64,000 nucleotides of DNA from NCBI RefSeq assembly GCF_024055715.1, contig NZ_JAMXMV010000007.1:124001-188000 (forward strand), given 5' to 3'. Position numbers and translations under genes: made by a program. The DNA comes from Actinoallomurus soli. Lineage in GTDB: Bacteria > Actinomycetota > Actinomycetes > Streptosporangiales > Streptosporangiaceae. Shown piece after piece: positions 1 to 64,000 of the stretch. The notes beneath the pieces are model-generated. The model saw only the letters and a program-made list of their open reading frames with translations. It was not told where the DNA came from and did no database searches. Position 1 is the stretch's first letter, and each line of letters opens with the position of its first letter.

Positions 1-589
1 CGTGCCGGGCCGCCGAGGCGAAGATCGCCCGTGACCACGCCCCGCCGGGCGAGCGGAAGAACCTCGGGGCGACGCCGGTCGCGTCGGCGATCCGTTCGTG
101 CGCCTCGGTGATCTCCTTGTCGACCTTGTGGGACGACATCTCGGCGATCCACAGCGGGTGGTTCATCGTGTGGTTGCAGAGCTGGTGGCCCGCCTGGACG
201 ATCCGCTGCGCGAGTTTCGGGTACTGCTTCACCTGGATGCCGATCAGCGAGAACGTCGCCTTCACGTCGTGCTCGGCGAGCACGTCGAGCATCTTCGGCG
301 TCCACTCCGGATGCGGCCCGTCGTCGATGGTCAGCGCGATCGCGTTGGGCGGCGCGTCGGGGAGGATGTCGTGGATCCGGTACACGGCCTCCTTGCGGCG
401 CGGTACGGGCGTCGGCGACGGCGGCGTGGGTGTCGGCGTGGGCGACGGGCTGGTGTTCACGGGCGGGATGACGGCACGGCCCCGCGCCAGCGGGTGCCGG
501 GCACCGGCGGGCGCCCCCGTGACCCGGTCCCCGGCGAGCAGCAGTGCGGCGCTCGCGGCACCGAGGGCGAACATCCGACGACGGGTCAT
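1..589 (-). CDS. Secreted polysaccharide deacetylase (NodB/CE4 fold), 3' end cut off by the window
   Basis: N-terminal 196 residues of a CE4 carbohydrate esterase, a metal-dependent enzyme that removes N- or O-acetyl groups from cell-wall glycans or chitin-like polymers. Translation from the ATG at 589 gives MTRRRMFALG, an RR-bearing hydrophobic leader, so Sec or Tat export is likely. A Pro/Thr/Ser linker rich in TP pairs follows. The NodB domain then shows the catalytic motif TIDDGPHPEWTP, the metal motif NHTMNH (H-x3-H) and RSPGG (motif 3). The rest of the domain lies off the left edge. The neighbour at 811 is divergent. The 221-bp gap between them holds the iron box of that neighbour, so co-control by iron is possible but unproven. 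Confidence 0.9.
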   Translation of the reverse strand, partial: MTRRRMFALGAASAALLLAGDRVTGAPAGARHPLARGRAVIPPVNTSPSPTPTPTPPSPTPVPRRKEAVYRIHDILPDAPPNAIALTIDDGPHPEWTPKMLDVLAEHDVKATFSLIGIQVKQYPKLAQRIVQAGHQLCNHTMNHPLWIAEMSSHKVDKEITEAHERIADATGVAPRFFRSPGGAWSRAIFASAARH

Positions 590-761
590 CACGTCCCGAA
601 ACTCCACATGTCGAACGCTATGCCGTAACGGCCGTCGGCGGATGTAATTGATCGGATCGAAACAAGGAGCCGGTACCGGGAACGTGACCGATTCAACATT
701 AAATCGGCTTCTGAGTGACATTCCGGGCTTGCGATCGCGGACCCACTCCCCCAAACTCGGG

Positions 762-780
762 TTAGGTTAGGTTTGCCTAA
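762..780 (+). promoter_or_regulatory. Iron box (DtxR/IdeR/DmdR-type operator)
   Basis: TTAGGTTAGGTTTGCCTAA matches the 19-bp actinobacterial iron-box consensus TTAGGTTAGGCTAACCTAA at 16 of 19 positions. It lies 30 bp before the start of the iron permease at 811. The inferred effect is repression by Fe(II)-bound DtxR-family protein when iron is plentiful. Confidence 0.85.
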
Positions 781-810
781 GACCCCCGGTCGTCCGAAGG
801 AGCGCGTCCC

Positions 811-1671
811 TTGTTGCTCGGCAACTTCCTCATCGGCCTGCGCGAGGGGCTGGAAGCCTCACTCGTCGTCAGCATCCTCATCGCGTACCTGGTCAAGTCG
901 GGCAACCGCCGGGCACTCGTTCCCGTCTGGACCGGCATCGGCGCCGCCATCGCCCTCAGCGTCGCGTTCTGCGTGGTGCTGAGCGTCGCCTCGGGCGAGA
1001 TGCAGTTCAAGACGCAGGAGACCTTCGGCGGGTTCCTGTCGATCCTCGCGGTCTGCCTGGTGACGTGGATGGTGTTCTGGATGCGCCGGGCCGCGCGGTC
1101 CATGAAGGCCGAGCTCGAGGGCAAGCTGGAGGGCGCGCTGTCCCTGGGGACCGGCGCCCTGTTCGCCGTGGCGATCCTCGCGGTCGGGCGGGAGGGGCTG
1201 GAGACGGCCCTGTTCCTGTGGACCAACATCAACGCCGCCCAGGACAGCAGCGCCCAGCCGATCGCCGGCGCCGTGCTCGGCCTGCTCACCGCCGCCCTGC
1301 TGGGCTACCTGCTCTACCGGGGCGGACTCCGGCTCAACCTCAAGCGCTTCTTCACGATCACCGGCGCGGCGCTGATCGTGGTGGCAGCCGGGGTGTTCGG
1401 CTACGGCTTCCACGACCTGCAGGAGGCCGACATCCTGCCGGGCCTCAACTCCTGGGCGTTCCAGCCGCATACCTGGTTCGACGGCATGGGCAGCGCGGGC
1501 CAGTGGCTGCAGACCGCCCTCCAGGGCGTCTTCAACCTGACGCCTCAGGTGACCAAGGTCCAGGCCGTGATGTGGGTCCTCTACCTGGTGCCGGTCATGT
1601 TCTTCTTCCTGCGCCCGGCCAAGCCCGCCGCTCCCAAGCCGGAGCGGCAGACCGCCCCGGCGCGCGGCTGA
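811..1671 (+). CDS. efeU: FTR1-family iron permease (EfeU-like), orphan
   Basis: Integral membrane iron importer of the FTR1/OFeT family, 286 aa, with about seven hydrophobic segments. Both signature REGLE motifs that carry the iron-conducting Glu residues are present, at residues 11-15 and 127-131. The TTG start at 811 is preceded by AAGGAG at 797-802 (8-nt spacing) and leaves the first REGLE near the N-terminus as expected. EfeU normally works with the periplasmic EfeO and the peroxidase EfeB in an efeUOB operon. Neither is present here, because the next gene is a thiolase after a 129-bp gap. The iron box at 762-780 implies induction under iron limitation. Confidence 0.9.
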   Translation: MLLGNFLIGLREGLEASLVVSILIAYLVKSGNRRALVPVWTGIGAAIALSVAFCVVLSVASGEMQFKTQETFGGFLSILAVCLVTWMVFWMRRAARSMKAELEGKLEGALSLGTGALFAVAILAVGREGLETALFLWTNINAAQDSSAQPIAGAVLGLLTAALLGYLLYRGGLRLNLKRFFTITGAALIVVAAGVFGYGFHDLQEADILPGLNSWAFQPHTWFDGMGSAGQWLQTALQGVFNLTPQVTKVQAVMWVLYLVPVMFFFLRPAKPAAPKPERQTAPARG

Positions 1672-1800
1672 TCGCCGGCGGTACGCGCACGGACCCCTGG
1701 TGGCAGGGCCCGGGTTACCCGTCAGTCGTTACCGACGAGTAACGTAGGGGTAGGAGTACTCAGGAGTGCTCCGCAGGCTCTGTCAGAAGGAGAACCGACC

Positions 1801-2972
<1,172 letters not shown>

Positions 2973-2985
<13 letters not shown>

Positions 2986-3069
2986 CGCAGCGAGCGCAGC
3001 GGTCCGCCGCCCACCGGTCGCAGGCCGTCCCCGCGGCGGCCCGCGGAGCGAGTGAGGAGCGCGAGCGAC
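2973..3069. repeat. fadA-fadB spacer with GGAGCGAGTG-type repeats
   Basis: The end of fadA and the following gap contain GGAGCGAGTG twice (2973-2982 and 3045-3054), together with related GCGAGCGCAGC and GCGCGAGCGA blocks. It looks like the GAGCGA-rich intergenic repeat common in actinomycete genomes. No hairpin strong enough to end transcription is evident, so fadA and fadB may still be co-transcribed. Confidence 0.4.
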
Positions 3070-3106
3070 CCATGAACAGGGAGAACCCGAACTTCGAGGG
3101 GGGCAA

Positions 3107-5197
3107 GTGACCACGGTGCAGACGTGGCGTTCGCTGCTGGACGCCGGGAACGTCGACCACGACGAGGTCGTGACGCACGCGCGCGTACGCGACGTCGAGC
3201 TGCCGTACGGCGCGGGCACGATGGCGCTGATCACGCTCGACAACGGGTTCGACCACACCAAGCCGAACACCTTCGGCCCGCGCGGCCTGCTGGAGCTGAA
3301 CGACGCCCTCGACCAGGTCGCGACGCGCGACGACCTCGTGGCCGTCGGCGTGACCGGCAAGCCGTTCATCTTCGCGGTCGGCGCGGACCTCAAGGGCGTG
3401 CAGGCCCTGGAGGGCCGCGAGCAGGCCGAGCTCGTGGCCCGGCTGGGCCACGACGTGTTCCGGCGCCTCGGCGAGCTGAACGTCCCCTCGTTCGCGTTCG
3501 TGGGCGGCGCGGCGATGGGCGGCGGCGTCGAGGTGGCGTTGCACTGCACGTACCGCACGATCTCCTCCGGCGTGCCCGCTCTGGCGCTGCCCGAGTGCTT
3601 CCTCGGCCTGGTGCCCGGCTGGGGCGGGACGTATCTGCTCCCCCGGCTGATCGGCGCGGAGAAGGCCCTCAAGGTCATCATCGAGAACCCGCTGAACCAG
3701 AACAAGATGCTCCGCGGCCCCCAGGCGTACGACCTGGGCATCGCGGACGTGATGTTCGAGCCGGCCGACTTCCTGGAGGAGTCGCTGCGCTGGGCCGCCC
3801 GCGTGCTGACCGGCGAGGTGACGGTCGAGCGCGCCGAGGTCGACACTGGCAAGGCGTGGGACGACGCGGTCGCGCAGGCCCGGTGGTTCGCCGAGGGCAA
3901 GCTGCACGGCGCGGCCCCGGCGCCGCTGCGGGCGCTGGACCTCGTCGCGGCGACCAAGGACCGGAGCCGCGATGAGGGCTTCGCCGCCGAGGACGAGGCC
4001 CTCGCCGACCTCATCATGAGCCCGGAGCTGCGCTCCGGCCTGTACGCCTTCGACCTGGTGCAGAAGCGCGCCAAGCGACCCGCCGGCGCGCCCGACAAGT
4101 CCCTCGCGCGGCCGGTGACGAAGGTCGGCGTGGTCGGCGCCGGGCTGATGGCCTCGCAGTTGGCGCTGCTGTTCGCCCGGCGGCTCAACGTCCCGGTCGT
4201 GCTCACCGACCTGGACCAGGAGCGTCTCGACAAGGGCGTCGGCTACGTCCACGGCGAGGTCGACAAGCTCCTCGGCAAGGGCCGGATCTCGGCGGACACG
4301 GCGTCGCGGCTCAAGGGCCTGGTCACCGGCTCGCTGACCAAGGACGCGTTCGCCGACGCGGACTTCGTCATCGAGGCCGTGTTCGAGGAGATGGGCGTCA
4401 AGCAGAAGGTCTTCGCCGAGGTCGAGGCGGTCGTCTCGCCCGAGTGCGTGCTGGCCACCAACACCTCCTCGCTCTCGGTGACCGAGATGGCCGCCAAGCT
4501 GAAGCACCCCGAACGGGTCGTCGGATTCCACTTCTTCAACCCGGTCGCCGTCCTGCCGCTGCTGGAGATCGTCCGCGGCGAGCGGACCGACGACGCGGCG
4601 CTGGCCACGGCGTTCGCCACCGGCAAGGCGCTGAAGAAGTCCTGCGTGCTGGTCAAGGACGCGCCCGCGTTCGTGGTCAACCGCATCCTGCTGCGGCTGC
4701 AGGCGGAGATCCTCAAGACCGTGGAGGAGGGCACGCCGATCGAGGTGGTCGAGCGCTCCACCAACCCGCTCGGCCTGCCGATGTCGCCGTTCGTGCTGAT
4801 GGGGCTCGTCGGCCCGGCGATCGCGCTGCACGTCGGCGAGACGCTGCACGCGGCGTTCCCCGAGCGGTTCCCGCTGTCGGCGGGCCTGGCCAAGCTGGTC
4901 GCGGCGGGCAAGCCCGGCGTCTACCGGCCGGACTTCACCTTCGACCCCGAGGCCGTGGCGCTGTTCGAGGGCGGCACGTCGCCGTCCACGGAGGAGCAGG
5001 TCATCGCCCGGGCCCTCGACGGGCTCGCCGAGGAGATCAGGATCATGCTGGACGAGGGCGTCGTCGCCGCGCCCGAGGACATCGACCTGTGCCTGATCCT
5101 GGGCGCGGGCTGGCCGTTCCACCTGGGCGGCATCACGCCGTACCTCGACCGCACCGGTATCGCGGAGAAGGTCAACGGAGTTCGCTTCCACTCCTGA
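3107..5197 (+). CDS. fadB: Multifunctional enoyl-CoA hydratase / 3-hydroxyacyl-CoA dehydrogenase (FAO alpha subunit)
   Basis: Hydrates enoyl-CoA and oxidises the L-3-hydroxyacyl-CoA with NAD+, feeding the upstream thiolase. It has 696 aa. The N-terminal crotonase domain (about residues 15-300) carries Glu142 in GGGVEVALH and Glu163 in LPECFLG, matching the two catalytic Glu of E. coli FadB (E119, E139). The dehydrogenase part begins with the Rossmann motif VGVVGAGLMA near residue 341 and has the catalytic His475 in GFHFFNP. C-terminal 3HCDH domains follow. The GTG at 3107 has a GAGGGGGG ribosome site at 3096-3103. It overlaps by GTGA the stop of a 12-codon reading frame starting at 3072, which could be a coupling leader or chance. 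A perfect hairpin follows the stop. Confidence 0.95.
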   Translation: MTTVQTWRSLLDAGNVDHDEVVTHARVRDVELPYGAGTMALITLDNGFDHTKPNTFGPRGLLELNDALDQVATRDDLVAVGVTGKPFIFAVGADLKGVQALEGREQAELVARLGHDVFRRLGELNVPSFAFVGGAAMGGGVEVALHCTYRTISSGVPALALPECFLGLVPGWGGTYLLPRLIGAEKALKVIIENPLNQNKMLRGPQAYDLGIADVMFEPADFLEESLRWAARVLTGEVTVERAEVDTGKAWDDAVAQARWFAEGKLHGAAPAPLRALDLVAATKDRSRDEGFAAEDEALADLIMSPELRSGLYAFDLVQKRAKRPAGAPDKSLARPVTKVGVVGAGLMASQLALLFARRLNVPVVLTDLDQERLDKGVGYVHGEVDKLLGKGRISADTASRLKGLVTGSLTKDAFADADFVIEAVFEEMGVKQKVFAEVEAVVSPECVLATNTSSLSVTEMAAKLKHPERVVGFHFFNPVAVLPLLEIVRGERTDDAALATAFATGKALKKSCVLVKDAPAFVVNRILLRLQAEILKTVEEGTPIEVVERSTNPLGLPMSPFVLMGLVGPAIALHVGETLHAAFPERFPLSAGLAKLVAAGKPGVYRPDFTFDPEAVALFEGGTSPSTEEQVIARALDGLAEEIRIMLDEGVVAAPEDIDLCLILGAGWPFHLGGITPYLDRTGIAEKVNGVRFHS

Positions 5198-5213
5198 CGC
5201 CTCGATCCGCCAC

Positions 5214-5244
5214 GGGCGCCCCGGCACACCGTGCCGGGGCGCCC
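5214..5244 (+). terminator. Strong hairpin terminator after fadB
   Basis: A perfect 14-bp stem (left arm 5214-5227, right arm 5231-5244) with a 3-nt loop, 16 bp after the fadB stop. There is no T-tract, as is common for actinomycete terminators. Confidence 0.85.
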
Positions 5245-5284
5245 GCGCGTGCGCCATCCCCGGCGCGTCGGCAGAATCGGGCCC

Positions 5285-6529
5285 ATGGAGGTCTTCCGAT
5301 GCGCGGCCTGTGGCACGATCCTCAGTTCGCCTCTGCAGCGGGTCGCCTTTCCTCACCGCGAGACGCGGCCGCCCGGACACGACGTCCACCGCCCGGCCCG
5401 GATGACGTACGGCACCTACGCGATCGATCCGGAGCCGTTCCACTACGCCGTGGAGGAGGTCCTCGACGGCGCAGGGAACCTGATCGGCCGGAGGTGGCCG
5501 CCCGCTCCGCGGAACACCTACGTGCTGGCGCCCGGGAACACGCGCAACACGCGGTTGATCATCGAGCGGTGCCACACCGGATGCTGGGCCCTGGACGGAG
5601 GCGGTGGCCCGAACCTGGCCTGTGACGGCTGTGCGGCACCGGTGGCGACGCGGATCGACGACTGCGGACGCTGGCTGGAGGTACGGCTCGAGCCGGCGGC
5701 GGTCACCGTCGGCACTACGTCCGACGGGGTCGCCGAGGGCCGGGACCCGTTCCCGTGGGAGACCGCCGAGGAGGATCGGCTCGGCGTCGCCCCCTCGCCT
5801 GAACCGGACGCCACGCTGCCGGACTGGCTGTGGTTCCAGACCCTGGCGTCGTGTGCGGCGCGGATCCTCGTCGCCGCGGACGGGGAGCAAGTCTTCGTGA
5901 TCGAAGGCGCCGGCGACCTGATCCACGACCTGCTGTCGACCGTGCTGCGGGGCACGTCGCTGGCCGGGATCCCCCGTCGTCTGCCCGCCCCCGCACCCGT
6001 CGCCTCCGGGGCACCGCGCGTGGACGGCGCGGCGAACGCCCTCAGGGCCGCGTTGCCGGCCGGTGGGCGGCCGGTCGCCGTCTGCGACCTCGCGGGTCCG
6101 GGCCGGCCTTTCACCGACGTCCGCGGGCTCCTCGGCGTACGGCCCGGCGATCCCCTGCCCGGCGGCCTGCGGTTCATCGCGGTGGTCCCCGTCCCGGGCT
6201 CGGGTCCCCGGCACCGGTCCGAGACGAGGCGGTGGACGCGGGACCTTCCCTCGCCGGCGGTACGGAGCGTCGGTCTCGACGTCAGAATCTGGTCCTACCT
6301 GGTTCACGACCAGACCCAGACCGTTCGATCGCTGTCCCGTACCCGATGGGGTCACCGGGGGCTCGCCGCCGCCGTGCACCGGGAGGAGGATCTCCCGTCG
6401 CGTGACCTCCCGCCGGAGGCCCGGTCGTCGATCGGTCCGTGGGAGTTCGCGGAGCAGCTCGACCGGCTGCCCGGACCGCGTGGTCCCCGGCTGCGCGCGC
6501 TGGCCCGGGAGCTCCGCGGCGGCTCGTGA
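5285..6529 (+). CDS. Conserved actinobacterial protein with zinc-ribbon-like cysteines, function unknown
   Basis: 414 aa from the ATG at 5285, which begins MEVFRCAACGTIL. An in-frame GTG at 5231 falls inside the fadB terminator hairpin and is unlikely as a start. CxxC occurs at residues 6-9. A second cluster (CHTGCWALDG, then LACDGC and RIDDC) suggests a bipartite zinc site in the first 150 residues. The remainder is soluble with no signal peptide or membrane segment. I recognise it as a family of uncharacterised Streptomyces/Actinomadura proteins with the same N-terminus and GPNLAC/ATRIDDC signature, and no function is known to me. It stands alone and converges on fprA 16 bp downstream. Confidence 0.75.
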   Translation: MEVFRCAACGTILSSPLQRVAFPHRETRPPGHDVHRPARMTYGTYAIDPEPFHYAVEEVLDGAGNLIGRRWPPAPRNTYVLAPGNTRNTRLIIERCHTGCWALDGGGGPNLACDGCAAPVATRIDDCGRWLEVRLEPAAVTVGTTSDGVAEGRDPFPWETAEEDRLGVAPSPEPDATLPDWLWFQTLASCAARILVAADGEQVFVIEGAGDLIHDLLSTVLRGTSLAGIPRRLPAPAPVASGAPRVDGAANALRAALPAGGRPVAVCDLAGPGRPFTDVRGLLGVRPGDPLPGGLRFIAVVPVPGSGPRHRSETRRWTRDLPSPAVRSVGLDVRIWSYLVHDQTQTVRSLSRTRWGHRGLAAAVHREEDLPSRDLPPEARSSIGPWEFAEQLDRLPGPRGPRLRALARELRGGS

Positions 6530-6545
6530 AGGCGGCCGGCCGGGG

Positions 6546-7901
6546 TCAGGGCGTGTGCGTGCCGCAGGCGTGGCGGAGGGCGTCCCAGCCGGCGAGCTTG
6601 ACCCGCTCCCCGCGGGCGAGCGTACGGGCCAGCTCGATCTCCTCGGCGTCGATGCGGAGCCAGTCGTCGTACGTCACCGCGCGGACGTTGCGCGCCTCCA
6701 GCAGCCCCTCGATCGACGGGTGCTCGCGGGCCCGGCCGCCCAGGTCGGCGAGCAGGGCGCGGACCGTCTCGGCGGCGTCGGCCTTGTTCGTGCCGATCAC
6801 CCCGGTGGGTCCGCGCTTGAGCCAGCCGGCGACGTACTCCCCCGGCATCGGCGCGCCGTCCTCGCCGAGCACCCGCCCGGACTCGTTCGGCACGACGTAC
6901 GCCCGCGGATCGAACGGCACGCCGGTCAGCGGAACGCTCTGGTAGCCGACCGAGCGCAGCACCATCCCGACCGGCAGCGTCTCGTACGCGCCGGTGCCGA
7001 CGACCCGGCCCTCGGCGTTCAGCGTGGTGCGCTCCAGGCGCAGGCCCTCGACCCGGTCGGTGCCGAGGATCTCCACGGGCCGCAGCCAGAACCGCAGGTC
7101 GAGCCGGCGCGCCCGGCCCTCAAGCGGGCGCCCGACCCAGTCGCGCATGACGGTGACGTTGCCGCGCACGTGCCGGTCGGACTCGGCGAGCGCGGCGCTC
7201 GCCGGGTCGAGCTCCAGGTCCTCAGGCCGCACGTGGACCTCGGTGTACGGCAGCGCGCCCAGCTCACGCAGCTCCTTCGTGGTGAACTTGGCCTGCGCCG
7301 GACCGCGCCTGCCGATCATGTGGATGTGGCGTACGGCGCTGCCGCCGAGCAGGTCGAGCACCGGCTCGGGCACGTCGGTGGCGCGCAGTTCGTCCGCGGT
7401 CTTGGCGAGGATCCGCGCGACGTCGACGGCGACGTTGCCGACCCCGATGACCGCGACCTCGTCGGCGGACAGGTCGACGTCGAGGCCGGCGGCGTCCGGG
7501 TGACCGCAGTACCAGTTGACGAAATCGGTCGCGGCGACGCTGCCGGGCAGGTCCTCCCCCGGTACGCCGAGATGCCGGTCGACCATGGCGCCGGTCGCGT
7601 AGATCACCGCGTCGTAGCAGGCGAGCAGGTCGTCCCGCGTGACGTCGGCGCCGAACTCCACGCCGCCGAGGAAGCGCACCCCGGGGTGCTCCAGCACCCG
7701 CTGCAGGTAGCGCGCGATCGATTTGATCGACGTGTGGTCCGGCGCGACGCCGTACCGTACGAGGCCGTACGGGGTCGGGAGCCGGTCGAAGACGTCGATG
7801 AGTACGTTGCCGTCCGCCTGCTTCACCAGGGCCTCGGCGGCGTAGATGCCCGCCGGCCCGGACCCGATGACCGCCACGCGGAGCGGAGGTGTGTCCGCCA
7901 C
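6546..7901 (-). CDS. fprA: NADPH-ferredoxin/adrenodoxin-type reductase FprA
   Basis: FAD flavoprotein of the adrenodoxin-reductase family that moves electrons from NADPH to ferredoxins, for example for cytochromes P450. The FAD Rossmann motif VIGSGPAGIYAAEA lies at the N-terminus, and the NADP site VIGVGNVAVDVARIL about 150 residues later. I favour the GTG at 7901 (451 aa), which begins MADTPPLRVAVIGSG as in other actinobacterial FprA. A GTG at 7952 would add 17 residues unlike the family. Neither start has a convincing ribosome site. The upstream permease ends at 7954, so the two genes are probably co-transcribed. Confidence 0.93.
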   Translation of the reverse strand: MADTPPLRVAVIGSGPAGIYAAEALVKQADGNVLIDVFDRLPTPYGLVRYGVAPDHTSIKSIARYLQRVLEHPGVRFLGGVEFGADVTRDDLLACYDAVIYATGAMVDRHLGVPGEDLPGSVAATDFVNWYCGHPDAAGLDVDLSADEVAVIGVGNVAVDVARILAKTADELRATDVPEPVLDLLGGSAVRHIHMIGRRGPAQAKFTTKELRELGALPYTEVHVRPEDLELDPASAALAESDRHVRGNVTVMRDWVGRPLEGRARRLDLRFWLRPVEILGTDRVEGLRLERTTLNAEGRVVGTGAYETLPVGMVLRSVGYQSVPLTGVPFDPRAYVVPNESGRVLGEDGAPMPGEYVAGWLKRGPTGVIGTNKADAAETVRALLADLGGRAREHPSIEGLLEARNVRAVTYDDWLRIDAEEIELARTLARGERVKLAGWDALRHACGTHTP

Positions 7902-7953
7902 CTCGCCATTGTGCGCGCCGGAGGCGGCCGGCGTCAGGACCGGCGGGGCCACA

Positions 7954-9423
7954 TCACCGGGATTCGACCGACGGTTTACCGGCCCTGCTGTGGGCGTACC
8001 CGTACGTGAAGTAGATGGCGAAGCCGATGAGCATCCAGACGACGAAGCGGATCCACGTCTCCACGGGCAGGTTCAGCATGAGGTAGACGCAGGCCAGGAC
8101 GGCCAGGATCGGCACGAGCGGGGACGCCGGGACGCGGAACGACCGCTCCAGGTCCGGCCGGGTGCGCCGCAGAAGCACGACGCCGACCGAGACGACCACG
8201 AACGCGAACAGGGTGCCGATGTTGACCAGGTCGGCCAGGGCGGAGAGCGGGACCAGGCCGGCGATCGCCGCGACGACCACGCCGATGATGACGGTCATCC
8301 GGGCGGGCGTGCCGTACTTCGGGTGGACCTTGGCGAGCCACGGCGGGAGCAGCCCGTCCCGGCTCATCGCGAAGAACACCCGGCTCTGGCCCAGGATGAG
8401 GATCAGCACGACGGTGGTCAGGCCGGCGAGCGCGCCGACGCTGACGATCGTGGCGAACCCGGAGTGGCCGATCGCCTTGAACGCGTCCGCCAGGGGCGCG
8501 TCGACGCTCAGCTGCCGGTAGTTCTGGATGCCGACGACGACGAGGGAGACGGCGACGTACAGCGTGGTGCAGATGGCGAGCGAGGCGATGATGCCGACGG
8601 GCAGGTCGCGCTGCGGCTTCTTCGTCTCCTCGGCGGCGGTCGCGACGATGTCGAAGCCGATGAAGGCGAAGAAGACGATCGCGGCGCCCGCGAAGACGCC
8701 GGCCCAGCCGTACGTGGACGGGACGAAGCCGAAGATGACCTGGATCAGCGGGGTCTTCCCGCCGTGCGCCTCGGGCGTGGGGACGGCCTTCGGGACGAAC
8801 GGGTGGTAGTTGGCGCCCTTGATGAAGAACAGGCCCGCGACGATCACGAACAGGACCACCGCGATCTTGATCGCGACGATGACGGCGTTGACCCGTGAGG
8901 AGACCTTCACGCCGAGGACGAGGACGCCCGTCACGACCAGCACGATCAGCGCGGCCGGGATGTTGAAGGTCGCGTGTTCGCCGGCGACGGAGGAGGGCAG
9001 ATCCCAGCCGAGGTCGCTGAGGAGCGTTCTGGCGTACCCCGACCAGCCGACCGCCACGGTCGCCGCCGCCAGCGCCAGCTCCAGGACCAGGTCCCAGCCG
9101 ATGATCCAGGCGGGCAGTTCGCCGAGCGTCGCGAACGAGAACGTGTACGCGGAGCCCGCCACCGGAACGGTCGAGGCGAACTCCGCGTAGCACAGCGCGG
9201 CGAGGCCGCAGGCGATGGCCGCGGCGACGAAGGACAGCGCCACCGCGGGCCCGGACTTCTCCTTGGCGACCTCGCCGGTGAGCACGAAGATGCCGGTGCC
9301 GATGATGACCCCGACGCCGAAGACGGTCAGGTCCAGTGCGCTCAGGTCCCGACGCAGCCGGTGACCGGGCTCGTCCGTATCTCGAATGGACCGCTCAACC
9401 GATTTCGTTCGGAAGACACGCAC
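7954..9423 (-). CDS. Amino-acid permease, APC superfamily (cationic amino-acid transporter type)
   Basis: 489-aa cytoplasmic-membrane transporter with about 12 hydrophobic segments. The first segment contains VFGVGVIIGTGIFVLTG, the APC signature in which the unwound part of TM1 binds the substrate backbone. FFAFIGFDIVATAAEE lies in the sixth-segment region and is typical of the CAT/YfnA branch. The GTG at 9423 has AAAGGAG 8 nt upstream. The exact substrate cannot be told from sequence. fprA follows directly on the same strand. Confidence 0.9.
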   Translation of the reverse strand: MRVFRTKSVERSIRDTDEPGHRLRRDLSALDLTVFGVGVIIGTGIFVLTGEVAKEKSGPAVALSFVAAAIACGLAALCYAEFASTVPVAGSAYTFSFATLGELPAWIIGWDLVLELALAAATVAVGWSGYARTLLSDLGWDLPSSVAGEHATFNIPAALIVLVVTGVLVLGVKVSSRVNAVIVAIKIAVVLFVIVAGLFFIKGANYHPFVPKAVPTPEAHGGKTPLIQVIFGFVPSTYGWAGVFAGAAIVFFAFIGFDIVATAAEETKKPQRDLPVGIIASLAICTTLYVAVSLVVVGIQNYRQLSVDAPLADAFKAIGHSGFATIVSVGALAGLTTVVLILILGQSRVFFAMSRDGLLPPWLAKVHPKYGTPARMTVIIGVVVAAIAGLVPLSALADLVNIGTLFAFVVVSVGVVLLRRTRPDLERSFRVPASPLVPILAVLACVYLMLNLPVETWIRFVVWMLIGFAIYFTYGYAHSRAGKPSVESR

Positions 9424-9504
9424 CAGAGACTCCTTTGCCGCCTTTTTGGCCCTCCTCTACCCAACGTCGGAGAAAATCAACGAACCGCGTCTATCCGTCC
9501 TCGG

Positions 9505-11403
9505 TCAGGACTCGGTCGGTTCGAGGACTTCGTCCCTGGCGGTGGCCGCCGTGATGTCCCGGGCGAGGCCCTGTGGGGTCAGCCCCATGTCGGCGAGGAT
9601 CTGCGCGCGCTTGGCGTGGTCGAGGAACCGGTCGGGGATGCCGAACGTCCGGACCGGCACGTCCACGTCGGCGTCGCGCAGCGCCCGCGCCACCGCGTCG
9701 CCCACGCCGCCGACCCGGCAGTTGTCCTCGACGACCGCGACGACCCGGTGACCGGCGGCCAGAGCGGGCAGCTCCGCGTCCAGCGGCTTGACCCAGCGCG
9801 GGTCGACGACCGTGACGCCGATGCCGTGCGCGTCGATGGTCCGGGCGGCCTCGACCGCCACGCCCGCCATGGGGCCCGCCGCGACGATCAGCACGTCCTG
9901 CGCGCCCGAGCGTACGAGCACGTCCATCCCGCCGACCCGGTCGACGGCCGCAACGTCCTCGGCCACCGGCCCCTTCGGGAACCGGATGGCCGTCGGCCCG
10001 TCGGCGACGCCCACCGCCTCGCGCAGCAGCTCCGTCAGCCGCGCGCCGTCCCGCGGCGCGGCGACGCGCAGGCCCGGCACGACCTGCAGGATCGACATGT
10101 CCCACATGCCGTTGTGGCTCGGCCCGTCGTCGCCGGTCACCCCGGCCCGGTCGAGGACGACCGTGACCGGCAGCTTATGCAGCGCGACGTCCATGAGCAG
10201 CTGGTCGAACGCGCGGTTGAGGAACGTGGCGTACACCGCGACGACCGGGTGCATGCCACCGAAGGCCAGTCCCGCCGCCGACGTCACCGCGTGCTGCTCG
10301 GCGATCCCCACGTCGAACGTGCGCTCGGGGTATGCCTCGGCGAACGCGGCGAGGCCCGTCGGGTGCAGCATCGCCGCGGTGATGGCCACCACGTCGGTAC
10401 GCTCGGCGCCCAGCGCCACGAGCTCGTCGCTGAAGACGTTCGTCCAGGTGCGGGAGCTCTTGGCGAGCTTGCGCCCCGTCGCCGCGTCGAACAGGCCGGG
10501 GGCGTGGAACGCCTCCTCCTCGTCGTTCTCCGCGGGCGCGTAGCCGAAGCCCTTGCGGGTGATGCAGTGCACGATCACCGGCTCGCCGAAGTCCTTGGCC
10601 TTGCGCAGCGCGTGCTCCACGGCCTCCTCGTCGTGGCCGTCGATCGGCCCGAGATACTTCAGGCCCAGATCCTCGAACATCGCCTGCGGCTGCAGGATGT
10701 CCTTGATCCCCTTCTTGATGCCGTGCAGCGCCTCGTACGCCATCGGCCCCACAACCGGGGTGCGCGGCACCGTGCGCTTGATCAGGTCCAGGGCGTGCTC
10801 GTACCCCCGCGTCATTCGCAGGTCCGCGAGGTGACTGGCCAGCCCGCCGATCGTCGGGGAGTAGGACCGGCCGTTGTCGTTGACGACGATGACCACCCGG
10901 CGGTCCTTGCCCGCCGCGATGTTGTTCAGCGCCTCCCAGGCCATGCCGCCGGTCAGCGCCCCGTCGCCGATGAACGGCACGACGAACCGGTCGCCCTCGC
11001 CGCGCAGCTGGTACGCCTTCGCGAGCCCGTCGGCGTACGACAGGGCGGTGGAGGCGTGGGAGTTCTCGATCACGTCGTGCTCGGACTCGGCCTGGCTCGG
11101 GTAGCCGGACAGCCCGCCCGCCTGCCGCAGCGTGCCGAAGTCCTGCCGCCCGGTGAGCAGCTTGTGGACGTACGCCTGGTGGCCCGTGTCGAAGAGGATC
11201 CGGTCGCGCGGGGAGTCGAAGACGCGGTGCAGGGCGATGGTGAGCTCGACCACACCGAGGTTCGGGCCGAGGTGACCGCCGTTCTTCGACGTCGACACCG
11301 CGGTGACGAGGAGGTCTCGTATCTCGCCGGCGAGCTGCGGAAGCTGCTCCGGAGCCAGGCGCTTGAGGTCCTCGGGCCCTCGGATCGACTCAAGAAGGGT
11401 CAC
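9505..11403 (-). CDS. dxs: 1-deoxy-D-xylulose-5-phosphate synthase
   Basis: Thiamine-diphosphate enzyme that condenses pyruvate and glyceraldehyde 3-phosphate, the first step of the MEP isoprenoid route. The TPP/Mg site [16 protein letters not shown], the N-terminal [16 protein letters not shown] and the [14 protein letters not shown] segment are all present and full length (632 aa). I prefer the GTG at 11403 ([13 protein letters not shown]), because GAGGAG at 11413-11418 is then 9 nt away. The ATG at 11412, which abuts that ribosome site with no spacer, is less likely. idi lies divergently across a short gap, so two isoprenoid genes share one promoter region. Confidence 0.96.
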
Positions 11404-11520
11404 GCGGGTCATCTCCTCGTTTTTTCTGCGGATGCTGATTTTAGTGGCCGCTCGACTATGAGACGCGAAGCCCCTGAGCCGAGTTCACGTGGCGCAGCGT
11501 AGCGATCGGATATAAAGAGA

Positions 11521-12096
11521 GTGATGGATGACGAACGAATCGTGCTGCTGGGCGCCGACGGCCATGCCATCGGCACGGCCCCGAAGGCGTCAAGTCACCA
11601 CGGCGCCACGCCCCTGCACCTCGCGTTCTCGTGCTATCTGACGGACCCGGCGGGGCGCATCCTGATCACTCAACGAGCGCACGACAAGCGAACGTTCCCA
11701 TCCGTGTGGACCAACAGCTGCTGTGGTCATCCGGCACCCGGCGAGGGCCTGCGCGACGCCGTACGCCGCCGCGTCCGCCTGGAGCTGGGCCTGGAGATCG
11801 AGAGCATGACGCTCATTCTCCCGGAGTTCCGCTACCGCGCGACCGCCGCCGACGGCGTGGTCGAATACGAACTGTGCCCGGTGGTCCGCGCCGCCGCAAC
11901 GGGCGACCTGCGCCTCCACCCCGGCGAGACCGCCGTGGCCGACTGGCGCGACTGGGCGTCCTGCGTGGCGCTGGTGGACGACCCCTCCGCGTCTCCGTGG
12001 TATCGCGAGCAGATGGCCCAGCTCATCCCGCTCGGCAAGCCCGCCGACTGGCCCGCCGCGCCCACCTCCCTGCTGCCACCCGCCATCGCCTGGTAG
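11521..12096 (+). CDS. idi: Isopentenyl-diphosphate delta-isomerase, type I
   Basis: Nudix-fold, metal-dependent interconversion of IPP and DMAPP. 191 aa. The catalytic Cys68 lies in TNSCCGHP and the catalytic Glu117 in EYELCPV, matching C67 and E116 of the E. coli enzyme. The Nudix-like helix GEGLRDAVRRRVRLELG sits between them. The start is GTG at 11521 or ATG at 11524. TATAAA at 11511-11516 is so close that a leaderless or near-leaderless mRNA is possible. In an MEP-pathway host IDI balances the two isomers and is not strictly essential. It is divergent from dxs. Confidence 0.95.
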   Translation: MMDDERIVLLGADGHAIGTAPKASSHHGATPLHLAFSCYLTDPAGRILITQRAHDKRTFPSVWTNSCCGHPAPGEGLRDAVRRRVRLELGLEIESMTLILPEFRYRATAADGVVEYELCPVVRAAATGDLRLHPGETAVADWRDWASCVALVDDPSASPWYREQMAQLIPLGKPADWPAAPTSLLPPAIAW

Positions 12097-12174
12097 CCGG
12101 AGCCCACCGCCCGGCGCCTCGTCCGCCCGTTCTGAGAACCTCGTTGGCACACCCGGCCCCGTCCGCGCTCGACC

Positions 12175-12201
12175 TTGACACTGATGTGACGGTCTACCGT
12201 C
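12175..12201 (+). promoter_or_regulatory. TTGACA box followed by a GACGGTCTACCGTC palindrome
   Basis: TTGACA (12175-12180) is a perfect -35 hexamer. Just after it lies the 14-bp inverted repeat GACGGT-CT-ACCGTC (12188-12201). A dyad sitting between -35 and start suits a MerR- or TetR-type regulator, but the -10 box is not clear. It lies 35 bp before the small reading frame at 12236. Confidence 0.45.
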
Positions 12202-12235
12202 CCGTCATCGACTGATCCCCGAAAAGGAGTCGGTG

Positions 12236-12361
12236 ATGCCGGGTGCAGTGATCATCGGCCGCGTCGCCGCGCGGCGGCGGGACGTTCCTGGAAGCGCATT
12301 CGAGCCGGACGACATCGCCGGGCACTACTGGCGCCTCCACGCCCAGCCCCGGCGAGAGTGA
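12236..12361 (+). CDS. Possible small protein of 41 aa, unknown
   Basis: Short frame beginning MPGAVIIGRVAARRRDV with AAAAGGAG seven nt before the ATG and a promoter-like TTGACA plus palindrome upstream. It is basic with no membrane segment, Cys or recognisable motif. It is the only candidate gene in the 350 bp between idi and the secreted propeller gene. The good ribosome site and promoter argue for reality. Its short length and lack of any family argue for caution. Confidence 0.35.
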   Translation: MPGAVIIGRVAARRRDVPGSAFEPDDIAGHYWRLHAQPRRE

Positions 12362-12403
12362 CAGCGGGAGATCGTCCGCTGGGGTCCTGGGAACGGGAGC
12401 GAA

Positions 12404-12435
12404 CCGCGGGGACATGAGAGTGCATGCCCCCGCGG
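12404..12435. terminator. Hairpin between convergent genes
   Basis: An 8-bp GC stem, CCGCGGGG (12404-12411) pairing with CCCCGCGG (12428-12435), with a 16-nt loop. It lies just beyond the 3' end of the minus-strand gene ending at 12446 and could serve both strands. Confidence 0.6.
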
Positions 12436-12445
12436 ACGCTCTCCG

Positions 12446-13660
12446 TCAGTTCCCGGTCAGGTCGAAGTCGACCCGGACCAGCTGCTGGGAGGTGTCCTCA
12501 GGCCGGTAGTAGGTGAAGTACTGGGTCAGGCCGCCCCGGCTGGAGTACTCCGGGTGCGCGAACATCGCGTAGTCCCACAGGGTGTTGGTCGGCAGGCCGG
12601 TGAACATCGGCTTGGGCGCGGTCCACGGTCCCCAGGGGGCCGGCGCGGTCTGGTAGCGGCCGACGTTGTCGTAGAAGCCCATGAACGTGTTCAGATAGCC
12701 GTGCAGCGCCGGGACGTACTGGATGGTGGAGCCGGCCGCGCCGTTGCCGGCGCCGACGGTCACCGCCGCGTTCGGGTCGGTCGACCATTCCGGGGTGCCG
12801 TCGCCGGACCGGCCCGTGTAGTAGCGCCAGGCGAGCCGGTCCTGGATCCGCCCGGCCGGGACCCTGGCCAAGGCGCAGGAGTTCGCGGTGGTGTCGCACC
12901 GGCCGTACGTGTAGATCATGCCGTCGTGGAGCACCATCGAGCCGGACGCGAACTCCTTGCCCGGCGCGAACATCAGCGTCGGGTCGTTCCCCTCCGGCAC
13001 GGCCCCGGTGACCGCCGGGTCGGGGTGCTCGACTTCGATCAGGCTGAGCTGGTGGGTGCGCATGTCCAGCTGGGCGAAGCCGGTGCCGAGGGCGGTGCCG
13101 ACGAATCCGGACGCGCAGGGCGTGCCGTCCGGCGCCCCCCGGCACAGCTTGCCGTACGAGAAGATGATCCGGTGCCGGGCGGGGTCCGCGACGACCGGGC
13201 CGGGCCAGTTCGCGTACACGGTGCCGCAGTACTGGTCCCCGGCCGCGCAGGGCGCGGCATGCGCGTCCTGGAACTTCTTCTCCGCGTCGGTCAGCGGTAT
13301 CAGCTGCTTCGGCGCGGTCGAGGAGTCCTCGGTGAACGGGTTGTTGGAGTACAGGTCGATGCCGTCGCGAGCGTCGAGGTCGCTCGTGATCGCGCCGGTG
13401 TTCGACAGGAAGTCGTCGGGGTCCCGCAGCATGGTGTCGTCGAAGATCCACACGGATTTCCCGGCGTAACCGGCGCTCTGGCCGTTGTCACGCCCGATGA
13501 CGTGCGAGTTCTGCCGCAGCGGCGGCAGCTGCGCGGTACCGGTCACGGTGAGCAAGCGCACCGGTGGGACGGAGGTGGCGGCCACCGCCGGTGTCGCCGT
13601 GAGCGCGGTGGTCAGCGCCGCGGCGGTGCCGACCGCCGCGAGCGTGGAACGGATTCTCAT
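12446..13660 (-). CDS. Secreted beta-propeller-like protein, DUF4185-like
   Basis: 404 aa. The first 28 residues form a Sec signal peptide (MRIRSTLAAVG, then a hydrophobic stretch ending near AVAATS). The mature part begins with IGRDNGQSAGYAGKSVWIFDDT, resembling the opening of the DUF4185 family. Later blades contain TYGRCDT and PWGPWTAPKPMF. DUF4185 includes GH183 endo-D-arabinanases, so a glycan-cleaving or binding role outside the cell is reasonable but not shown by catalytic residues I can assign. ATG at 13660 has AAGGGAG upstream. It lies 90 bp after the sugar-binding lipoprotein on the same strand, probably the last gene of the LacI-controlled block. A small CCGGCC/GGCCGG hairpin (13692-13709) separates the two. 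Confidence 0.6.
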   Translation of the reverse strand: MRIRSTLAAVGTAAALTTALTATPAVAATSVPPVRLLTVTGTAQLPPLRQNSHVIGRDNGQSAGYAGKSVWIFDDTMLRDPDDFLSNTGAITSDLDARDGIDLYSNNPFTEDSSTAPKQLIPLTDAEKKFQDAHAAPCAAGDQYCGTVYANWPGPVVADPARHRIIFSYGKLCRGAPDGTPCASGFVGTALGTGFAQLDMRTHQLSLIEVEHPDPAVTGAVPEGNDPTLMFAPGKEFASGSMVLHDGMIYTYGRCDTTANSCALARVPAGRIQDRLAWRYYTGRSGDGTPEWSTDPNAAVTVGAGNGAAGSTIQYVPALHGYLNTFMGFYDNVGRYQTAPAPWGPWTAPKPMFTGLPTNTLWDYAMFAHPEYSSRGGLTQYFTYYRPEDTSQQLVRVDFDLTGN

Positions 13661-13750
13661 CTACGCGTCTCCCTTGTCGAGGCAGCCTGGACCGGCCGGA
13701 GTAGGCCGGCACGAGTGGAGGGGCGGTGCGAGCGGGATGGGCGACCGGAC

Positions 13751-15046
13751 TCAGGAGCCGCTTGCCAGGGCGTTGATCTCCTTCATGGTCTTGGCGACCC
13801 CGGCCGCGGTATCGGTCTTACCGGCGATCGCCGGGTTCCAGTCGGCCATCAGGATGTTGGTGGCCTTGGTGGCCCAGCCATCGAGGAACGCAGACTGCAC
13901 CTTGATGGGGGCGTTCAGTTCGTACTTGATCGTGGCGGCCATGCTCTCCGGCCCGGGGCCCTGGCCGGCGAGCCCTTGGAAGTAGCCGGTCGAGCCGGGC
14001 AGGTACGCGATCGGCGCCACCGGGATCTTGCGCATCGTCTCGTTGAAGACGTTCGTCTCCAGGTACGACACCGCCTTCCACACCTGGTCGGGGTCGCCGA
14101 GGGTGGCCGGTGAGCAGACGCCGTTGCTCTCGGTGAACTGCACGTTCTTGGTGACCTGGGGCATCGGCGCGTAGCCCCACTCGAAGGAGGGCTTACTGGA
14201 GACCATCGTCTGGGCCACCCACTGGCCCCCGAACAGCATCGGTACCGAGCCGTTGGCGAACGCCGGGATCGCGGGGTCGGAGTTGTAGCTGTAGTCGGGG
14301 GTGGTGATCTGCCCGGCCTTGATGGCCGTGGCGTACCGCTGGGCGGCCTCCAGCATCTTCGGGTCGGCGGTGACCTGCTTGACGTTGGTGGCGGTCGTCG
14401 CCAGTGGCCGCCCGCCGGCCGAGACCGAGTACTGTGACAGCCCGAACGGATTGGTCAGCAGCGGCCACTGGGTGACCAGGCCCTGCTTGGCGCCGTTACG
14501 GCCGGTCAGCTTCGCCGCGTCGGCGAACATCTCGTCGTACGTCCAGCCGGCCGCCGGCACCTTGACGTGCGCCTTGTCGAAGAGTGCCTTGTTGTAGAAG
14601 ACGCCGTACGTGTTGGCCAGCGTCGGTATGCCGTACAGCTTCCCCTTCGCATACCAGGAGTCCAGCGCGCCCGGTGAGAACTTGCTCAGGTCGATGCCCT
14701 GGTTCTTCTTGGCGTACGCCGTCCAGTCATAGAGCAGGCCCTGCGCGGCCAGCGTCTGCTCCTCGGTGTTGCTGCACCAGAAGAAGTCCGGGATCTTCTT
14801 CGACATGATCAGTGACGCGAGCTTCTGCGCGTAGTCGGCGTTCGGCGCCTCCTGGCGCTTGAGGGTGATGCCCGTCGACGTGGTGAACGCGCCGAACGCG
14901 GCGTCCATCGCGTTGTTCGTCTGGACCGTCTCCCAGGACATCCAGGTCACGGTCTTGGCGCCGTGCGAACCACCGCTGGAACCGCATCCGGCACTGGCGA
15001 GAAGGGCCGCGGCGACGGCGGCGACGCCGATCCTGTGAATTCTCAT
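13751..15046 (-). CDS. Extracellular solute-binding lipoprotein of a CUT1 sugar ABC importer
   Basis: 431 aa, family 1 sugar-binding protein. The lipoprotein signal MRIHRIGVAAVAAALLASAGC places the acylated Cys at residue 21, anchoring it outside the membrane. VTWMSWET and later segments such as FANGSVPMLFGGQW are typical of MalE-like oligosaccharide binders. GGGAGG lies 5 nt before the ATG. It follows the two permease genes after 64 bp that hold an imperfect hairpin (15059-15078). The adjacent alpha-mannosidases suggest an alpha-mannose-containing oligosaccharide as ligand (inference). No ATPase gene is present, so a shared MsiK-type ATPase encoded elsewhere probably energises it. Confidence 0.9.
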   Translation of the reverse strand: MRIHRIGVAAVAAALLASAGCGSSGGSHGAKTVTWMSWETVQTNNAMDAAFGAFTTSTGITLKRQEAPNADYAQKLASLIMSKKIPDFFWCSNTEEQTLAAQGLLYDWTAYAKKNQGIDLSKFSPGALDSWYAKGKLYGIPTLANTYGVFYNKALFDKAHVKVPAAGWTYDEMFADAAKLTGRNGAKQGLVTQWPLLTNPFGLSQYSVSAGGRPLATTATNVKQVTADPKMLEAAQRYATAIKAGQITTPDYSYNSDPAIPAFANGSVPMLFGGQWVAQTMVSSKPSFEWGYAPMPQVTKNVQFTESNGVCSPATLGDPDQVWKAVSYLETNVFNETMRKIPVAPIAYLPGSTGYFQGLAGQGPGPESMAATIKYELNAPIKVQSAFLDGWATKATNILMADWNPAIAGKTDTAAGVAKTMKEINALASGS

Positions 15047-15110
15047 GAGAGCCTCCCGGGCCCGCCTGAATGCGGGTCCGCGCGAAAGGTGAAAAAGCGG
15101 GGTGAGAGTG

Positions 15111-15989
15111 CTACTTGGAGTTCATGCCGAGGGCGCCGATGCCCTGCATGAAGTGCCGCTGCGCGAAGAAGAAGAGCAGCAGTGGGGGCAGCATGTACAG
15201 CAGATTGGTGGCCATGAAGAGGTTGTACTGAGACGTCGCCTGGCCGGCGCTGTCGCTGACGAACCCTGCCATTCCCAGGGACAGCGTGAAACGATGGGCG
15301 CTCTGGAGGTAGACCAGCGGGTTGAGGTAGTCGTTCCAGGACAGCTGGAAGGACAGGATCGCGATGGTGATCCACACCGGCCGCGTCAGGGGGATCATGA
15401 TCGACCAGAAGATCCGCAGGTGACCGGCACCGTCGATCTTGGCCGCCTCGTCCAGCGAGAAGGGGATGGCCAGGAAGTACTGGCGAGCCAGAAAGACGAA
15501 GATCGGAGCGCCGAGGAACGACGGCACGATCAGGGGGACCCAGGTGTCGATCAGCCCGAGGTCGATCCACAGCCGCTGCAGCGGGATCAGCCCGACGATC
15601 TGCGGCATGAAGATGCTCGCCGTGAACGCGTAGAACCAGAACTTGCGGCCGCGGAACTTGATGCGGGCCAGGCCGTAGCCGACGAGCATCGAGCTGACCA
15701 CCGAACCGATCGTCGACAGCACCGTGACGATGACCGTGTTGGCCAGCAGCCGGTAGAAGTCGACCATCTTCGGCCCGTCGACGAAGTTCGACCACTGGAA
15801 CTCGTGCGGCAGGAACTGCGGCGGTATCCGGTTGACGTCCGGACCGCTCTTGAGCGCGATCGAGAGCATCCACAGCAGCGGCAGCAGCATCGAGACGCCG
15901 AGCACCGCGCACAGCAGATACCAGGAGATCCGCGAGGCGCGCAGCGGCACTCGCATCGCCAGGCCCCCGGGACCGGATCGGACCGTCAT
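15111..15989 (-). CDS. ABC sugar permease, MalG-like (CUT1)
   Basis: 292-aa inner-membrane permease with six hydrophobic segments. The cytoplasmic EAA loop that docks the ATPase reads DEAAKIDGAGHLRIFWSIMIPL. The ATG at 15989 overlaps the stop of the partner permease by 4 bp (ATGA), showing translational coupling. It forms a heterodimer with that partner. Confidence 0.92.
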   Translation of the reverse strand: MTVRSGPGGLAMRVPLRASRISWYLLCAVLGVSMLLPLLWMLSIALKSGPDVNRIPPQFLPHEFQWSNFVDGPKMVDFYRLLANTVIVTVLSTIGSVVSSMLVGYGLARIKFRGRKFWFYAFTASIFMPQIVGLIPLQRLWIDLGLIDTWVPLIVPSFLGAPIFVFLARQYFLAIPFSLDEAAKIDGAGHLRIFWSIMIPLTRPVWITIAILSFQLSWNDYLNPLVYLQSAHRFTLSLGMAGFVSDSAGQATSQYNLFMATNLLYMLPPLLLFFFAQRHFMQGIGALGMNSK

Positions 15990-16951
15990 TTGTCACCCTC
16001 CCCGGCGTAGACCCAGATCGAGGAGAACCGCAGAGTGATCGCGGTGACCACCATGACGATCAGGAACAGCATCCAGACCTCAGCCGTCGCGTATCCCAAC
16101 TGAGGCGTGGACAGGTAGTTCTTGAACCCGTCGGAGTAGATCTTGTACATCAGCACGTCGGTGGTCGTGCCGGGGCCGCCCTTGGTCAGGATGGCGATCT
16201 GGTTGAAGGTCTGGAAGGCCGCATTCATCTGCAGGACGACCTGGAGAAGGAGGATCGGCGTGAGCATCGGCAGGGTGATGCGGAAGAAGGTCCGGATCGG
16301 TCCCGCGCCGTCGACCTGCGCCGCCTCGTACAGCTCGGCCGGTACGGCCTGGAGCCCCGCCAGAAAGATCATCATCGTGCTGCCGACGCCCCACAGGCCC
16401 ACCACGACCACGGCCGGCATGGCCATGCGGGTGCTGCCCACCCACATGCTGGTCGGCAGGTGCAGCGTCTTGAGCACCTGGTTGGCGAGGCCGTACTGCG
16501 GGTCGTAGACGTACTTCCACAGCGCCATCACCGCGATGGAGGGCAGCACCACCGGCAGGTAGAAGATGGTCCGGAAGATCCGTACGCCGCGCAGAGACCG
16601 GTTGACCAACACCGCCAGCGCCAACCCGCCCGCCAGCATCGCCGGCACGGTGATGACGACGAACAGCAGCGTCGCCCGTACCGACGGCCAGAACGTCGGG
16701 TCGTGGCCCAGCAGGTATCTGAAGTTCTTCAGGCCGGTCCACTTGGCCGGGGTCAGGCCGTTCCAGTCGGTGAAGGCGTGGTACCCCGAGGTGACCAGCG
16801 GATAGACCACCAGAAGGCCCAGCCCGAGGATGCCCGGCAGGATGAACAGGTGGCCGGTGAGGAACGCGCGTACCGCTCCGCTCCGGCGGCGGGCCCGCGT
16901 CCGGGCGCCCCGGTCGACGCTCGCGGTCGAGGCGACCCCGGTCGCCGTCAC
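15986..16951 (-). CDS. ABC sugar permease, MalF-like (CUT1)
   Basis: 321-aa permease. The GTG at 16951 overlaps the GH130 gene stop (GTGA, 16948-16951) and has GGAGGGG close upstream, which is why I reject much longer upstream in-frame starts that would run through the GH130 gene. A basic cytoplasmic N-terminus precedes six membrane segments. The EAA loop reads EAAQVDGAGPIRTFFRITLPM. It is coupled to both neighbours, so the esterase, GH130 enzyme and both permeases form one translation-linked block. Confidence 0.92.
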   Translation of the reverse strand: MTATGVASTASVDRGARTRARRRSGAVRAFLTGHLFILPGILGLGLLVVYPLVTSGYHAFTDWNGLTPAKWTGLKNFRYLLGHDPTFWPSVRATLLFVVITVPAMLAGGLALAVLVNRSLRGVRIFRTIFYLPVVLPSIAVMALWKYVYDPQYGLANQVLKTLHLPTSMWVGSTRMAMPAVVVVGLWGVGSTMMIFLAGLQAVPAELYEAAQVDGAGPIRTFFRITLPMLTPILLLQVVLQMNAAFQTFNQIAILTKGGPGTTTDVLMYKIYSDGFKNYLSTPQLGYATAEVWMLFLIVMVVTAITLRFSSIWVYAGEGDK

Positions 16952-18021
16952 CGGGCCCCTCCCCCGGCCGATCCGACGTGACCGGCCGATCGCACCAGCC
17001 GCGCCGCGCCGATCCGGGCGTCGGCCATGCCGTAGAAGCACAGCAGCCCGGTCTCGTGCGGGAGCAGCGCCGTCGGGAAGACGACGTTGTCCACGGTGCC
17101 GACGCGCTCCTGCTCCGACTCCGGCGACAGCAACGGCTCCTTGCTGCGCGCGAGGACGTACCCGGGGTCGTCGGCGTCGAGCAACGCCGCGCCGGCCTGG
17201 TACACCTGGCCGCCGTCGCCCGTCGGGCCGACGCCGTGATAGACGAGCAGCCAGCCGTCCTGGACGCGGATCGGCGGCGGCCCCGCACCGATCTTCGTCC
17301 ACTCCCACGGCTGCTCGGGTTTCATGATCTCCCGATGACCGGACAGCACCATCAGCATGCGCGGGTCGGCGCGTGCCGCCTCCAGGTCGATGTAGGAAAG
17401 CCAGATCGACAGGCCCTCGCCGTCGTGGCCCGCCGGGGTGTACCGGCCGAGCTCCCGCCCATCGAGCGCCTCCCCCCACATCGGCCGGTGGAGGACGGCC
17501 AGCGCGGGGCGGCCGTCCGGGCCGGCGACCGGCTCGGGCAGGATGACGACGTCCTTGTTGCAGACGAGGTTCAGCTCGACGTCCGCGTCGTCGTCGTAGA
17601 CGTACACCAGCGGGCCGAGCCGGCGCCAGACGATCAGGTCGGCGGAGACCGCCAGGGCGGTACGCGGTCCGAGCGGTCCGTACGCCACGTACGTCATGAG
17701 CCAGCGGTCCAGCGCGTCGATCCGGGTCACCCTCGGGTCTTCGACGCCGGCGTGGTCGCTCGCCCGCTCCCAGCTCCGGTCCGGCTTGAGGACCAGCCCC
17801 TCCCGGCGTACGCCCGTCGGGACGCCGTCCTCGAAGGTCACCGTGGCACGGGCGATCCTCGAGACGTTGCCGTCGGTCACGATCCGGGGGAACAGCACGA
17901 TCTCGCCGGCCGGGGTGACGGCGCCGCCCGGGTTGAGGGTGCCCTCGGCCTCGGCCGGGTCGTCGGGGTCCGGGCTCATCACCACGCCCAGCCGCTCGAA
18001 GCGGTACGGGACGACGCTCAT
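16948..18021 (-). CDS. GH130-family glycoside phosphorylase/hydrolase
   Basis: 357 aa, no signal peptide, so cytoplasmic. Five-bladed propeller features of GH130 are visible: GTLNPGGAV near the start, GVEDPRVT, WEWTKIGAGPPPIRV, LLVYHGV and GTVDNVVFPTALL. GH130 members phosphorolyse or hydrolyse mannosides, mostly beta-1,4- or beta-1,2-linked mannose next to mannose or GlcNAc. The ATG at 18021 overlaps the esterase stop by 4 bp. Standing between an acetyl esterase and an importer, beside two alpha-mannosidases, it probably cuts the inner linkage of an imported mannose-containing oligosaccharide (inference). Confidence 0.82.
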   Translation of the reverse strand: MSVVPYRFERLGVVMSPDPDDPAEAEGTLNPGGAVTPAGEIVLFPRIVTDGNVSRIARATVTFEDGVPTGVRREGLVLKPDRSWERASDHAGVEDPRVTRIDALDRWLMTYVAYGPLGPRTALAVSADLIVWRRLGPLVYVYDDDADVELNLVCNKDVVILPEPVAGPDGRPALAVLHRPMWGEALDGRELGRYTPAGHDGEGLSIWLSYIDLEAARADPRMLMVLSGHREIMKPEQPWEWTKIGAGPPPIRVQDGWLLVYHGVGPTGDGGQVYQAGAALLDADDPGYVLARSKEPLLSPESEQERVGTVDNVVFPTALLPHETGLLCFYGMADARIGAARLVRSAGHVGSAGGGAR

Positions 18022-18998
18022 TCCGCCACCGCCGCGACCGCTTCGGGCTTGGCCAGCGAGTTGGCGAACTCCAGGTGCAGCTCGCGCAGGTGGCCCATGC
18101 CGTTCTCGTGGCCGTTGAAGGGCCAGACCTGGATCCGCTTCGGCCCGCCGTACGCGTTGTGGGCCGCGAACACGCTCGACGGCGGGCAGATGGTGTCCAT
18201 CAGCCCCACGGAGAAGAAGGCCGGTGCCACCGCACGGCTCGCGAAGTGGACTCCGTCGTGGTAGGACACCGTTCGCTCGGCCCGGTCGAGCTTGTCCCGC
18301 TGGACCCGCAGGTACTCACGCAGTTCGGAGTAGGGCGCGTCGTCGGTGATGGTGGCGCACCGCATGATGTCGCACAGGAACGGTGCGTCGCTGATCAGCC
18401 CGATGACGTCCGGCCGGAGCCCGGCGACCGCCAGGGAGATCCCGCCGCCCTGGCTGCCCCCGGCCACGATGACGCGCTCCGGGTCGACGCCGTCGAACCG
18501 GCGCACCGCGTCGACGGCGCGTACGGAATCGGTGAAGACCCGCCGGTAGTAGTAGTCGTTCGGGTCCTCGATGCCCCGGGTCACCAGGCCGCCGGCCTGT
18601 GGCGCGCCGGTGCAGCCCAGGTCGGGGGTGTCCGCGCCGACCTGGCCCCGGCAGTCGACGAGCAGATGGGCGTAGCCGGCCGCGCTCCACATGAGCGACT
18701 CGGCCGGCTTCCCGCGACCGCCGGTGTACCCGAGGTACTCGACGACGGCGGGCAGCGGCCGGACGCCGTTGCGCGGCACCATCAGCCAGGCGGCGATGCG
18801 CTGTCCCGCGTACCCGCCGAACGCCACGTCGTAGACGTCGATGGTGGACAACCGGGTGTCCACCGGCGTGAACCGCGCGTCGAGCGGATGCGCCGCGGCC
18901 TCGGCGAGAGTTTCGGACCAGAAGTCGTCGAAGTCGTCAGGCGCCACGGCGGCGGAACGGAATTCGTACAACTCCTGAAGAGGCAGGTCGAACTGCAC
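18018..18998 (-). CDS. Acetyl-xylan esterase / cephalosporin-C deacetylase-like (CE7)
   Basis: 326-aa alpha/beta hydrolase that removes acetyl groups from short sugars inside the cell. The Ser nucleophile is in GGSQGGG, the Asp in GLMDTICPP and the His in FNGHENG, the full CE7 triad. The GTG at 18998 (MQFDLPLQELYEF) fits the family N-terminus and has GAGAGGGG upstream. A longer in-frame start at 19046 adds 16 residues unlike the family. It is the first gene of a translationally coupled block and follows the operator at 19114-19129. Confidence 0.88.
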   Translation of the reverse strand: MQFDLPLQELYEFRSAAVAPDDFDDFWSETLAEAAAHPLDARFTPVDTRLSTIDVYDVAFGGYAGQRIAAWLMVPRNGVRPLPAVVEYLGYTGGRGKPAESLMWSAAGYAHLLVDCRGQVGADTPDLGCTGAPQAGGLVTRGIEDPNDYYYRRVFTDSVRAVDAVRRFDGVDPERVIVAGGSQGGGISLAVAGLRPDVIGLISDAPFLCDIMRCATITDDAPYSELREYLRVQRDKLDRAERTVSYHDGVHFASRAVAPAFFSVGLMDTICPPSSVFAAHNAYGGPKRIQVWPFNGHENGMGHLRELHLEFANSLAKPEAVAAVAE

Positions 18999-19113
18999 GG
19001 AGATTCCCCTCTCTGGGACTTCCAGATGACAGGGGCGGTGTCGCATGCGTCGCGTTAATCCCGTGTGTCACTGATGTGTCCCGCGTGTTAAACGCTCGCA
19101 TACGACTAAGCCG

Positions 19114-19129
19114 ATGTCAACGTTGACAT
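19114..19129. promoter_or_regulatory. LacI-type operator, copy 1
   Basis: ATGTCAACGTTGACAT is a perfect 16-bp palindrome with the central CG typical of LacI-family sites. It lies 115 bp before the CE7 start. One half-site reads TTGACA on the minus strand and could double as the -35 element. An identical copy occurs at 25404-25419. Confidence 0.88.
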
Positions 19130-19172
19130 TGTGTGGATGTGAAAGGCCTGACGGCCGGTCTCCGAGGAGGCC

Positions 19173-22100
19173 CTAAGGGCGCTGCCCGGTGGGCACGCCC
19201 TGGCCCCGCAGGCGCATGCGGACCGTCAGGATCTCGAACGGGCGCAGGGTGATCCGCACCCCGTCGCCATCGAGATCCGCCGGGCCGGCGTCCCGTTCGA
19301 GCAGGTCCACCAGCCGCGCGTCACGCACCGCCTCGGGAGTCGACAAACGCACCCGTGCCCGGTCGCCCAGCGGCTCGTAGAGCCGTACGACCAGGTCTCC
19401 CGAGCCGTCGTCGGCGAGCTTCACCGCCTCCACCACGGCCGGGCCGTCCGTCGTCACCAGCGGCGCGACGTCATCCCCGCCGACGACCGTCCGGGGCGGC
19501 AGGTTGATCCGGTATCCCTCACGCACCGCGGTGGCGACGTCGGCGCCGCAGACCAGGGAGTACCGGAAGACGTGCTCGCCCTGGTCGGCATGGGGATCGG
19601 GGAACTGCTGCGTCCGGGCCAGCGACAGGGCGACCACCGTCGTGGTGCCGCCGTCCGGGCGGACGTGCCGGGTGGCGTCGTAGCCGTACGTCGAGTCGTT
19701 GACCAGCGCCACGCCGTAGCTCGGCTCGCCGACGTGCACGAACCGATGCGCGTACACCTCGAACTTCGCCATCTCCCACGACGTGTTCCGGTGCAACGGT
19801 CTGCGGACGTGGCCGAACTGGATCTCCGCGGCGACGGTGTCCGCCCGGATGTCCAGCGGGAACACCGCCTTGCACAACCGCTGCGGTACGTGCCAGTCGA
19901 CCGTGGTCTCGAAGTCGACCCTGCCGGCGCCGGCGGCCAGCCGTACGCGCTGCACGAACCGGCAGCCGTCGTGGGAGCGGACCACGGTGACGACCGGGAC
20001 GCCGTCGTCGTCCGTCGCGAGATCCACGCTGTCGGCGTCGCGCAGGTCGAGCGCGGCGGCTCGGTAGTGCTCGTCGACGTCCCACGCGTCCGCGCCCACC
20101 GGATGGTCGGCGTGCAGGCGCAGCAGGCCGACGTCCGCGCCGGGCGGCACCAGCTCCCGGCCGCCCACCCGGTCGTACACCGAGACGACGGCACCACGCT
20201 CGTCGATCTCCGCCCGGACCAGGTCGTTGTCCAGGACGATCCGGCCCGAGTCGGCGCGCCCCGCACGCGGGACCGCGGCCTCCTCCGCCACCGCCGCGCC
20301 CAGTGCGGGTACGCCGTCGCGGTCGTGCGGGGCGGCGTTGAACACCAGCCTGCGCCGGCCGGTACCCGCCAGCGCGGCCATCGCCGCCCGCGCCAGGTCC
20401 GCGATCCGCCTCTCGAGTACCGCGTAACGCTCGGTCGTCTCCCGGTAGACCCAGGCGATCGACGAGCCGGGGAGGATGTCGTGGAACTGGTACAGCAGCA
20501 CCTCTTTCCACAAGGCGTCCAGTTCCTCGTACGGGTAGGGGGCCAGGCCCCGGACGGCCGCGGTCGCGCACCACAGTTCCGCCTCGCGCAGCAGGTGCTC
20601 GCAGCGCCGGTTGCCGCGCTTGACCGCCGCCTGGGTGGTGTAGGTGCCGCGATGCACCTCCAGGTACAGCTCACCGGCCCAGACCGGCGCGCCGGCCGCC
20701 TCGGCCTCCGCCGCGTCGAAGAACTCGGCCGGTGTGCCGATCCGCACCTGGGGCAGTCCTTCGAGGTCGGACAGCCGGGCCGCGTGCTCGAGCATCTCCC
20801 GGGTCGGGCCGCCACCGCCGTCGCCCCAGCCGAAGGGGACCAGCGACCGGCTCGTACGGCCTTCGTCGGCGTAGCGATCCCGCGCTCCGGCGAGATCCTT
20901 CGCGGACAGGTCGCTGTTGTAGGTGTCCACGGGCGGGAAGTGGGCCAGCACCCGGCTGCCGTCGAGGCCCTCCCACCAGAACGTGCTGTGCGGAAACCGG
21001 TTGGTCTGATTCCAGGACAGCTTCTGGGACAGGAAACGGGTCGCTCCGGCGAGCCGGAAGAGCTGCGGCAGCGCCGCCGAATACCCGAACGAGTCGGGCA
21101 GCCAGATCTCGTCGGACTCGATGCCGTACTCGTCGAGGAAGAAACGCTTGCCGTGCACCAGTTGGCGCACCATGGCCTCACCGCCGGGCAGGTTCGCGTC
21201 CGACTCGACCCACATGCCGCCGACCGGCAGGACGGCACCGTCAGCCACCGCCGCCCGCAGGCGCTCGAACAGCGCCGGCTGGTGCTCTTTCAGCCAGGCG
21301 TGCTGCTGGGCCTGGGAGAAGGCGAAGACGAGTTCGGGATGCACGGCGCGAAGCGCGGTGACGTTGGCGACGGTACGGGCGACCTTGCGCACCGTCTCGC
21401 GGATCGGCCACAGCCAGGCCGAGTCGATGTGCGCGTGCCCCACCGCGGTCACCTGGTGCGCGGTGGCCGCCGCCGGGCTGCGCAGGACGTCGGCGATCAT
21501 CTCCCGTGCGGTACGCGCCGACCAGGTCCCGGTCAGCTCGGTCCGGTCCAGGTAGTCCATCATCCCGGTCAGCGCCCGCATCACGGCGTACCGGCGCGGC
21601 CAGGCCGCCGGCAGCACGTCCAGCAGGCCGTCGAGCACCTCGACGTCGGCGACCAGCCGGCGGACCTCGTCGTCGACCACGGCGATCTCCGCGCCGCTGA
21701 AGCGGTACAGCGGCTCCCGGCCCGCCGTGCGGACGTCGCCCAGGTCGGTCGGCGCCCACGGGTACGGCTGGTGGATCGTCGGGTTCGCCGCCGCCTCGAC
21801 GAGGAAGTCCACCCGCGTACCGGCCCGCAGCGGCCCGGCGGCCATGCCGACGCCGCCGGACCCGTCCGGATCGATCGGGACATACCGGTTGAGCGGGTGG
21901 ATGCCCTTGAGCGGCACGCCGTCCGGTGAGTACACCAGGCCCTCGGCGGTGAATCCGGGGCCGACGCCGGTGAACCCGAGATCGACCGTCGCCTCGGCGT
22001 GGCGGCCGACCCACTCGGCGGGCAGCGCCGCCGTGCACCGCAGCCAGGTCGTCCCCCACGGCGGGCCCCACCGCTCCCCCGCACCGAACGGCGCGTAGTC

Positions 22101-22247
22101 CGCGCCCAGCGCGGTCGCGACGTCGACCGGCTCACCGGGCACGTGCCAGGCGGTCACCGCGAGCGGGAGCCGGGCGCCGTACCGGGCCGGCCGCAGCCGG
22201 CGCTCCAGGACCCGCCGCAGCCGTCCACGGAAGAGGTCCTCACTCAC
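19173..22247 (-). CDS. Alpha-mannosidase GH38 (second of a tandem pair)
   Basis: 1024 aa, cytoplasmic. Retaining zinc-dependent GH38 enzyme. The metal-site motif GHAHIDSAWLWPIRETVRK carries the first His and Asp, the catalytic nucleophile is Asp385 in EIWLPDSFG, and QFHDILPGSSIAWVYRET is the usual third conserved block. C-terminal beta-sandwich domains complete it. The GTG at 22247 overlaps the upstream paralog by 8 bp. The two paralogs share the same motifs and layout, so an ancient tandem duplication with split linkage specificity is likely. It removes terminal alpha-mannose from imported glycans. Confidence 0.93.
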   Translation of the reverse strand: MSEDLFRGRLRRVLERRLRPARYGARLPLAVTAWHVPGEPVDVATALGADYAPFGAGERWGPPWGTTWLRCTAALPAEWVGRHAEATVDLGFTGVGPGFTAEGLVYSPDGVPLKGIHPLNRYVPIDPDGSGGVGMAAGPLRAGTRVDFLVEAAANPTIHQPYPWAPTDLGDVRTAGREPLYRFSGAEIAVVDDEVRRLVADVEVLDGLLDVLPAAWPRRYAVMRALTGMMDYLDRTELTGTWSARTAREMIADVLRSPAAATAHQVTAVGHAHIDSAWLWPIRETVRKVARTVANVTALRAVHPELVFAFSQAQQHAWLKEHQPALFERLRAAVADGAVLPVGGMWVESDANLPGGEAMVRQLVHGKRFFLDEYGIESDEIWLPDSFGYSAALPQLFRLAGATRFLSQKLSWNQTNRFPHSTFWWEGLDGSRVLAHFPPVDTYNSDLSAKDLAGARDRYADEGRTSRSLVPFGWGDGGGGPTREMLEHAARLSDLEGLPQVRIGTPAEFFDAAEAEAAGAPVWAGELYLEVHRGTYTTQAAVKRGNRRCEHLLREAELWCATAAVRGLAPYPYEELDALWKEVLLYQFHDILPGSSIAWVYRETTERYAVLERRIADLARAAMAALAGTGRRRLVFNAAPHDRDGVPALGAAVAEEAAVPRAGRADSGRIVLDNDLVRAEIDERGAVVSVYDRVGGRELVPPGADVGLLRLHADHPVGADAWDVDEHYRAAALDLRDADSVDLATDDDGVPVVTVVRSHDGCRFVQRVRLAAGAGRVDFETTVDWHVPQRLCKAVFPLDIRADTVAAEIQFGHVRRPLHRNTSWEMAKFEVYAHRFVHVGEPSYGVALVNDSTYGYDATRHVRPDGGTTTVVALSLARTQQFPDPHADQGEHVFRYSLVCGADVATAVREGYRINLPPRTVVGGDDVAPLVTTDGPAVVEAVKLADDGSGDLVVRLYEPLGDRARVRLSTPEAVRDARLVDLLERDAGPADLDGDGVRITLRPFEILTVRMRLRGQGVPTGQRP

Positions 22248-25200
22248 TCTGGCCTCCGGACGCGAACCGCAGTGTCACGATCTCGAACGGCCGAAGCTCC
22301 AGCACGATCGGGCCGCCCGCCCCGAACGACCGGCCATCCGGGCGCGGCTCCTCCAGCAGGTCGGTCTCGACCGCCGGTCCGGGCGTTCGCACGGACACGG
22401 TGGCTCGTGCCCGCGCGCCGCGCGACTCGTACAGCCGAACGATCAGATCGCCCGACCGGTCGTCGGCCAGCTTCACCGCCTCGACCACGACCGCCGGGTC
22501 GTCCACCACCACCTCGGGCTCGACCGGACCTCCGCCGGACAGGGTGCGCCGGGGCAGGTTCATCCGGTAGCCCGCACGGACGGCCGCGCCGAGGTCGGCC
22601 CCGCACACCAGCCCGTACCTGAAACCGTGGGCGCCCTGGTCGGTGTCCGGGTCCGGATACCGGGGCGCGCGCAGCAGGGACAACCGGACCGTCGAGTACG
22701 TCCCGCCGCCGGGGTGGAGCGTGCGCGTGACGTCGTGGCCGTAGGTGGAGTCGTTGACCACGGCGGCGCCGTATCCGGGCTCTCCGACGTGGACGAACCG
22801 GTGGGCGCATACCTCGAACCGGGCCGCGTCCCAGGTGGTGTTGGCGTGGGTGGGCCTGGTCAGGTGGCCGTACTGGATCTCGGCCGTGGCGCGGTCGGTG
22901 TGCACGTCGATGGGGACGGCGACCTTGAGGAACCGGTCGCGCTCGCGCCAGTCCACCTCCACGCCGAACTCGACGGTACGGCTGCCGGGCGCCAGCGTGA
23001 TCGTCTGCACCGCCGATGACGAGCCGAAGGACCGCCGCACCCGCACCACCGTGCCCTCGACGTTCAGCGACTCGACCGTGGTCAGGTCCTCGACCCGGTT
23101 GCGGTAGAACTCGTCGACGTTCCAGGCGTCGAAGGTGTTGGGCCGGTCGGGGTGCAGCTGGAGGAGGTTCGCCGCCGTCCCGGCGGGCACGATCTCCCGG
23201 TCGGCGGTCAGGTCGCGTACGGACCTGACCAGTCCCCGCCCGTCGATGCCGACCCGCACCAGGCCGTTGTCGAGCACGATGCGGTCCGGCTCACGGGTCA
23301 CCGTGACCGGCGCGCCGTCGTCGCCGGTCTCGGCGGCGCCCAGTGCCGGGACTCCGGCCCAGGGGTGCGGCGTCGCGTTGAAGGTGAGCTCCCGGTCGCC
23401 CGTGCCGGCGAGCGCACGCTGCGCCGCGTCACGCAGGACCTCCAGCTCCGCGATCACGCGCCGGTACGTCTCGCGGGCCTCGCGGTGCACCCAGGCGATC
23501 GAGGAACCGGGCAGGATGTCGTGGAACTGGTGAAGCAGCACCGTCCGCCAGAGCCGCTCCAGTTCCTCGTACGGATAGTCGGCCAGTCCCCGGCGGGCCG
23601 CCGTCGCCGCCCACAACTCGACCTCGCGCAGCAGGTGCTCGGAGCGCCGGTTGCCCTGTTTCATCAGGGCCTGGGACGTGTAGGTGCCCCGATGCGACTC
23701 CAGGTACAGCTCCCCCACCCAGACGGGTGCGTCGGGGTACTCGGCCTGCGCGGCGGTGAAGAACTCCGCCGGGGTCTGCACCGCCACCTCGGGCGAACCG
23801 GCCAGGTCGGCCTGGCGCCGCGCGCGCTCCAGCATCTCGCCGGTGGGGCCGCCCCCGCCGTCGCCGTGCCCGAAGGCCACCAGCGAACGGCCGGCGGCGC
23901 CGGTCTCGGTGAACCGCTCGGCCGCGAAGGCCAGATCGGCCGGAACGAGCTCGGCGTTGTAGTTCTCCACCGGCGGGTAGTGCGAGAAGATCCGGGTCCC
24001 GTCGATCCCCTCCCACCAGAAGGTGTTGTGCGGGAAGCGGTTGGTCTCGTTGTAGGCCAGCTTCTGAGTCAGGAACCAGTTCATTCCGGCGAGCGTGGCG
24101 ATCTGCGGCAGCGCGGCGGTGAAGCCGAACGAGTCCGGCAGCCATACCTCGCGGCACGTGATCCCGAACTCTTGGCGGAAGAACCGCTGGCCCTGTACGA
24201 ACTGGCGGGCGAGCGCCTCGCCGCCGGGCATGTTGGTGTCCGATTCCACCCACATGCCACCGACGGGAACGAAGGTGCCGGCCGTCACCGCCGCGCGGAT
24301 CCGGGCGAACAGGTCGGGGTGGGCATCGCGGATCCACGCGTACTGCTGGGCCTGAGAACAGGCGAACCGCAGCTCGGGGTACTGCTCGGCGAGGCTCGTC
24401 ACGTTGGCGAACGTGCGAGCGCACTTGCGGACGGTCTCCCGGATCGGCCACAGCCACGCGGAGTCGATGTGCGCGTGTCCGACCGCGGAGACGCGGTGCG
24501 CGCCGTGATCGGCCGGGGCCGCCAGCAACGGCTTGAGCGTCTCGCGGGCCCGCGCCGCGCCGTCCGCGACCTCGCCGGTGTCGAGGTCGTCGAGCATGCG
24601 GGCCAGTACGTGAAGGATCTCCCCGCCGCGGGCCGAGTTCTCCGGCAGCGCCCGCGCCAGCCCGAGCAGCACGTCGACGTCGTGGCCGAGCGCCCGTACG
24701 GTCTCGTCGATGTGGATCAGTTCGAGTGCGGTCAGAACATAGAGCGGATCGCGCGGCGCCGTGCGTACGTCACCGAGATCGGTGGGCCGGAACGCCTGCT
24801 CGATGACGGGCGGGTTCGCCGCCGCCTCCAGGTAGTAGTCGACGACCTCACCGCCGGCGGCCCGCTCCGCGATGAGCAGTTCGGTGTTGTCCGGTTCGAT
24901 GCCCTTCACCGGAACGCCGTCGGGCCGGTAGACGAGTCCTTCGGCCTGGAAGCCCGGACCGCCGGAGAACCCCAGGTCGGCGCGGAATGCCACCCTGCCG
25001 CCGGACCACTCGGCGGGCACCCGCCCGGTCACGTGGAACCAGCTGGTGCCCCACGGCGGCCCCCACCGGTCACCGGCCCGGGCCGGGACGAACTCCCCGG
25101 CGATCGCCTCCAGGGCGGGGATCGGCTCACCGGGCAGGTGGTTGACGGTGATCTCCAGCGGCACGCTCGAGATCACGACGGCCGGTCGGATCCGCTCGCG

Positions 25201-25248
25201 CAACGCCCGCTCGACCCGTTCCTGGGTGAGCATGCGTCTGTCATGCAC
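22240..25248 (-). CDS. Alpha-mannosidase GH38 (first of a tandem pair)
   Basis: 1002 aa, no signal peptide. Same architecture as its neighbour: GHAHIDSAWLWPIRETVRK, the nucleophile Asp372 in EVWLPDSFG, and QFHDILPGSSIAWVHRE. The GTG at 25248 gives MHDRRMLTQERV. An ATG five codons in (25233) is an alternative. GAAGGGAAG lies upstream. Transcription probably starts near the palindrome at 25404-25419, about 155 bp upstream, under LacI control. Confidence 0.93.
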   Translation of the reverse strand: MHDRRMLTQERVERALRERIRPAVVISSVPLEITVNHLPGEPIPALEAIAGEFVPARAGDRWGPPWGTSWFHVTGRVPAEWSGGRVAFRADLGFSGGPGFQAEGLVYRPDGVPVKGIEPDNTELLIAERAAGGEVVDYYLEAAANPPVIEQAFRPTDLGDVRTAPRDPLYVLTALELIHIDETVRALGHDVDVLLGLARALPENSARGGEILHVLARMLDDLDTGEVADGAARARETLKPLLAAPADHGAHRVSAVGHAHIDSAWLWPIRETVRKCARTFANVTSLAEQYPELRFACSQAQQYAWIRDAHPDLFARIRAAVTAGTFVPVGGMWVESDTNMPGGEALARQFVQGQRFFRQEFGITCREVWLPDSFGFTAALPQIATLAGMNWFLTQKLAYNETNRFPHNTFWWEGIDGTRIFSHYPPVENYNAELVPADLAFAAERFTETGAAGRSLVAFGHGDGGGGPTGEMLERARRQADLAGSPEVAVQTPAEFFTAAQAEYPDAPVWVGELYLESHRGTYTSQALMKQGNRRSEHLLREVELWAATAARRGLADYPYEELERLWRTVLLHQFHDILPGSSIAWVHREARETYRRVIAELEVLRDAAQRALAGTGDRELTFNATPHPWAGVPALGAAETGDDGAPVTVTREPDRIVLDNGLVRVGIDGRGLVRSVRDLTADREIVPAGTAANLLQLHPDRPNTFDAWNVDEFYRNRVEDLTTVESLNVEGTVVRVRRSFGSSSAVQTITLAPGSRTVEFGVEVDWRERDRFLKVAVPIDVHTDRATAEIQYGHLTRPTHANTTWDAARFEVCAHRFVHVGEPGYGAAVVNDSTYGHDVTRTLHPGGGTYSTVRLSLLRAPRYPDPDTDQGAHGFRYGLVCGADLGAAVRAGYRMNLPRRTLSGGGPVEPEVVVDDPAVVVEAVKLADDRSGDLIVRLYESRGARARATVSVRTPGPAVETDLLEEPRPDGRSFGAGGPIVLELRPFEIVTLRFASGGQSE

Positions 25249-25403
25249 TCTCGGTACTTCCCTTCGCTACACCACGGTCGACGTGCCGGGCGGCACGGTG
25301 GCGCGGCCTTCTCAGCGAAGCACGAGGACGTGAGATGCAAACGGCGATGCGGCAGAGCCCGCAGCCGGTCCGGCACGCCGAACGTGTCACAGGCGAAGCG
25401 AAA

Positions 25404-25419
25404 ATGTCAACGTTGACAT
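25404..25419. promoter_or_regulatory. LacI-type operator, copy 2
   Basis: ATGTCAACGTTGACAT, identical to the copy at 19114-19129. It lies in the 239-bp gap between the LacI gene end (25488) and the first mannosidase, upstream of the mannosidase pair. Confidence 0.88.
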
Positions 25420-25487
25420 CCGGAGCGCCGGAGGCGGACCATGACGACGACGGGCTGGTCGAGCGCGCTTCGAAAGGACCTCTGGTC

Positions 25488-26549
25488 TCACCGGGTCCGG
25501 CGGGACCGGACGGGGGCGAAGGCCGGCTGGTCGTGGACGATCAACTTCGCCCGGACGGTGGTCTGTGTCGGTGCGCGCTCCCGGTCGGCCAGCCGGCGGA
25601 ACAACAGCTCCGCGCCGGCACTGCCGACCCGGAACGGATCGCTGTCGACCACGGATATCCCCAGCTGCGGTGCGAGATCGAAGTGGTCGAAGCCGACCAC
25701 CTCCGGATGGCATGCCGCGTATCTCGGCGACTGGAGGATGCCGATGGTCATCCGGTTGTTGTCGGCGAACAGCGCGGTGGGCGGGTCGGGAAGAGCGAGG
25801 AGTTCCGTCGCCGCGCGCGCGGCGTCGGCCTCGGTGGTCAGGCCCCGACGGACGAGAGCGGCGTCGACCTCGATGCCGGCGTGGCGCAGCGCCTGGCAGT
25901 AGCCGAGCCACCGCTTTGGAGCGCCGTAGCCCTGCGGCGGGTGGCCGATGTATCCGATGCGCCGGTGGCCCCGCCCGATCAGGTGCGCGACCGCGTGCCG
26001 GGTGCTCGCCGTGTTGGTGGTGATGACGGCGTCGGTGGTGAGACCGAGCGGCGCGGAGTCGATGAACACGATGGCCGAGCCGAACTCCGACTCCTGGGCC
26101 AGGTAGCTGAAATCGGTACCCGTCGGAGAGATGATCAAGCCAGCGACCCGCTGGGCCAGGATGGTCTGGATGGACTCACGCTCCACCGCGCTGTCGCCCT
26201 GGGAATCCGCGCTGATCACGAGGTGCCCATGGCGCGCGGCGACCGAATGGATGCCTTGCAGCATCGGCGGGAAGAACGGGTTGGCGAGATCGCCGAGCAC
26301 GACCCCGATGGTCTTCATCGTCTGCCGGGTACTGCGCAGACCGGCGGCGATGTCGTTGCGGCGGAAGCCGAGCCGCGCGGCCTCCGCCAGCACGCGTTCA
26401 CGGGTCGACTCGCGCACGTTCGGCGCACCGGACAGCGCGCGCGAGACGGTCTTGATGCTGACGCCGAGCACGACCGCGATGTCCTGCATCCGTGGCCTCG
26501 GCACGGGCCCCGACCTGGCCTCGTCCCACTCGCCGTCCCCGATGCTCAC
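25488..26549 (-). CDS. LacI-family transcriptional repressor of the mannoside locus
   Basis: 353 aa from the GTG at 26549, which has GAAGGAT 9 nt upstream. An in-frame start at 26624 is less likely. The N-terminal HTH reads RMQDIAVVLGVSIKTVSRALSG, followed by the hinge-helix region and a periplasmic-binding-like effector domain starting near TIGVVLGDLANPFF. Proteins of this type release DNA when they bind a breakdown product of the inducing glycan. The two identical palindromes in front of the mannosidase pair and the esterase-to-importer block are the obvious targets. Confidence 0.93.
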   Translation of the reverse strand: MSIGDGEWDEARSGPVPRPRMQDIAVVLGVSIKTVSRALSGAPNVRESTRERVLAEAARLGFRRNDIAAGLRSTRQTMKTIGVVLGDLANPFFPPMLQGIHSVAARHGHLVISADSQGDSAVERESIQTILAQRVAGLIISPTGTDFSYLAQESEFGSAIVFIDSAPLGLTTDAVITTNTASTRHAVAHLIGRGHRRIGYIGHPPQGYGAPKRWLGYCQALRHAGIEVDAALVRRGLTTEADAARAATELLALPDPPTALFADNNRMTIGILQSPRYAACHPEVVGFDHFDLAPQLGISVVDSDPFRVGSAGAELLFRRLADRERAPTQTTVRAKLIVHDQPAFAPVRSRRTR

Positions 26550-26618
26550 CCCTGCGATCCTTCCCGCGGCGGACCGGTCCCCGCATGACCCGGCACTCCG
26601 CCGGTAGCCGTGTCCGGT

Positions 26619-26633
26619 CGGCATACTATGCCG
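26619..26633. promoter_or_regulatory. 15-bp palindrome upstream of lacI
   Basis: CGGCATACTATGCCG is a perfect inverted repeat about 70 bp before the LacI start and just beyond the mug 3' end. It differs from the ATGTCAACGTTGACAT operator, so it may serve another regulator or be part of the lacI promoter. Confidence 0.4.
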
Positions 26634-26680
26634 AGTCGGCGCGAGAGCACCGATCCCGTGGTGGGGCCTCGGCGGACGTC

Positions 26681-27226
26681 CTACCCGGCGGCCTCTTTAA
26701 CCCGGCGGAACTCCTCGGCCAGCGCGGCCGGCGTGTAGTGCGCGTTCAGGCCGGAGGGATTCGGCAGGATCCACAGCGCCGCCTCAGCCAGCCGCTCATC
26801 CTGCGGGCCGATCTTCACCTTCGGCCGCCCGAACGCCGCACGGAACGCGGTGACGCCGAGCACCGCGACGATCCGCGGCCGGTGCCGCTCCACGAACTTC
26901 TCCAGCAGCGCGCCGCCCTCCCGCAGCTCCTCGGCGGTCAGCTCGGCGGCCTGGGCGGTGGCGCGGGCCGCCAGGTTGGTGATCCCGGCCCCGTAGGAGG
27001 GCAGCAGGTCCTGCTCGCTGGGGTGCAGCAGCCGGTCGGTGAAGCCGGAGCGGTGCAGCGCGGGCCAGAACCGGTTGCCCGGCCGCGCGAAGTGCCATCC
27101 GGTCGCGGCGGAGTAGAGCCCGGGATTGATCCCGCAGAACAGCACCCCGCCAGGCGGCGGCACGACGTCCGGAATCGTCCGGTCCCGCGCGGCCTCCAGG
27201 TCGGCTGCGGTCGGTCGGCTCGTCAC
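26681..27226 (-). CDS. mug: G/U mismatch-specific uracil/thymine DNA glycosylase (Mug)
   Basis: 181 aa. Removes uracil, and less well thymine or ethenocytosine, opposite G, starting base-excision repair. The water-activating motif GINPGLYSA (residues 32-40, Asn34) and the wedge motif NPSGLNAHY (from residue 156) are both present. The GTG at 27226 overlaps the end of the hydrolase gene by 4 bp (GTGA), so the two are co-translated although they have no obvious shared task. Confidence 0.93.
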   Translation of the reverse strand: MTSRPTAADLEAARDRTIPDVVPPPGGVLFCGINPGLYSAATGWHFARPGNRFWPALHRSGFTDRLLHPSEQDLLPSYGAGITNLAARATAQAAELTAEELREGGALLEKFVERHRPRIVAVLGVTAFRAAFGRPKVKIGPQDERLAEAALWILPNPSGLNAHYTPAALAEEFRRVKEAAG

Positions 27227-28128
27227 CCTCGGACCATACCGGCCGCCCTGCCGGGACCGGCCAGGACCTCGGCGAGGAACGACCCGATCCGCCCGGCCAG
27301 CTTCTCCGGCGACTCCTCCGCCATGTGGTGGCCGCAGTCCAGGCCGTTACCGCGCAGGTCGGTCGTCCAGGGGCGCCACACGGCGAGCGGGTCGCCGTAC
27401 AGCTCCTCCATGTCGTCCTTGCGCCCCCACAGCACGAGCGTGGGGCAGGAGACCCGGCGGCCGGCGGCCCGGTCGGCGTCGTCGTGCGCGCGATCCACGC
27501 CGAGTCCGGCGCGGTAGTCCTCCATCATCGCGTGCACGGTCGCCGGATCGTGGATGGCGTTCTGGTAGTCCGCCCACGCCTCGGGCTCCATGTACTCGTC
27601 CGTCGCGGTGTACCAGGCGTCCGGATCGGCGCTGATGACCCGCTCCGCCCGCTTCTCGGTCTGCCCGAAGAAGAACCAGTGCCACCAGCTCGCCGCGAAC
27701 CGCGCGTCACAGCGCGCCAGCGCCTCCCCGATCGGCACCACGTCCATGGCGATCAGCGCCGTGACGGCGCCGGCGTGGTCGAGCGCGGTGCGCAGGGCCA
27801 CGTAACCGCCCCGATCGTGGCCTGCGACGGCGAACCGCTCGTGCCCGAGCGCCCGCATCAACGCCACGCAGTCACGGGCCATCGCCCGTTTCGAATACGG
27901 CGTGTGGTCCGGCGTCGTGGGCGGTTTGGACGACTGCCCATATCCCCGCAGGTCAGGGCAGACGACGGTGAACCGATCGGCGAGCAGGGGCGCGACCCTG
28001 TGCCACGTCGCGTGCGTCCGCGGATGCCCGTGCAGCAGCAGAAGCCCCGGCCCGGCCCCGCCGTACCGCACCCGCAGCTCGGCCTCCCCGACGTCCACCC
28101 GCTCAAGGTCGAAACCCTCGAAGAACAT
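27223..28128 (-). CDS. Alpha/beta hydrolase of the fluoroacetate-dehalogenase type, altered pocket
   Basis: 301 aa. The oxyanion motif HGHPRTHATW, the nucleophile Asp105 in GHDRGG, the HW pair (His150, Trp151) that holds the leaving halide in fluoroacetate dehalogenases, and the catalytic His near DCGHHMAEE are all visible. In fluoroacetate dehalogenase a second Arg (GHDRGAR, R114) grips the substrate carboxylate. Here the matching residue is Tyr109, so true haloacetate turnover is doubtful and an epoxide or other ester/halide substrate is possible. No clear ribosome site precedes the ATG. It is followed by mug with a 4-bp overlap. Confidence 0.8.
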   Translation of the reverse strand: MFFEGFDLERVDVGEAELRVRYGGAGPGLLLLHGHPRTHATWHRVAPLLADRFTVVCPDLRGYGQSSKPPTTPDHTPYSKRAMARDCVALMRALGHERFAVAGHDRGGYVALRTALDHAGAVTALIAMDVVPIGEALARCDARFAASWWHWFFFGQTEKRAERVISADPDAWYTATDEYMEPEAWADYQNAIHDPATVHAMMEDYRAGLGVDRAHDDADRAAGRRVSCPTLVLWGRKDDMEELYGDPLAVWRPWTTDLRGNGLDCGHHMAEESPEKLAGRIGSFLAEVLAGPGRAAGMVRG

Positions 28129-28219
28129 GGCGGGCGATCTGCCCTATCAGGCACGTCGCAAACTGACCAACCTTGATCACTGGCCGTCACTGCCGCCTAG
28201 CAACAGTGGCCACCAGCGA

Positions 28220-28336
28220 TCACGCGCGTCCCGGTGAATCCGACCGCACCACGCCGACCTCGACACACTCGCCGCCGTTACCCCCGCTGTGGCTGCTCTT
28301 ACGCCACAGGACGACCGTCGATTTCGTAGGACTCAC
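28220..28336 (-). CDS. DUF397 small protein, unusually short (38 aa)
   Basis: Begins with the GTG at 28336, overlapping the XRE regulator stop by 4 bp. The sequence has the DUF397 core WRKSSHSGGNGGECVEV but stops after VVRSDSPGRA, whereas family members normally run 60-75 residues and continue with a VRDSK block and a W-x-x-F tail. It is therefore C-terminally truncated or frameshifted. DUF397 proteins sit beside XRE/DUF5753 regulators and are thought to act as their partners. Whether this short form works is uncertain. Confidence 0.7.
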   Translation of the reverse strand: MSPTKSTVVLWRKSSHSGGNGGECVEVGVVRSDSPGRA

Positions 28337-29181
28337 AGGTACGCCTCCCGCGCTCGGCTCAACAGGTCGAGGGACTCGCCCCGGCTCAGAGCCTCACCCA
28401 TTATCGTCTCGAAATCCACCCCGGCCTTGGAGACCATCTCCTTGCTTCCGGTCAGCTGACCGACGTCACTCGCCTCGGTGTACATCAAGTCGCTCTCCCG
28501 CTCGAAACTGAGCAGGATCAAGTTCCCTACCAGCGCTGCGGGCGTGACCCTGTCGAAGGGCATGATCCGCACCTGAATCCTCGGGGACTGAGCGAGGCCG
28601 ATCAAATGGTCGACCTGATCGACCATGACCTTAGGGCCGCCGACCGGTCGCCGGAGCACGGATTCATCGAGGACGAACCTCGCGATCGGCGGCTTGTCAC
28701 GGGTGAGAATCGTCTGGCGTTCCAGGCGACCTGCCACCCGAGCCTCCAGGGTCTCCCCCGGCGCGGCCGGGTCCATGAGGCCGCGCATGTAGTACTCGAT
28801 CTGGAGAAGGCCCGGGACGACCTGCGGCGCGAAGCAACGAATCCCTACTGCTCTGGCTTCGTAACGCACGTAAGCGTCGAAACCCGGCAGCAGGACACGT
28901 CGTCGGCCGGAACTGCGCAGGTCCTCGTAGATGCGGTGAAAGAGGCCGTCGTCGCGCTCCCAGCCCTCGGTCTTGAAATAGGTGTCCAGGTCGTACGCCA
29001 CCTGCTCGGAGACGGTCTTGTCGGTCTTCTCGAGCTTGTAGATCCACTGCGGACTGCAGCCGAGAGCCTCGGCGAGTCGATTCCTGGACAGACTCGCGTG
29101 CTCACGCAGGCGGCGTAGCTCCCGGCTGAAGTGGGCGCGTAGAGCGTCGATGTCGGTGTCGTACTGCTGAGCGCTGGACAT
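28333..29181 (-). CDS. XRE-family regulator with DUF5753 domain
   Basis: 282 aa from the ATG at 29181 with GGAGGT 5 nt upstream. The N-terminal HTH is LRRLREHASLSRNRLAEALG followed by SPQWIYKLEK. The DUF5753 sensor/effector part starts near VVPGLLQIEYYMRGLM and is typical of the large actinomycete family related to BldB/AbaA-orf regulators. It is coupled to the DUF397 gene. The function of the pair in this strain is unknown. A TGACA-N6-TGTCA dyad at 29264-29279 may be its own operator. Confidence 0.9.
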   Translation of the reverse strand: MSSAQQYDTDIDALRAHFSRELRRLREHASLSRNRLAEALGCSPQWIYKLEKTDKTVSEQVAYDLDTYFKTEGWERDDGLFHRIYEDLRSSGRRRVLLPGFDAYVRYEARAVGIRCFAPQVVPGLLQIEYYMRGLMDPAAPGETLEARVAGRLERQTILTRDKPPIARFVLDESVLRRPVGGPKVMVDQVDHLIGLAQSPRIQVRIMPFDRVTPAALVGNLILLSFERESDLMYTEASDVGQLTGSKEMVSKAGVDFETIMGEALSRGESLDLLSRAREAYL

Positions 29182-29555
29182 GCCGACCTCCCGGTTCGGG
29201 CTACGGAGAGTGGAGCGGTACACCACTCTGATGCACACCGCTTCACAACCAACCGTAATCATTTGACAGCGGATTGTCATTAGAATCCAGGCGTTGGCGG
29301 CTTGAGGCCATCCAGGGCAGAACGTCCTCCAGCATTGACGTCGACATGGACGGGCAAAGGCGGCGAATCGGTCATCGCTCCGGCAACCGCGACGGCAAGG
29401 CGACAACGACGGCGAGCAGGCCGATAACACGCTCCCCAGCCCGTACGCCGGATCGGGCGTCATGCACCCCGTCCACAGTGATGACTCACAGTCGCGGATA
29501 TCCCTGTGTCGCTCAGTGTCTACGGATCTGTCGACACGCTCCGTACACTGCGAGC
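29182..29555. other. 374-bp gene-poor stretch between the XRE gene and the antitoxin
   Basis: No convincing gene. It holds the divergent promoters of the XRE gene and the antitoxin and the dyad TGACA-GCGGAT-TGTCA (29264-29279). It also has GTCGACA-like and TACACT elements near the antitoxin. In-frame extension of the antitoxin upstream to 29274 has no ribosome site and no family support. Confidence 0.6.
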
Positions 29556-29828
29556 ATGGGGACGGTGACCGTGAGAGTCAGCGCCGACACTCGTGACCGC
29601 ATCGCCGCGCTGGCGCGCGAGTCCGGCCGGCCTATGTCCGCCGTCATCGACGAGGCGATGCGCGACTATGAACACAAGAGATTCTTCGGAGATCTCAACC
29701 GGCAGATCGCCGCGACCAGAGCGGACCCCGAGGCATGGGCCGACCACCAAGCGGAGGCCGCCGTCTTCGACAAGGCCGCCGGTGACGGACTGTCAGATCT
29801 CGACGACACCGACTACTCCGCATGGTGA
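29556..29828 (+). CDS. Ribbon-helix-helix antitoxin (MazE/VapB-like), toxin partner degraded
   Basis: 90 aa. The N-terminal ribbon-helix-helix TVTVRVSADTRDRIAALA is followed by an acidic/aromatic tail with RADPEAWADHQAEA, typical of antitoxins paired with actinobacterial MazF/PemK RNases. There is no ribosome site before the ATG. TACACT (29544-29549) lies 6 nt before it, which fits a leaderless mRNA starting at the AUG. The ATG of the former toxin (29822) overlaps the end of this gene as in intact operons, but the toxin is broken. Confidence 0.8.
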   Translation: MGTVTVRVSADTRDRIAALARESGRPMSAVIDEAMRDYEHKRFFGDLNRQIAATRADPEAWADHQAEAAVFDKAAGDGLSDLDDTDYSAW

Positions 29829-30033
29829 ACACCCCGCGACGACGACCACCGAGCGTGGCTGGCGGACCCACGTCGAAGTCGGCACGCACACCGGACTCCG
29901 GCAGACGAGCTGGGGGCTGGTCGAGCAGCTGCGCAGCGCTTCCCCAGTCCGGCTGAGACGCCGGATCGGCGAGGTCGATCCGATGACCATGGAGCGGATC
30001 TGCGTGATCGTCCGGAGGCTTCTGGAGATGTGA
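29822..30033 (+). pseudogene. MazF/PemK-type toxin remnant (internal deletion and frameshift)
   Basis: The frame from the ATG at 29822 starts MVNTPRR, a typical MazF/PemK opening, overlapping the antitoxin stop. It soon runs into unrelated sequence. Another frame over the same bases encodes the usual C-terminal half: TTTTERGWRTHVEV, TGLRQTSWGLVEQLRS and LRRRIGEVDPMTMERI, ending LLEM at 30033. The catalytic N-terminal half (about 45-50 residues) is missing and the two parts are out of frame, so no active RNase can be made. This is inferred by comparing with the family pattern from memory. Confidence 0.65.
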
Positions 30034-30034
30034 G

Positions 30035-30066
30035 ACGGGCCGCCTCCCTCTCGGGAGGCGGCCCGT
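30035..30066. terminator. Bidirectional hairpin between toxin remnant and acnA
   Basis: A perfect 14-bp stem (30035-30048 with 30053-30066) and a 4-nt loop, between convergent genes. Confidence 0.85.
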
Positions 30067-30078
30067 TCGCTCGGGTGG

Positions 30079-32832
<2,754 letters not shown>

Positions 32833-32992
32833 GTCTTCTCCTCCTCTACGCGCTCCCCGAGCCTGCACGCGCTCACCGAGCGCGGTCACCGCTCGTTCGG
32901 CGTACGCGGGGATTCATGGGTGGATACGTCAGGATCCTGCCCCAGCCGCCCGCTTCCGCGCGCACTGAGGCTCGCCTAACTTCGCCGAAATT

Positions 32993-33035
32993 TCTCTCGA
33001 CATCAAGGTATCACGAATATCTCGATATCAAGGTA
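32993..33035. promoter_or_regulatory. Tandem 18-bp imperfect palindromes between acnA and padR
   Basis: TATCTCGATATCAAGGTA (33018-33035) is an imperfect dyad centred on GATATC. TCTCTCGACATCAAGGTA (32993-33010) matches it at 16 of 18 positions exactly 25 bp away. The form resembles 18-bp sites of MarR-family regulators such as TamR, which controls aconitase in Streptomyces (from memory). The sites could act on acnA, on padR, or on both. Confidence 0.6.
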
Positions 33036-33049
33036 TCGACCCTCCCTGC

Positions 33050-33078
33050 TTGACTCCGAGCGTTTCCGATATATCGTT
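33050..33078 (+). promoter_or_regulatory. Likely padR promoter with CGATATATCG dyad
   Basis: TTGACT (33050-33055) and TATCGT (33072-33077) are 16 bp apart. The perfect 10-bp palindrome CGATATATCG (33067-33076) overlaps the -10, a good place for autorepression by the PadR protein encoded just downstream. Confidence 0.5.
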
Positions 33079-33126
33079 CGAGTATCGCGAACGCTCACAG
33101 ATGGTTCTCGGAAGGGAGTACCGAAC

Positions 33127-33729
33127 ATGCACAACGCGACATTCGACTCTCCGTGGCAGGCCTGGGCCGCCGCCGGTCGCCGTGGCGGCCGGGGCGGACG
33201 TGGCGCGGGCAGGCGCGGCGGCCCGTGGGGTCCGCCCTTCGGCCCGTGGGGCGGCCCGCCGCCCTGGGCCGAAGGCAGGACGAAGGCCCGGCGCGGCGAC
33301 GTACGCGCGGCGATCCTGGCCCTGCTCGCCGAGGAGCCGCGCAACGGCTACCAGCTCATCCAGACGATCGAGGAGCGGAGCCACGGCGAGTGGCGGCCGA
33401 GCCCCGGTGCCGTCTACCCCGCCCTGCAACAGCTCACCGACGAGGGGCTGATCGAGGGCGATGAGGGCGAGGGCCGGAAGACGTTCCGCCTCAGCGAGGC
33501 CGGCCGCGCGTACGTCGAGGAGCACCCGGAGGAGGTCAGCGCGCCCTGGGAGGCGATGACCTCGGACGTCCGCGACGACGTACGGGACCTGTTCAAGACG
33601 GCGGCCGGCGCCGGCGGGGCCGTGATGCAGATCGTCCGGACGGGCTCGGAGGCCCAGGTCGCCCAGGCCAAGGAGATCCTGGCGGAGACCCGCCGCCGTC
33701 TTTACCACCTGCTCGCCGAGGACGAGTGA
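33127..33729 (+). CDS. PadR-family transcriptional regulator with Gly/Arg/Pro-rich N-terminal tail
   Basis: 200 aa. The first 55 residues are low-complexity (GRRGGRGGRGAGRRGG and WGPPFGPWGGPPPW). The winged-helix PadR core then begins at RRGDVRAAILALLAEEPRNGYQL, with GEWRPSPGAVYPALQQLTDEGLI. A C-terminal helical dimerisation domain follows (YVEEHPEEVSAPWEAM onward). The ATG at 33127 has GGAAGGGAG upstream. The gene is probably co-transcribed with the DUF1707 gene 36 bp downstream and may repress its own promoter through the CGATATATCG dyad. The basic tail may aid DNA binding. Confidence 0.9.
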   Translation: MHNATFDSPWQAWAAAGRRGGRGGRGAGRRGGPWGPPFGPWGGPPPWAEGRTKARRGDVRAAILALLAEEPRNGYQLIQTIEERSHGEWRPSPGAVYPALQQLTDEGLIEGDEGEGRKTFRLSEAGRAYVEEHPEEVSAPWEAMTSDVRDDVRDLFKTAAGAGGAVMQIVRTGSEAQVAQAKEILAETRRRLYHLLAEDE

Positions 33730-33765
33730 CCCGGCACCGGAGCGAGGACGAAAGTAGGTGAGCCG

Positions 33766-34317
33766 ATGAACGGCGAGCTGCGGATCGGGGACGCGGAGCG
33801 GGACGCCGTGGCGTCGGCCCTGCACGAGCACTTCGCGCAGGGCCGGTTGGATCGGGAGGAGCTGGACGAGCGGCTGTCGGCGGCGCTCGCCGCCAAGACC
33901 GTCGGCGACCTGCGGCAGGTCACCCGGGACCTGCCCGGGAGCCCGGACCCGGACCCGGTCGCGCCCGTGGCCGAGGCGGGCCGGGCGACCCGGTCCCGCC
34001 GGCAGTGGGGCGGCCCGCACTGGGGCGACCCGCGCTGGGACGGTCTCCCCTGGGGCGGGCCGCGGTGGAACGGGCCGCTCGGGGCCGAGCGGTATCGGGA
34101 CGGGCCGCCGTGGGCCGGGCATCCGGCGGCGGGGCGGATGGCGTACCGGGGGCACCCGCGGTTCGCGCCGCGCGCCGGCGTGTTCCTCGTCGCGTTCCTC
34201 GCGGTCGTGGCCCTGACCCGCGGCTGGTTCCTCGTCCCGATGTTCGCCTTCATCTGGTGCGCGATGGCGTTCACCTGGATCCGGCACGGGCGCCGTCGGC
34301 ACCGCCTGAGCAGGTGA
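33766..34317 (+). CDS. DUF1707 membrane protein
   Basis: 183 aa. The N-terminal DUF1707 domain (LRIGDAERDAVASALHEHFAQGRLDREELDERL) is followed by a Pro/Gly/Trp-rich linker with repeated WGGP and WGDP units. Two hydrophobic C-terminal segments (FLVAFLAVVALTRGWFL and PMFAFIWCAMAFTWI) end in a basic tail. DUF1707 proteins are widespread in actinomycetes and poorly understood. Co-occurrence with a PadR regulator suggests control by it. Confidence 0.85.
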   Translation: MNGELRIGDAERDAVASALHEHFAQGRLDREELDERLSAALAAKTVGDLRQVTRDLPGSPDPDPVAPVAEAGRATRSRRQWGGPHWGDPRWDGLPWGGPRWNGPLGAERYRDGPPWAGHPAAGRMAYRGHPRFAPRAGVFLVAFLAVVALTRGWFLVPMFAFIWCAMAFTWIRHGRRRHRLSR

Positions 34318-34339
34318 CCGCGCCGCGAGCGGACGCCGG

Positions 34340-34491
34340 ATGGCAGGGCCCCGGTGAGGGGCCCCGCCGGAGGCGCGTGGCGGGAGCCCGGTCAGGGGCC
34401 CACCCGGAGACGGGTGGCAGGCCCCCGGTCAGGGAAGCCCCGCCGGAGACGGGTGGCGGGCCCCCGGTCAGGGGAGCCCCGCCGGAGACGG
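34340..34491. repeat. Four tandem 37-39-bp GC-rich repeats downstream of the DUF1707 gene
   Basis: Units begin at 34340, 34377, 34414 and 34453 and share the core GTGGCGGG-CCCGGTCAGGGG followed by CCGCCGGAGACGG. The last unit runs into the left arm of the terminator hairpin at 34490. The repeat is non-coding on either strand. Confidence 0.85.
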
Positions 34492-34526
34492 GTGGCGGGG
34501 TCCTCCCTGAGGGGCCCCCGCCACCC
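34490..34526. terminator. Bidirectional hairpin between DUF1707 gene and GH59 gene
   Basis: GGGTGGCGGGG (34490-34500) pairs perfectly with CCCCGCCACCC (34516-34526) across a 15-nt loop. The left arm is the start of a fifth copy of the tandem repeat. Confidence 0.75.
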
Positions 34527-34532
34527 GTGCCG

Positions 34533-36539
34533 TCACTGGGCCGTGACGGCGAACCGGTCGAACTGCGCGTTGATGTACGAGTCCAGCGCCACGCCCGACT
34601 GGCCGTGGCCGTAGGTCGCGTCGGTGACGGCGGCGACCTCCTTGCCGTCGATCAGCGCGCCGACCGCCGTGCCCTGGAAGCGCAGTGCCAGACGGTGCCA
34701 GGTGCCGGTGCCCAGGGCGTCGACCGTTCCCTCGGCGAGGGTCCGGGTCGTGCCGTCGCTCTGGATCACGTACAGGGACCACGCGCCGGTGTCGGACACC
34801 TTGAAGTGGTAGCCGTTCCAGAGGACCAGGTTGGGCTTCTTACGCGGGTCGTGCTGGCCGTTGATCCGGCCGAGCAGCTCGGCCGAGCCGGACTGCTCGA
34901 GCAGGACGTCCGTGCTCGCCTCGTAGTCGGTCCAGGAGGCGTCACCGACCAGGGTGAGCGGTGCCGGCACCTTCGTCCACTTGTTGGGCTGCTGGGTGAT
35001 GACCTGGCGCAGGCACTTGCCGCGGTCGGATCGGCCGGCGCACTTCGCCACCTCGAACGCGCCCTCCATGTCGGAGAAGTACTTCGGGGTGGCGGTCTTC
35101 TTGTAGCCCTCGAAGGAGTCCTCGAACGGCAGCGACAGGGGCTTGGACGCCGGGGTCGCCGGTGCGGTCGCCTCCGGACGGCTCGGGGCGAGGGTGGTCA
35201 GCGTGTAGACGCGCCCGGGTTCCACGGTGAGCCGGTAGGAACCGTCGGCGGCGGGCCGCAGGTCGTCGCCGCGGGCGAACCAGGTCGCCGGGTCGGTCGA
35301 GGAGACCTGGGTCGACACCACGTGCAGCGGTCCGCCGGGCAGTCCCGCGCCGGGACGCAGGCTGATCGTCTGCGGTCCGGTGGCCTCGGTCGTCTCGATG
35401 ACCGTGCTGTAGTCGGGACGCTCGTCCGGCGACCGCAGGGTCACGTACGTGCCGCCGCCGTTCAGGTAGCCGCTCGCCGCGTCGATGTACTGCCAGCCGG
35501 GACGGGCGAACTGCCCGGTCTGGGCGACGGTCCACAGGGTCGGGCCGAGCTCGTAGTGGCCCGTCCACGGCTCGTTGGCCTTCAGGAACCCGCTGCCCGC
35601 GTACTGCACGGTCGGGTACCAGCCGTACGCCGCCGGCCAGTTGATGAACGCCGTCATGCGCCCGTCGACGTACTCATGGTTGATCTCGGCCGCGAGGCGC
35701 GTGCCGCCGGTCATGTAGTCGTTCCAGCCGGACTCGCTGGCGAAGATCGGCTTGCCGAGGCTCAGGGCGTCGGCGGAGCTCGAGCAGTGCACCGCGGTGC
35801 AGGGGTAGTGGATGCCGACGACGTCGACGGCCGCGTTGAAGGCCGGGTCGTTCTTCAGGTCGGTCGCGATCTGCCAGCCCGCGTTATCGGCGGCGACGAG
35901 CTTGACCTTGTCGTACCCCTCGCGCCGCAGCGTGGCCTTCAGGTCGACGTACCACTGGGCGTTCCAGCCCTTCTCGTTCCACCCGCCGAGGTAGTCGATG
36001 TCCAGGTGGTGCCTGCGGGCGCAGCCGAGCCAGTCGGTCAGGTAACCGATGTTGTCCTGGGACCAGAATCCGCCCTTGAACCAGCTGGGCGCGCCCCATT
36101 CGAGGCCGTAGAACCTGATGTCGGGGTTGCGCTTCTTCGCCTCCTCCATCAGCCACCACTCGTACCCGCGGTCGCAGTTCACCTCCCCTGCGGCGCGTTC
36201 GTGGCTCGGCTCGGCGCCGTTGCTGGAGTTGGTGTCGCTGCCGATCTCGACCTTGAGGATGTTCAGCGAGGCGCCGTAGCCGGGCTTGAACAGGTAGTCG
36301 AGGATCTGGCGCTGCTCCCGCTTCGGGTAGTCGACGATCAGCCGAGACGTCCCGCCGCCGCCGCTGATCGCGCCGACGCCCTCGTACACGCGGCCGGTGC
36401 CGGTGGGGTCGACGGTGATCGTCTGTGGTCGGGTCTGCGTGTCGTCCGCGGTCGCGGGCACGGCCAGGCCGGTCAGCAGTGCCGCCGATAGGGCGAGCGC
36501 CGCCATCGGCCCTCGCCGTACCGATCTCCAGAGTCTCAT
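34533..36539 (-). CDS. Secreted GH59 galactosidase (galactocerebrosidase family)
   Basis: 668 aa. The signal peptide ends near AVPATA-DD (about residue 31). The GH59 TIM barrel starts at YEGVGAISGGGGTSRLIVDYP. The acid/base is Glu189 in GGWNEKGWN and the nucleophile Glu269 in FASESGWND. A beta-sandwich follows, and the last 170 residues resemble the lectin-like C-terminal domain of animal GALC. Family members remove galactose from galactosylceramide or cut beta-1,6-galactan. In a soil bacterium plant galactan or glycolipid is plausible. ATG 36539 has AAGGGAG 5 nt upstream. A GTTCGA/TCGAAC dyad at 36608-36623 may control it. Confidence 0.87.
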   Translation of the reverse strand: MRLWRSVRRGPMAALALSAALLTGLAVPATADDTQTRPQTITVDPTGTGRVYEGVGAISGGGGTSRLIVDYPKREQRQILDYLFKPGYGASLNILKVEIGSDTNSSNGAEPSHERAAGEVNCDRGYEWWLMEEAKKRNPDIRFYGLEWGAPSWFKGGFWSQDNIGYLTDWLGCARRHHLDIDYLGGWNEKGWNAQWYVDLKATLRREGYDKVKLVAADNAGWQIATDLKNDPAFNAAVDVVGIHYPCTAVHCSSSADALSLGKPIFASESGWNDYMTGGTRLAAEINHEYVDGRMTAFINWPAAYGWYPTVQYAGSGFLKANEPWTGHYELGPTLWTVAQTGQFARPGWQYIDAASGYLNGGGTYVTLRSPDERPDYSTVIETTEATGPQTISLRPGAGLPGGPLHVVSTQVSSTDPATWFARGDDLRPAADGSYRLTVEPGRVYTLTTLAPSRPEATAPATPASKPLSLPFEDSFEGYKKTATPKYFSDMEGAFEVAKCAGRSDRGKCLRQVITQQPNKWTKVPAPLTLVGDASWTDYEASTDVLLEQSGSAELLGRINGQHDPRKKPNLVLWNGYHFKVSDTGAWSLYVIQSDGTTRTLAEGTVDALGTGTWHRLALRFQGTAVGALIDGKEVAAVTDATYGHGQSGVALDSYINAQFDRFAVTAQ

Positions 36540-36607
36540 CGGACTCCCTTTCTCATCGTCCCCCGAGCATGGGCGGAAAACGGCGTACGGACGCGCCGGC
36601 CAAGGAT

Positions 36608-36623
36608 GTTCGATATCTCGAAC
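36608..36623. promoter_or_regulatory. GTTCGATATCTCGAAC dyad upstream of the GH59 gene
   Basis: Six-bp arms GTTCGA and TCGAAC around TATC, about 70 bp before the GH59 start. It could be the site of the nearby ROK repressor or another regulator. I see no second exact copy. Confidence 0.5.
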
Positions 36624-36751
36624 CACGTCCGAGGAATGCCGGGACAATGGAAGCCTGAGATGACGATCACGTCAAGATCCGGCACGGAGCGCGATCGATC
36701 CGTCGGAGGGACGAAACGCCCGCCGCGGCCTCCCGCCGGCCTGCGGGAGAG

Positions 36752-37969
36752 TCAGGCGGCGAGGCTGGTGAGGACCCCGATCGGGTCCTCCAGGAGCGGC
36801 GCGAAGGCCAGCTCGGCGGCGCCGATCAGCTGGGCGTCCGAGCCCAGCACGGAGGCCGCCATCCGTACCTGCTCGCGCGGTGCCACGAGGGTCGACCGGG
36901 CGACGCTCTCCCGTACGACGTCCTCGGTCAGGGCGAACAGCTCCCCGAGCGGCCCGCCGAGCACGACGATGTCGGGGTTGAAGGTGTTGACGAGCATGCC
37001 GACGCCGATCCCGAGCCAGCGGGCCACCCGCGCGGCGGCCGCCACGGCCTTGGGTTCTCCGGCGGCGACCTCGGCCAGCACCGCACGGTAGACCTCCAGG
37101 CCGCCGCTGGCCGGCCGGCCGGCGGCGATCAGCAGGGACTCCACGCCGGTCTCGGTCTCCAGGCAGCCGACCGAGCCGCACCGGCAGAGCCGTCCGTTCG
37201 GATTGACGCGCAGGTGCCCGATCTCGCCGGCGTATCCGCCGCGGCCGCGCAGCGGTCGCCCGCCGACGAGGATGCCGCCGCCCAGGCCGATCTCCCCGGA
37301 GATCACGACGACGTGCTCGTAGCCGACGGCGGCGCCGCGCCAGTGCTCGGCGAGCGCGCCGAGGTCGGCGTCGTTGGCGAGGAAGGCCGGCAGGTCGAGC
37401 CGCTCCCCCAGCCGGGCGCCGAGGGGCTGGTCGATCCAGCCGAGGTTCGGGGCGAAGCGCAGGAGTCCGTCGTTCAGGCGGACGACGCCGGGAACGGACA
37501 GGCCGACGCCGACGCAGCGGGCGCCGTCCGGCGCCGCCTCCCGGAGGAGGCCGGAGGTCTCGACGATCGCGTCGACCGTCGTGTCGAGGTCGCTCCAGTC
37601 CCGCCCGGGATCGGCCTCGACCCGGTCGAGCACGCGCCCGCCGAGCCCGACCCGCGCCACCACCATGTGCCGGACGCCGAGGTCGACGGCGAGGACGTAG
37701 GAGGCCTCGGGGCGGGGCACCACCTCCAGTGAGGGCCGGCCGGCCCGTCCCCGAGCGCTCGCGGAGCGCTCGAGGACGAGACCCGCGTCGACCAGTTCGC
37801 TGACCAGGTCGCCGATGGTGCTCCGGTTGAGCCCCATCTCCGCGGTCAGCTGGGCCCGGGACCGGCATCCGTGCCGGTGCACCTCCGTCAGGATCGCGCC
37901 CAGATTGTGACGACGCACGTCGTCCTGGGTCGATCCGCGGATGCGCCGCCGTGTCACCGGGCCGCCCAC
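36752..37969 (-). CDS. ROK-family transcriptional repressor (XylR-like)
   Basis: 405 aa. The N-terminal winged helix includes LTAEMGLNRSTIGDLVSELVDAGLV. The ROK sugar-kinase-like domain has the Asp200 motif LANDADLGALAE and the zinc site His252, Cys262, Cys264 and Cys269 (GHLRVNPNGRLCRCGSVGCLE). Such proteins bind a sugar and release DNA. The GTG at 37969 lies 5 bp after the permease stop, so it is the last gene of the ABC transporter operon. The likely effector is the imported pentose or hexose. Confidence 0.9.
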   Translation of the reverse strand: MGGPVTRRRIRGSTQDDVRRHNLGAILTEVHRHGCRSRAQLTAEMGLNRSTIGDLVSELVDAGLVLERSASARGRAGRPSLEVVPRPEASYVLAVDLGVRHMVVARVGLGGRVLDRVEADPGRDWSDLDTTVDAIVETSGLLREAAPDGARCVGVGLSVPGVVRLNDGLLRFAPNLGWIDQPLGARLGERLDLPAFLANDADLGALAEHWRGAAVGYEHVVVISGEIGLGGGILVGGRPLRGRGGYAGEIGHLRVNPNGRLCRCGSVGCLETETGVESLLIAAGRPASGGLEVYRAVLAEVAAGEPKAVAAAARVARWLGIGVGMLVNTFNPDIVVLGGPLGELFALTEDVVRESVARSTLVAPREQVRMAASVLGSDAQLIGAAELAFAPLLEDPIGVLTSLAA

Positions 37970-37974
37970 GGAGC

Positions 37975-39288
37975 TCAGCGGCCGGTCGCGGAGCGCCGGC
38001 GCCGGGCCAGAGCGTCGATGCTCGCGGCGAGCAACAGGAACCCACCCGTGATCAGGTAGTTCGCGTACGCCTTCGCACCCAGCAGGCCGAGACCGTTGTC
38101 GATGATCGCGATGACCAGACCACCGAGGATCGCGTCACGCGCCTTGCCCTTGCCGCCGAACAGGCTGGTGCCGCCGATGACGGCGGCGCCGACCGCGTAC
38201 AGCAGCGTGTTGCCGGCACCGGCGTCCGGGGTGACCGAGTTCAGGCGGGAGGCCGCCACGATGCCGCTGATCGCGGCGAGCAGCGAACCGATCATGAACA
38301 CGGACATCCGGATGCGGTTGACGTTGATGCCGGCCCGCCGCGCCGCCTCGGCGTTGCCGCCGACCGCGTACACGTGACGGCCGTAGGCGGTCCGGCTCAG
38401 GACGAACGTGCAGATGATGAGCAGGACCGCGACCAGGGGCACGCCCCAGGGGATGCCGCCGAAGAACGGCGCCAGCGGGGTGCGCGCACGGTTCAGGTTG
38501 AGGATGTACGCGCCGCCCAGGAGCGCGATCGCGACCAGGACGACCTGGACGACGACGAGCGCCAGGGGCTGGTTGGACAGGCCCTTGGAGTTCTGCCGCT
38601 GCCAGCGCAGCAGCCTGACGGCGGCGAACAGGAGGACGCAGACGACCGCTATCGTCCAGCCCAGCCAGACCGGCATGTACTTGTTGGCCAGCGCGTAGAC
38701 GACCTTGTCGTGGACGGGAACGGTCCCGCCCTCGCCGATCAGTTTCAGCGCGATGCCCTGCAGGCCGAGGAACAACGCCAGGGTCACGACGAACGATGGA
38801 ATGCGCACGATGGCGACCAGCGCGCCGATGGCGGCGCCGATGACCAGACCGGTCACGGCCGCGGCGAGCACCGCGACGTACCAGGGCTGGCCTCCGTCGA
38901 CCAGGAGCTTGCCCATCACCGCCGCGCACGCGCCGCTCGCGACGCCCGCCGACAGGTCGATCTCGCCGAGGAGCAGGACGAACACCAGGCCCATCGCGAG
39001 GATCGTGACGGGCAGCGCCTGCACGAGCAGGTTCGCGATGTTGCCCTTGCTGAGGAACGTCTCCGGGCGCAGCCCGTAGAACAGGATGATCAGGACGACG
39101 AGCCCGAACACCGCCGGCAGCGCGCCGAGGTCTCCGGACCGCAGTTTGACGACGTAACCGCTGAGCGCCGAAGACACCGTCTGCTGACGGGTGTCGGCCG
39201 AGAAGTCCGAGTCCGCCAGGGTGGCCGTCGCCGCCCGCTTCTCGGGCGCCGGCTCGACCACGTTCGGCTCGGGGGTTTCGGTGGACAT
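37975..39288 (-). CDS. xylH: Sugar ABC permease, XylH/RbsC type (CUT2)
   Basis: 437 aa, about ten or more hydrophobic segments after a polar N-terminus. The core begins at LRPETFLSKGNIANLL and contains LLLGEIDLSAG and ARRAGINVNRIRMSVFMIGSLLAAISGI, which are hallmarks of XylH. The ATG at 39288 (MSTETPEPN) has GAGGT upstream. The ATPase gene ends 7 bp before it. It transports a monosaccharide with the ATPase and lipoprotein encoded upstream. Xylose is the best guess from family, but no xylA or xylB is present here. Confidence 0.88.
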   Translation of the reverse strand: MSTETPEPNVVEPAPEKRAATATLADSDFSADTRQQTVSSALSGYVVKLRSGDLGALPAVFGLVVLIILFYGLRPETFLSKGNIANLLVQALPVTILAMGLVFVLLLGEIDLSAGVASGACAAVMGKLLVDGGQPWYVAVLAAAVTGLVIGAAIGALVAIVRIPSFVVTLALFLGLQGIALKLIGEGGTVPVHDKVVYALANKYMPVWLGWTIAVVCVLLFAAVRLLRWQRQNSKGLSNQPLALVVVQVVLVAIALLGGAYILNLNRARTPLAPFFGGIPWGVPLVAVLLIICTFVLSRTAYGRHVYAVGGNAEAARRAGINVNRIRMSVFMIGSLLAAISGIVAASRLNSVTPDAGAGNTLLYAVGAAVIGGTSLFGGKGKARDAILGGLVIAIIDNGLGLLGAKAYANYLITGGFLLLAASIDALARRRRSATGR

Positions 39289-39295
39289 GTAAACC

Positions 39296-40081
39296 TCAGA
39301 TGCTTTCTGCCGCGGTCGAGGGGGCGAGGCCCAGGTCACCCGAGCGGCCCGTGGTGATCAGCTCGACGACCTGGCTGTGGGTGACCTCGGACCGTTTGAC
39401 GTCGGCGGCGACGCGGCCGAGGTACAGGCACGTGATCCGGTCCGCCACCTCGAAGACGTCGTTCATGTTGTGCGAGATCAGCACGACGCCGTGGCCGGTC
39501 TCCGCGAGACGGCGCACGAGGTCGAGGACCTGCCGGGTCTGCGCGACGCCGAGCGCCGCGGTCGGCTCGTCCAGGATCACGACCTTGGACTCCCACAGCA
39601 CGGCCTTGGCGATCGCGACGGTCTGCCGCTGGCCGCCGGACAGGCTCGCCACCTGCTGGCGGACCGACTTGACGGTGCGCACCGAGAGCCTGGCCAGCGT
39701 CTCGCGGGCGGCCTGCTCCATGCCGGCCTCGTCCAGGACGATGCCCTTCTTGCGCTCCCGGCCGAGGAACATGTTCTGGGCGATGTCGAGGTTGTCGGCC
39801 AGGGCGAGGTCCTGGTAGACGATCTCGATCCCGAGGTCGGCGGCGTCGCGGGGGCCGCTGATGCTCACCGGCTTGCCGTTGAACCTCACCTGGCCCGAGT
39901 CGATCGGGTGGATGCCGGCGATGCACTTGATCAGCGTGGACTTGCCGGCGCCGTTGTCGCCGACGAGGGCGGTCACCTGTCCGGGGTAGACCGCGAGGTC
40001 GATGTCGTGGAGCACATGGATGGCTCCGAAGCTCTTGTTGATCCCCGCCAGCTCGAGGGCCGGGGTTCCGTTGTCAGACAA
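39296..40081 (-). CDS. xylG: Sugar ABC ATPase, single nucleotide-binding domain (XylG-like)
   Basis: 261 aa. Walker A GDNGAGKS (residues 41-48), signature LSGGQ (147-151), Walker B KVVILD (166-171) with catalytic Glu172. XylG and RbsA usually have two fused ATPase domains (about 500 aa). This protein has one, as in the GguA-like or FrcA subgroup, so it must act as a homodimer. TTG start at 40081 with AGGGAG 9 nt upstream. It lies between the lipoprotein and the permease on one transcript. Confidence 0.9.
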   Translation of the reverse strand: MSDNGTPALELAGINKSFGAIHVLHDIDLAVYPGQVTALVGDNGAGKSTLIKCIAGIHPIDSGQVRFNGKPVSISGPRDAADLGIEIVYQDLALADNLDIAQNMFLGRERKKGIVLDEAGMEQAARETLARLSVRTVKSVRQQVASLSGGQRQTVAIAKAVLWESKVVILDEPTAALGVAQTRQVLDLVRRLAETGHGVVLISHNMNDVFEVADRITCLYLGRVAADVKRSEVTHSQVVELITTGRSGDLGLAPSTAAESI

Positions 40082-40108
40082 CGCTGCGTACTCCCTAAAA
40101 GGCGCGAT

Positions 40109-40134
40109 GGGGCGCCCGGTGACCCGGGCGCCCC
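40109..40134 (-). terminator. Intercistronic hairpin between sugar-binding protein and ATPase genes
   Basis: A perfect 11-bp stem (40109-40119 with 40124-40134) with a 4-nt loop, just after the lipoprotein stop. It probably causes partial termination and stabilises the upstream message, giving an excess of binding protein over ATPase. Confidence 0.75.
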
Positions 40135-40141
40135 TCGTCCC

Positions 40142-41236
40142 TTACTGAATTCCGGCGGCCTTGCACTTGGCGGCGTAGGCGCCCTTGCAGAGGTCGGCGG
40201 CGGTGATGCCGCTGCCGCCGTCGGTGACGACCTGCTTCACGTTGTCCTTGGTGATCAGGACCGGGTTCAGCAGGATCGACGCCACCTGGCGGTGGCCCTG
40301 CGGGTCGTTGGAGGTCGCGTTGGTCTGGGGCTTCTGACCCTTCGCCAGCGCGGTGACGACCTGGACGAGGCTGTCGGCCTCCAGCTTGTTCGGCTTGTAG
40401 ACCGTCATGCACTGGCTGCCGTCGAGGATGTTCTGCAGACCCTGGACGGTCGCGTCCTGACCGGTCACCGGGACGTTGCCGGCGTGGTTCTTCTTGAGGA
40501 TCGAGATCGCGGCGTTGCCGAGGCCGTCGTTGGCGGCGAGCACACCGTCGACCTTGCCCTTCTGCTGCGTGTAGATCTGCTCGAAGATCGTGGCGGCCTG
40601 CTGGTTGTCCCAGTCGGGCACGGCCTGCTCGGCGACCTTGGTGTAGTTGGACACCTTGTCCAGGACCTCGTGCGCGCCCTGCTTGAACAGGGTGGCGTTG
40701 TTGTCCGTGGGCGAGCCGTCCAGGTAGACGATGTTCGACTTCTTGTCACCCAGGCACTTCTGCAGGCCCTGGCCCTGGACCCGGCCGACCTGGACGCCGT
40801 CGAACGACACGTAGTAGTCGGCGGACCCACCGAGGGTCAGCCGGTCGTAGTCGATCGTCTGGACGCCCTGAGCCTTGGCCTTCTGCTCGATCGCCGCGCC
40901 GGAGTTGGAGTCGAGGTTGACGATCGCCAGCATGGTCACGCCGCTGGTGATCATCTGGTCGGCGATCGTCTGCATCCGCTGCTTGTCGCCTTCGGCGTTC
41001 TGGATGTCGGCGGGGATGCCGGCGGCCGCGAACTCCTTCTTGAGCACCGGGAGGTCGAAGTTCTCCCAGCGGACGGAGGACTTCGTGTCCGGGAGGATGA
41101 CGCCGACCTTGGCCTTCGCCTTGGCCGAGCCGCCACCCTTGGAGTCGCTCTTGTTGTCGCTGCCGCCGCAGCCGGCGAGGCCGGCGGTCGCCATGGCCGC
41201 GAAAGCGGCGATACAGGCCGTGCGCTTGAAGATCAC
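40142..41236 (-). CDS. xylF: Sugar-binding lipoprotein, XylF-like
   Basis: 364 aa. Lipobox LAGC with the modified Cys at residue 23. The binding fold starts at KVGVILPDTKSSVRWENFD, the XylF signature, with later AANDGLGNAAISILKK and VTGQDATVQGLQNIL. GTG start at 41236, with AAGGTG just upstream. An in-frame start at 41284 is less likely. It captures a monosaccharide (probably xylose) for the permease and ATPase genes downstream. Confidence 0.9.
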   Translation of the reverse strand: MIFKRTACIAAFAAMATAGLAGCGGSDNKSDSKGGGSAKAKAKVGVILPDTKSSVRWENFDLPVLKKEFAAAGIPADIQNAEGDKQRMQTIADQMITSGVTMLAIVNLDSNSGAAIEQKAKAQGVQTIDYDRLTLGGSADYYVSFDGVQVGRVQGQGLQKCLGDKKSNIVYLDGSPTDNNATLFKQGAHEVLDKVSNYTKVAEQAVPDWDNQQAATIFEQIYTQQKGKVDGVLAANDGLGNAAISILKKNHAGNVPVTGQDATVQGLQNILDGSQCMTVYKPNKLEADSLVQVVTALAKGQKPQTNATSNDPQGHRQVASILLNPVLITKDNVKQVVTDGGSGITAADLCKGAYAAKCKAAGIQ

Positions 41237-41547
41237 GTCGACACCTTCTTCGGGGGTCCCCAGGAACGGTTTGTTTGGGCGCACAACGTATTCCGCTGGC
41301 CTGAGTTCGTATAGGGGTAGGAAGCCGGAGAAATCCGACGGTTACGACATCGAAATCTTCTCGTCACATAACACTCAGCAGGCATCAAGTCACTCAGAGC
41401 AACCGATTCGGCGAAGTCGTTTCCGGGCCCCCATGACGCCGCGCTCCGGAGCGGTCGCCCGATGGACGGGAAACTGTTTTCCCAGGTACGCCGCGGAATG
41501 CGAGCCGGGCGCGTGGCCGCCGGGGCGGGGCGGTTAGTGTCGGCATC
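41237..41547. promoter_or_regulatory. 311-bp divergent promoter region, with GGGAAA/TTTCCC dyad
   Basis: It separates the xylF-like gene from gnd. It contains the dyad GGGAAA-CTGT-TTTCCC (41468-41483) and the palindrome CGCTCCGGAGCG (41442-41453). TAGTGT at 41535-41540 is a likely -10 box for gnd. No gene is evident. Confidence 0.5.
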
Positions 41548-42972
41548 ATGGGTAGCCAGATCGGTGTCACCGGGCTCGCCGTCATGGGCCAGAACCTCGC
41601 GCGCAACATCGCGCGGCACGGGTTCCCGGTGGCCGTGCACAACCGAACCGAGAGCCGCACCAAGCAGCTCATCGAGCACCACGGCGACGAGGGCGACTTC
41701 ACGCCCGCCTACTCCCTGGAGGAGTTCGTCGCCGCGCTGGACCGGCCTCGCCGGATCATCATCATGGTCAAGGCGGGTGCGCCCGTCGACGCCGTGATCA
41801 AGGACCTCATCCCGCTCCTCGACGCCGGCGACATCATCATCGACGGCGGGAACTCGCACTACGAGGACACCCGGCGACGCGTCGCCGAGCTCGCCGAGCA
41901 CGACCTCCACTTCGTCGGCGCCGGGATCTCCGGCGGCGAGGAGGGCGCTCTGAACGGGCCGAGCATCATGCCGGGCGGCCCGCAGGAGGCGTACGCCCCC
42001 GTCGAGCCGATCCTCACCGCCATCGCCGCGCAGGTGGACGGCACGCCGTGCTGCGCCTACATCGGCCCGGACGGCGCGGGCCACTACGTGAAGATGGCCC
42101 ACAACGGCATCGAGTACGCCGACATGCAGCTCATCGCGGAGGCGTACGACCTGCTCACGCACGCCGCCGGGCTGAGCGCCCCGGAGATCGCGCGCGTCTT
42201 CGAACAGTGGAACGAGGGCGACCTGGAGTCGTTCCTCATCGAGATCACCGCCAAGGTGCTCGCGCACACCGACGAGACCACCGGCGGGCCGCTCGTCGAC
42301 GTGATCCTGGACGAGGCCGAGCAGAAGGGCACCGGCCGCTGGACCGCCCAGTCGGCGCTGGAGCTCGGCGTCCCGGTGACCGCGATCACCGAGGCGGTGT
42401 TCGCCCGCGCCCTGTCCGCCCGCAAGGACGAGCGGACCAAGGCGTCGAAGATCCTGCCGGGCCCGTCCGCCGGGCAGGCGGGAGACGACTTCGTCGACGC
42501 GGTGCGCGACGCGCTCTACGCCTCGAAGGTCGTGGCCTACGCGCAGGGCTTCGAGCAGATCCGCGCCGCGTCGAAGGAGTACGACTGGGACGTCCAGCCG
42601 GGCACGCTGGCGACGATCTGGCGCGGCGGCTGCATCATCCGCGCCCGGTTCCTCGACCGGATCAAGGACGCCTACGACCGCGACCCGGAGCTGTCCAACC
42701 TCCTCCTGGACGACTACTTCCGCGACGCCGTCGCGGGCGCCCAGGACGCCTGGCGGAAGGTCGTGCGCACGGCGGTGGAGCTGGGCGTTCCCACGCCCGC
42801 GTTCTCCTCGGCGCTGGCCTACTACGACGGCTTCCGCCGGGAGCGCGGCCCCGCCTCGCTCCTCCAGGGCCTGCGGGACTTCTTCGGCGCGCACACCTAC
42901 CGCCGCACCGACCGCGAGGGCGTCTTCCACACGCTGTGGTCCGAGGACGGCCGCGAGGTCTCCGCGGACTGA
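41548..42972 (+). CDS. gndA: 6-phosphogluconate dehydrogenase (decarboxylating)
   Basis: 474 aa, oxidative pentose-phosphate pathway, makes ribulose 5-phosphate and NADPH. Rossmann motif GVTGLAVMGQNLARN at the N-terminus, substrate motif GAGISGGEEGALNGPSIMPGG and the catalytic Lys/Asn block HYVKMAHNGIEYADMQ. There is no ribosome site before the ATG. TAGTGT lies 7 nt upstream, which suits a leaderless mRNA. The 470-residue length matches the long GndA form rather than the short actinobacterial type. Confidence 0.95.
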   Translation: MGSQIGVTGLAVMGQNLARNIARHGFPVAVHNRTESRTKQLIEHHGDEGDFTPAYSLEEFVAALDRPRRIIIMVKAGAPVDAVIKDLIPLLDAGDIIIDGGNSHYEDTRRRVAELAEHDLHFVGAGISGGEEGALNGPSIMPGGPQEAYAPVEPILTAIAAQVDGTPCCAYIGPDGAGHYVKMAHNGIEYADMQLIAEAYDLLTHAAGLSAPEIARVFEQWNEGDLESFLIEITAKVLAHTDETTGGPLVDVILDEAEQKGTGRWTAQSALELGVPVTAITEAVFARALSARKDERTKASKILPGPSAGQAGDDFVDAVRDALYASKVVAYAQGFEQIRAASKEYDWDVQPGTLATIWRGGCIIRARFLDRIKDAYDRDPELSNLLLDDYFRDAVAGAQDAWRKVVRTAVELGVPTPAFSSALAYYDGFRRERGPASLLQGLRDFFGAHTYRRTDREGVFHTLWSEDGREVSAD

Positions 42973-43036
42973 GCCCGGCCGCGCCGGTCCATCCGGGCCA
43001 TCCGGTCCATCCGGCCGCAGTGGTCCCTCCGTCCAT

Positions 43037-43072
43037 CCGGCCGCCGGTGTCCGTACGGACGCCGGCGGCCGG
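43037..43072. terminator. Long palindromic hairpin between gndA and the SGNH hydrolase gene
   Basis: Positions 43037-43054 pair with 43055-43072, 17 of 18 bp perfect and no fixed loop. It lies between convergent genes and is bidirectional. Three tandem CCATCCGG copies (42989-43014) and a fourth at 43033 precede or overlap it. Confidence 0.85.
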
Positions 43073-43079
43073 TCGCGTG

Positions 43080-44237
43080 TCAGCGGGCGAACGGGCCGCC
43101 CGTGCCGAAGGCGTACGCTGCGAAGCGCTCCCCCATCCGGCGGTACCCGGCGGCGTTCGGGTGCAGCGCGTCGGGCAGGTCGGCGACGTCCGACTCGCCG
43201 AACAGCTCACGCCCGTCCAGGTAGTGCAGGTTCGGGTCCGCGGCCGAGCGCTCGCCCACGATCCGGTGCAGGACCTCCCGGATCACCGAGAGGCTCAGGG
43301 CGCCCTCGGCGAGCCGCGCCGCGTCGCCCGCCGTGCGGAAACGCACGGTCCCGTCCTCGATGTCGGGGACGGTCGGGCCGGGCAGGTCCTCCACCATCGG
43401 GCACAGGATGGGCGAGACGACCAGCAGCGGCGTGTCCGGATGGCCCTCGCGCACGGTGTCGAGGAAGCCGTGGACGGCGGGCTCGAAGGCCCGCAGCCGC
43501 ATGGTGTCGCCGTTGACGACGTTGATGCCGAGCTTGAGGCTGATCATGTCGGCGGGCAGGTCGCGGATCGTCCGGGCGGTGAACGGATCGAGCATGGCGT
43601 TGCCGGCCAGCCCGAGGTTGAGCACGTTCACGTCGGCGGCGTGCGCGGCGACGACCGGCCAGGTGCCGAGGGGGCCGTCGGCCTCCATGCAGTGGCTGAT
43701 CGAGCTGCCGTGGTGGACCCAGCGCGGCCGGGGATCGGGCTCCGGCGGATGCACCGGCCCGTCCGCGCGCAGCGCGATCAGCTCGACCTGGGCGCTCTGC
43801 GGGAGCCAGATCTCGACCTGCTTGCGCCCGGGCGGCAGCGGGCCGAAGCGCACCGTGGCGGGCTGCCCCGGCGTGACGTCCGGAGGCTTGATCCCGGACG
43901 GGTCCAGGGCGAGCACGTTGCCGTCGGGCGTGGGAACCCGCTCGGCCGGCACACCGTCCACGACCAGCGCGAAGACGCCGCCGGGGTTCGGCTCGCCGGT
44001 GAACGCCAGCGTCTTGGTGGTCAGCACGTCGAGTTCCAGCCCCGTCGCCTCGGTGACGAACACCATCCGGACGCCGGACGGCATGGCCACCACCAGCTCG
44101 CAGAACGGGCTCGGGATCTGCGACCTCGTCCAGCTCGGCAGCCGCCGGGGCCGGAGCCCGGCCGCGGTGCGCTCCAGGTCCAGCGCACCGCGGATCTCGA
44201 CGGGACCATCGAGCAGGGGGACGTCGGCAGGTGGCAT
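43080..44237 (-). CDS. SGNH/GDSL-type hydrolase with N-terminal beta-domain
   Basis: 385 aa, no signal peptide. The first 160 residues look like a beta-sandwich. The SGNH domain has block I HGSSISHC (nucleophile Ser179), the GxN-like LKLGINVVNGD, and block V DALHP (Asp356, His359). Two-domain architecture resembles CE2-type or rhamnogalacturonan-acetyl-esterase-like enzymes that deacetylate sugars. The specific substrate is not clear. ATG 44237, weak AAAGGT upstream. It is flanked by a hairpin on each side, so probably monocistronic. Confidence 0.8.
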   Translation of the reverse strand: MPPADVPLLDGPVEIRGALDLERTAAGLRPRRLPSWTRSQIPSPFCELVVAMPSGVRMVFVTEATGLELDVLTTKTLAFTGEPNPGGVFALVVDGVPAERVPTPDGNVLALDPSGIKPPDVTPGQPATVRFGPLPPGRKQVEIWLPQSAQVELIALRADGPVHPPEPDPRPRWVHHGSSISHCMEADGPLGTWPVVAAHAADVNVLNLGLAGNAMLDPFTARTIRDLPADMISLKLGINVVNGDTMRLRAFEPAVHGFLDTVREGHPDTPLLVVSPILCPMVEDLPGPTVPDIEDGTVRFRTAGDAARLAEGALSLSVIREVLHRIVGERSAADPNLHYLDGRELFGESDVADLPDALHPNAAGYRRMGERFAAYAFGTGGPFAR

Positions 44238-44394
44238 TTCGATCGACCTTTCGTTCCGGGGGGAGCGGCCACCACCGAACGTACGGCCCCGGAGACGCCG
44301 CGCGGAAGGTCGCGGAGACGTCGCGTCGAAGGTCACAGGAGCACCGCGCGGGAGGACATGGGCGTCCCCGCGCCGAAGGCCACGAGGACGCCGT

Positions 44395-44422
44395 GCGGGA
44401 GGTCGCGCCCGCGACCTCCCGC
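44395..44422 (-). terminator. Terminator hairpin downstream of pnkp
   Basis: GCGGGAGGTCGC (44395-44406) pairs with GCGACCTCCCGC (44411-44422) with a 4-nt loop, 13 bp beyond the pnkp stop. Confidence 0.85.
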
Positions 44423-44434
44423 GCGCGCCCCTGG

Positions 44435-47029
44435 TCAGAGGCGGGGATCCACCGGCTCGGACTCGAGCGCGAGCACGCCGAACACCGCCTGGTGCACCCG
44501 CCAGAGCGGCTCTCCGGCCGCGAGCCGGTCGAGGGCCTCCAGACCGAGGGCGTACTCCCGCATGGCCAGGGACCGCTTGCGGCCCAGCGACCGCTGCCGC
44601 AGCCGGTCGAGGTGCTCCGGCTCGGTGTAGTCCGGCCCGTAGATGATCCGCAGGTACTCCCGGCCCCGGCATTTCAGACCCGGCTGTACGAGGCGGCGCT
44701 CCCCGTCCGGCCCGGCGTCCGCCGGGCCCGCACCGCCCCCGGCCGGCGGCAGCGGCTTGACGACCATGCCCTCGCCGCCGGCCGCGGTCAGCTCCGTCCA
44801 CCACGCGACCGCCGCGGCCTCGTCGCCGTTCAGGTCGACGACGTGCGACCGCGTCGGCGCGAACAGCTCCTCGTCGGCGGCGGCCAGCCGGTCGGCGGCC
44901 TCCAGGTGCCACAGGTGGTCCCGCTCGGCGTACGAGCGGCCCTCTCCGGCCAGCACCTGGAACGGCGCCAGGCGCAGCCCCTTCAGCCCCTCCGTCGGCC
45001 AGCAGTAGCGCGCGTAGGCGTCCCGGAACAGCTCCGCGTTGGCCGAACGGCGCGCGACGCGGTCCCGCAGCGCCGCCACGTCGAGCCCCCGCGCGGCGGC
45101 GCGGTCGAGGGCGTCGGCGGCCATCGGCAGGGCGGCGCGGGCCGCCGCGCCGGTCGCGGCGTACTGGGTGCGCAGCAGCTCGACGGCCTTGGCCGACCAG
45201 GGCATCAGCTCGCAGTCCAGCACGAGCCACCCGGTCCCGAGGTCGGCGAACAGGCCGCCGGCGGCCGCCCGTACCCGCGCCAGGAACTCCTCGGTCATCG
45301 CCGGGTCCGGGAAGAACGCCCGGCCGGTCCGCGTGTAGACCGCCCCGGTCGTGCCGTCGTCGGCCCCGAAGCGGTCGGCGGCGGTCCGCTCGTCGCGGGC
45401 GACGACCACGACGGCGCGCGAGCCCATGTGCTTCTCCTCGCACACGACCCGCGCGACGCCCTGCCGCCGGTACGCCTCGAACGCCTCCGCCGGGTGCTCC
45501 AGGTACCCCTCCAGCGCGGACGTCGGCGCGGGGGCCATCGTCGGCGGCAGGTACACGAGCCAGCGGGGGTCGACGCCGAACCGGCTCATGACCTCCAGGG
45601 CCGGCCAGACGTTCTCGTCGCGGACGCTGACGCGGCCCATGAGCCGGGTCTCGACCGCCTCCCGTACGTCCGTGACGCGCAGTACCCCGGACTCCCGGTG
45701 CGAGCCGGGGACCGCCTCGGCCTCCGGGACCAGCGGGCGGACCGGCTCGTACCAGACCCGGTGCGCCGGAACCGAGACGAGGCTCTTCTCGGGGTAGCGC
45801 AGGGCCGTCAGCCGGCCGCCGAAGACACAGCCGGTGTCGACGCACAGCGTGTTGTTGATCCACTCCGGCTCGGGCACCGGGGTGTGGCCGTACACGACCA
45901 TGGCCTCGCCCCGGTAGTCGTTCGCCCACGGGTACCGCACCGGAAGCCCGTACTCGTCCGTCTCCCCGGTCGTCTCGCCGTACAGCGCGAACGACCGTAC
46001 GCGGCCCGACGCCCGCCCGTGGTAGGCCTCCTTGAGCCCGGCGTGCGCGACGACGAGGCGCCCTGCGTCGAGGACCAGGTGGCTGACGAGGCCGTCCATG
46101 AAGGCCAGGGCCGCCTCGCGGAACTCCTCGGGTTCGTTCCCGAGCTGTTCGAGCGACTCGGCGAGCCCGTGGCCGACCGTGACCCTGCGTCCCTTGAGCG
46201 CGCGCACGAGCTTGTTCTCGTGGTTGCCGGGGACGCACAGCGCGGTTCCGGCGGCGACCATGCCCATGGCGAGGCGGAGCACGCCGGGGGTGTCCGGTCC
46301 CCGGTCGACCAGGTCGCCCAGGAGGACGGCGGTCCGGCCCTCGGGGTGCGCGGCGCCCACCGGGCGGCCGAGCGGGTCGCGCTCGATCACGTAGCCGAGC
46401 TCGGCGAGCAGGTCCTCCAGCTCGGCCCGGCAGCCGTGCACGTCGCCGATCAGGTCGAACGGGCCGGTGAGCCGCCGCCGGTCCGACCACGGCTTCTCGT
46501 ACGTGACGACGGCCCGGTCGATCTCCTCGCCGCGCAGCACGTACGCGCGCTTGAACTCCCGGTGCAGGCCGCGCAGCCCGCGCCGCAGCTCGCGGCGCTG
46601 CCGGGGCACGACGTGGTCGGGCAGGTCGCGGTCGGCCCGGGCGGCGTTGCGCTCCATCGCGACGGACTCGGGCACGTCGAGCACGATCGCGACGGCGAGC
46701 ACGTCATGCTCCTTGGCGATCCGCACCAGCTGCTCGCGCGAGCGCGGCTGCACGTTCGTGGCGTCCACGACCGTGAGCAGGCCGCGCCGCAGGCGCTTGC
46801 GCACGATGTAGTGCAGCAGGTCGAAGGCGTCGGCGGTGGCCGACTGGTCGTTCTCGTCGTCCGACACGACGCCCCGGCAGTGGTCCGAGGAGACCACCTG
46901 CGTCGGCGCGAAGTGCCGGCGGGCGAAGTGCGACTTGCCGGAGCCCGACACCCCGACCAGCACGACCAGCGCCATCTCCGGGATCCTGAGCTCCGGGACC
47001 TCGATCCCCGGACTCCCCAGCTCGGTCAT
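44435..47029 (-). CDS. pnkp: Polynucleotide kinase-phosphatase-ligase Pnkp (RNA repair)
   Basis: 864 aa with three domains. The N-terminal 5'-OH kinase has the P-loop GVSGSGKS (26-33). The central binuclear metallophosphoesterase, which heals 3' ends, has GDVHGC (195-200), GDLVDRG (238-244) and GNHEN (268-272). The C-terminal ligase/adenylyltransferase has the adenylated Lys533 in EEKHMGSRA. The enzyme heals and, with Hen1, seals broken RNAs such as tRNA cut by ribotoxins. The ATG at 47029 overlaps the hen1 stop by 4 bp, making it translationally coupled to its partner. Confidence 0.97.
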   Translation of the reverse strand: MTELGSPGIEVPELRIPEMALVVLVGVSGSGKSHFARRHFAPTQVVSSDHCRGVVSDDENDQSATADAFDLLHYIVRKRLRRGLLTVVDATNVQPRSREQLVRIAKEHDVLAVAIVLDVPESVAMERNAARADRDLPDHVVPRQRRELRRGLRGLHREFKRAYVLRGEEIDRAVVTYEKPWSDRRRLTGPFDLIGDVHGCRAELEDLLAELGYVIERDPLGRPVGAAHPEGRTAVLLGDLVDRGPDTPGVLRLAMGMVAAGTALCVPGNHENKLVRALKGRRVTVGHGLAESLEQLGNEPEEFREAALAFMDGLVSHLVLDAGRLVVAHAGLKEAYHGRASGRVRSFALYGETTGETDEYGLPVRYPWANDYRGEAMVVYGHTPVPEPEWINNTLCVDTGCVFGGRLTALRYPEKSLVSVPAHRVWYEPVRPLVPEAEAVPGSHRESGVLRVTDVREAVETRLMGRVSVRDENVWPALEVMSRFGVDPRWLVYLPPTMAPAPTSALEGYLEHPAEAFEAYRRQGVARVVCEEKHMGSRAVVVVARDERTAADRFGADDGTTGAVYTRTGRAFFPDPAMTEEFLARVRAAAGGLFADLGTGWLVLDCELMPWSAKAVELLRTQYAATGAAARAALPMAADALDRAAARGLDVAALRDRVARRSANAELFRDAYARYCWPTEGLKGLRLAPFQVLAGEGRSYAERDHLWHLEAADRLAAADEELFAPTRSHVVDLNGDEAAAVAWWTELTAAGGEGMVVKPLPPAGGGAGPADAGPDGERRLVQPGLKCRGREYLRIIYGPDYTEPEHLDRLRQRSLGRKRSLAMREYALGLEALDRLAAGEPLWRVHQAVFGVLALESEPVDPRL

Positions 47030-48465
47030 CGTGTGAACACCCCCATCTGGGTCGGCGGGCCGACCTCCGTGTCGTCGTCACCGACCGGGACGTACCGGAC
47101 CTGGTAGCCGTACGCCCCGGCGACCCGCGCGGCCCACTCACGGAACTCGGCGCGGGTCCACTCGAACCGGTGGTCCGGGTGCCGGAACCCGGTGAGGCCC
47201 TCGTAGCGGACGTTGTGCTCGGCGTTCGGTGTGGTGACGACCACGACGCGGGGCCGGGCGTCGCCGAAGACGACGCGCTCGACGGCGGGCAGACGTGGCA
47301 TGTCCACGTGCTCGATGACCTCCATCAGCACCGCCGCGTCGTACCCGTGGAACCGGTCGTCCGCGTACGTGAGCGCCGCGGTGAAGAGGTCCAGGCGCTC
47401 CTCCTGAGCCTGCGGGAGGCGGCCGACCCTGAGCCGCCGCTGGGCGATCATGATGGCGCGCGGCGAGACGTCGGTGCCCGCGACGAAGCGGAAGTACGGG
47501 TCCTGCAGCAGCCGGGACAGCAGCCTCCCGGAGCCGCAGCCGAGGTCGATGACCCGCTGCGCCTCCTCGGCCCGCAGCACGTCGAGCACCGCCTGGATCC
47601 GGCGCTCGGCCAGCGGCACCGGCGGGGTCGCCGCCTCGGTGCCGGTCTCCGCGTCGCCCGCCTCGGCCGCCGTCGGATCGGACGCGGCCGGTTCCTCGTC
47701 GATCGGGTCGCGGTCGAGCGCGTCGTCCGGGCGGTCGTCGGCGTCGGCGAGCCGGGCCAGCGCCGTACGGACCAGGCCCCTGCGGTTCGCGAGGTACCGG
47801 CGGGTGATCCGTCCGTGCTCCGGGTGGGCCGCCAGCCAGCCCTCACCCGCCCGGATGAGCTTGTCGACCTCGTCGGGGGCGATCCAGTAGTGCTTCGAAT
47901 CGTCGAGGACGGGCAGCAGCACGTACACCTGGTTCAGCGCGTCGGACAGCCTCAGCTCGCCCTCGATCGTGAGGGTGACGTACCGGGAGTCGCCCCACTG
48001 CGGGAACTCCGGGTCGAGCGGGACCGGCCGCGCCGTCACCCGCCAGCCCAGCGGCTCGAACAGCCGGCGGGCCGCCTCGGGACCGCCCCGGCACGGCAGC
48101 GCCGGCAGCGTGATCGCCAGCGGGATCGGCGTGGCCGCCAACTCGGCGCGGTCCCGGCTCGCGCCGCGCATCGCGGTGCGGAAGACGTTCGCCATCGCCG
48201 ACGCCAGCAGGGACGACGCGGCGTACGGCCGGTCGTTGACGTACTGCCCGAGGGACAGGTCCGGCGTCTTGCGCGCCTTCGCCAGCTTGATCGGGTCGAC
48301 GTCGAGGAGCAGGGCCGCGGTGCACCGGTCGGGTGACGCGTCGGGGTAGAAGACGTGCGCGGTCCCGAAGGACTGCGCGAACGTCTGCACCCGCTCCGGG
48401 TGTTTGACCAGCAGGTACCCGAGGTCGGTGGCCGGGCGCGCGGTCGTCGTGATCGTCAGCAGCAC
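47026..48465 (-). CDS. hen1: Hen1 3'-terminal RNA ribose 2'-O-methyltransferase
   Basis: 479 aa. The N-terminal half is the bacterial Hen1 domain that activates the Pnkp ligase (MLLTITTTARPATDLGYLLVKHP at the start). The C-terminal half is a SAM methyltransferase with DLGCGSGRLL, the metal-binding set Glu382, Glu385 and His386 (MEVIEHVDMP) and a probable fourth ligand His432 in DHRFEW. It methylates the 2'-OH at the cut site before sealing so that the repaired RNA resists a second cut. The Pnkp-Hen1 heterotetramer is a known bacterial RNA-repair system. Confidence 0.97.
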   Translation of the reverse strand: MLLTITTTARPATDLGYLLVKHPERVQTFAQSFGTAHVFYPDASPDRCTAALLLDVDPIKLAKARKTPDLSLGQYVNDRPYAASSLLASAMANVFRTAMRGASRDRAELAATPIPLAITLPALPCRGGPEAARRLFEPLGWRVTARPVPLDPEFPQWGDSRYVTLTIEGELRLSDALNQVYVLLPVLDDSKHYWIAPDEVDKLIRAGEGWLAAHPEHGRITRRYLANRRGLVRTALARLADADDRPDDALDRDPIDEEPAASDPTAAEAGDAETGTEAATPPVPLAERRIQAVLDVLRAEEAQRVIDLGCGSGRLLSRLLQDPYFRFVAGTDVSPRAIMIAQRRLRVGRLPQAQEERLDLFTAALTYADDRFHGYDAAVLMEVIEHVDMPRLPAVERVVFGDARPRVVVVTTPNAEHNVRYEGLTGFRHPDHRFEWTRAEFREWAARVAGAYGYQVRYVPVGDDDTEVGPPTQMGVFTR

Positions 48466-48530
48466 ACGGCAGAGTGTCCCGGACGCCCGCCCTGAGCCCT
48501 ACCGATTTTCCGCGTGAGCGGCGGGCCTCG

Positions 48531-50153
48531 TCATCGCCAGACCGCGTTCTGCAGGATCCCCGACAGCTCCGGCATCGAGTCCCTGTCGATGATCAGGACC
48601 TGCTGCTCCGGCAGATACCACTCGCGCTGCGAGGGGAAGGAGACGTCCCGGTGGGCGCCCGAATCCTCGCGGCAGGTGTAGGTGTACTCGCTGTAGGTCG
48701 CGCTGCGCGAGCCGACGGGGCGCGGCTCGGTCGCCACGGCCTTGTCGGGCGTGACGAGCATGGTGTGAGGCAGGCCGGCGCACGGCACGACCCCGCCGTT
48801 CGGGTAGTACATGTGGCCGGGCTGATAGCTTCGCTGACCGTACGCGCCGGTGCTGATCTGGTCCGGCCCCATGATCCAGAATCCCGCGCAGTCGCTCTCC
48901 AGGAAGTTCGCCCGGGGGCTGCGGCACGACTGGGGCTGGGTCAGTACGTGAGTTCCCGAATCATCGGTGGCGCTGACGGCCCAGCCGGGTCGGAGCGCCA
49001 GTCCCAGGTGGCCGAACCACGTGACGTTCGTCGGCGTCGGCGTGGGAGTGGGCGTGGGCGTCGGTTTCCGGGCGCGGCCGGTCCCGGTGTTCCAGGGGAC
49101 GAGCGTGACGGCGACGGCCACCAGCACTGCCACGACCACCAGCACTCCGGTGCCCGCGAGCAGCGCCGTCCTCCCGGCGGACCGTGGCCGGGGCACGGCC
49201 GGACCGCCCGCGGGTCCGTACGGGCCCGTCCCCGGCCCGTACGGACCCGTCCGGGGCATGGTGACGGGCGGCGCCGCGCCCGGCGGGGATCCGGGGGCCC
49301 ATCGGAGGGTCGGCCCGGCCACTGTCGGCGCCGGGGCCTGCCCGGAGGACGGCAGCGGCTCCTCGCCGAGGAGCCAGGCCAGGGCCTGCCGCGCCGACGG
49401 CCGCCGGGCCGGGTCCTTGTCCAGGCAGATCGCCGCGATCTCCCGCAGCGGCCCCTCGAGGTCGCCGAGATCCGGCGGCGCGTGCTGGATCCGGCTCACC
49501 ACCGCCCCGAGGTGGTCCTGGCCGAACGGGGCACGGCCCGTGGCCGCGTACACGATCGTCCCGCCCCACGCGAACATGTCCGCCGCCTGCCCCGGCGGCT
49601 CGTTGCGCAGTTGCTCCGGCGCCATGAACGCCGGGGTGCCGGTGATGTGCCCGCTGATGGTCGCGTCGACGACGTGCGCCACCCCGAAGTCGATCACCCG
49701 GGGCCCGTCGGGCCCCATCAGGACGTTGGCCGGCTTGAAATCGCGGTGCACGACCCCCGCCTGGTGGATGGCGACGAGGGCGGTCGCCGTGCCGATCGCC
49801 AGCCGCTGGAGCGCCGACCCGCGCAGCGGGGCGCCATCCCCGACCACCTGACGCAGCGACGGGCCGTCGATGAACTCGCTGACGATGTAGGGCACCTCGC
49901 CCTCGACGTCGGCCGCGAGGATCCGCGCCGTGCAGAACGGGTCCACCTTCCGCGCGGCGGCCAGTTCCTTGGCGAAGTAACGCCGCTCGCGCGCGTCGCC
50001 GGCGGACCGCAGGAGCTTGACGGCCACCCGCTCGCCCGCCGGCGACTCACCGAGGCAGACGACTCCCTGGCCGCCCTCCCCGAGGCGGCCGAGCAGGCGG
50101 TACCCGCCGACCTCCGTGGGGTCCTGGGCGGCCAACGGCTGCAGAGAGGGCAT
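48531..50153 (-). CDS. Membrane-anchored Ser/Thr protein kinase (PknB/Hanks type)
   Basis: 540 aa from the ATG at 50153, preferred over a TTG at 50171. Kinase domain (about 18-265): Gly-loop GEGGQG (25-30), Lys46, HRD (136-138) and DFG (155-157) are all present, so it is likely active. A Pro/Gly linker leads to one membrane segment (about 329-352), a short run of alternating Thr-Pro, and an extracellular domain with several Cys. There is no PASTA repeat, so the outer part senses something other than peptidoglycan fragments. It stands alone, on the same strand as the RNA-repair pair 66 bp ahead. Confidence 0.92.
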   Translation of the reverse strand: MPSLQPLAAQDPTEVGGYRLLGRLGEGGQGVVCLGESPAGERVAVKLLRSAGDARERRYFAKELAAARKVDPFCTARILAADVEGEVPYIVSEFIDGPSLRQVVGDGAPLRGSALQRLAIGTATALVAIHQAGVVHRDFKPANVLMGPDGPRVIDFGVAHVVDATISGHITGTPAFMAPEQLRNEPPGQAADMFAWGGTIVYAATGRAPFGQDHLGAVVSRIQHAPPDLGDLEGPLREIAAICLDKDPARRPSARQALAWLLGEEPLPSSGQAPAPTVAGPTLRWAPGSPPGAAPPVTMPRTGPYGPGTGPYGPAGGPAVPRPRSAGRTALLAGTGVLVVVAVLVAVAVTLVPWNTGTGRARKPTPTPTPTPTPTNVTWFGHLGLALRPGWAVSATDDSGTHVLTQPQSCRSPRANFLESDCAGFWIMGPDQISTGAYGQRSYQPGHMYYPNGGVVPCAGLPHTMLVTPDKAVATEPRPVGSRSATYSEYTYTCREDSGAHRDVSFPSQREWYLPEQQVLIIDRDSMPELSGILQNAVWR

Positions 50154-50177
50154 GCCGGGATTCTGCCTCAAAAAGGC

Positions 50178-50209
50178 GATCGCCCGGCATACTCCGATGC
50201 CGGGCGATC
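50178..50209 (-). terminator. Intrinsic terminator downstream of the LLM oxidoreductase
   Basis: GATCGCCCGGCAT (50178-50190) pairs with ATGCCGGGCGATC (50197-50209) across 6 nt. On the minus strand it is followed by a run of T residues, a rare classic intrinsic terminator in this GC-rich DNA. Confidence 0.88.
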
Positions 50210-50223
50210 AGGACGTCAGCCGA

Positions 50224-51150
50224 TCACATCTGGGGAAGGACCTCGCTCGCGATGAGTTCGAGGTGGTCCAGGTCGTCGAGGTCGAGCACCTGGAGGTACA
50301 TCCGCTGGGCACCGATCTCCCGGAACCGCCCGATCTTCTCCACGACCTCGGACGGGGTCCCGGCCAGGCCGTTCTGGCGCAGCTCGTCGACCTTGCGGCC
50401 GATCGCCTCCGCCCGGCGCGCGATCTCCGCGTCGTCCCGCCCGCAGCACACCACCTGTGCGGCGGAGAAGGTCATCGACTGGCAGGACCGGCCGCCCTGC
50501 TCACAGGCGGCCCGCACGCGCTCGTACGCGGCCTTGGTCTCGCGCAGGCCGTTGAACGGGACGTTGTACTCGTCGGCGTACCGCGCGGCCAGCCGGGGCG
50601 TCCGCTTCGCGCCGACGCCTCCGATGATCACCGGTGGGCGGGGCTGCGCCGGCTTCGGCAGCGCGGGCGAGTCCTCCAGCCGGTAGTACTCGCCGCGGAA
50701 GGAGAACGACTTGCCGGTCGGCGTCTCCCACAGCCCCGTCACGATCTGGAGCTGCTCCTCCAGCCGGTCGAAACGCTCCCCCAGGCTCGGGAACGGGATG
50801 CCGTACGCGGTGTGCTCCTCTTCGAACCACCCCGTGCCCAGCCCGAGCTCGACGCGTCCTCCGCTCATCTGGTCCACGTTCGCCACGGAGATGGCGAGCG
50901 GACCGGGCAACCGGAAGGTCGCGGCGGTCACCAGCGTGCCGAGACGGATCCGCCGGGTCTCCCGGGCCAGTCCGGCCAGGGTGATCCAGGCGTCGGACGG
51001 GCCCGGCAGACCGCTGACGTCACCCATCTTCAGGTAATGGTCAGAGCGGAAGAACGCGTCGAAGCCGTACTCCTCGGTGGCCTTGGCGACACGGAGCAGA
51101 GTGTCGTAGCTCGCCCCCTGCTGGGGCTCAGTGAAGATCCGCAGAAGCAT
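50224..51150 (-). CDS. LLM-class F420-dependent oxidoreductase
   Basis: 308 aa luciferase-like monooxygenase fold using reduced F420 or FMN. LRIFTEPQQGASYDTLLRVAKATEEYGFDAFFRSDHY at the start and GRVELGLGTGWFEEEHTAYG in the middle are typical of the F420 branch (TIGR03560 type). ATG 51150 is chosen because AGAAGG lies 9 nt away. An ATG at 51159 sits on top of that ribosome site. The substrate is unknown. Confidence 0.9.
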   Translation of the reverse strand: MLLRIFTEPQQGASYDTLLRVAKATEEYGFDAFFRSDHYLKMGDVSGLPGPSDAWITLAGLARETRRIRLGTLVTAATFRLPGPLAISVANVDQMSGGRVELGLGTGWFEEEHTAYGIPFPSLGERFDRLEEQLQIVTGLWETPTGKSFSFRGEYYRLEDSPALPKPAQPRPPVIIGGVGAKRTPRLAARYADEYNVPFNGLRETKAAYERVRAACEQGGRSCQSMTFSAAQVVCCGRDDAEIARRAEAIGRKVDELRQNGLAGTPSEVVEKIGRFREIGAQRMYLQVLDLDDLDHLELIASEVLPQM

Positions 51151-51195
51151 GGCACCCATCCTTCTACTCCGCAGCCGTCCAATGCACTATTTGGT

Positions 51196-53232
51196 CTAGA
51201 CCTCTTCGCCGCGCCGCGTCCGGCCGATCCACACCAGGAGGAGGCCGACGGAGGCGAAACCGAGCGCGGCCAACGCGACCGTCCCGTACGGGAAGCCGGT
51301 GTGCGGCAGGCGGCGGACGCCCGGGTTCGGCCGGGCCGGCATCGGCCGGGCGTTGCGGGTGTGGCAGGCGACGCTGTTGTTCGCCGGGTTGTCGTCCGGC
51401 GTTCCGGACGCGACCGTGCTGAGGCAGCGGAGCCTGCCGGGGCGGGCGTGCGGCCGGGCCCGCACGGTCAGCCGGAGCTTGCGGGTCCGGCCCGGCGGGA
51501 TCGCGCCGAGGGGGCAGACGAATCCCGGTCCCTGCGTCAGGCAGTGGCGGCCCTTACCGATCACGATCGGGGTGTCCGCGCCCGCACCGGGCCGCTCCGG
51601 CGCGATGCCGGGCCCGATCGGCGCCTCGGCCGGACCGCTGCGATGGATGCCGCTCTCGGCCGGGGCCTCCTTGCCGGGCGCACCCGCGACGCGGGCCGGG
51701 GACGGCGCGCCGCACGGCGGAGCGACGGGGCGATCGGTGAGGTCCGCGGCCGGGCCGTTCGGCGCGGAGCCGCACGCCGGGACGTCCTGCCGCCCCGCGC
51801 AGGCGCCGCACGCCGGGGCGTTCTGCCGGTCCGTCTGCTGTCCCGCGCAGGCGCCGCAGGCCGGGACGCCCTGCTGCTCCGCCGGCCGCCCCGCGCACGC
51901 CCCGCACGCCGGCCTCGCGGCCGGAACGTCCGCCGCGGGAGTGCGCGTCTCCGGCCGATCCGCCGCGGCGCCTTCCGCCGCCGGTCGCCGCACCGCGCAG
52001 GCGCCGCACGTCTGCCCGGCCGGTCGCGGCTCCGAGTCAGGCCGCAGCACGTGCGGCCGGTCCACCGTCGCGCCCTGCGCGCCCGGCTGCTGTGCCGCGC
52101 ACGCGCCGCACGCCGGCTGCCGTCCCTCCGCTCCGCAGCGGGGAGCGGAGGCCGGATGCGCCTGAGCCGCCGCGCACGGCGGGACGGCGGCCGCCTGGCC
52201 GTCCGAGGCCGGCCTGTCCTGCGTGGACCCGCAGAGCGGGTCGGTGGGCTTGAGCGGGGCGCTCTTCCCGGCGAGCGGCCGCACGGGATCCGCCGTGGGC
52301 GCGCAGGGCCGCGTGCCCGGGTCCTCGGACCGCACGCCCGGATCCGTCGTCAGGGGTTGCGATCCCGGTCCGCTCGGCCACGCGTCCGGGTCGTTCGCCA
52401 CCGAGCTGCGGACGACCACCGCCTCGGCGGTCACCGGGCCCTCGTTGGTCACGGTGATCTCGTAGGGGACCTCTCCCCCCGGCCGTACGATCTCCGGCAG
52501 GTCGTCACCGGTGACCGCCAGGTCGGTGGGCTGCGACGCCGTGACCGGGGGGAAGGCCATCTCCCGCGTCGTGGAGCCCGGCCGGCCGTCCCAGGAGATC
52601 CTGGCCGGGCTGGACAGCGTCCGGCCGTTCGGCGTCCTGGGGTCCACCGTCGCGGTGAGGCCGCCGTGCCTGGTCTGCCGGCCGGGGAGGACGCCGATCC
52701 GGCAGATGAGATCCCGTCCGTGCCACCCGCACTTCGGCGGCAGGGCGATGATCTTCAGGTCGTGGTTCGGCGTCGTCGTGAGCGTGACGTTCCGCACCGG
52801 CGCCGAGCCGGTGTTCGTCACCGAGTACGGCCAGGTGTACGTCCTGCCGGGCACGACGGCGCTCTGCGGCGCCCGGGTGTCGAAGATGATCTTCGGGCGC
52901 GGCGGGATCAGCCCCTTCTCGTCGCGTGCTCCCCCCGCCGGACGGTGGTCCCGGCCGGCGGCGTCGTGGTTCCGGTCCGACGATGCCCCGTGCTGCGATG
53001 CGGGATCGCGATCACCGTCCGCGAGCTCGTACTCCCGGCCTCCGGGGCGTGCGCCGCGCTCCCGCCCCGCGGCCCGGTGGTCGTGTGCGCGCGCCGATGG
53101 GCCGCCCGGCCCGTCGGCGTGCGCGGGTTCATGCGACGTGAGCTGCGGCATGATCGTGAAGCACGAGACGGCCGCCGCCGCCGCGATGCCCCGGGTTCCG
53201 GCACGCGTGGCGCGGCCAGAGAAGTCGATCAT
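51196..53232 (-). CDS. Sortase-anchored surface protein with DUF11-like domains and a cysteine-rich insert
   Basis: 678 aa. A signal peptide ends near PAHADG (about 41). A low-complexity charged region follows, then a DUF11-like beta domain (YSVTNTGSAPVRNVTLT onward). A second one (PYEITVTNEGPVTAEAVVV) is interrupted by a 260-residue insert. The insert holds five CGACA motifs within larger PACGACAG units, spaced 16 residues in the clearest run. The domain resumes at IVIGKGRHCLTQGPGFVCPLG. The C-terminus carries the sorting signal LPHTG (642-646), a membrane segment and RTRRGEEV. ATG 53232 preferred over an earlier 53301 start. The Cys-rich units could form disulfides or bind metal. Neighbours give no clue. 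Confidence 0.85.
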   Translation of the reverse strand: MIDFSGRATRAGTRGIAAAAAVSCFTIMPQLTSHEPAHADGPGGPSARAHDHRAAGRERGARPGGREYELADGDRDPASQHGASSDRNHDAAGRDHRPAGGARDEKGLIPPRPKIIFDTRAPQSAVVPGRTYTWPYSVTNTGSAPVRNVTLTTTPNHDLKIIALPPKCGWHGRDLICRIGVLPGRQTRHGGLTATVDPRTPNGRTLSSPARISWDGRPGSTTREMAFPPVTASQPTDLAVTGDDLPEIVRPGGEVPYEITVTNEGPVTAEAVVVRSSVANDPDAWPSGPGSQPLTTDPGVRSEDPGTRPCAPTADPVRPLAGKSAPLKPTDPLCGSTQDRPASDGQAAAVPPCAAAQAHPASAPRCGAEGRQPACGACAAQQPGAQGATVDRPHVLRPDSEPRPAGQTCGACAVRRPAAEGAAADRPETRTPAADVPAARPACGACAGRPAEQQGVPACGACAGQQTDRQNAPACGACAGRQDVPACGSAPNGPAADLTDRPVAPPCGAPSPARVAGAPGKEAPAESGIHRSGPAEAPIGPGIAPERPGAGADTPIVIGKGRHCLTQGPGFVCPLGAIPPGRTRKLRLTVRARPHARPGRLRCLSTVASGTPDDNPANNSVACHTRNARPMPARPNPGVRRLPHTGFPYGTVALAALGFASVGLLLVWIGRTRRGEEV
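51765..52116 (-). repeat. Coding repeat: CGACA cysteine motifs inside the surface protein
   Basis: Residues about 373-490 of the surface protein carry CGACA five times plus related CGS and CGAP units, three of them in a regular 16-residue (48-bp) period reading PACGACAG. Outside the region other Cys residues are sparse. Confidence 0.85.
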
Positions 53233-53424
53233 CGGTGTCCCCCGTGACGTGCTCGGATGCTTTCGACAACGCCCCGTTGTAACGGACCCCCGGATGGCCA
53301 CCTAGCAGCGTGTCGGCGTGTCGTCACAATACGTGATGGTAAAAACCTAGGCGATCATGCAGAGATCACGACGCGCCCGGACACACGGCGATAGTTTTCG
53401 ATCACCCCGACTTAGGAGCCGACC

Positions 53425-53640
53425 GTGCCCGAGAAGAAGGTCACCGCGGCCGCGATCGCCGGTGCCGTCGTGACCATCGTCGTCTGGATCCTGCGCCTCT
53501 CCCACGTCGACGTGCCGGCCGAGGTCGCGGCGGCCGCGACCACGCTGTTGTCCGCCGTCGCCGGTTACCTCGCCCCGCACACCCATCGCCCGGACCTGGA
53601 GCCGCCGGCGGCGACGCAGCCTCCTCCCGCCACGCGCTGA
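53425..53640 (+). CDS. Small membrane protein, holin-like
   Basis: 71 aa. GTG 53425 with AGGAG seven nt upstream. A basic start (MPEKKVTAA) is followed by a hydrophobic segment IAGAVVTIVVWILRLSHV, a helix rich in Ala, a second hydrophobic stretch LLSAVAGYLA, and a Pro-rich tail. The shape (two membrane segments and a GYLAP block) resembles short holin-like proteins of actinobacteriophages. No phage genes lie nearby, so it may be a domesticated remnant or a cell-envelope protein. Confidence is moderate for being a gene, low for function. Confidence 0.6.
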   Translation: MPEKKVTAAAIAGAVVTIVVWILRLSHVDVPAEVAAAATTLLSAVAGYLAPHTHRPDLEPPAATQPPPATR

Positions 53641-53688
53641 CCGAGGCCCGCCACGCGCTGACCGAGGCCCGCCACGCGCTGGCCGAGG
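53626..53688. repeat. Three tandem 21-bp repeats after the small membrane protein gene
   Basis: Units CCCGCCACGCGCTGACCGAGG at 53626-53646, 53647-53667 (identical) and 53668-53688 (one change). The stop codon of the gene lies in the first unit. The copies look like recent slippage. Confidence 0.9.
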
Positions 53689-53716
53689 CGCGGCCCCAGG
53701 AGGCCGCCGCCCGTCC

Positions 53717-54088
53717 TCACAGGCCCATGCGGTCCTCGCAGGCCGGGCAGGAGGCTTCGAGGTAGCGCACGGGGAGCTGCTCCTCGTTCCACTCGATCGA
53801 CGCCAGCACTCCGCAGCCGAAGCACACCGCGCACAGGCCGACGCCGGAGAGGGCCTGCCGTACGGCGACCAGCAGCCGGCTGGGCGGCAGGCCGCGGATG
53901 ACCTCGTCCACCTCGTCGCGCGTGCAGCGGATGCGGATGTGCCCCGTCCCCTCGCACTGCGGGCAGTCCCCCAGGCGCAGCAGAGCGGGGTCCTTCTGGA
54001 TGGTGACCAGCTCGCCGCTGCCGATGCACATCTGGCACGGCATCACGATCCCCTGGAACGCACCGTCGCCGATGGTCTCGTCGCTCAT
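53717..54088 (-). CDS. Small DnaJ-type zinc-finger protein
   Basis: 123 aa from the ATG at 54088 (AAGGGGGG upstream). Two exact CxxCxGxG units occur, CQMCIGSG and CPQCEGTG, as in the central domain of DnaJ. Two further CxxC pairs follow, CAVCFGCG and CPACEDRMGL. No J domain, no signal. Probably binds two zinc ions and acts as a small chaperone-like or adaptor protein. The true partner is unknown. Many actinomycete genomes carry similar small proteins with no assigned role. Confidence 0.75.
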   Translation of the reverse strand: MSDETIGDGAFQGIVMPCQMCIGSGELVTIQKDPALLRLGDCPQCEGTGHIRIRCTRDEVDEVIRGLPPSRLLVAVRQALSGVGLCAVCFGCGVLASIEWNEEQLPVRYLEASCPACEDRMGL

Positions 54089-54341
54089 GCGCGGTCCCCC
54101 CTTCACGGCACCCCGTCCACCGGCCGCTCGGTCCGGGCACCGGATCGACCCGGCCGGACCCTCACCTGCCAGCTTCCTCCACCGAGAGCCTCGGCACCGC
54201 CGGTTTTCCGAGGTCACCCACCACTGGAACCGCGCGAACCACCTCTTTCGGGAGAAGCCGACTGGTATTCCAGCGACATTTCGCGATCATGGTTCGGATC
54301 TGCGCTGAGACGCCTCAAGATCACGAAGTGTCACTGGAGTA

Positions 54342-55718
54342 CTAGATCGTGTCGAGCGGAAGGTCGTTGGTGCGCGGGCCGAGTGTTCGGACCGCGACGG
54401 CCATCACCACCAGCAGCAGGGCGCAGCCGGCGTAGAGGCCGCCGGACCCGACCGCGGACAGCAGCAGGACGGCGCCGAACGGCAGCATCGCGCTGATCAA
54501 CCGGGACGCGGCGTACGGAATGGCGATGGAGGTGCTGCGGTTCGCGGTGCGGAACAGTTCGGTCTGGTAGATGTGCACGAAGTTGGACTGGATGATGGTG
54601 CTGACCGTGGTGGCGATGCCGGCGGCGATCACAACACCGGCGTTGGTGCCGAGGCCGAACACGACGCCGAACACGGCCGCGGCCAGGGTCGACGCGACCA
54701 CCAGGGCGCGGCGCTCGAACCGCTCGGTCAGCCAGACGGACAACAGGGAGCCCAGCGGGTAGCCAATGGCCGTCAGCGCCGCGTAGGTGAGCGAGTTCGA
54801 GAGGTTGAACCCCTTGGACTGTAGGACGATCGGCGCGATCGAGGCGAAGGCGTAGAACCCGACCGGGGTGAAGATCCACATCAGCCACATCAGCAGCGAC
54901 CGCCTCCGATACCTGCCTGGGTCCTGCCGCACTGGCGCGGGCGCGACGGGGACGGGCTGGTCGACCGGTGCCCCGGTTCGCCGTTCGATCGACGTGAGGA
55001 TGTCGTCGGCCGCCGCGGTCCTGCCGACAGCGGCCAGCCAGCGGGGCGACTCGGGCAGGCGACGGCGCGCCGACCACACGAGCAGACCGCCGCCGGCCGC
55101 CAGCATCGGCAGCCAGCGCCAGCCGGCCATGCCGAGCACGGGCCCGGTGACGAGCTTGGCCAGCACACCGGCCACCGGAACGGCGGTGAGCCCGAGGGTG
55201 TAGCTCCACGCGATGTACCGGCCCCGCCACGGCGCGGGCAGCAGCTCGGACAGGTAGATGTCCAACAGCGTCAGCTCGGCGCCCAAGCCGACCCCGGTGA
55301 GCATGCGCAGGAGGAGGAACGCCGACAGGTTCGGGGCGAACGCGGTGGCCAGCGACAGGACCGCGTAAGCGACCAGGTTGATCTGGAACAGCGTGCGGCG
55401 GCCGAACCGGTCGGCCAGCGGCGCCAGCAGCAGCGACCCCAGCGTCTCCCCCACGAACGCCGATCCGACGACCATTGACTTGTCCACAGTGGTCAGGGAC
55501 CACTGGGTGCCGAGCAGGACGCCGAAGAAGCTGCCGAGGGCGACTTCGAAGAAGCAGAAGAACGCGCCCAGTCCGATCAGGACGGCCATTCTGCGGTGCC
55601 ATCGGGATATCGGCAGCCGGTCCATGCGGTCGCCGATCGTCAGTGATGGGAGGTCGGGCCGGTCGGTGTCCGTGTCCCGGTCAGGCATGCCACCCGGCGT
55701 GGGCAATGGCTCTGTCAT
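54342..55718 (-). CDS. MFS transporter (sugar-porter/aromatic-acid symporter-like)
   Basis: 458 aa, 12 hydrophobic segments. DRFGRRTLFQ after the second segment and PESPRWLAAVGR before the central loop are typical of the sugar-porter/PcaK/NiaP branch that brings in organic acids or sugars with protons. ATG 55718, AGGA upstream. Last gene of the cluster, 18 bp after the MMPL gene, so probably the uptake system for the compound broken down by the hydantoinase-type enzymes. Confidence 0.88.
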   Translation of the reverse strand: MTEPLPTPGGMPDRDTDTDRPDLPSLTIGDRMDRLPISRWHRRMAVLIGLGAFFCFFEVALGSFFGVLLGTQWSLTTVDKSMVVGSAFVGETLGSLLLAPLADRFGRRTLFQINLVAYAVLSLATAFAPNLSAFLLLRMLTGVGLGAELTLLDIYLSELLPAPWRGRYIAWSYTLGLTAVPVAGVLAKLVTGPVLGMAGWRWLPMLAAGGGLLVWSARRRLPESPRWLAAVGRTAAADDILTSIERRTGAPVDQPVPVAPAPVRQDPGRYRRRSLLMWLMWIFTPVGFYAFASIAPIVLQSKGFNLSNSLTYAALTAIGYPLGSLLSVWLTERFERRALVVASTLAAAVFGVVFGLGTNAGVVIAAGIATTVSTIIQSNFVHIYQTELFRTANRSTSIAIPYAASRLISAMLPFGAVLLLSAVGSGGLYAGCALLLVVMAVAVRTLGPRTNDLPLDTI

Positions 55719-55736
55719 GGGAGACTTCCTGTCAGG

Positions 55737-57896
55737 TCAGGCGCCGACCGGTTGTTTCGTGACGGTCGGCGGTTCCGGTGCGTTGGTCGGCGGAACACGG
55801 AGCAGGCGGGCCAGTCGGTCCGGTAGCCACCAGTTCCAGCGGCCCATGAGCGCCACCAGGGCGGGGACGAGCAGGGTGCGCACCACCAGCGCGTCGACGA
55901 GGATGCCGAAGCCCAGGCCGGTGGCGATCATTTCGACGACGACGTCCGGGGCACTGGACAGTGAGCCGAACGAGATGCCGAGGATCACCGCGGCACAGGT
56001 GACCAGCCGTCCGGTGCGGGCCAGGGCGCCGACGATCGCGTTATCGGTCGATCCGGTCCGGTCGTACTCCTCGCGCGTCCGGGCGAGAATGAAGACCTCG
56101 TAGTCCATGGACAGTCCGAACAGGAACGCGAACGACAGGATCGGGATCCAGTTGCGGATCGAACCGGTCGCGGCGACGCCGTAGAGCAGATGCGAGCCGA
56201 TGCCGTACTGCCAGAAGACCACGAGGAAGCCGAAGGACGCGCCGAGTGAGACCACATTGAGCACGACCGCCTTGACCGCCAGGACGACCGAGCGGAACTC
56301 CCTGGCCAGCAACAGGAACGTGAGGACCGCGATCACCGCGAGAACCAGCGGGAAGTTGCCGTACACCGCCGTGGTGAAGTCGGAGTTCTGTGCCGTGTTG
56401 CCGCCGACTTCGACGCCGCCGGGCACGCCCGCGAGGGCGGTGCGCAGCCGTGCGACGGTCGCGACGCCGGCCGACGTGCTGCCCTCGTCGGTCGGGATCA
56501 CGCTGATCAGCGATTCGCCGCCGTGGCGGAACGACGGCGTCGCCGGTGCGAGAACCGTGTAGACGCCGGGTGTCGCGGCGGCGATGGCCGCAGCGCGGTC
56601 GGCGGCGACCGGTCCGCCGTGGGTGAGCAGTTGGATCGGGAAGGTGACCGCGCTGGGCACCCCGCCGGCCTCCAGGTTGTGCAGCGTGACGGCGGGTGAC
56701 GCGGCGCCGCCGAGTGAGTTGGCGCGTGGCTGGCCGGTGTTCATGACGAGCGCGGGGGCGGCCAGCCCGAGGAGGATGACGAGCCCGGCGATGGCGGCGA
56801 TCCAGCGGCGGCGCACGATCATCCCGGTCCATCGCTGCCAGCCTCGGCTGAAGGTCGTCGAGCCGCGCCGGACACGGTGCCGGTCCAGCATGGGGCCGCA
56901 GGTGGCCAGGAGAACCGGCAGCAGGGTGGTGGCCGCGGTGATCGCGACCAGCGGGATGAGCATGCCGGCCAGACCGAGGCTGCGCAGGAACGACACCGGA
57001 AGAATCACCAGCGCGAGCAGTCCGATCGCGACGGTGAGCCCGCTGAGCATGACGGCGCGTCCCGCCGTGGGGCTCGCCGCGATGATCGCCTCCTGATTCG
57101 ACTTGCCCGCCTCGCGTTCCTCGCGCCAGCGGGTGACCAGCAGCAGCGAGTAGTCGACGACCACGCCCAGCCCCATCACCGCGACCAGGTACTCGGCGAG
57201 GAAGCTGACGTCGGTGAATCGCTCCAGGCCGAAGATGAGCAGGAAGGTCGTCAGGATCGACGGAATCGCGATCAGCAGCGGCACGATCGCGATCGCCGAA
57301 CCGTACACGAACAGCAACACCGCCAGGGCGCCCACCGCGCCGATGACGGTTTCGACCAGGACGCTGGGATTGCCGCCTTTGCTGGGGCCGGTGCTCTGGA
57401 GCTGCTCGAATCCGGTGACCGAGACGGTGACACCGGCGGGTGCCGCTGCCTTCAGAGCCGGGTCGATGCGGTCCATGACCCCGGCCCCGGACGGGATGTC
57501 GGGGTTGGGCATGTCGAAGACGGCCCAGGTCGTCCGGTGGTCAGCGGAGATCAGTTCGGGGTTGTGGGTGTTCGCGTAGTCGGCGACCGCGAGATGCCCG
57601 GCCCGGTTGGCGGCCGCGAAGGTCCGGGCCGCGATGTTCTGGCCGGCCGCGGTGTCCATGCCCGTGCCGGCCGGCAGTGTCAACACGGCGAGCGTGGGCT
57701 GCTCGTTGCCGTCGATGCCGAACGTCCGCAACAGGTGCAGGTTGGTGTCGTAACCGGACATCCCCGGCGTCGCGAAGGAGTGGGTCAGCCGGTTGACCGC
57801 CGGTCCGGTGGCCAGCGCGCCGACGACGGTGAGCGCCAGCCAGGCCAGCACGATCCAACCTTTGTGGCGCAAACAGAATCGAGTGACTCCATGCAT
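55737..57896 (-). CDS. MMPL/RND-family transporter
   Basis: 719 aa. Two repeated halves each with a membrane segment, a large outer loop and five more segments, as in MmpL/HpnN proteins. VVVDYSLLLVTRWREER and LFGLSMDYEVFILARTREEYDRTGS are the conserved fourth-segment motifs with proton-relay Asp/Tyr pairs. ATG 57896 chosen; GTG at 57914 and 57938 are alternatives because the only good ribosome site (AAGGAAGGGG) sits near 57914. It lies in the middle of the catabolic cluster and may export a lipid or toxic intermediate. A hairpin precedes it. Confidence 0.88.
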   Translation of the reverse strand: MHGVTRFCLRHKGWIVLAWLALTVVGALATGPAVNRLTHSFATPGMSGYDTNLHLLRTFGIDGNEQPTLAVLTLPAGTGMDTAAGQNIAARTFAAANRAGHLAVADYANTHNPELISADHRTTWAVFDMPNPDIPSGAGVMDRIDPALKAAAPAGVTVSVTGFEQLQSTGPSKGGNPSVLVETVIGAVGALAVLLFVYGSAIAIVPLLIAIPSILTTFLLIFGLERFTDVSFLAEYLVAVMGLGVVVDYSLLLVTRWREEREAGKSNQEAIIAASPTAGRAVMLSGLTVAIGLLALVILPVSFLRSLGLAGMLIPLVAITAATTLLPVLLATCGPMLDRHRVRRGSTTFSRGWQRWTGMIVRRRWIAAIAGLVILLGLAAPALVMNTGQPRANSLGGAASPAVTLHNLEAGGVPSAVTFPIQLLTHGGPVAADRAAAIAAATPGVYTVLAPATPSFRHGGESLISVIPTDEGSTSAGVATVARLRTALAGVPGGVEVGGNTAQNSDFTTAVYGNFPLVLAVIAVLTFLLLAREFRSVVLAVKAVVLNVVSLGASFGFLVVFWQYGIGSHLLYGVAATGSIRNWIPILSFAFLFGLSMDYEVFILARTREEYDRTGSTDNAIVGALARTGRLVTCAAVILGISFGSLSSAPDVVVEMIATGLGFGILVDALVVRTLLVPALVALMGRWNWWLPDRLARLLRVPPTNAPEPPTVTKQPVGA

Positions 57897-57986
57897 GGGA
57901 GGCAGTCTGGCCACCCCTTCCTTACAGAAGGCTTTCACCTGCCTTTTCGTCCCTCTGGCTGGTGGCCATCACCCTGCATGCCGTCC

Positions 57987-58008
57987 CGCACCGCCTCGAA
58001 GCGGTGCG
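57987..58008 (-). terminator. Small hairpin between RraA-like and MMPL genes
   Basis: CGCACCGC (57987-57994) pairs with GCGGTGCG (58001-58008) across 6 nt in the 141-bp gap, the only real gap in the cluster. It may weaken read-through into the MMPL and MFS genes. Confidence 0.5.
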
Positions 58009-58037
58009 ACTCGCCGTCGGTCGGGTGAAAACCGCGT

Positions 58038-58715
58038 TCAATGACGCACCCGCCGAAGCCGCAGCAGTTCCTCGACACTGAAATCGGCGGACCGAGACCA
58101 GGTGACGATGTTCTGCTCCTCTTCGCGAATTTCCTCGGCTTTCGCAAGGATGCCGGGGATCGCTTCGGTCGGGATGTTCAGCACGCCGTGCTCGTCCCCG
58201 TGCAGGAGATCACCCGGCCGGACCGTCAGACCGGCGACCGTGACGTCGGTGCCCACGTCGACCAGCCGCATATGAGAACGGGCGACGCACAGGCCGGTGG
58301 CGTACACCGAGTAGGGAAATGTACGAAGCTCATTGACATCCCGGACCCGGCCGTTGGTGATCAGACCCTGGATGCGTAGTGCGGCCAGCAGGCTGCCATT
58401 GACCTCGCCCAGGAACGCGCCGGCTCCGGCAGGATCGTCGCGGTCTTCCAGGACGACGACGACCGGACCGTCCGTCTCCGCGATCGCGCGGTGCAGTTGG
58501 GAGACGGGGATGCCGTCCTCGCCCGCGTCTCGGGCGACCATCCGGGCGGTGACCGCTCGCCCGACCATCGGCGCGGCTCCGGTGACCCGGCGTACAGAGC
58601 CGTTGGTGTAGCCCGCGTTGTACGACCGCAGGCGCAACGCGTCCAGTGCGTTGCTCAGCGCCGGGGTGTCCCAGGCGGCGAGCGCCTCGATCAGTTCGGG
58701 GCTGGTGGCCGTCAT
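58038..58715 (-). CDS. RraA-family protein (4-hydroxy-4-methyl-2-oxoglutarate aldolase / oxaloacetate decarboxylase type)
   Basis: 225 aa. GAFLGEVNGSLLAALRIQG, GLITNGRVRDVNEL and LLHGDEHGVLNIP are the RraA/HMG-aldolase fold motifs, with the Arg-Asp pair binding the metal and pyruvyl group. This family cleaves 4-hydroxy-2-oxo acids or decarboxylates oxaloacetate, and some members are RNase E inhibitors in proteobacteria. In a catabolic cluster the aldolase/decarboxylase role is more likely. 18 bp after the hydantoinase A gene, same transcript. Confidence 0.85.
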   Translation of the reverse strand: MTATSPELIEALAAWDTPALSNALDALRLRSYNAGYTNGSVRRVTGAAPMVGRAVTARMVARDAGEDGIPVSQLHRAIAETDGPVVVVLEDRDDPAGAGAFLGEVNGSLLAALRIQGLITNGRVRDVNELRTFPYSVYATGLCVARSHMRLVDVGTDVTVAGLTVRPGDLLHGDEHGVLNIPTEAIPGILAKAEEIREEEQNIVTWSRSADFSVEELLRLRRVRH

Positions 58716-58733
58716 ACGGTCGCTCCTTCGGTG

Positions 58734-60812
58734 TCAGGCGGCATCGGTGATCAGGTCGATGACCAGGTTGAGATGAGGGTCGACGGTCACCGTGCAGTCG
58801 GGGCCCACGGCACAGGACGTTTCGCGTTCCTCGAACAGCACCGGGCCCGCGAAGGTCGTGCCGGGCTGGAGCGTGTATCGGTCGTACACGTCGACGTCGA
58901 GCACACCGAAGCCGGTGAAGTACACCGCTCGTCGTCCGCGTGCCGCCGCCGTTGGCGACGGCTGGTAGGCCAGGCCGACCTCGGTGGCGGAAAGGCGGGC
59001 CGACATTCGCCAGTTGATGAACTCGGGTGTGCCGTCGCGGATGGTGCGGCCGAACACCGACCGGTAGGTCTCCACGAACGCCTGTCGGATGTCGTCTTCG
59101 TGGCCAGGGCCGAGCATGCCATCCGGTAGCGCGACAGTGATCTCGAAACCCTGTCCCACGTAGCGCATGTCGGCAGTCCGGGTGATGACCGGATCGGCGG
59201 TGGTGGACCGCTGCAGGAGTCGCCGCGCCCGGGTTTCCATGTCCGTGTACAGGGTGGTGACCTTGTCCCAGTCGACGGCGGTCAGCGGGACCGGATATCC
59301 ACGGACGTCGTCCACGGTCGGGGCGGCCACCAGAAACCCGAACGCCGACATGACACCGGCGCCGGCCGGGACGATGACCCGCGGGATCTTCAGGCTCTTG
59401 GCCAGTGCGTAGGCATGCACCGGACCAGCGCCGCCGAACGCCATCAGGGCGTATCGCCCGGGGTCCCGGCCCCTCTCGGCAAGGTGCATGCGGGTGGCGG
59501 CCGCCATGTTCTCGATGACCACATCCTGGATGCCCACGACCGCACTTGGCGCGTCGACACCGAGCCGGTCGGCGAGCGCGTGAACGGCGCGCTGCACATC
59601 GGGCAAGGTCAGGGCCAGGTCGCCGCCGAGGAAGTGGTCCGGGTCGAGGTATCCGGCCAGCAGGTCCGAGTCGGTGACGGTCGGCTGTCGACCACCCCGC
59701 CCGTAGGCGACCGGTCCCGGCACCGAACCGGCGCTGCGCGGTCCCACCTTCAGCAGCCCGAGATCGTCCACGGCGGCGATCGATCCGCCGCCGGCGCCGA
59801 TCTCGATCATGTCGACCACCGTCATCCGGAGCGGGAGTCCCGAGCCGGGCCGGAACTTCTCCGTTCGGCCGGCCTCGAACTCGTGCTTGATGTGCGGACG
59901 TCCGTTCTCGACGAGACACATCTTGGCGGTGGTGCCGCCCATGTCGAAGGAGATGACCCGGGGCTCGTGCGCGGCGGTGGCGAGGAATGCGGCCGCGATC
60001 GCCCCGGCCGCAGGCCCCGACTCGAGGAGCCGAACCGGAAACGCCTTGGCCTGGTCGATGGTGGTGATGCCGCCCCCGGACACCATGATGGACAGTTGCC
60101 CGGTGAATCCGATGCCGGCGAGTTCGTGCTCCAGTTGGTCGAGGTAGCCGTGCACGATCGGCTGGACGTAGGCGTTGACGCACGCGGTGTTGATGCGTTC
60201 GTACTCGCGGATCTCCGGTGCGACATCCGCCGACAGCGTGATCAGCAGATCGGGGAACATCTCGTGCACCAGGTCGCGGGCCCGGATCTCGTGCGCCGGA
60301 TTCGCGTACGAGTGCAGGAACGCGATGGCCAGCGCGTCTATGCCGGACCCGTGCACCAGGCTGCGGGCGGCCTTGAGCACCGCCTCCTCGTCCAACGGCT
60401 TGTGCTCGGTGCCATCCGCCCGCATGCGGCCCGGCACGCCGTGCCGCAGGTGCCGGGGCACGATGGCCGGGGCGGGGCGGGCGTGCAGATCCTCGGCGTC
60501 GAAGCGGATCTCGCGCCCCATCTCCAGGATGTCGCGGAACCCTTCGGTGGTGATCAGTCCGACGGTGGCCCCGGTGCGCTCCAGCACGGTGTTGGTGATC
60601 AGAGTGGTCCCGTGCACCACACTGTCGACCCGATCGATCGCGGTGCCCGTGTCGGCCAGCAGTTGGCTGATTCCCTCGACGATGGCCCGGTCGGGTGCCT
60701 CGGGAGTGGTCAGTCGCTTGCCGATCGCGGTGACGCCGAGCGCCTCGTCGTGCAGGACGAGGTCCGTGAACGTGCCACCGACGTCGACGCCGATTCGTGC
60801 GGTCCGGTTCAC
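58734..60812 (-). CDS. Hydantoinase/oxoprolinase A subunit
   Basis: 692 aa. N-terminal actin-like ATPase motif GVDVGGTFTDLVL and VHGTTLITNTVLERTG. The central domain contains VSGGGITTIDQAKAFPVRLLESGPAAGA and the second phosphate motif FDMGGTTAKM. The C-terminal part matches acetophenone-carboxylase/N-methylhydantoinase A. With the B subunit it uses ATP to hydrolyse a cyclic amide or to carboxylate a ketone. The exact reaction cannot be told. The ATG at 60812 overlaps the stop of hydantoinase B by 4 bp. Confidence 0.92.
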   Translation of the reverse strand: MNRTARIGVDVGGTFTDLVLHDEALGVTAIGKRLTTPEAPDRAIVEGISQLLADTGTAIDRVDSVVHGTTLITNTVLERTGATVGLITTEGFRDILEMGREIRFDAEDLHARPAPAIVPRHLRHGVPGRMRADGTEHKPLDEEAVLKAARSLVHGSGIDALAIAFLHSYANPAHEIRARDLVHEMFPDLLITLSADVAPEIREYERINTACVNAYVQPIVHGYLDQLEHELAGIGFTGQLSIMVSGGGITTIDQAKAFPVRLLESGPAAGAIAAAFLATAAHEPRVISFDMGGTTAKMCLVENGRPHIKHEFEAGRTEKFRPGSGLPLRMTVVDMIEIGAGGGSIAAVDDLGLLKVGPRSAGSVPGPVAYGRGGRQPTVTDSDLLAGYLDPDHFLGGDLALTLPDVQRAVHALADRLGVDAPSAVVGIQDVVIENMAAATRMHLAERGRDPGRYALMAFGGAGPVHAYALAKSLKIPRVIVPAGAGVMSAFGFLVAAPTVDDVRGYPVPLTAVDWDKVTTLYTDMETRARRLLQRSTTADPVITRTADMRYVGQGFEITVALPDGMLGPGHEDDIRQAFVETYRSVFGRTIRDGTPEFINWRMSARLSATEVGLAYQPSPTAAARGRRAVYFTGFGVLDVDVYDRYTLQPGTTFAGPVLFEERETSCAVGPDCTVTVDPHLNLVIDLITDAA

Positions 60813-62488
60813 GTTTCAGGCACCGGCCTTTCTGCTCGTATCACGGCATCCGTGCCGTAGTCGCGGATCGCGGCTTCCTGGGTGATGAACCCTTCACGCA
60901 GGTCCGCGGCGATGGCGGCCCGGTCGCGGCCGGCGGGCGGCCCGTACCCTCCTCCGCCGGCGAAGGAGATGGTGAGGCCGCCACCGGGTCGCACCACGGA
61001 CACCGATTTGAGGGCGCGTACCGCGCCCTCGTCGTCGACGACTCGCGCCACCGCACCCGGCAGCCCGCCGTTGACACCGAGGGCCGGATGCTCCGAACGG
61101 TCGCCGAGCAGCACGACCCGCAGCGGAGCGTCGGTCGTGTTCCTGACCTCGATGTCCTGGCCGAGGCCGCCGCGATGAGTGCCGGCCCCACCGGAGTCGG
61201 CGCGGAACTCCTTCTTCTCGAACAGCAGCGGCGCGCTGGATTCCAGGGCCTCGATGCTGCCTCCGCCGGAGTTGGTCGGGAACGCGGTGGTGGGCAGGCC
61301 GTCATGCGCCGCGCCCGCGCCCATCCCGGCGCTGGCGAACAGCAGCAGCGCGAACGGCTCGCCCGTCGGCGTACGGCCGGAGAACTGCACCCGCAGTGCG
61401 GGCGCCCCACCGCTGTCGGCGATCACCCGGTCCGGCAGCACATCGGCCAGGGCGCGATACACGGCGCAGGACAGCAGATGACCGGTCAGATGCCGGGCCA
61501 GAACCGGTGCGGGGAAGACGGGGTTGAGGATGGAGCCTTCCGGCGCGGTCACCCTGATCGACCGGTACGAACCGTGGTTGCTGCGGGTGAACGGATCGAG
61601 CAGGATCTTCAGTGGATAGATCGAGTACGCGGTCGTGTAGTTGAGTGTGCAGTTGATCGCGTAGTCCACCTGCGGTGAGCTGCCCGTGTAGTCGACCACC
61701 ATGTCCTCGCCGCGAACGGTCACCGCGCACTCGATGTGGGTGGGCTGTCCGAGGACGCCGTCCGCCTCGGTGACGGATCGGTAGGTCCCGTCGGGGATGG
61801 CGGCGATCGCGCGCCGCATGCCGCGGTCCGCGGTCGTGTGCACCGCCGTGGACAGCGCGGCGAAGTCGGCCTGGTCGGTGTCGCGGAGGAATTCCACCGC
61901 GCGGCGGCGGCAGACGTCGTTCGCAGCCATCTGGGCTTCGAGGTCGCCCCAGACCTGACCGGATAGCCGGACGTTGCTCAACAGCAGCGTGATGAGCGCG
62001 TCATTGCGCGTGCCGGCACGCTGGAGGTGCATGGGTGGGATGAGCAGTCCCTCGGACATCAGGTCGGTGACACCCATGCCAGGATTGCCGCCGATGTCGG
62101 GCACGTGGGCCGCGGTGCCGGTGAATCCGACCAGCACGCCACCGTGGAAGATCGGGGTCACCATGGCGATGTCGGGCAGGTGCCCGGTGCCGATCCACGG
62201 GTCGTTGGTGATGACGATGTCACCATCGCACCAGGTCTCGACCGGGAATCTCTCCAGCAGACGCCCGGTGAGCACACTCATCAGCGCGGCGAAGGCCGGG
62301 ATTCCCGCTCGGCATTCGGCGATCGTGCGGCCCGACCGGTTCATCAGCACGACGGTGTAGTCGTTGGACTCGCGGATGATCGTCGAGAACGCCGTGCGCA
62401 GCAGGGTCGTCGCCGCCTCATCGGTGACCGAGACCAACCGGCTCCACCACACCTCGAGCTTGATGGGGTCGAACCCGTCAGTCGTCAC
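60809..62488 (-). CDS. Hydantoinase B subunit
   Basis: 559 aa. The start IKLEVWWSRLVSVTDEAATTLLRTAFSTIIRESNDY, then GDIVITNDPWIGTGHLPDI and GGGSIEALESSAPLLFEKKEF are the hydantoinase-B signatures, including the metal-site Asp/His. Ends with FAGGGGYGPPAGRD. Coupled by overlap to both the DUF4387 gene (11 bp) and the A subunit (4 bp). Confidence 0.93.
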   Translation of the reverse strand: MTTDGFDPIKLEVWWSRLVSVTDEAATTLLRTAFSTIIRESNDYTVVLMNRSGRTIAECRAGIPAFAALMSVLTGRLLERFPVETWCDGDIVITNDPWIGTGHLPDIAMVTPIFHGGVLVGFTGTAAHVPDIGGNPGMGVTDLMSEGLLIPPMHLQRAGTRNDALITLLLSNVRLSGQVWGDLEAQMAANDVCRRRAVEFLRDTDQADFAALSTAVHTTADRGMRRAIAAIPDGTYRSVTEADGVLGQPTHIECAVTVRGEDMVVDYTGSSPQVDYAINCTLNYTTAYSIYPLKILLDPFTRSNHGSYRSIRVTAPEGSILNPVFPAPVLARHLTGHLLSCAVYRALADVLPDRVIADSGGAPALRVQFSGRTPTGEPFALLLFASAGMGAGAAHDGLPTTAFPTNSGGGSIEALESSAPLLFEKKEFRADSGGAGTHRGGLGQDIEVRNTTDAPLRVVLLGDRSEHPALGVNGGLPGAVARVVDDEGAVRALKSVSVVRPGGGLTISFAGGGGYGPPAGRDRAAIAADLREGFITQEAAIRDYGTDAVIRAERPVPET

Positions 62489-62837
62489 GGCCGCGGCCCT
62501 TCGTGATCAGGTCATCATCTTCCGTGGGCGGTACGACGACGCCGGCCAGCGGGACGTGGTGCTGCCCTGCGTGCATGTCCCGGTCGTGCAGGCCGCCCTG
62601 CACCACCGGGCGGGGGAAGGACACCTTGACCACGCACAGGTCGGGAATCCGGAAGATCCGCAGCGACTCCGCGGCGACGTGGTACAGCTCGCTGATCAGT
62701 TCGGCGGTGATGAGGGCGTCCGCGATCCGATAGGTCCGGTCGTCGGGCATGAACGCCTCGAGGGTCAGCCAGAACGGGCCGGCGTTCTTCGACCGCACCT
62801 CGATCGCGAGCTCGCCCAGCGTGCTGGAATCCGTCAT
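62478..62837 (-). CDS. DUF4387 protein
   Basis: 119 aa from the ATG at 62837 with GGAGGT 6 nt upstream. Full-length DUF4387: LGELAIEVRSKNAGPFWLTLEAF, ITAELISELYHVAAESL and IFRIPDLCVVKVSFPRPVVQGG near the end. No catalytic motif is known. The domain is found fused to or beside AtuA/DUF1446 proteins, as here (4-bp overlap with the upstream gene), so the two probably form one complex. Confidence 0.88.
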   Translation of the reverse strand: MTDSSTLGELAIEVRSKNAGPFWLTLEAFMPDDRTYRIADALITAELISELYHVAAESLRIFRIPDLCVVKVSFPRPVVQGGLHDRDMHAGQHHVPLAGVVVPPTEDDDLITKGRGRDD

Positions 62838-64000
62838 CGAGTCACCTCCGGCATCTCCAGGCGGAACAGTTCGGTCGGCGAATCGGTGTCGACGACGTGG
62901 TTGAGCACGAACTCGTAGGCCGCACCCCGGTCGATGTGTGCGGGCGAGGTGGCGAACGCGAAGCTGGGCAGATGGTTCATGGCCGGCGTCGGCAGGTGCA
63001 GGAGCAGCGGGTTGGCCAGCTGCGAGATCGCCGTCGCCGTCTGCTGGTCCCGCGCGTTGACCAGCAGCATCACGCCCACCTCCTGGGGCGTGGCCGGCGC
63101 CGGGTCCAACTCGCCGAGGACCGCGTTGTAGCCGTACAACCGGATGTCGGCGTCCCACTCCTCGGGCACCAGCCCCAGCACTTGGACGACCCGCTCGGCC
63201 AGCAGCTTGCGCAGCAGTCCCGCCCACTCGTCGATGCCGCGCAGCACCTGCGGGTCCCGGATGCCGACGAAGGACACCGTCTCGTATCCGGTGATCGCCG
63301 CGCCCTCCAGCTTGACCGTGTACTGCTCGGCCGGCTCGAACCGAGAACCCTCCACACGCACCACACGGTCGTTGACGGGCATGTAGCGCGCCTCGGTCAC
63401 GTCGATCGTGCCGCCGGGCTCGCGCATCCGGTACGGGTCGGCGGTTTCGTAGAGCATGTGCGCGGCCACGGACATCGGCGTGCACGACGTGTCCAGGTCC
63501 AACGGCTCGACAGTGAAGCCGCCGTGGTCGATCCGGGCGAACACGCCGCCGGAGCGCGGGTCGGTGGTGCACAAACCCCCGCACTCGATGATCTTCGCTG
63601 CGTGCCAGGTGGGACCGGGTGGCATGCCGCGCATCAGTGGGACGGCCGCGGACACGGCCGTGTCGGTCGCCCGTCCAGCGAGCACCACGTCCGCACCGCC
63701 CCGCAGCGCCTGCTCGATGGGCTCATGCCCCATCACGCCGACGATGTGCACACAGCGGTCGAGTGTCGCCCGGTCGAGTTCGATGCTGGGCGGCAGCGGG
63801 TGAATGGCACCTCGGTCGAGCGCGGGCAGCAGGGTCTCGGTGCGCTGTTCGCTGAAGATCTTCGCGACGGTCAGGTCCAGTCCTGCCTCCAGGCAGATCC
63901 CGTGCACGATGTCGGCGATCCATTCCACGCCCGAGTCGGTTCCCGAGGTGCCGCAGGAGCCGATGACCAGCGGGATGCCCGCGCCACTCGCGGCCGCCAG
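62834..64000 (-). CDS. AtuA-like (DUF1446) protein, N-terminus beyond the window
   Basis: C-terminal 388 residues of a protein of the acyclic-terpene-utilisation AtuA family. LVIGSCGTSGTDSG near the right edge is the N-terminal GS-rich segment. ADVVLAGRATDTAVSAAVPLMRG and YGYNAVLGELDP are also family motifs. AtuA works in citronellol/geraniol degradation in Pseudomonas but its reaction is not established to my knowledge. Here no atu carboxylase genes are seen, and the partner genes are hydantoinases, so the pathway is different. Ends with a 4-bp overlap with DUF4387. Confidence 0.87.
   Translation of the reverse strand: MAAASGAGIPLVIGSCGTSGTDSGVEWIADIVHGICLEAGLDLTVAKIFSEQRTETLLPALDRGAIHPLPPSIELDRATLDRCVHIVGVMGHEPIEQALRGGADVVLAGRATDTAVSAAVPLMRGMPPGPTWHAAKIIECGGLCTTDPRSGGVFARIDHGGFTVEPLDLDTSCTPMSVAAHMLYETADPYRMREPGGTIDVTEARYMPVNDRVVRVEGSRFEPAEQYTVKLEGAAITGYETVSFVGIRDPQVLRGIDEWAGLLRKLLAERVVQVLGLVPEEWDADIRLYGYNAVLGELDPAPATPQEVGVMLLVNARDQQTATAISQLANPLLLHLPTPAMNHLPSFAFATSPAHIDRGAAYEFVLNHVVDTDSPTELFRLEMPEVTR

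Follow-up and report, generated by a model that had tools for sequence, protein, structure and literature searches.

The citramalate lyase CmlA/CmlB (PDB 9ERQ and 9EVF) is encoded by adjacent AtuA/DUF1446 and DUF4387 genes. Caprolactamase CapAB (6YRA) and N-methylhydantoinase (7HK5) are two-part ATP-dependent hydrolases with P1, P2, adenosine and metal motifs. The HMG/CHA aldolase, which belongs to the RraA family, is characterized by the motif D-x20-R-D, and the acyclic terpene (Atu) pathway has companion AtuC/F carboxylase genes. Relatives of the lyase, the hydrolases and the aldolase are encoded together at the end of a 64,000-nucleotide stretch of the Actinoallomurus soli genome (contig NZ_JAMXMV010000007.1, positions 124,001 to 188,000), which is referred to as the window.

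Gene order, conservation and regulation of the cluster

The cluster has the order AtuA–DUF4387–HyuB–HyuA–RraA–MMPL–MFS, with all seven genes on the minus strand, and is preceded by a regulator gene and an operator-like site:

62834-64222, minus strand: AtuA/DUF1446-family large subunit, CmlA-like, 462 residues; the window cuts the gene at 64000
62478-62837, minus strand: DUF4387 small subunit, CmlB-like, 119 residues (PF14330, 91.3 bits)
60809-62488, minus strand: HyuB, metal-binding subunit of an ATP-dependent hydantoinase/oxoprolinase-type enzyme (PF02538, 460 bits)
58734-60812, minus strand: HyuA, ATP-binding subunit (PF01968, PF05378, PF19278)
58038-58715, minus strand: RraA-like protein, possible 2-oxo-acid aldolase/decarboxylase (PF03737, 90 bits)
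55737-57938, minus strand: MMPL/RND-type transporter, 733 residues (PF03176, 244 bits)
54342-55718, minus strand: predicted MFS importer, distantly like aromatic acid/H+ symporters (PF00083, PF07690)
64328-65008, extrapolated (L002:2328-3008), plus strand: divergent GntR/FCD regulator, beyond the window end
64260-64275, extrapolated (genome C58:188260-188275): operator-like site ACTTGCTATAGCAAGT, beyond the window end

The seven genes, their families, the three overlaps and the two 18-bp gaps had been described by the sequence-only reading, and were confirmed at the same place. AtuA overlaps DUF4387 by 4 bp, DUF4387 overlaps HyuB by 11 bp, and HyuB overlaps HyuA by 4 bp; gaps of 18, 99 and 18 bp separate HyuA from RraA, RraA from MMPL, and MMPL from MFS. 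A promoter and terminator scan of positions 53200-64000 identified no promoter-like site and one terminator-like site, compared to 2.3 in shuffled sequences. Neither of the two open frames examined immediately downstream of MFS had a Pfam match.

Conservation was assessed in the best 80 of 99 confirmed actinobacterial loci, which were found using 8-residue patterns and are all at least 63% identical; they therefore do not represent the AtuA family as a whole. Companion genes were counted if DUF4387 was at most 400 bp and RraA at most 1.5 kb from AtuA, if D-2-hydroxyacid dehydrogenase (2HADH) and MFS scored above 200 bits, and if HyuA and HyuB scored above 500 bits; a 114-bit 2HADH in L081 was counted as absent. 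DUF4387 adjoins AtuA in 79 of the 80 loci, and AtuA is accompanied by MFS in 63, GntR in 61, 2HADH in 61, and ABC genes in 14. DUF4387 is present in 26 of 250 genomes of the window organism's family, and the PF14330 match is unique in the genome of A. soli.

The GntR/FCD gene is divergent from AtuA and starts after a 104-bp gap, just past the window. The earlier statement that no regulator is in view is correct inside the window, because the window ends before this gene, but does not hold past it. The sequence between the two genes contains a perfect palindrome. Its 12-bp core is promoter-placed in 64 of the 80 loci at up to two mismatches and exact in 34; 36 exact core sites were observed, whereas 0.0006 were expected. 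The site is absent from the Solihabitans locus L004 and from five Streptomyces hyuBA loci, and the GntR proteins compared are only 35–39% identical. Among the 29 exact core sites in 250 genomes, 15 are away from DUF4387. Twelve of these were inspected, in 11 stretches from eight genomes, together with a three-mismatch site in the organism's own genome. Comparison of four stretches with Pfam identified a GntR gene together with a truncated ABC transporter, a second GntR gene beside a zinc alcohol dehydrogenase, genes for cytochrome bc, and a beta-lactamase-family protein together with an enoyl-CoA hydratase. The remaining seven were compared only with the query proteins of the cluster and gave no match. 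The inspected core sites away from DUF4387 provided no hint of the substrate. The operon is probably under the control of its own divergent GntR regulator, with the palindrome as a putative operator.

The previous description of the locus as an operon-like catabolic cluster is supported. We give about even weight to the reading that the operon, with its own regulator, would import and degrade an organic acid containing or yielding a citramalate-like 2-hydroxy-2-substituted-succinate unit.

HyuBA as a recurrent accessory of AtuA loci

HyuBA is a recurrent accessory of AtuA loci rather than part of their conserved core. The association proposed from the window sequence recurs across loci, but its HyuBA part is only accessory: hyuA and hyuB are intact in 10 of the 80 loci, or in 12 if one frameshifted and one edge-cut pair are counted, and decayed HyuBA remnants are present in several others. 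L004 and L006 are the closest AtuA loci whose flanks are complete, and no HyuBA was detected within 10 kb of either. L004 contains MMPL–AtuA–DUF4387–RraA–MFS at 75–83% identity, with MMPL (83%) directly upstream of AtuA and MFS (75%) behind RraA. Such loci are consistent with HyuBA being a passenger with another substrate, while AtuA–DUF4387–RraA–MFS form the working unit. We consider this explanation rather unlikely, although it deserves serious weighing, since the overlaps of HyuB with DUF4387 and HyuA in the window, a remnant in L005, and the phylogeny of HyuA argue against it. In L005, a piece of HyuB comprising roughly its first 95 codons remains between DUF4387 and RraA, at the position HyuB occupies in the window, and therefore the gene order of the window existed elsewhere and was lost there. 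All 16 AtuA-linked HyuA rows of the 36 in a phylogenetic tree form one clade with support of 100/100, which includes HyuA of the window and spans two phyla, as Actinomycetota and Burkholderiales plasmids, and several gene orders. The tree left out partial own-genome copies (L084-L087), a broken copy (L102), decayed copies, and L069, L089 and L091 as duplicates of L090, L081 and L018, respectively.

Searches beyond the 80 loci gave a similar linkage. HyuA relatives at least 58% identical, the organism's own copy apart, were within 8 kb of AtuA/DUF4387 in three of three cases in 297 genomes, in which the best three candidates of each genome were scored, and in three of three cases among 432 plasmid records. 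Two HyuA matches at 54% and 50% (L145 and L146), on contigs of just 5.9 and 9.7 kb, have no AtuA in view and group with the unlinked rows of the phylogeny. A further search of 394 class-level genomes returned the organism's own copy alone at E 1e-190. Plasmid clusters of Variovorax (L136, L141) and Cupriavidus (L138) contain hyuB, hyuA, AtuA and DUF4387 within 7 kb, with HyuA 60–66% and AtuA 43–47% identical to those of the window. However, they have a 2-hydroxyacid dehydrogenase in place of RraA, and TctC/porin/LysR or MmgE/PrpD genes.

Predicted reactions of the encoded enzymes

AtuA and DUF4387 match chains A and B of 9ERQ/9EVF, which supports the suggestion that they form a complex and corrects their description as families of unknown reaction, as the solved relative is named citramalate lyase. 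AtuA matches CmlA at near full length (E 2e-79), and DUF4387 matches CmlB (9ERQ_B) over residues 7-100 (E 4.3e-11, phmmer). The window pair and CmlA/CmlB share the invariant motifs DxGSxDxG and RSKNxGP, and 62 columns in AtuA and 13 in DUF4387 are invariant among eight diverse pairs, including that of the window and methylaspartate-operon members. On the basis of the chain matches, the most likely function of the pair is that of a lyase, which would cut an acid of the 2-hydroxy-succinate type to release acetate and a 2-oxo acid. The structure 9EVF is titled an ADP-pyruvate complex, which suggests participation of a nucleotide in the CmlAB-type reaction, perhaps via an acyl phosphate.

The identity of the pair to CmlA/CmlB is only about 31–35%, and at this distance another 2-hydroxy acid is as likely a substrate of the predicted lyase as citramalate. 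An AtuA from an E. coli plasmid, located in a methylaspartate-fumarase cluster, matches the CmlA of the PDB over all 456 residues (966.8 bits), and a Prevotella AtuA has the same context; the name citramalate lyase therefore fits there. Fumarase or MmgE/PrpD genes also stand beside other AtuA-family members. These neighbours, and citramalate lyase being the closest solved relative, speak for plain utilisation of citramalate or a close homologue, in which HyuBA would free citramalate from an amide or imide. In contrast, the window pair is linked to HyuBA, RraA, MMPL and MFS, and the cluster contains no methylaspartate, fumarase, mesaconase or PrpD genes. Together with the moderate identity, and the fact that citramalate itself needs no ring opening, this makes plain citramalate utilisation improbable.

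Both HyuAB subunits are intact in the motifs reported previously: HyuA contains the ATP motifs DVGGTFTD, DMGGT and GSVPGP, and HyuB contains the Asp-His-Asp-His metal site, by alignment with CapB (motif definitions and CapB residues from an excerpt of PMC8453981). The closest solved chains are 7HK5 and 6YRA. The caprolactamase models scored 478 and 228 bits against NCBIfam equivalog cut-offs of 1000, and HyuB has no Cys pair at the place aligned with Cys410-Cys411 of CapB, so that HyuBA was not assigned as a caprolactamase; its neighbours are also unlike those of a pathway for caprolactam or hydantoin. The sequence examined past the window revealed no known operon for degradation of caprolactam, hydantoin or acetophenone. 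The family also includes carboxylases, and HyuBA might be a ketone carboxylase of the acetone/acetophenone type, with the lyase acting on its product. We find this very improbable: the operon contains no further carboxylase subunit, and the acetophenone carboxylase models scored 274.7, 188.3 and 119.7 bits against cut-offs of 1500, 1250 and 1500, respectively, although the caprolactamase models are also below cut-off. From the earlier alternatives of ATP-driven ring opening or carboxylation, HyuBA would thus more probably hydrolyse than carboxylate, because of the missing subunit, the low carboxylase scores and the hydrolase-type solved relatives.

The RraA-like protein keeps the Arg-Asp pair of the HMG/CHA aldolase, but a motif scan and alignment to 3NOJ showed E-x20-R-D, with Glu in place of Asp 21 residues before Arg, and scores are well below the aldolase model cut-offs. 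Arg-123 and Asp-124 of the aldolase are given in an excerpt of PMC5065237. Glu is present in all 17 RraA-like copies scanned, five of which are not beside AtuA, and is therefore not special to the cluster. RraA is beside AtuA in five of the 80 loci, none with a 2HADH above 200 bits. Since RraA and 2HADH were found together in none of the 80, they may share one pathway slot. The sequence of L005, among the five, does not extend far enough to reveal a 2HADH.

A role in acyclic terpenoid degradation has a negligible probability and was rejected, as it draws on the family name only, CmlA is a far more specific match, and no AtuC/F (whose absence had been noted before) or other Atu genes are present in the operon and flanking genes examined.

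Proposed pathway and its implications

Based on the predicted reactions, a degradation pathway can be proposed. MFS would take up the organic acid; the import role suggested previously agrees with its distant relationship to the aromatic-acid/H+ symport family, at a score below the family cut-off (TIGR00895, 151.3 against 418.55 bits). HyuBA, as its motifs suggest, would open a lactam, imide or other stable amide by hydrolysis, spending ATP. AtuA-DUF4387 would then break the C-C bond beside a tertiary alcohol, in a CoA-independent cleavage yielding acetate and a 2-oxo acid. The 2-oxo acid may be processed by RraA, or by 2HADH in most relatives, as indicated by their non-co-occurrence. MMPL is weak as a conserved partner, and is an accessory transporter at most: it scores above 400 bits in only one of the 80 loci, lies 5–7.5 kb from AtuA in L134 and L110, and is of a kind common among genomes (63 of 150 at E 1e-80).

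We tentatively put forward, as a possibility, that ATP-dependent ring opening by a dedicated HyuBA clade produces a 2-hydroxy-2-substituted succinate, in which a larger group replaces the methyl group of citramalate, and that this acid is cleaved by a CmlAB-like, CoA-free, nucleotide-using lyase, under a GntR operator shared among Actinomycetota. The lyase products would be an unusual 2-oxo acid and acetate. We speculate that the substrate could be dioxindole-3-acetate from plant auxin. Opening of its lactam would give 2-hydroxy-2-(2-aminophenyl)succinate, and cleavage of the latter would give isatinate and acetate.

A pathway combining ring opening with a CmlAB-like lyase was not found in the literature searched under the terms used. 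The searches found no paper for DUF4387, for cmlA together with "citramalate lyase", or for oxindole-3-acetate with hydantoinase; AtuA with hydantoinase gave one match, AtUAH, an unrelated enzyme according to an excerpt of the paper, and "AtuA family" was absent among the matches listed for hydantoinase or AtuA family. PMC4682846 is among the papers that mention DUF1446, as seen in an excerpt.

Genes annotated as "AtuA" and "DUF4387" occur widely, under a misleading name or none. The actinobacterial branch is now tied to a solved citramalate lyase, one ATP-dependent ring-opening clade, and a 12-bp operator-like core. These ties make a search for the substrate practical, since a reporter can be built on the operator and an assay on the enzyme pair.

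The gene cluster and its regulator

The AtuA, DUF4387, hyuB, hyuA, RraA, MMPL and MFS genes lie on the minus strand from position 54342 onwards, where the sequence-only reading had placed them, with overlaps of 4, 11 and 4 bp followed by gaps of 18, 99 and 18 bp. That reading saw no regulator, which holds inside the window but not just beyond it, where extension of the sequence revealed a divergent GntR/FCD gene. The features at the upstream end of the cluster are:

up to 64222, minus strand: AtuA gene, extending beyond the window
64260-64275 (extrapolated window coordinates), AtuA-GntR gap: putative operator ACTTGCTATAGCAAGT, inside an 18-bp perfect palindrome
64328-65008 (extrapolated window coordinates), divergent from AtuA after a 104-bp gap: GntR/FCD regulator gene

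By all signs, the cluster is a real, locally regulated catabolic operon. DUF4387 has a single match in the genome of A. soli. Hydantoinase_B has five, including a partial one that contains an internal stop, so a lone hyuB gene is not unusual. Separately, positions 50017-53301 contain long open frames overlapping on both strands, with a DUF11 match in the minus-strand frame.

Conservation around AtuA-DUF4387

The neighbourhood comparison across actinomycetes proposed in the sequence-only reading bears out the core pair. DUF4387 is next to AtuA in 79 of 80 loci of named actinobacterial AtuA relatives (63-78% identical; the best 80 of 99 confirmed). With neighbour families identified by Pfam on representatives, these loci contain MFS (63/80), GntR (61/80), D-2-hydroxyacid dehydrogenase (2HADH, 61/80), ABC transporter (14/80) and FAD_binding_2 genes (11/80, within the locus). 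The FAD_binding_2 gene directly adjoins the pair in L075, L118, L120 and others. DUF4387 is present in 26 of 250 genomes of the family and two of eight of the genus. The closest synteny is that of Solihabitans locus L004, MMPL-AtuA-DUF4387-RraA-MFS (83, 78, 76, 79 and 75% identity, respectively); MMPL is otherwise rare (>400 bits in 1/80).

We infer that the GntR protein binds the putative operator. The AtuA-GntR gap also holds a second element, GCTATAGC. The operator site occurs exactly only once in the A. soli genome, with one further site at three mismatches. Exact copies of the operator core, TTGCTATAGCAA, number 36 and fall in 34 of the 80 loci, where first-order base statistics predict 0.0006. 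With up to two mismatches allowed, the core stands where the promoter is expected in 64 of 80 loci (34 exact, 22 with one, eight with two); such a site is missing in 16, including L004, the 4-kb locus L005 and five Streptomyces hyuBA loci. Exact sites in 250 whole genomes number 29 in 23 genomes, and the reversed control gave six in four; 14 of the 29 (12 genomes) are within 6 kb of DUF4387 and the other 15 are not. The GntR proteins compared are only 35-39% identical. In L081, two-mismatch sites precede both the SBP-hyuB-hyuA-GntR and the ABC-AtuA genes, which suggests their co-regulation. The same core stands beside another GntR gene and a zinc alcohol dehydrogenase at L181:4892-6693, with AtuA not in view, and three more genomes of that genus have exact sites.

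On a Cupriavidus plasmid (L138:65-5140), a second AtuA-DUF4387 pair is near a citrate-synthase-family gene and TctC genes. In a methylaspartate-fumarase cluster on an E. coli plasmid (L147:1446-11489), the AtuA very closely resembles CmlA, a chain of the "citramalate lyase" in the PDB. This AtuA may answer the question of citramalate's fate, left open in PMC4682846.

Distribution of hyuBA and RraA

Intact hyuB and hyuA occur together in ten of the 80 loci, or 12 counting L018 (HyuB split over two frames) and L069 (where the locus ends within HyuA; L090 has the whole gene). Among 297 order-level genomes, with the best three candidates per genome scored, all three HyuA relatives of at least 58% identity, own copy excluded, are within 8 kb of AtuA-DUF4387, as are all three in 432 plasmid records. 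Around the next matches (50-51%), the pair was not found within ~8-10 kb in the five loci inspected. A tree of 36 HyuA rows places the 16 that are linked to AtuA, which come from Actinomycetota and from Burkholderiales plasmids, on one side of a branch with 100/100 support. The Burkholderiales orders are hyuB-hyuA-2HADH-AtuA-DUF4387 (L136), AtuA-DUF4387-hyuB-hyuA-2HADH-MFS (L138) and AtuA-DUF4387 followed 6 kb on by hyuB-hyuA-2HADH-MmgE/PrpD (L141).

HyuBA was not found within 10 kb of L004 and L006, and only hyuBA remnants are left in several AtuA loci, both of which count against HyuBA being necessary. The hyuBA genes appear to be repeatedly decaying next to intact AtuA-DUF4387. Remnants lie upstream of GntR in L022, L045 and L051, with weak matches in L028 and L071 and the split HyuB in L018. 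A HyuB scar of about the first 95 codons, its frame broken near the end, sits exactly between DUF4387 and RraA (L005:2309-2594); therefore, the gene order of the window was once there and then lost, unless this MAG contig of 3979 bases is misassembled.

RraA adjoins AtuA in five of the 80 loci (L004, L005, L006, L019, L081), none with a 2HADH above 200 bits; L081 has one of 114 bits, and L005 spans no more than 4 kb. The chance that five picks all fall among the 19 loci lacking 2HADH is p ~0.0005, or ~0.002 without L005, both a guide only because the loci are related. On a Variovorax plasmid RraA directly follows DUF4387, and 2HADH is not in view. The RraA-family motif is D-x20-R-D. Of its residues, PMC5065237 names Arg-123 and Asp-124. 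The cluster protein keeps Arg-Asp and has Glu in place of the Asp 21 residues before; the 16 other RraA-like copies in the scan, including five that are not next to AtuA, share this Glu.

Proposed pathway

Sites important in caprolactamase are intact here: the motifs for phosphate and adenosine in HyuA, and the Asp-His-Asp-His metal site in HyuB. Hydrolysis is favoured over carboxylation, since HyuBA has the two-gene form with no further subunit. In the most economical reading, MFS would bring the substrate in, HyuBA would open a stable amide at the expense of ATP, CmlAB-type cleavage would yield a 2-oxo acid and acetate, and RraA would then process the 2-oxo acid. For Pseudomonas AtuA, acetate release from a tertiary-alcohol acyl-CoA has been proposed; if so, this would be, by analogy, the same kind of chemistry. 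Our guess, from the title of PDB entry 9EVF, is that the lyase uses ATP to form an acyl phosphate.

Homology places the AtuA-DUF4387 core pair in a recently solved family of lyases. Here it is joined by HyuBA and RraA, a variant for which no paper was found in the literature searched.
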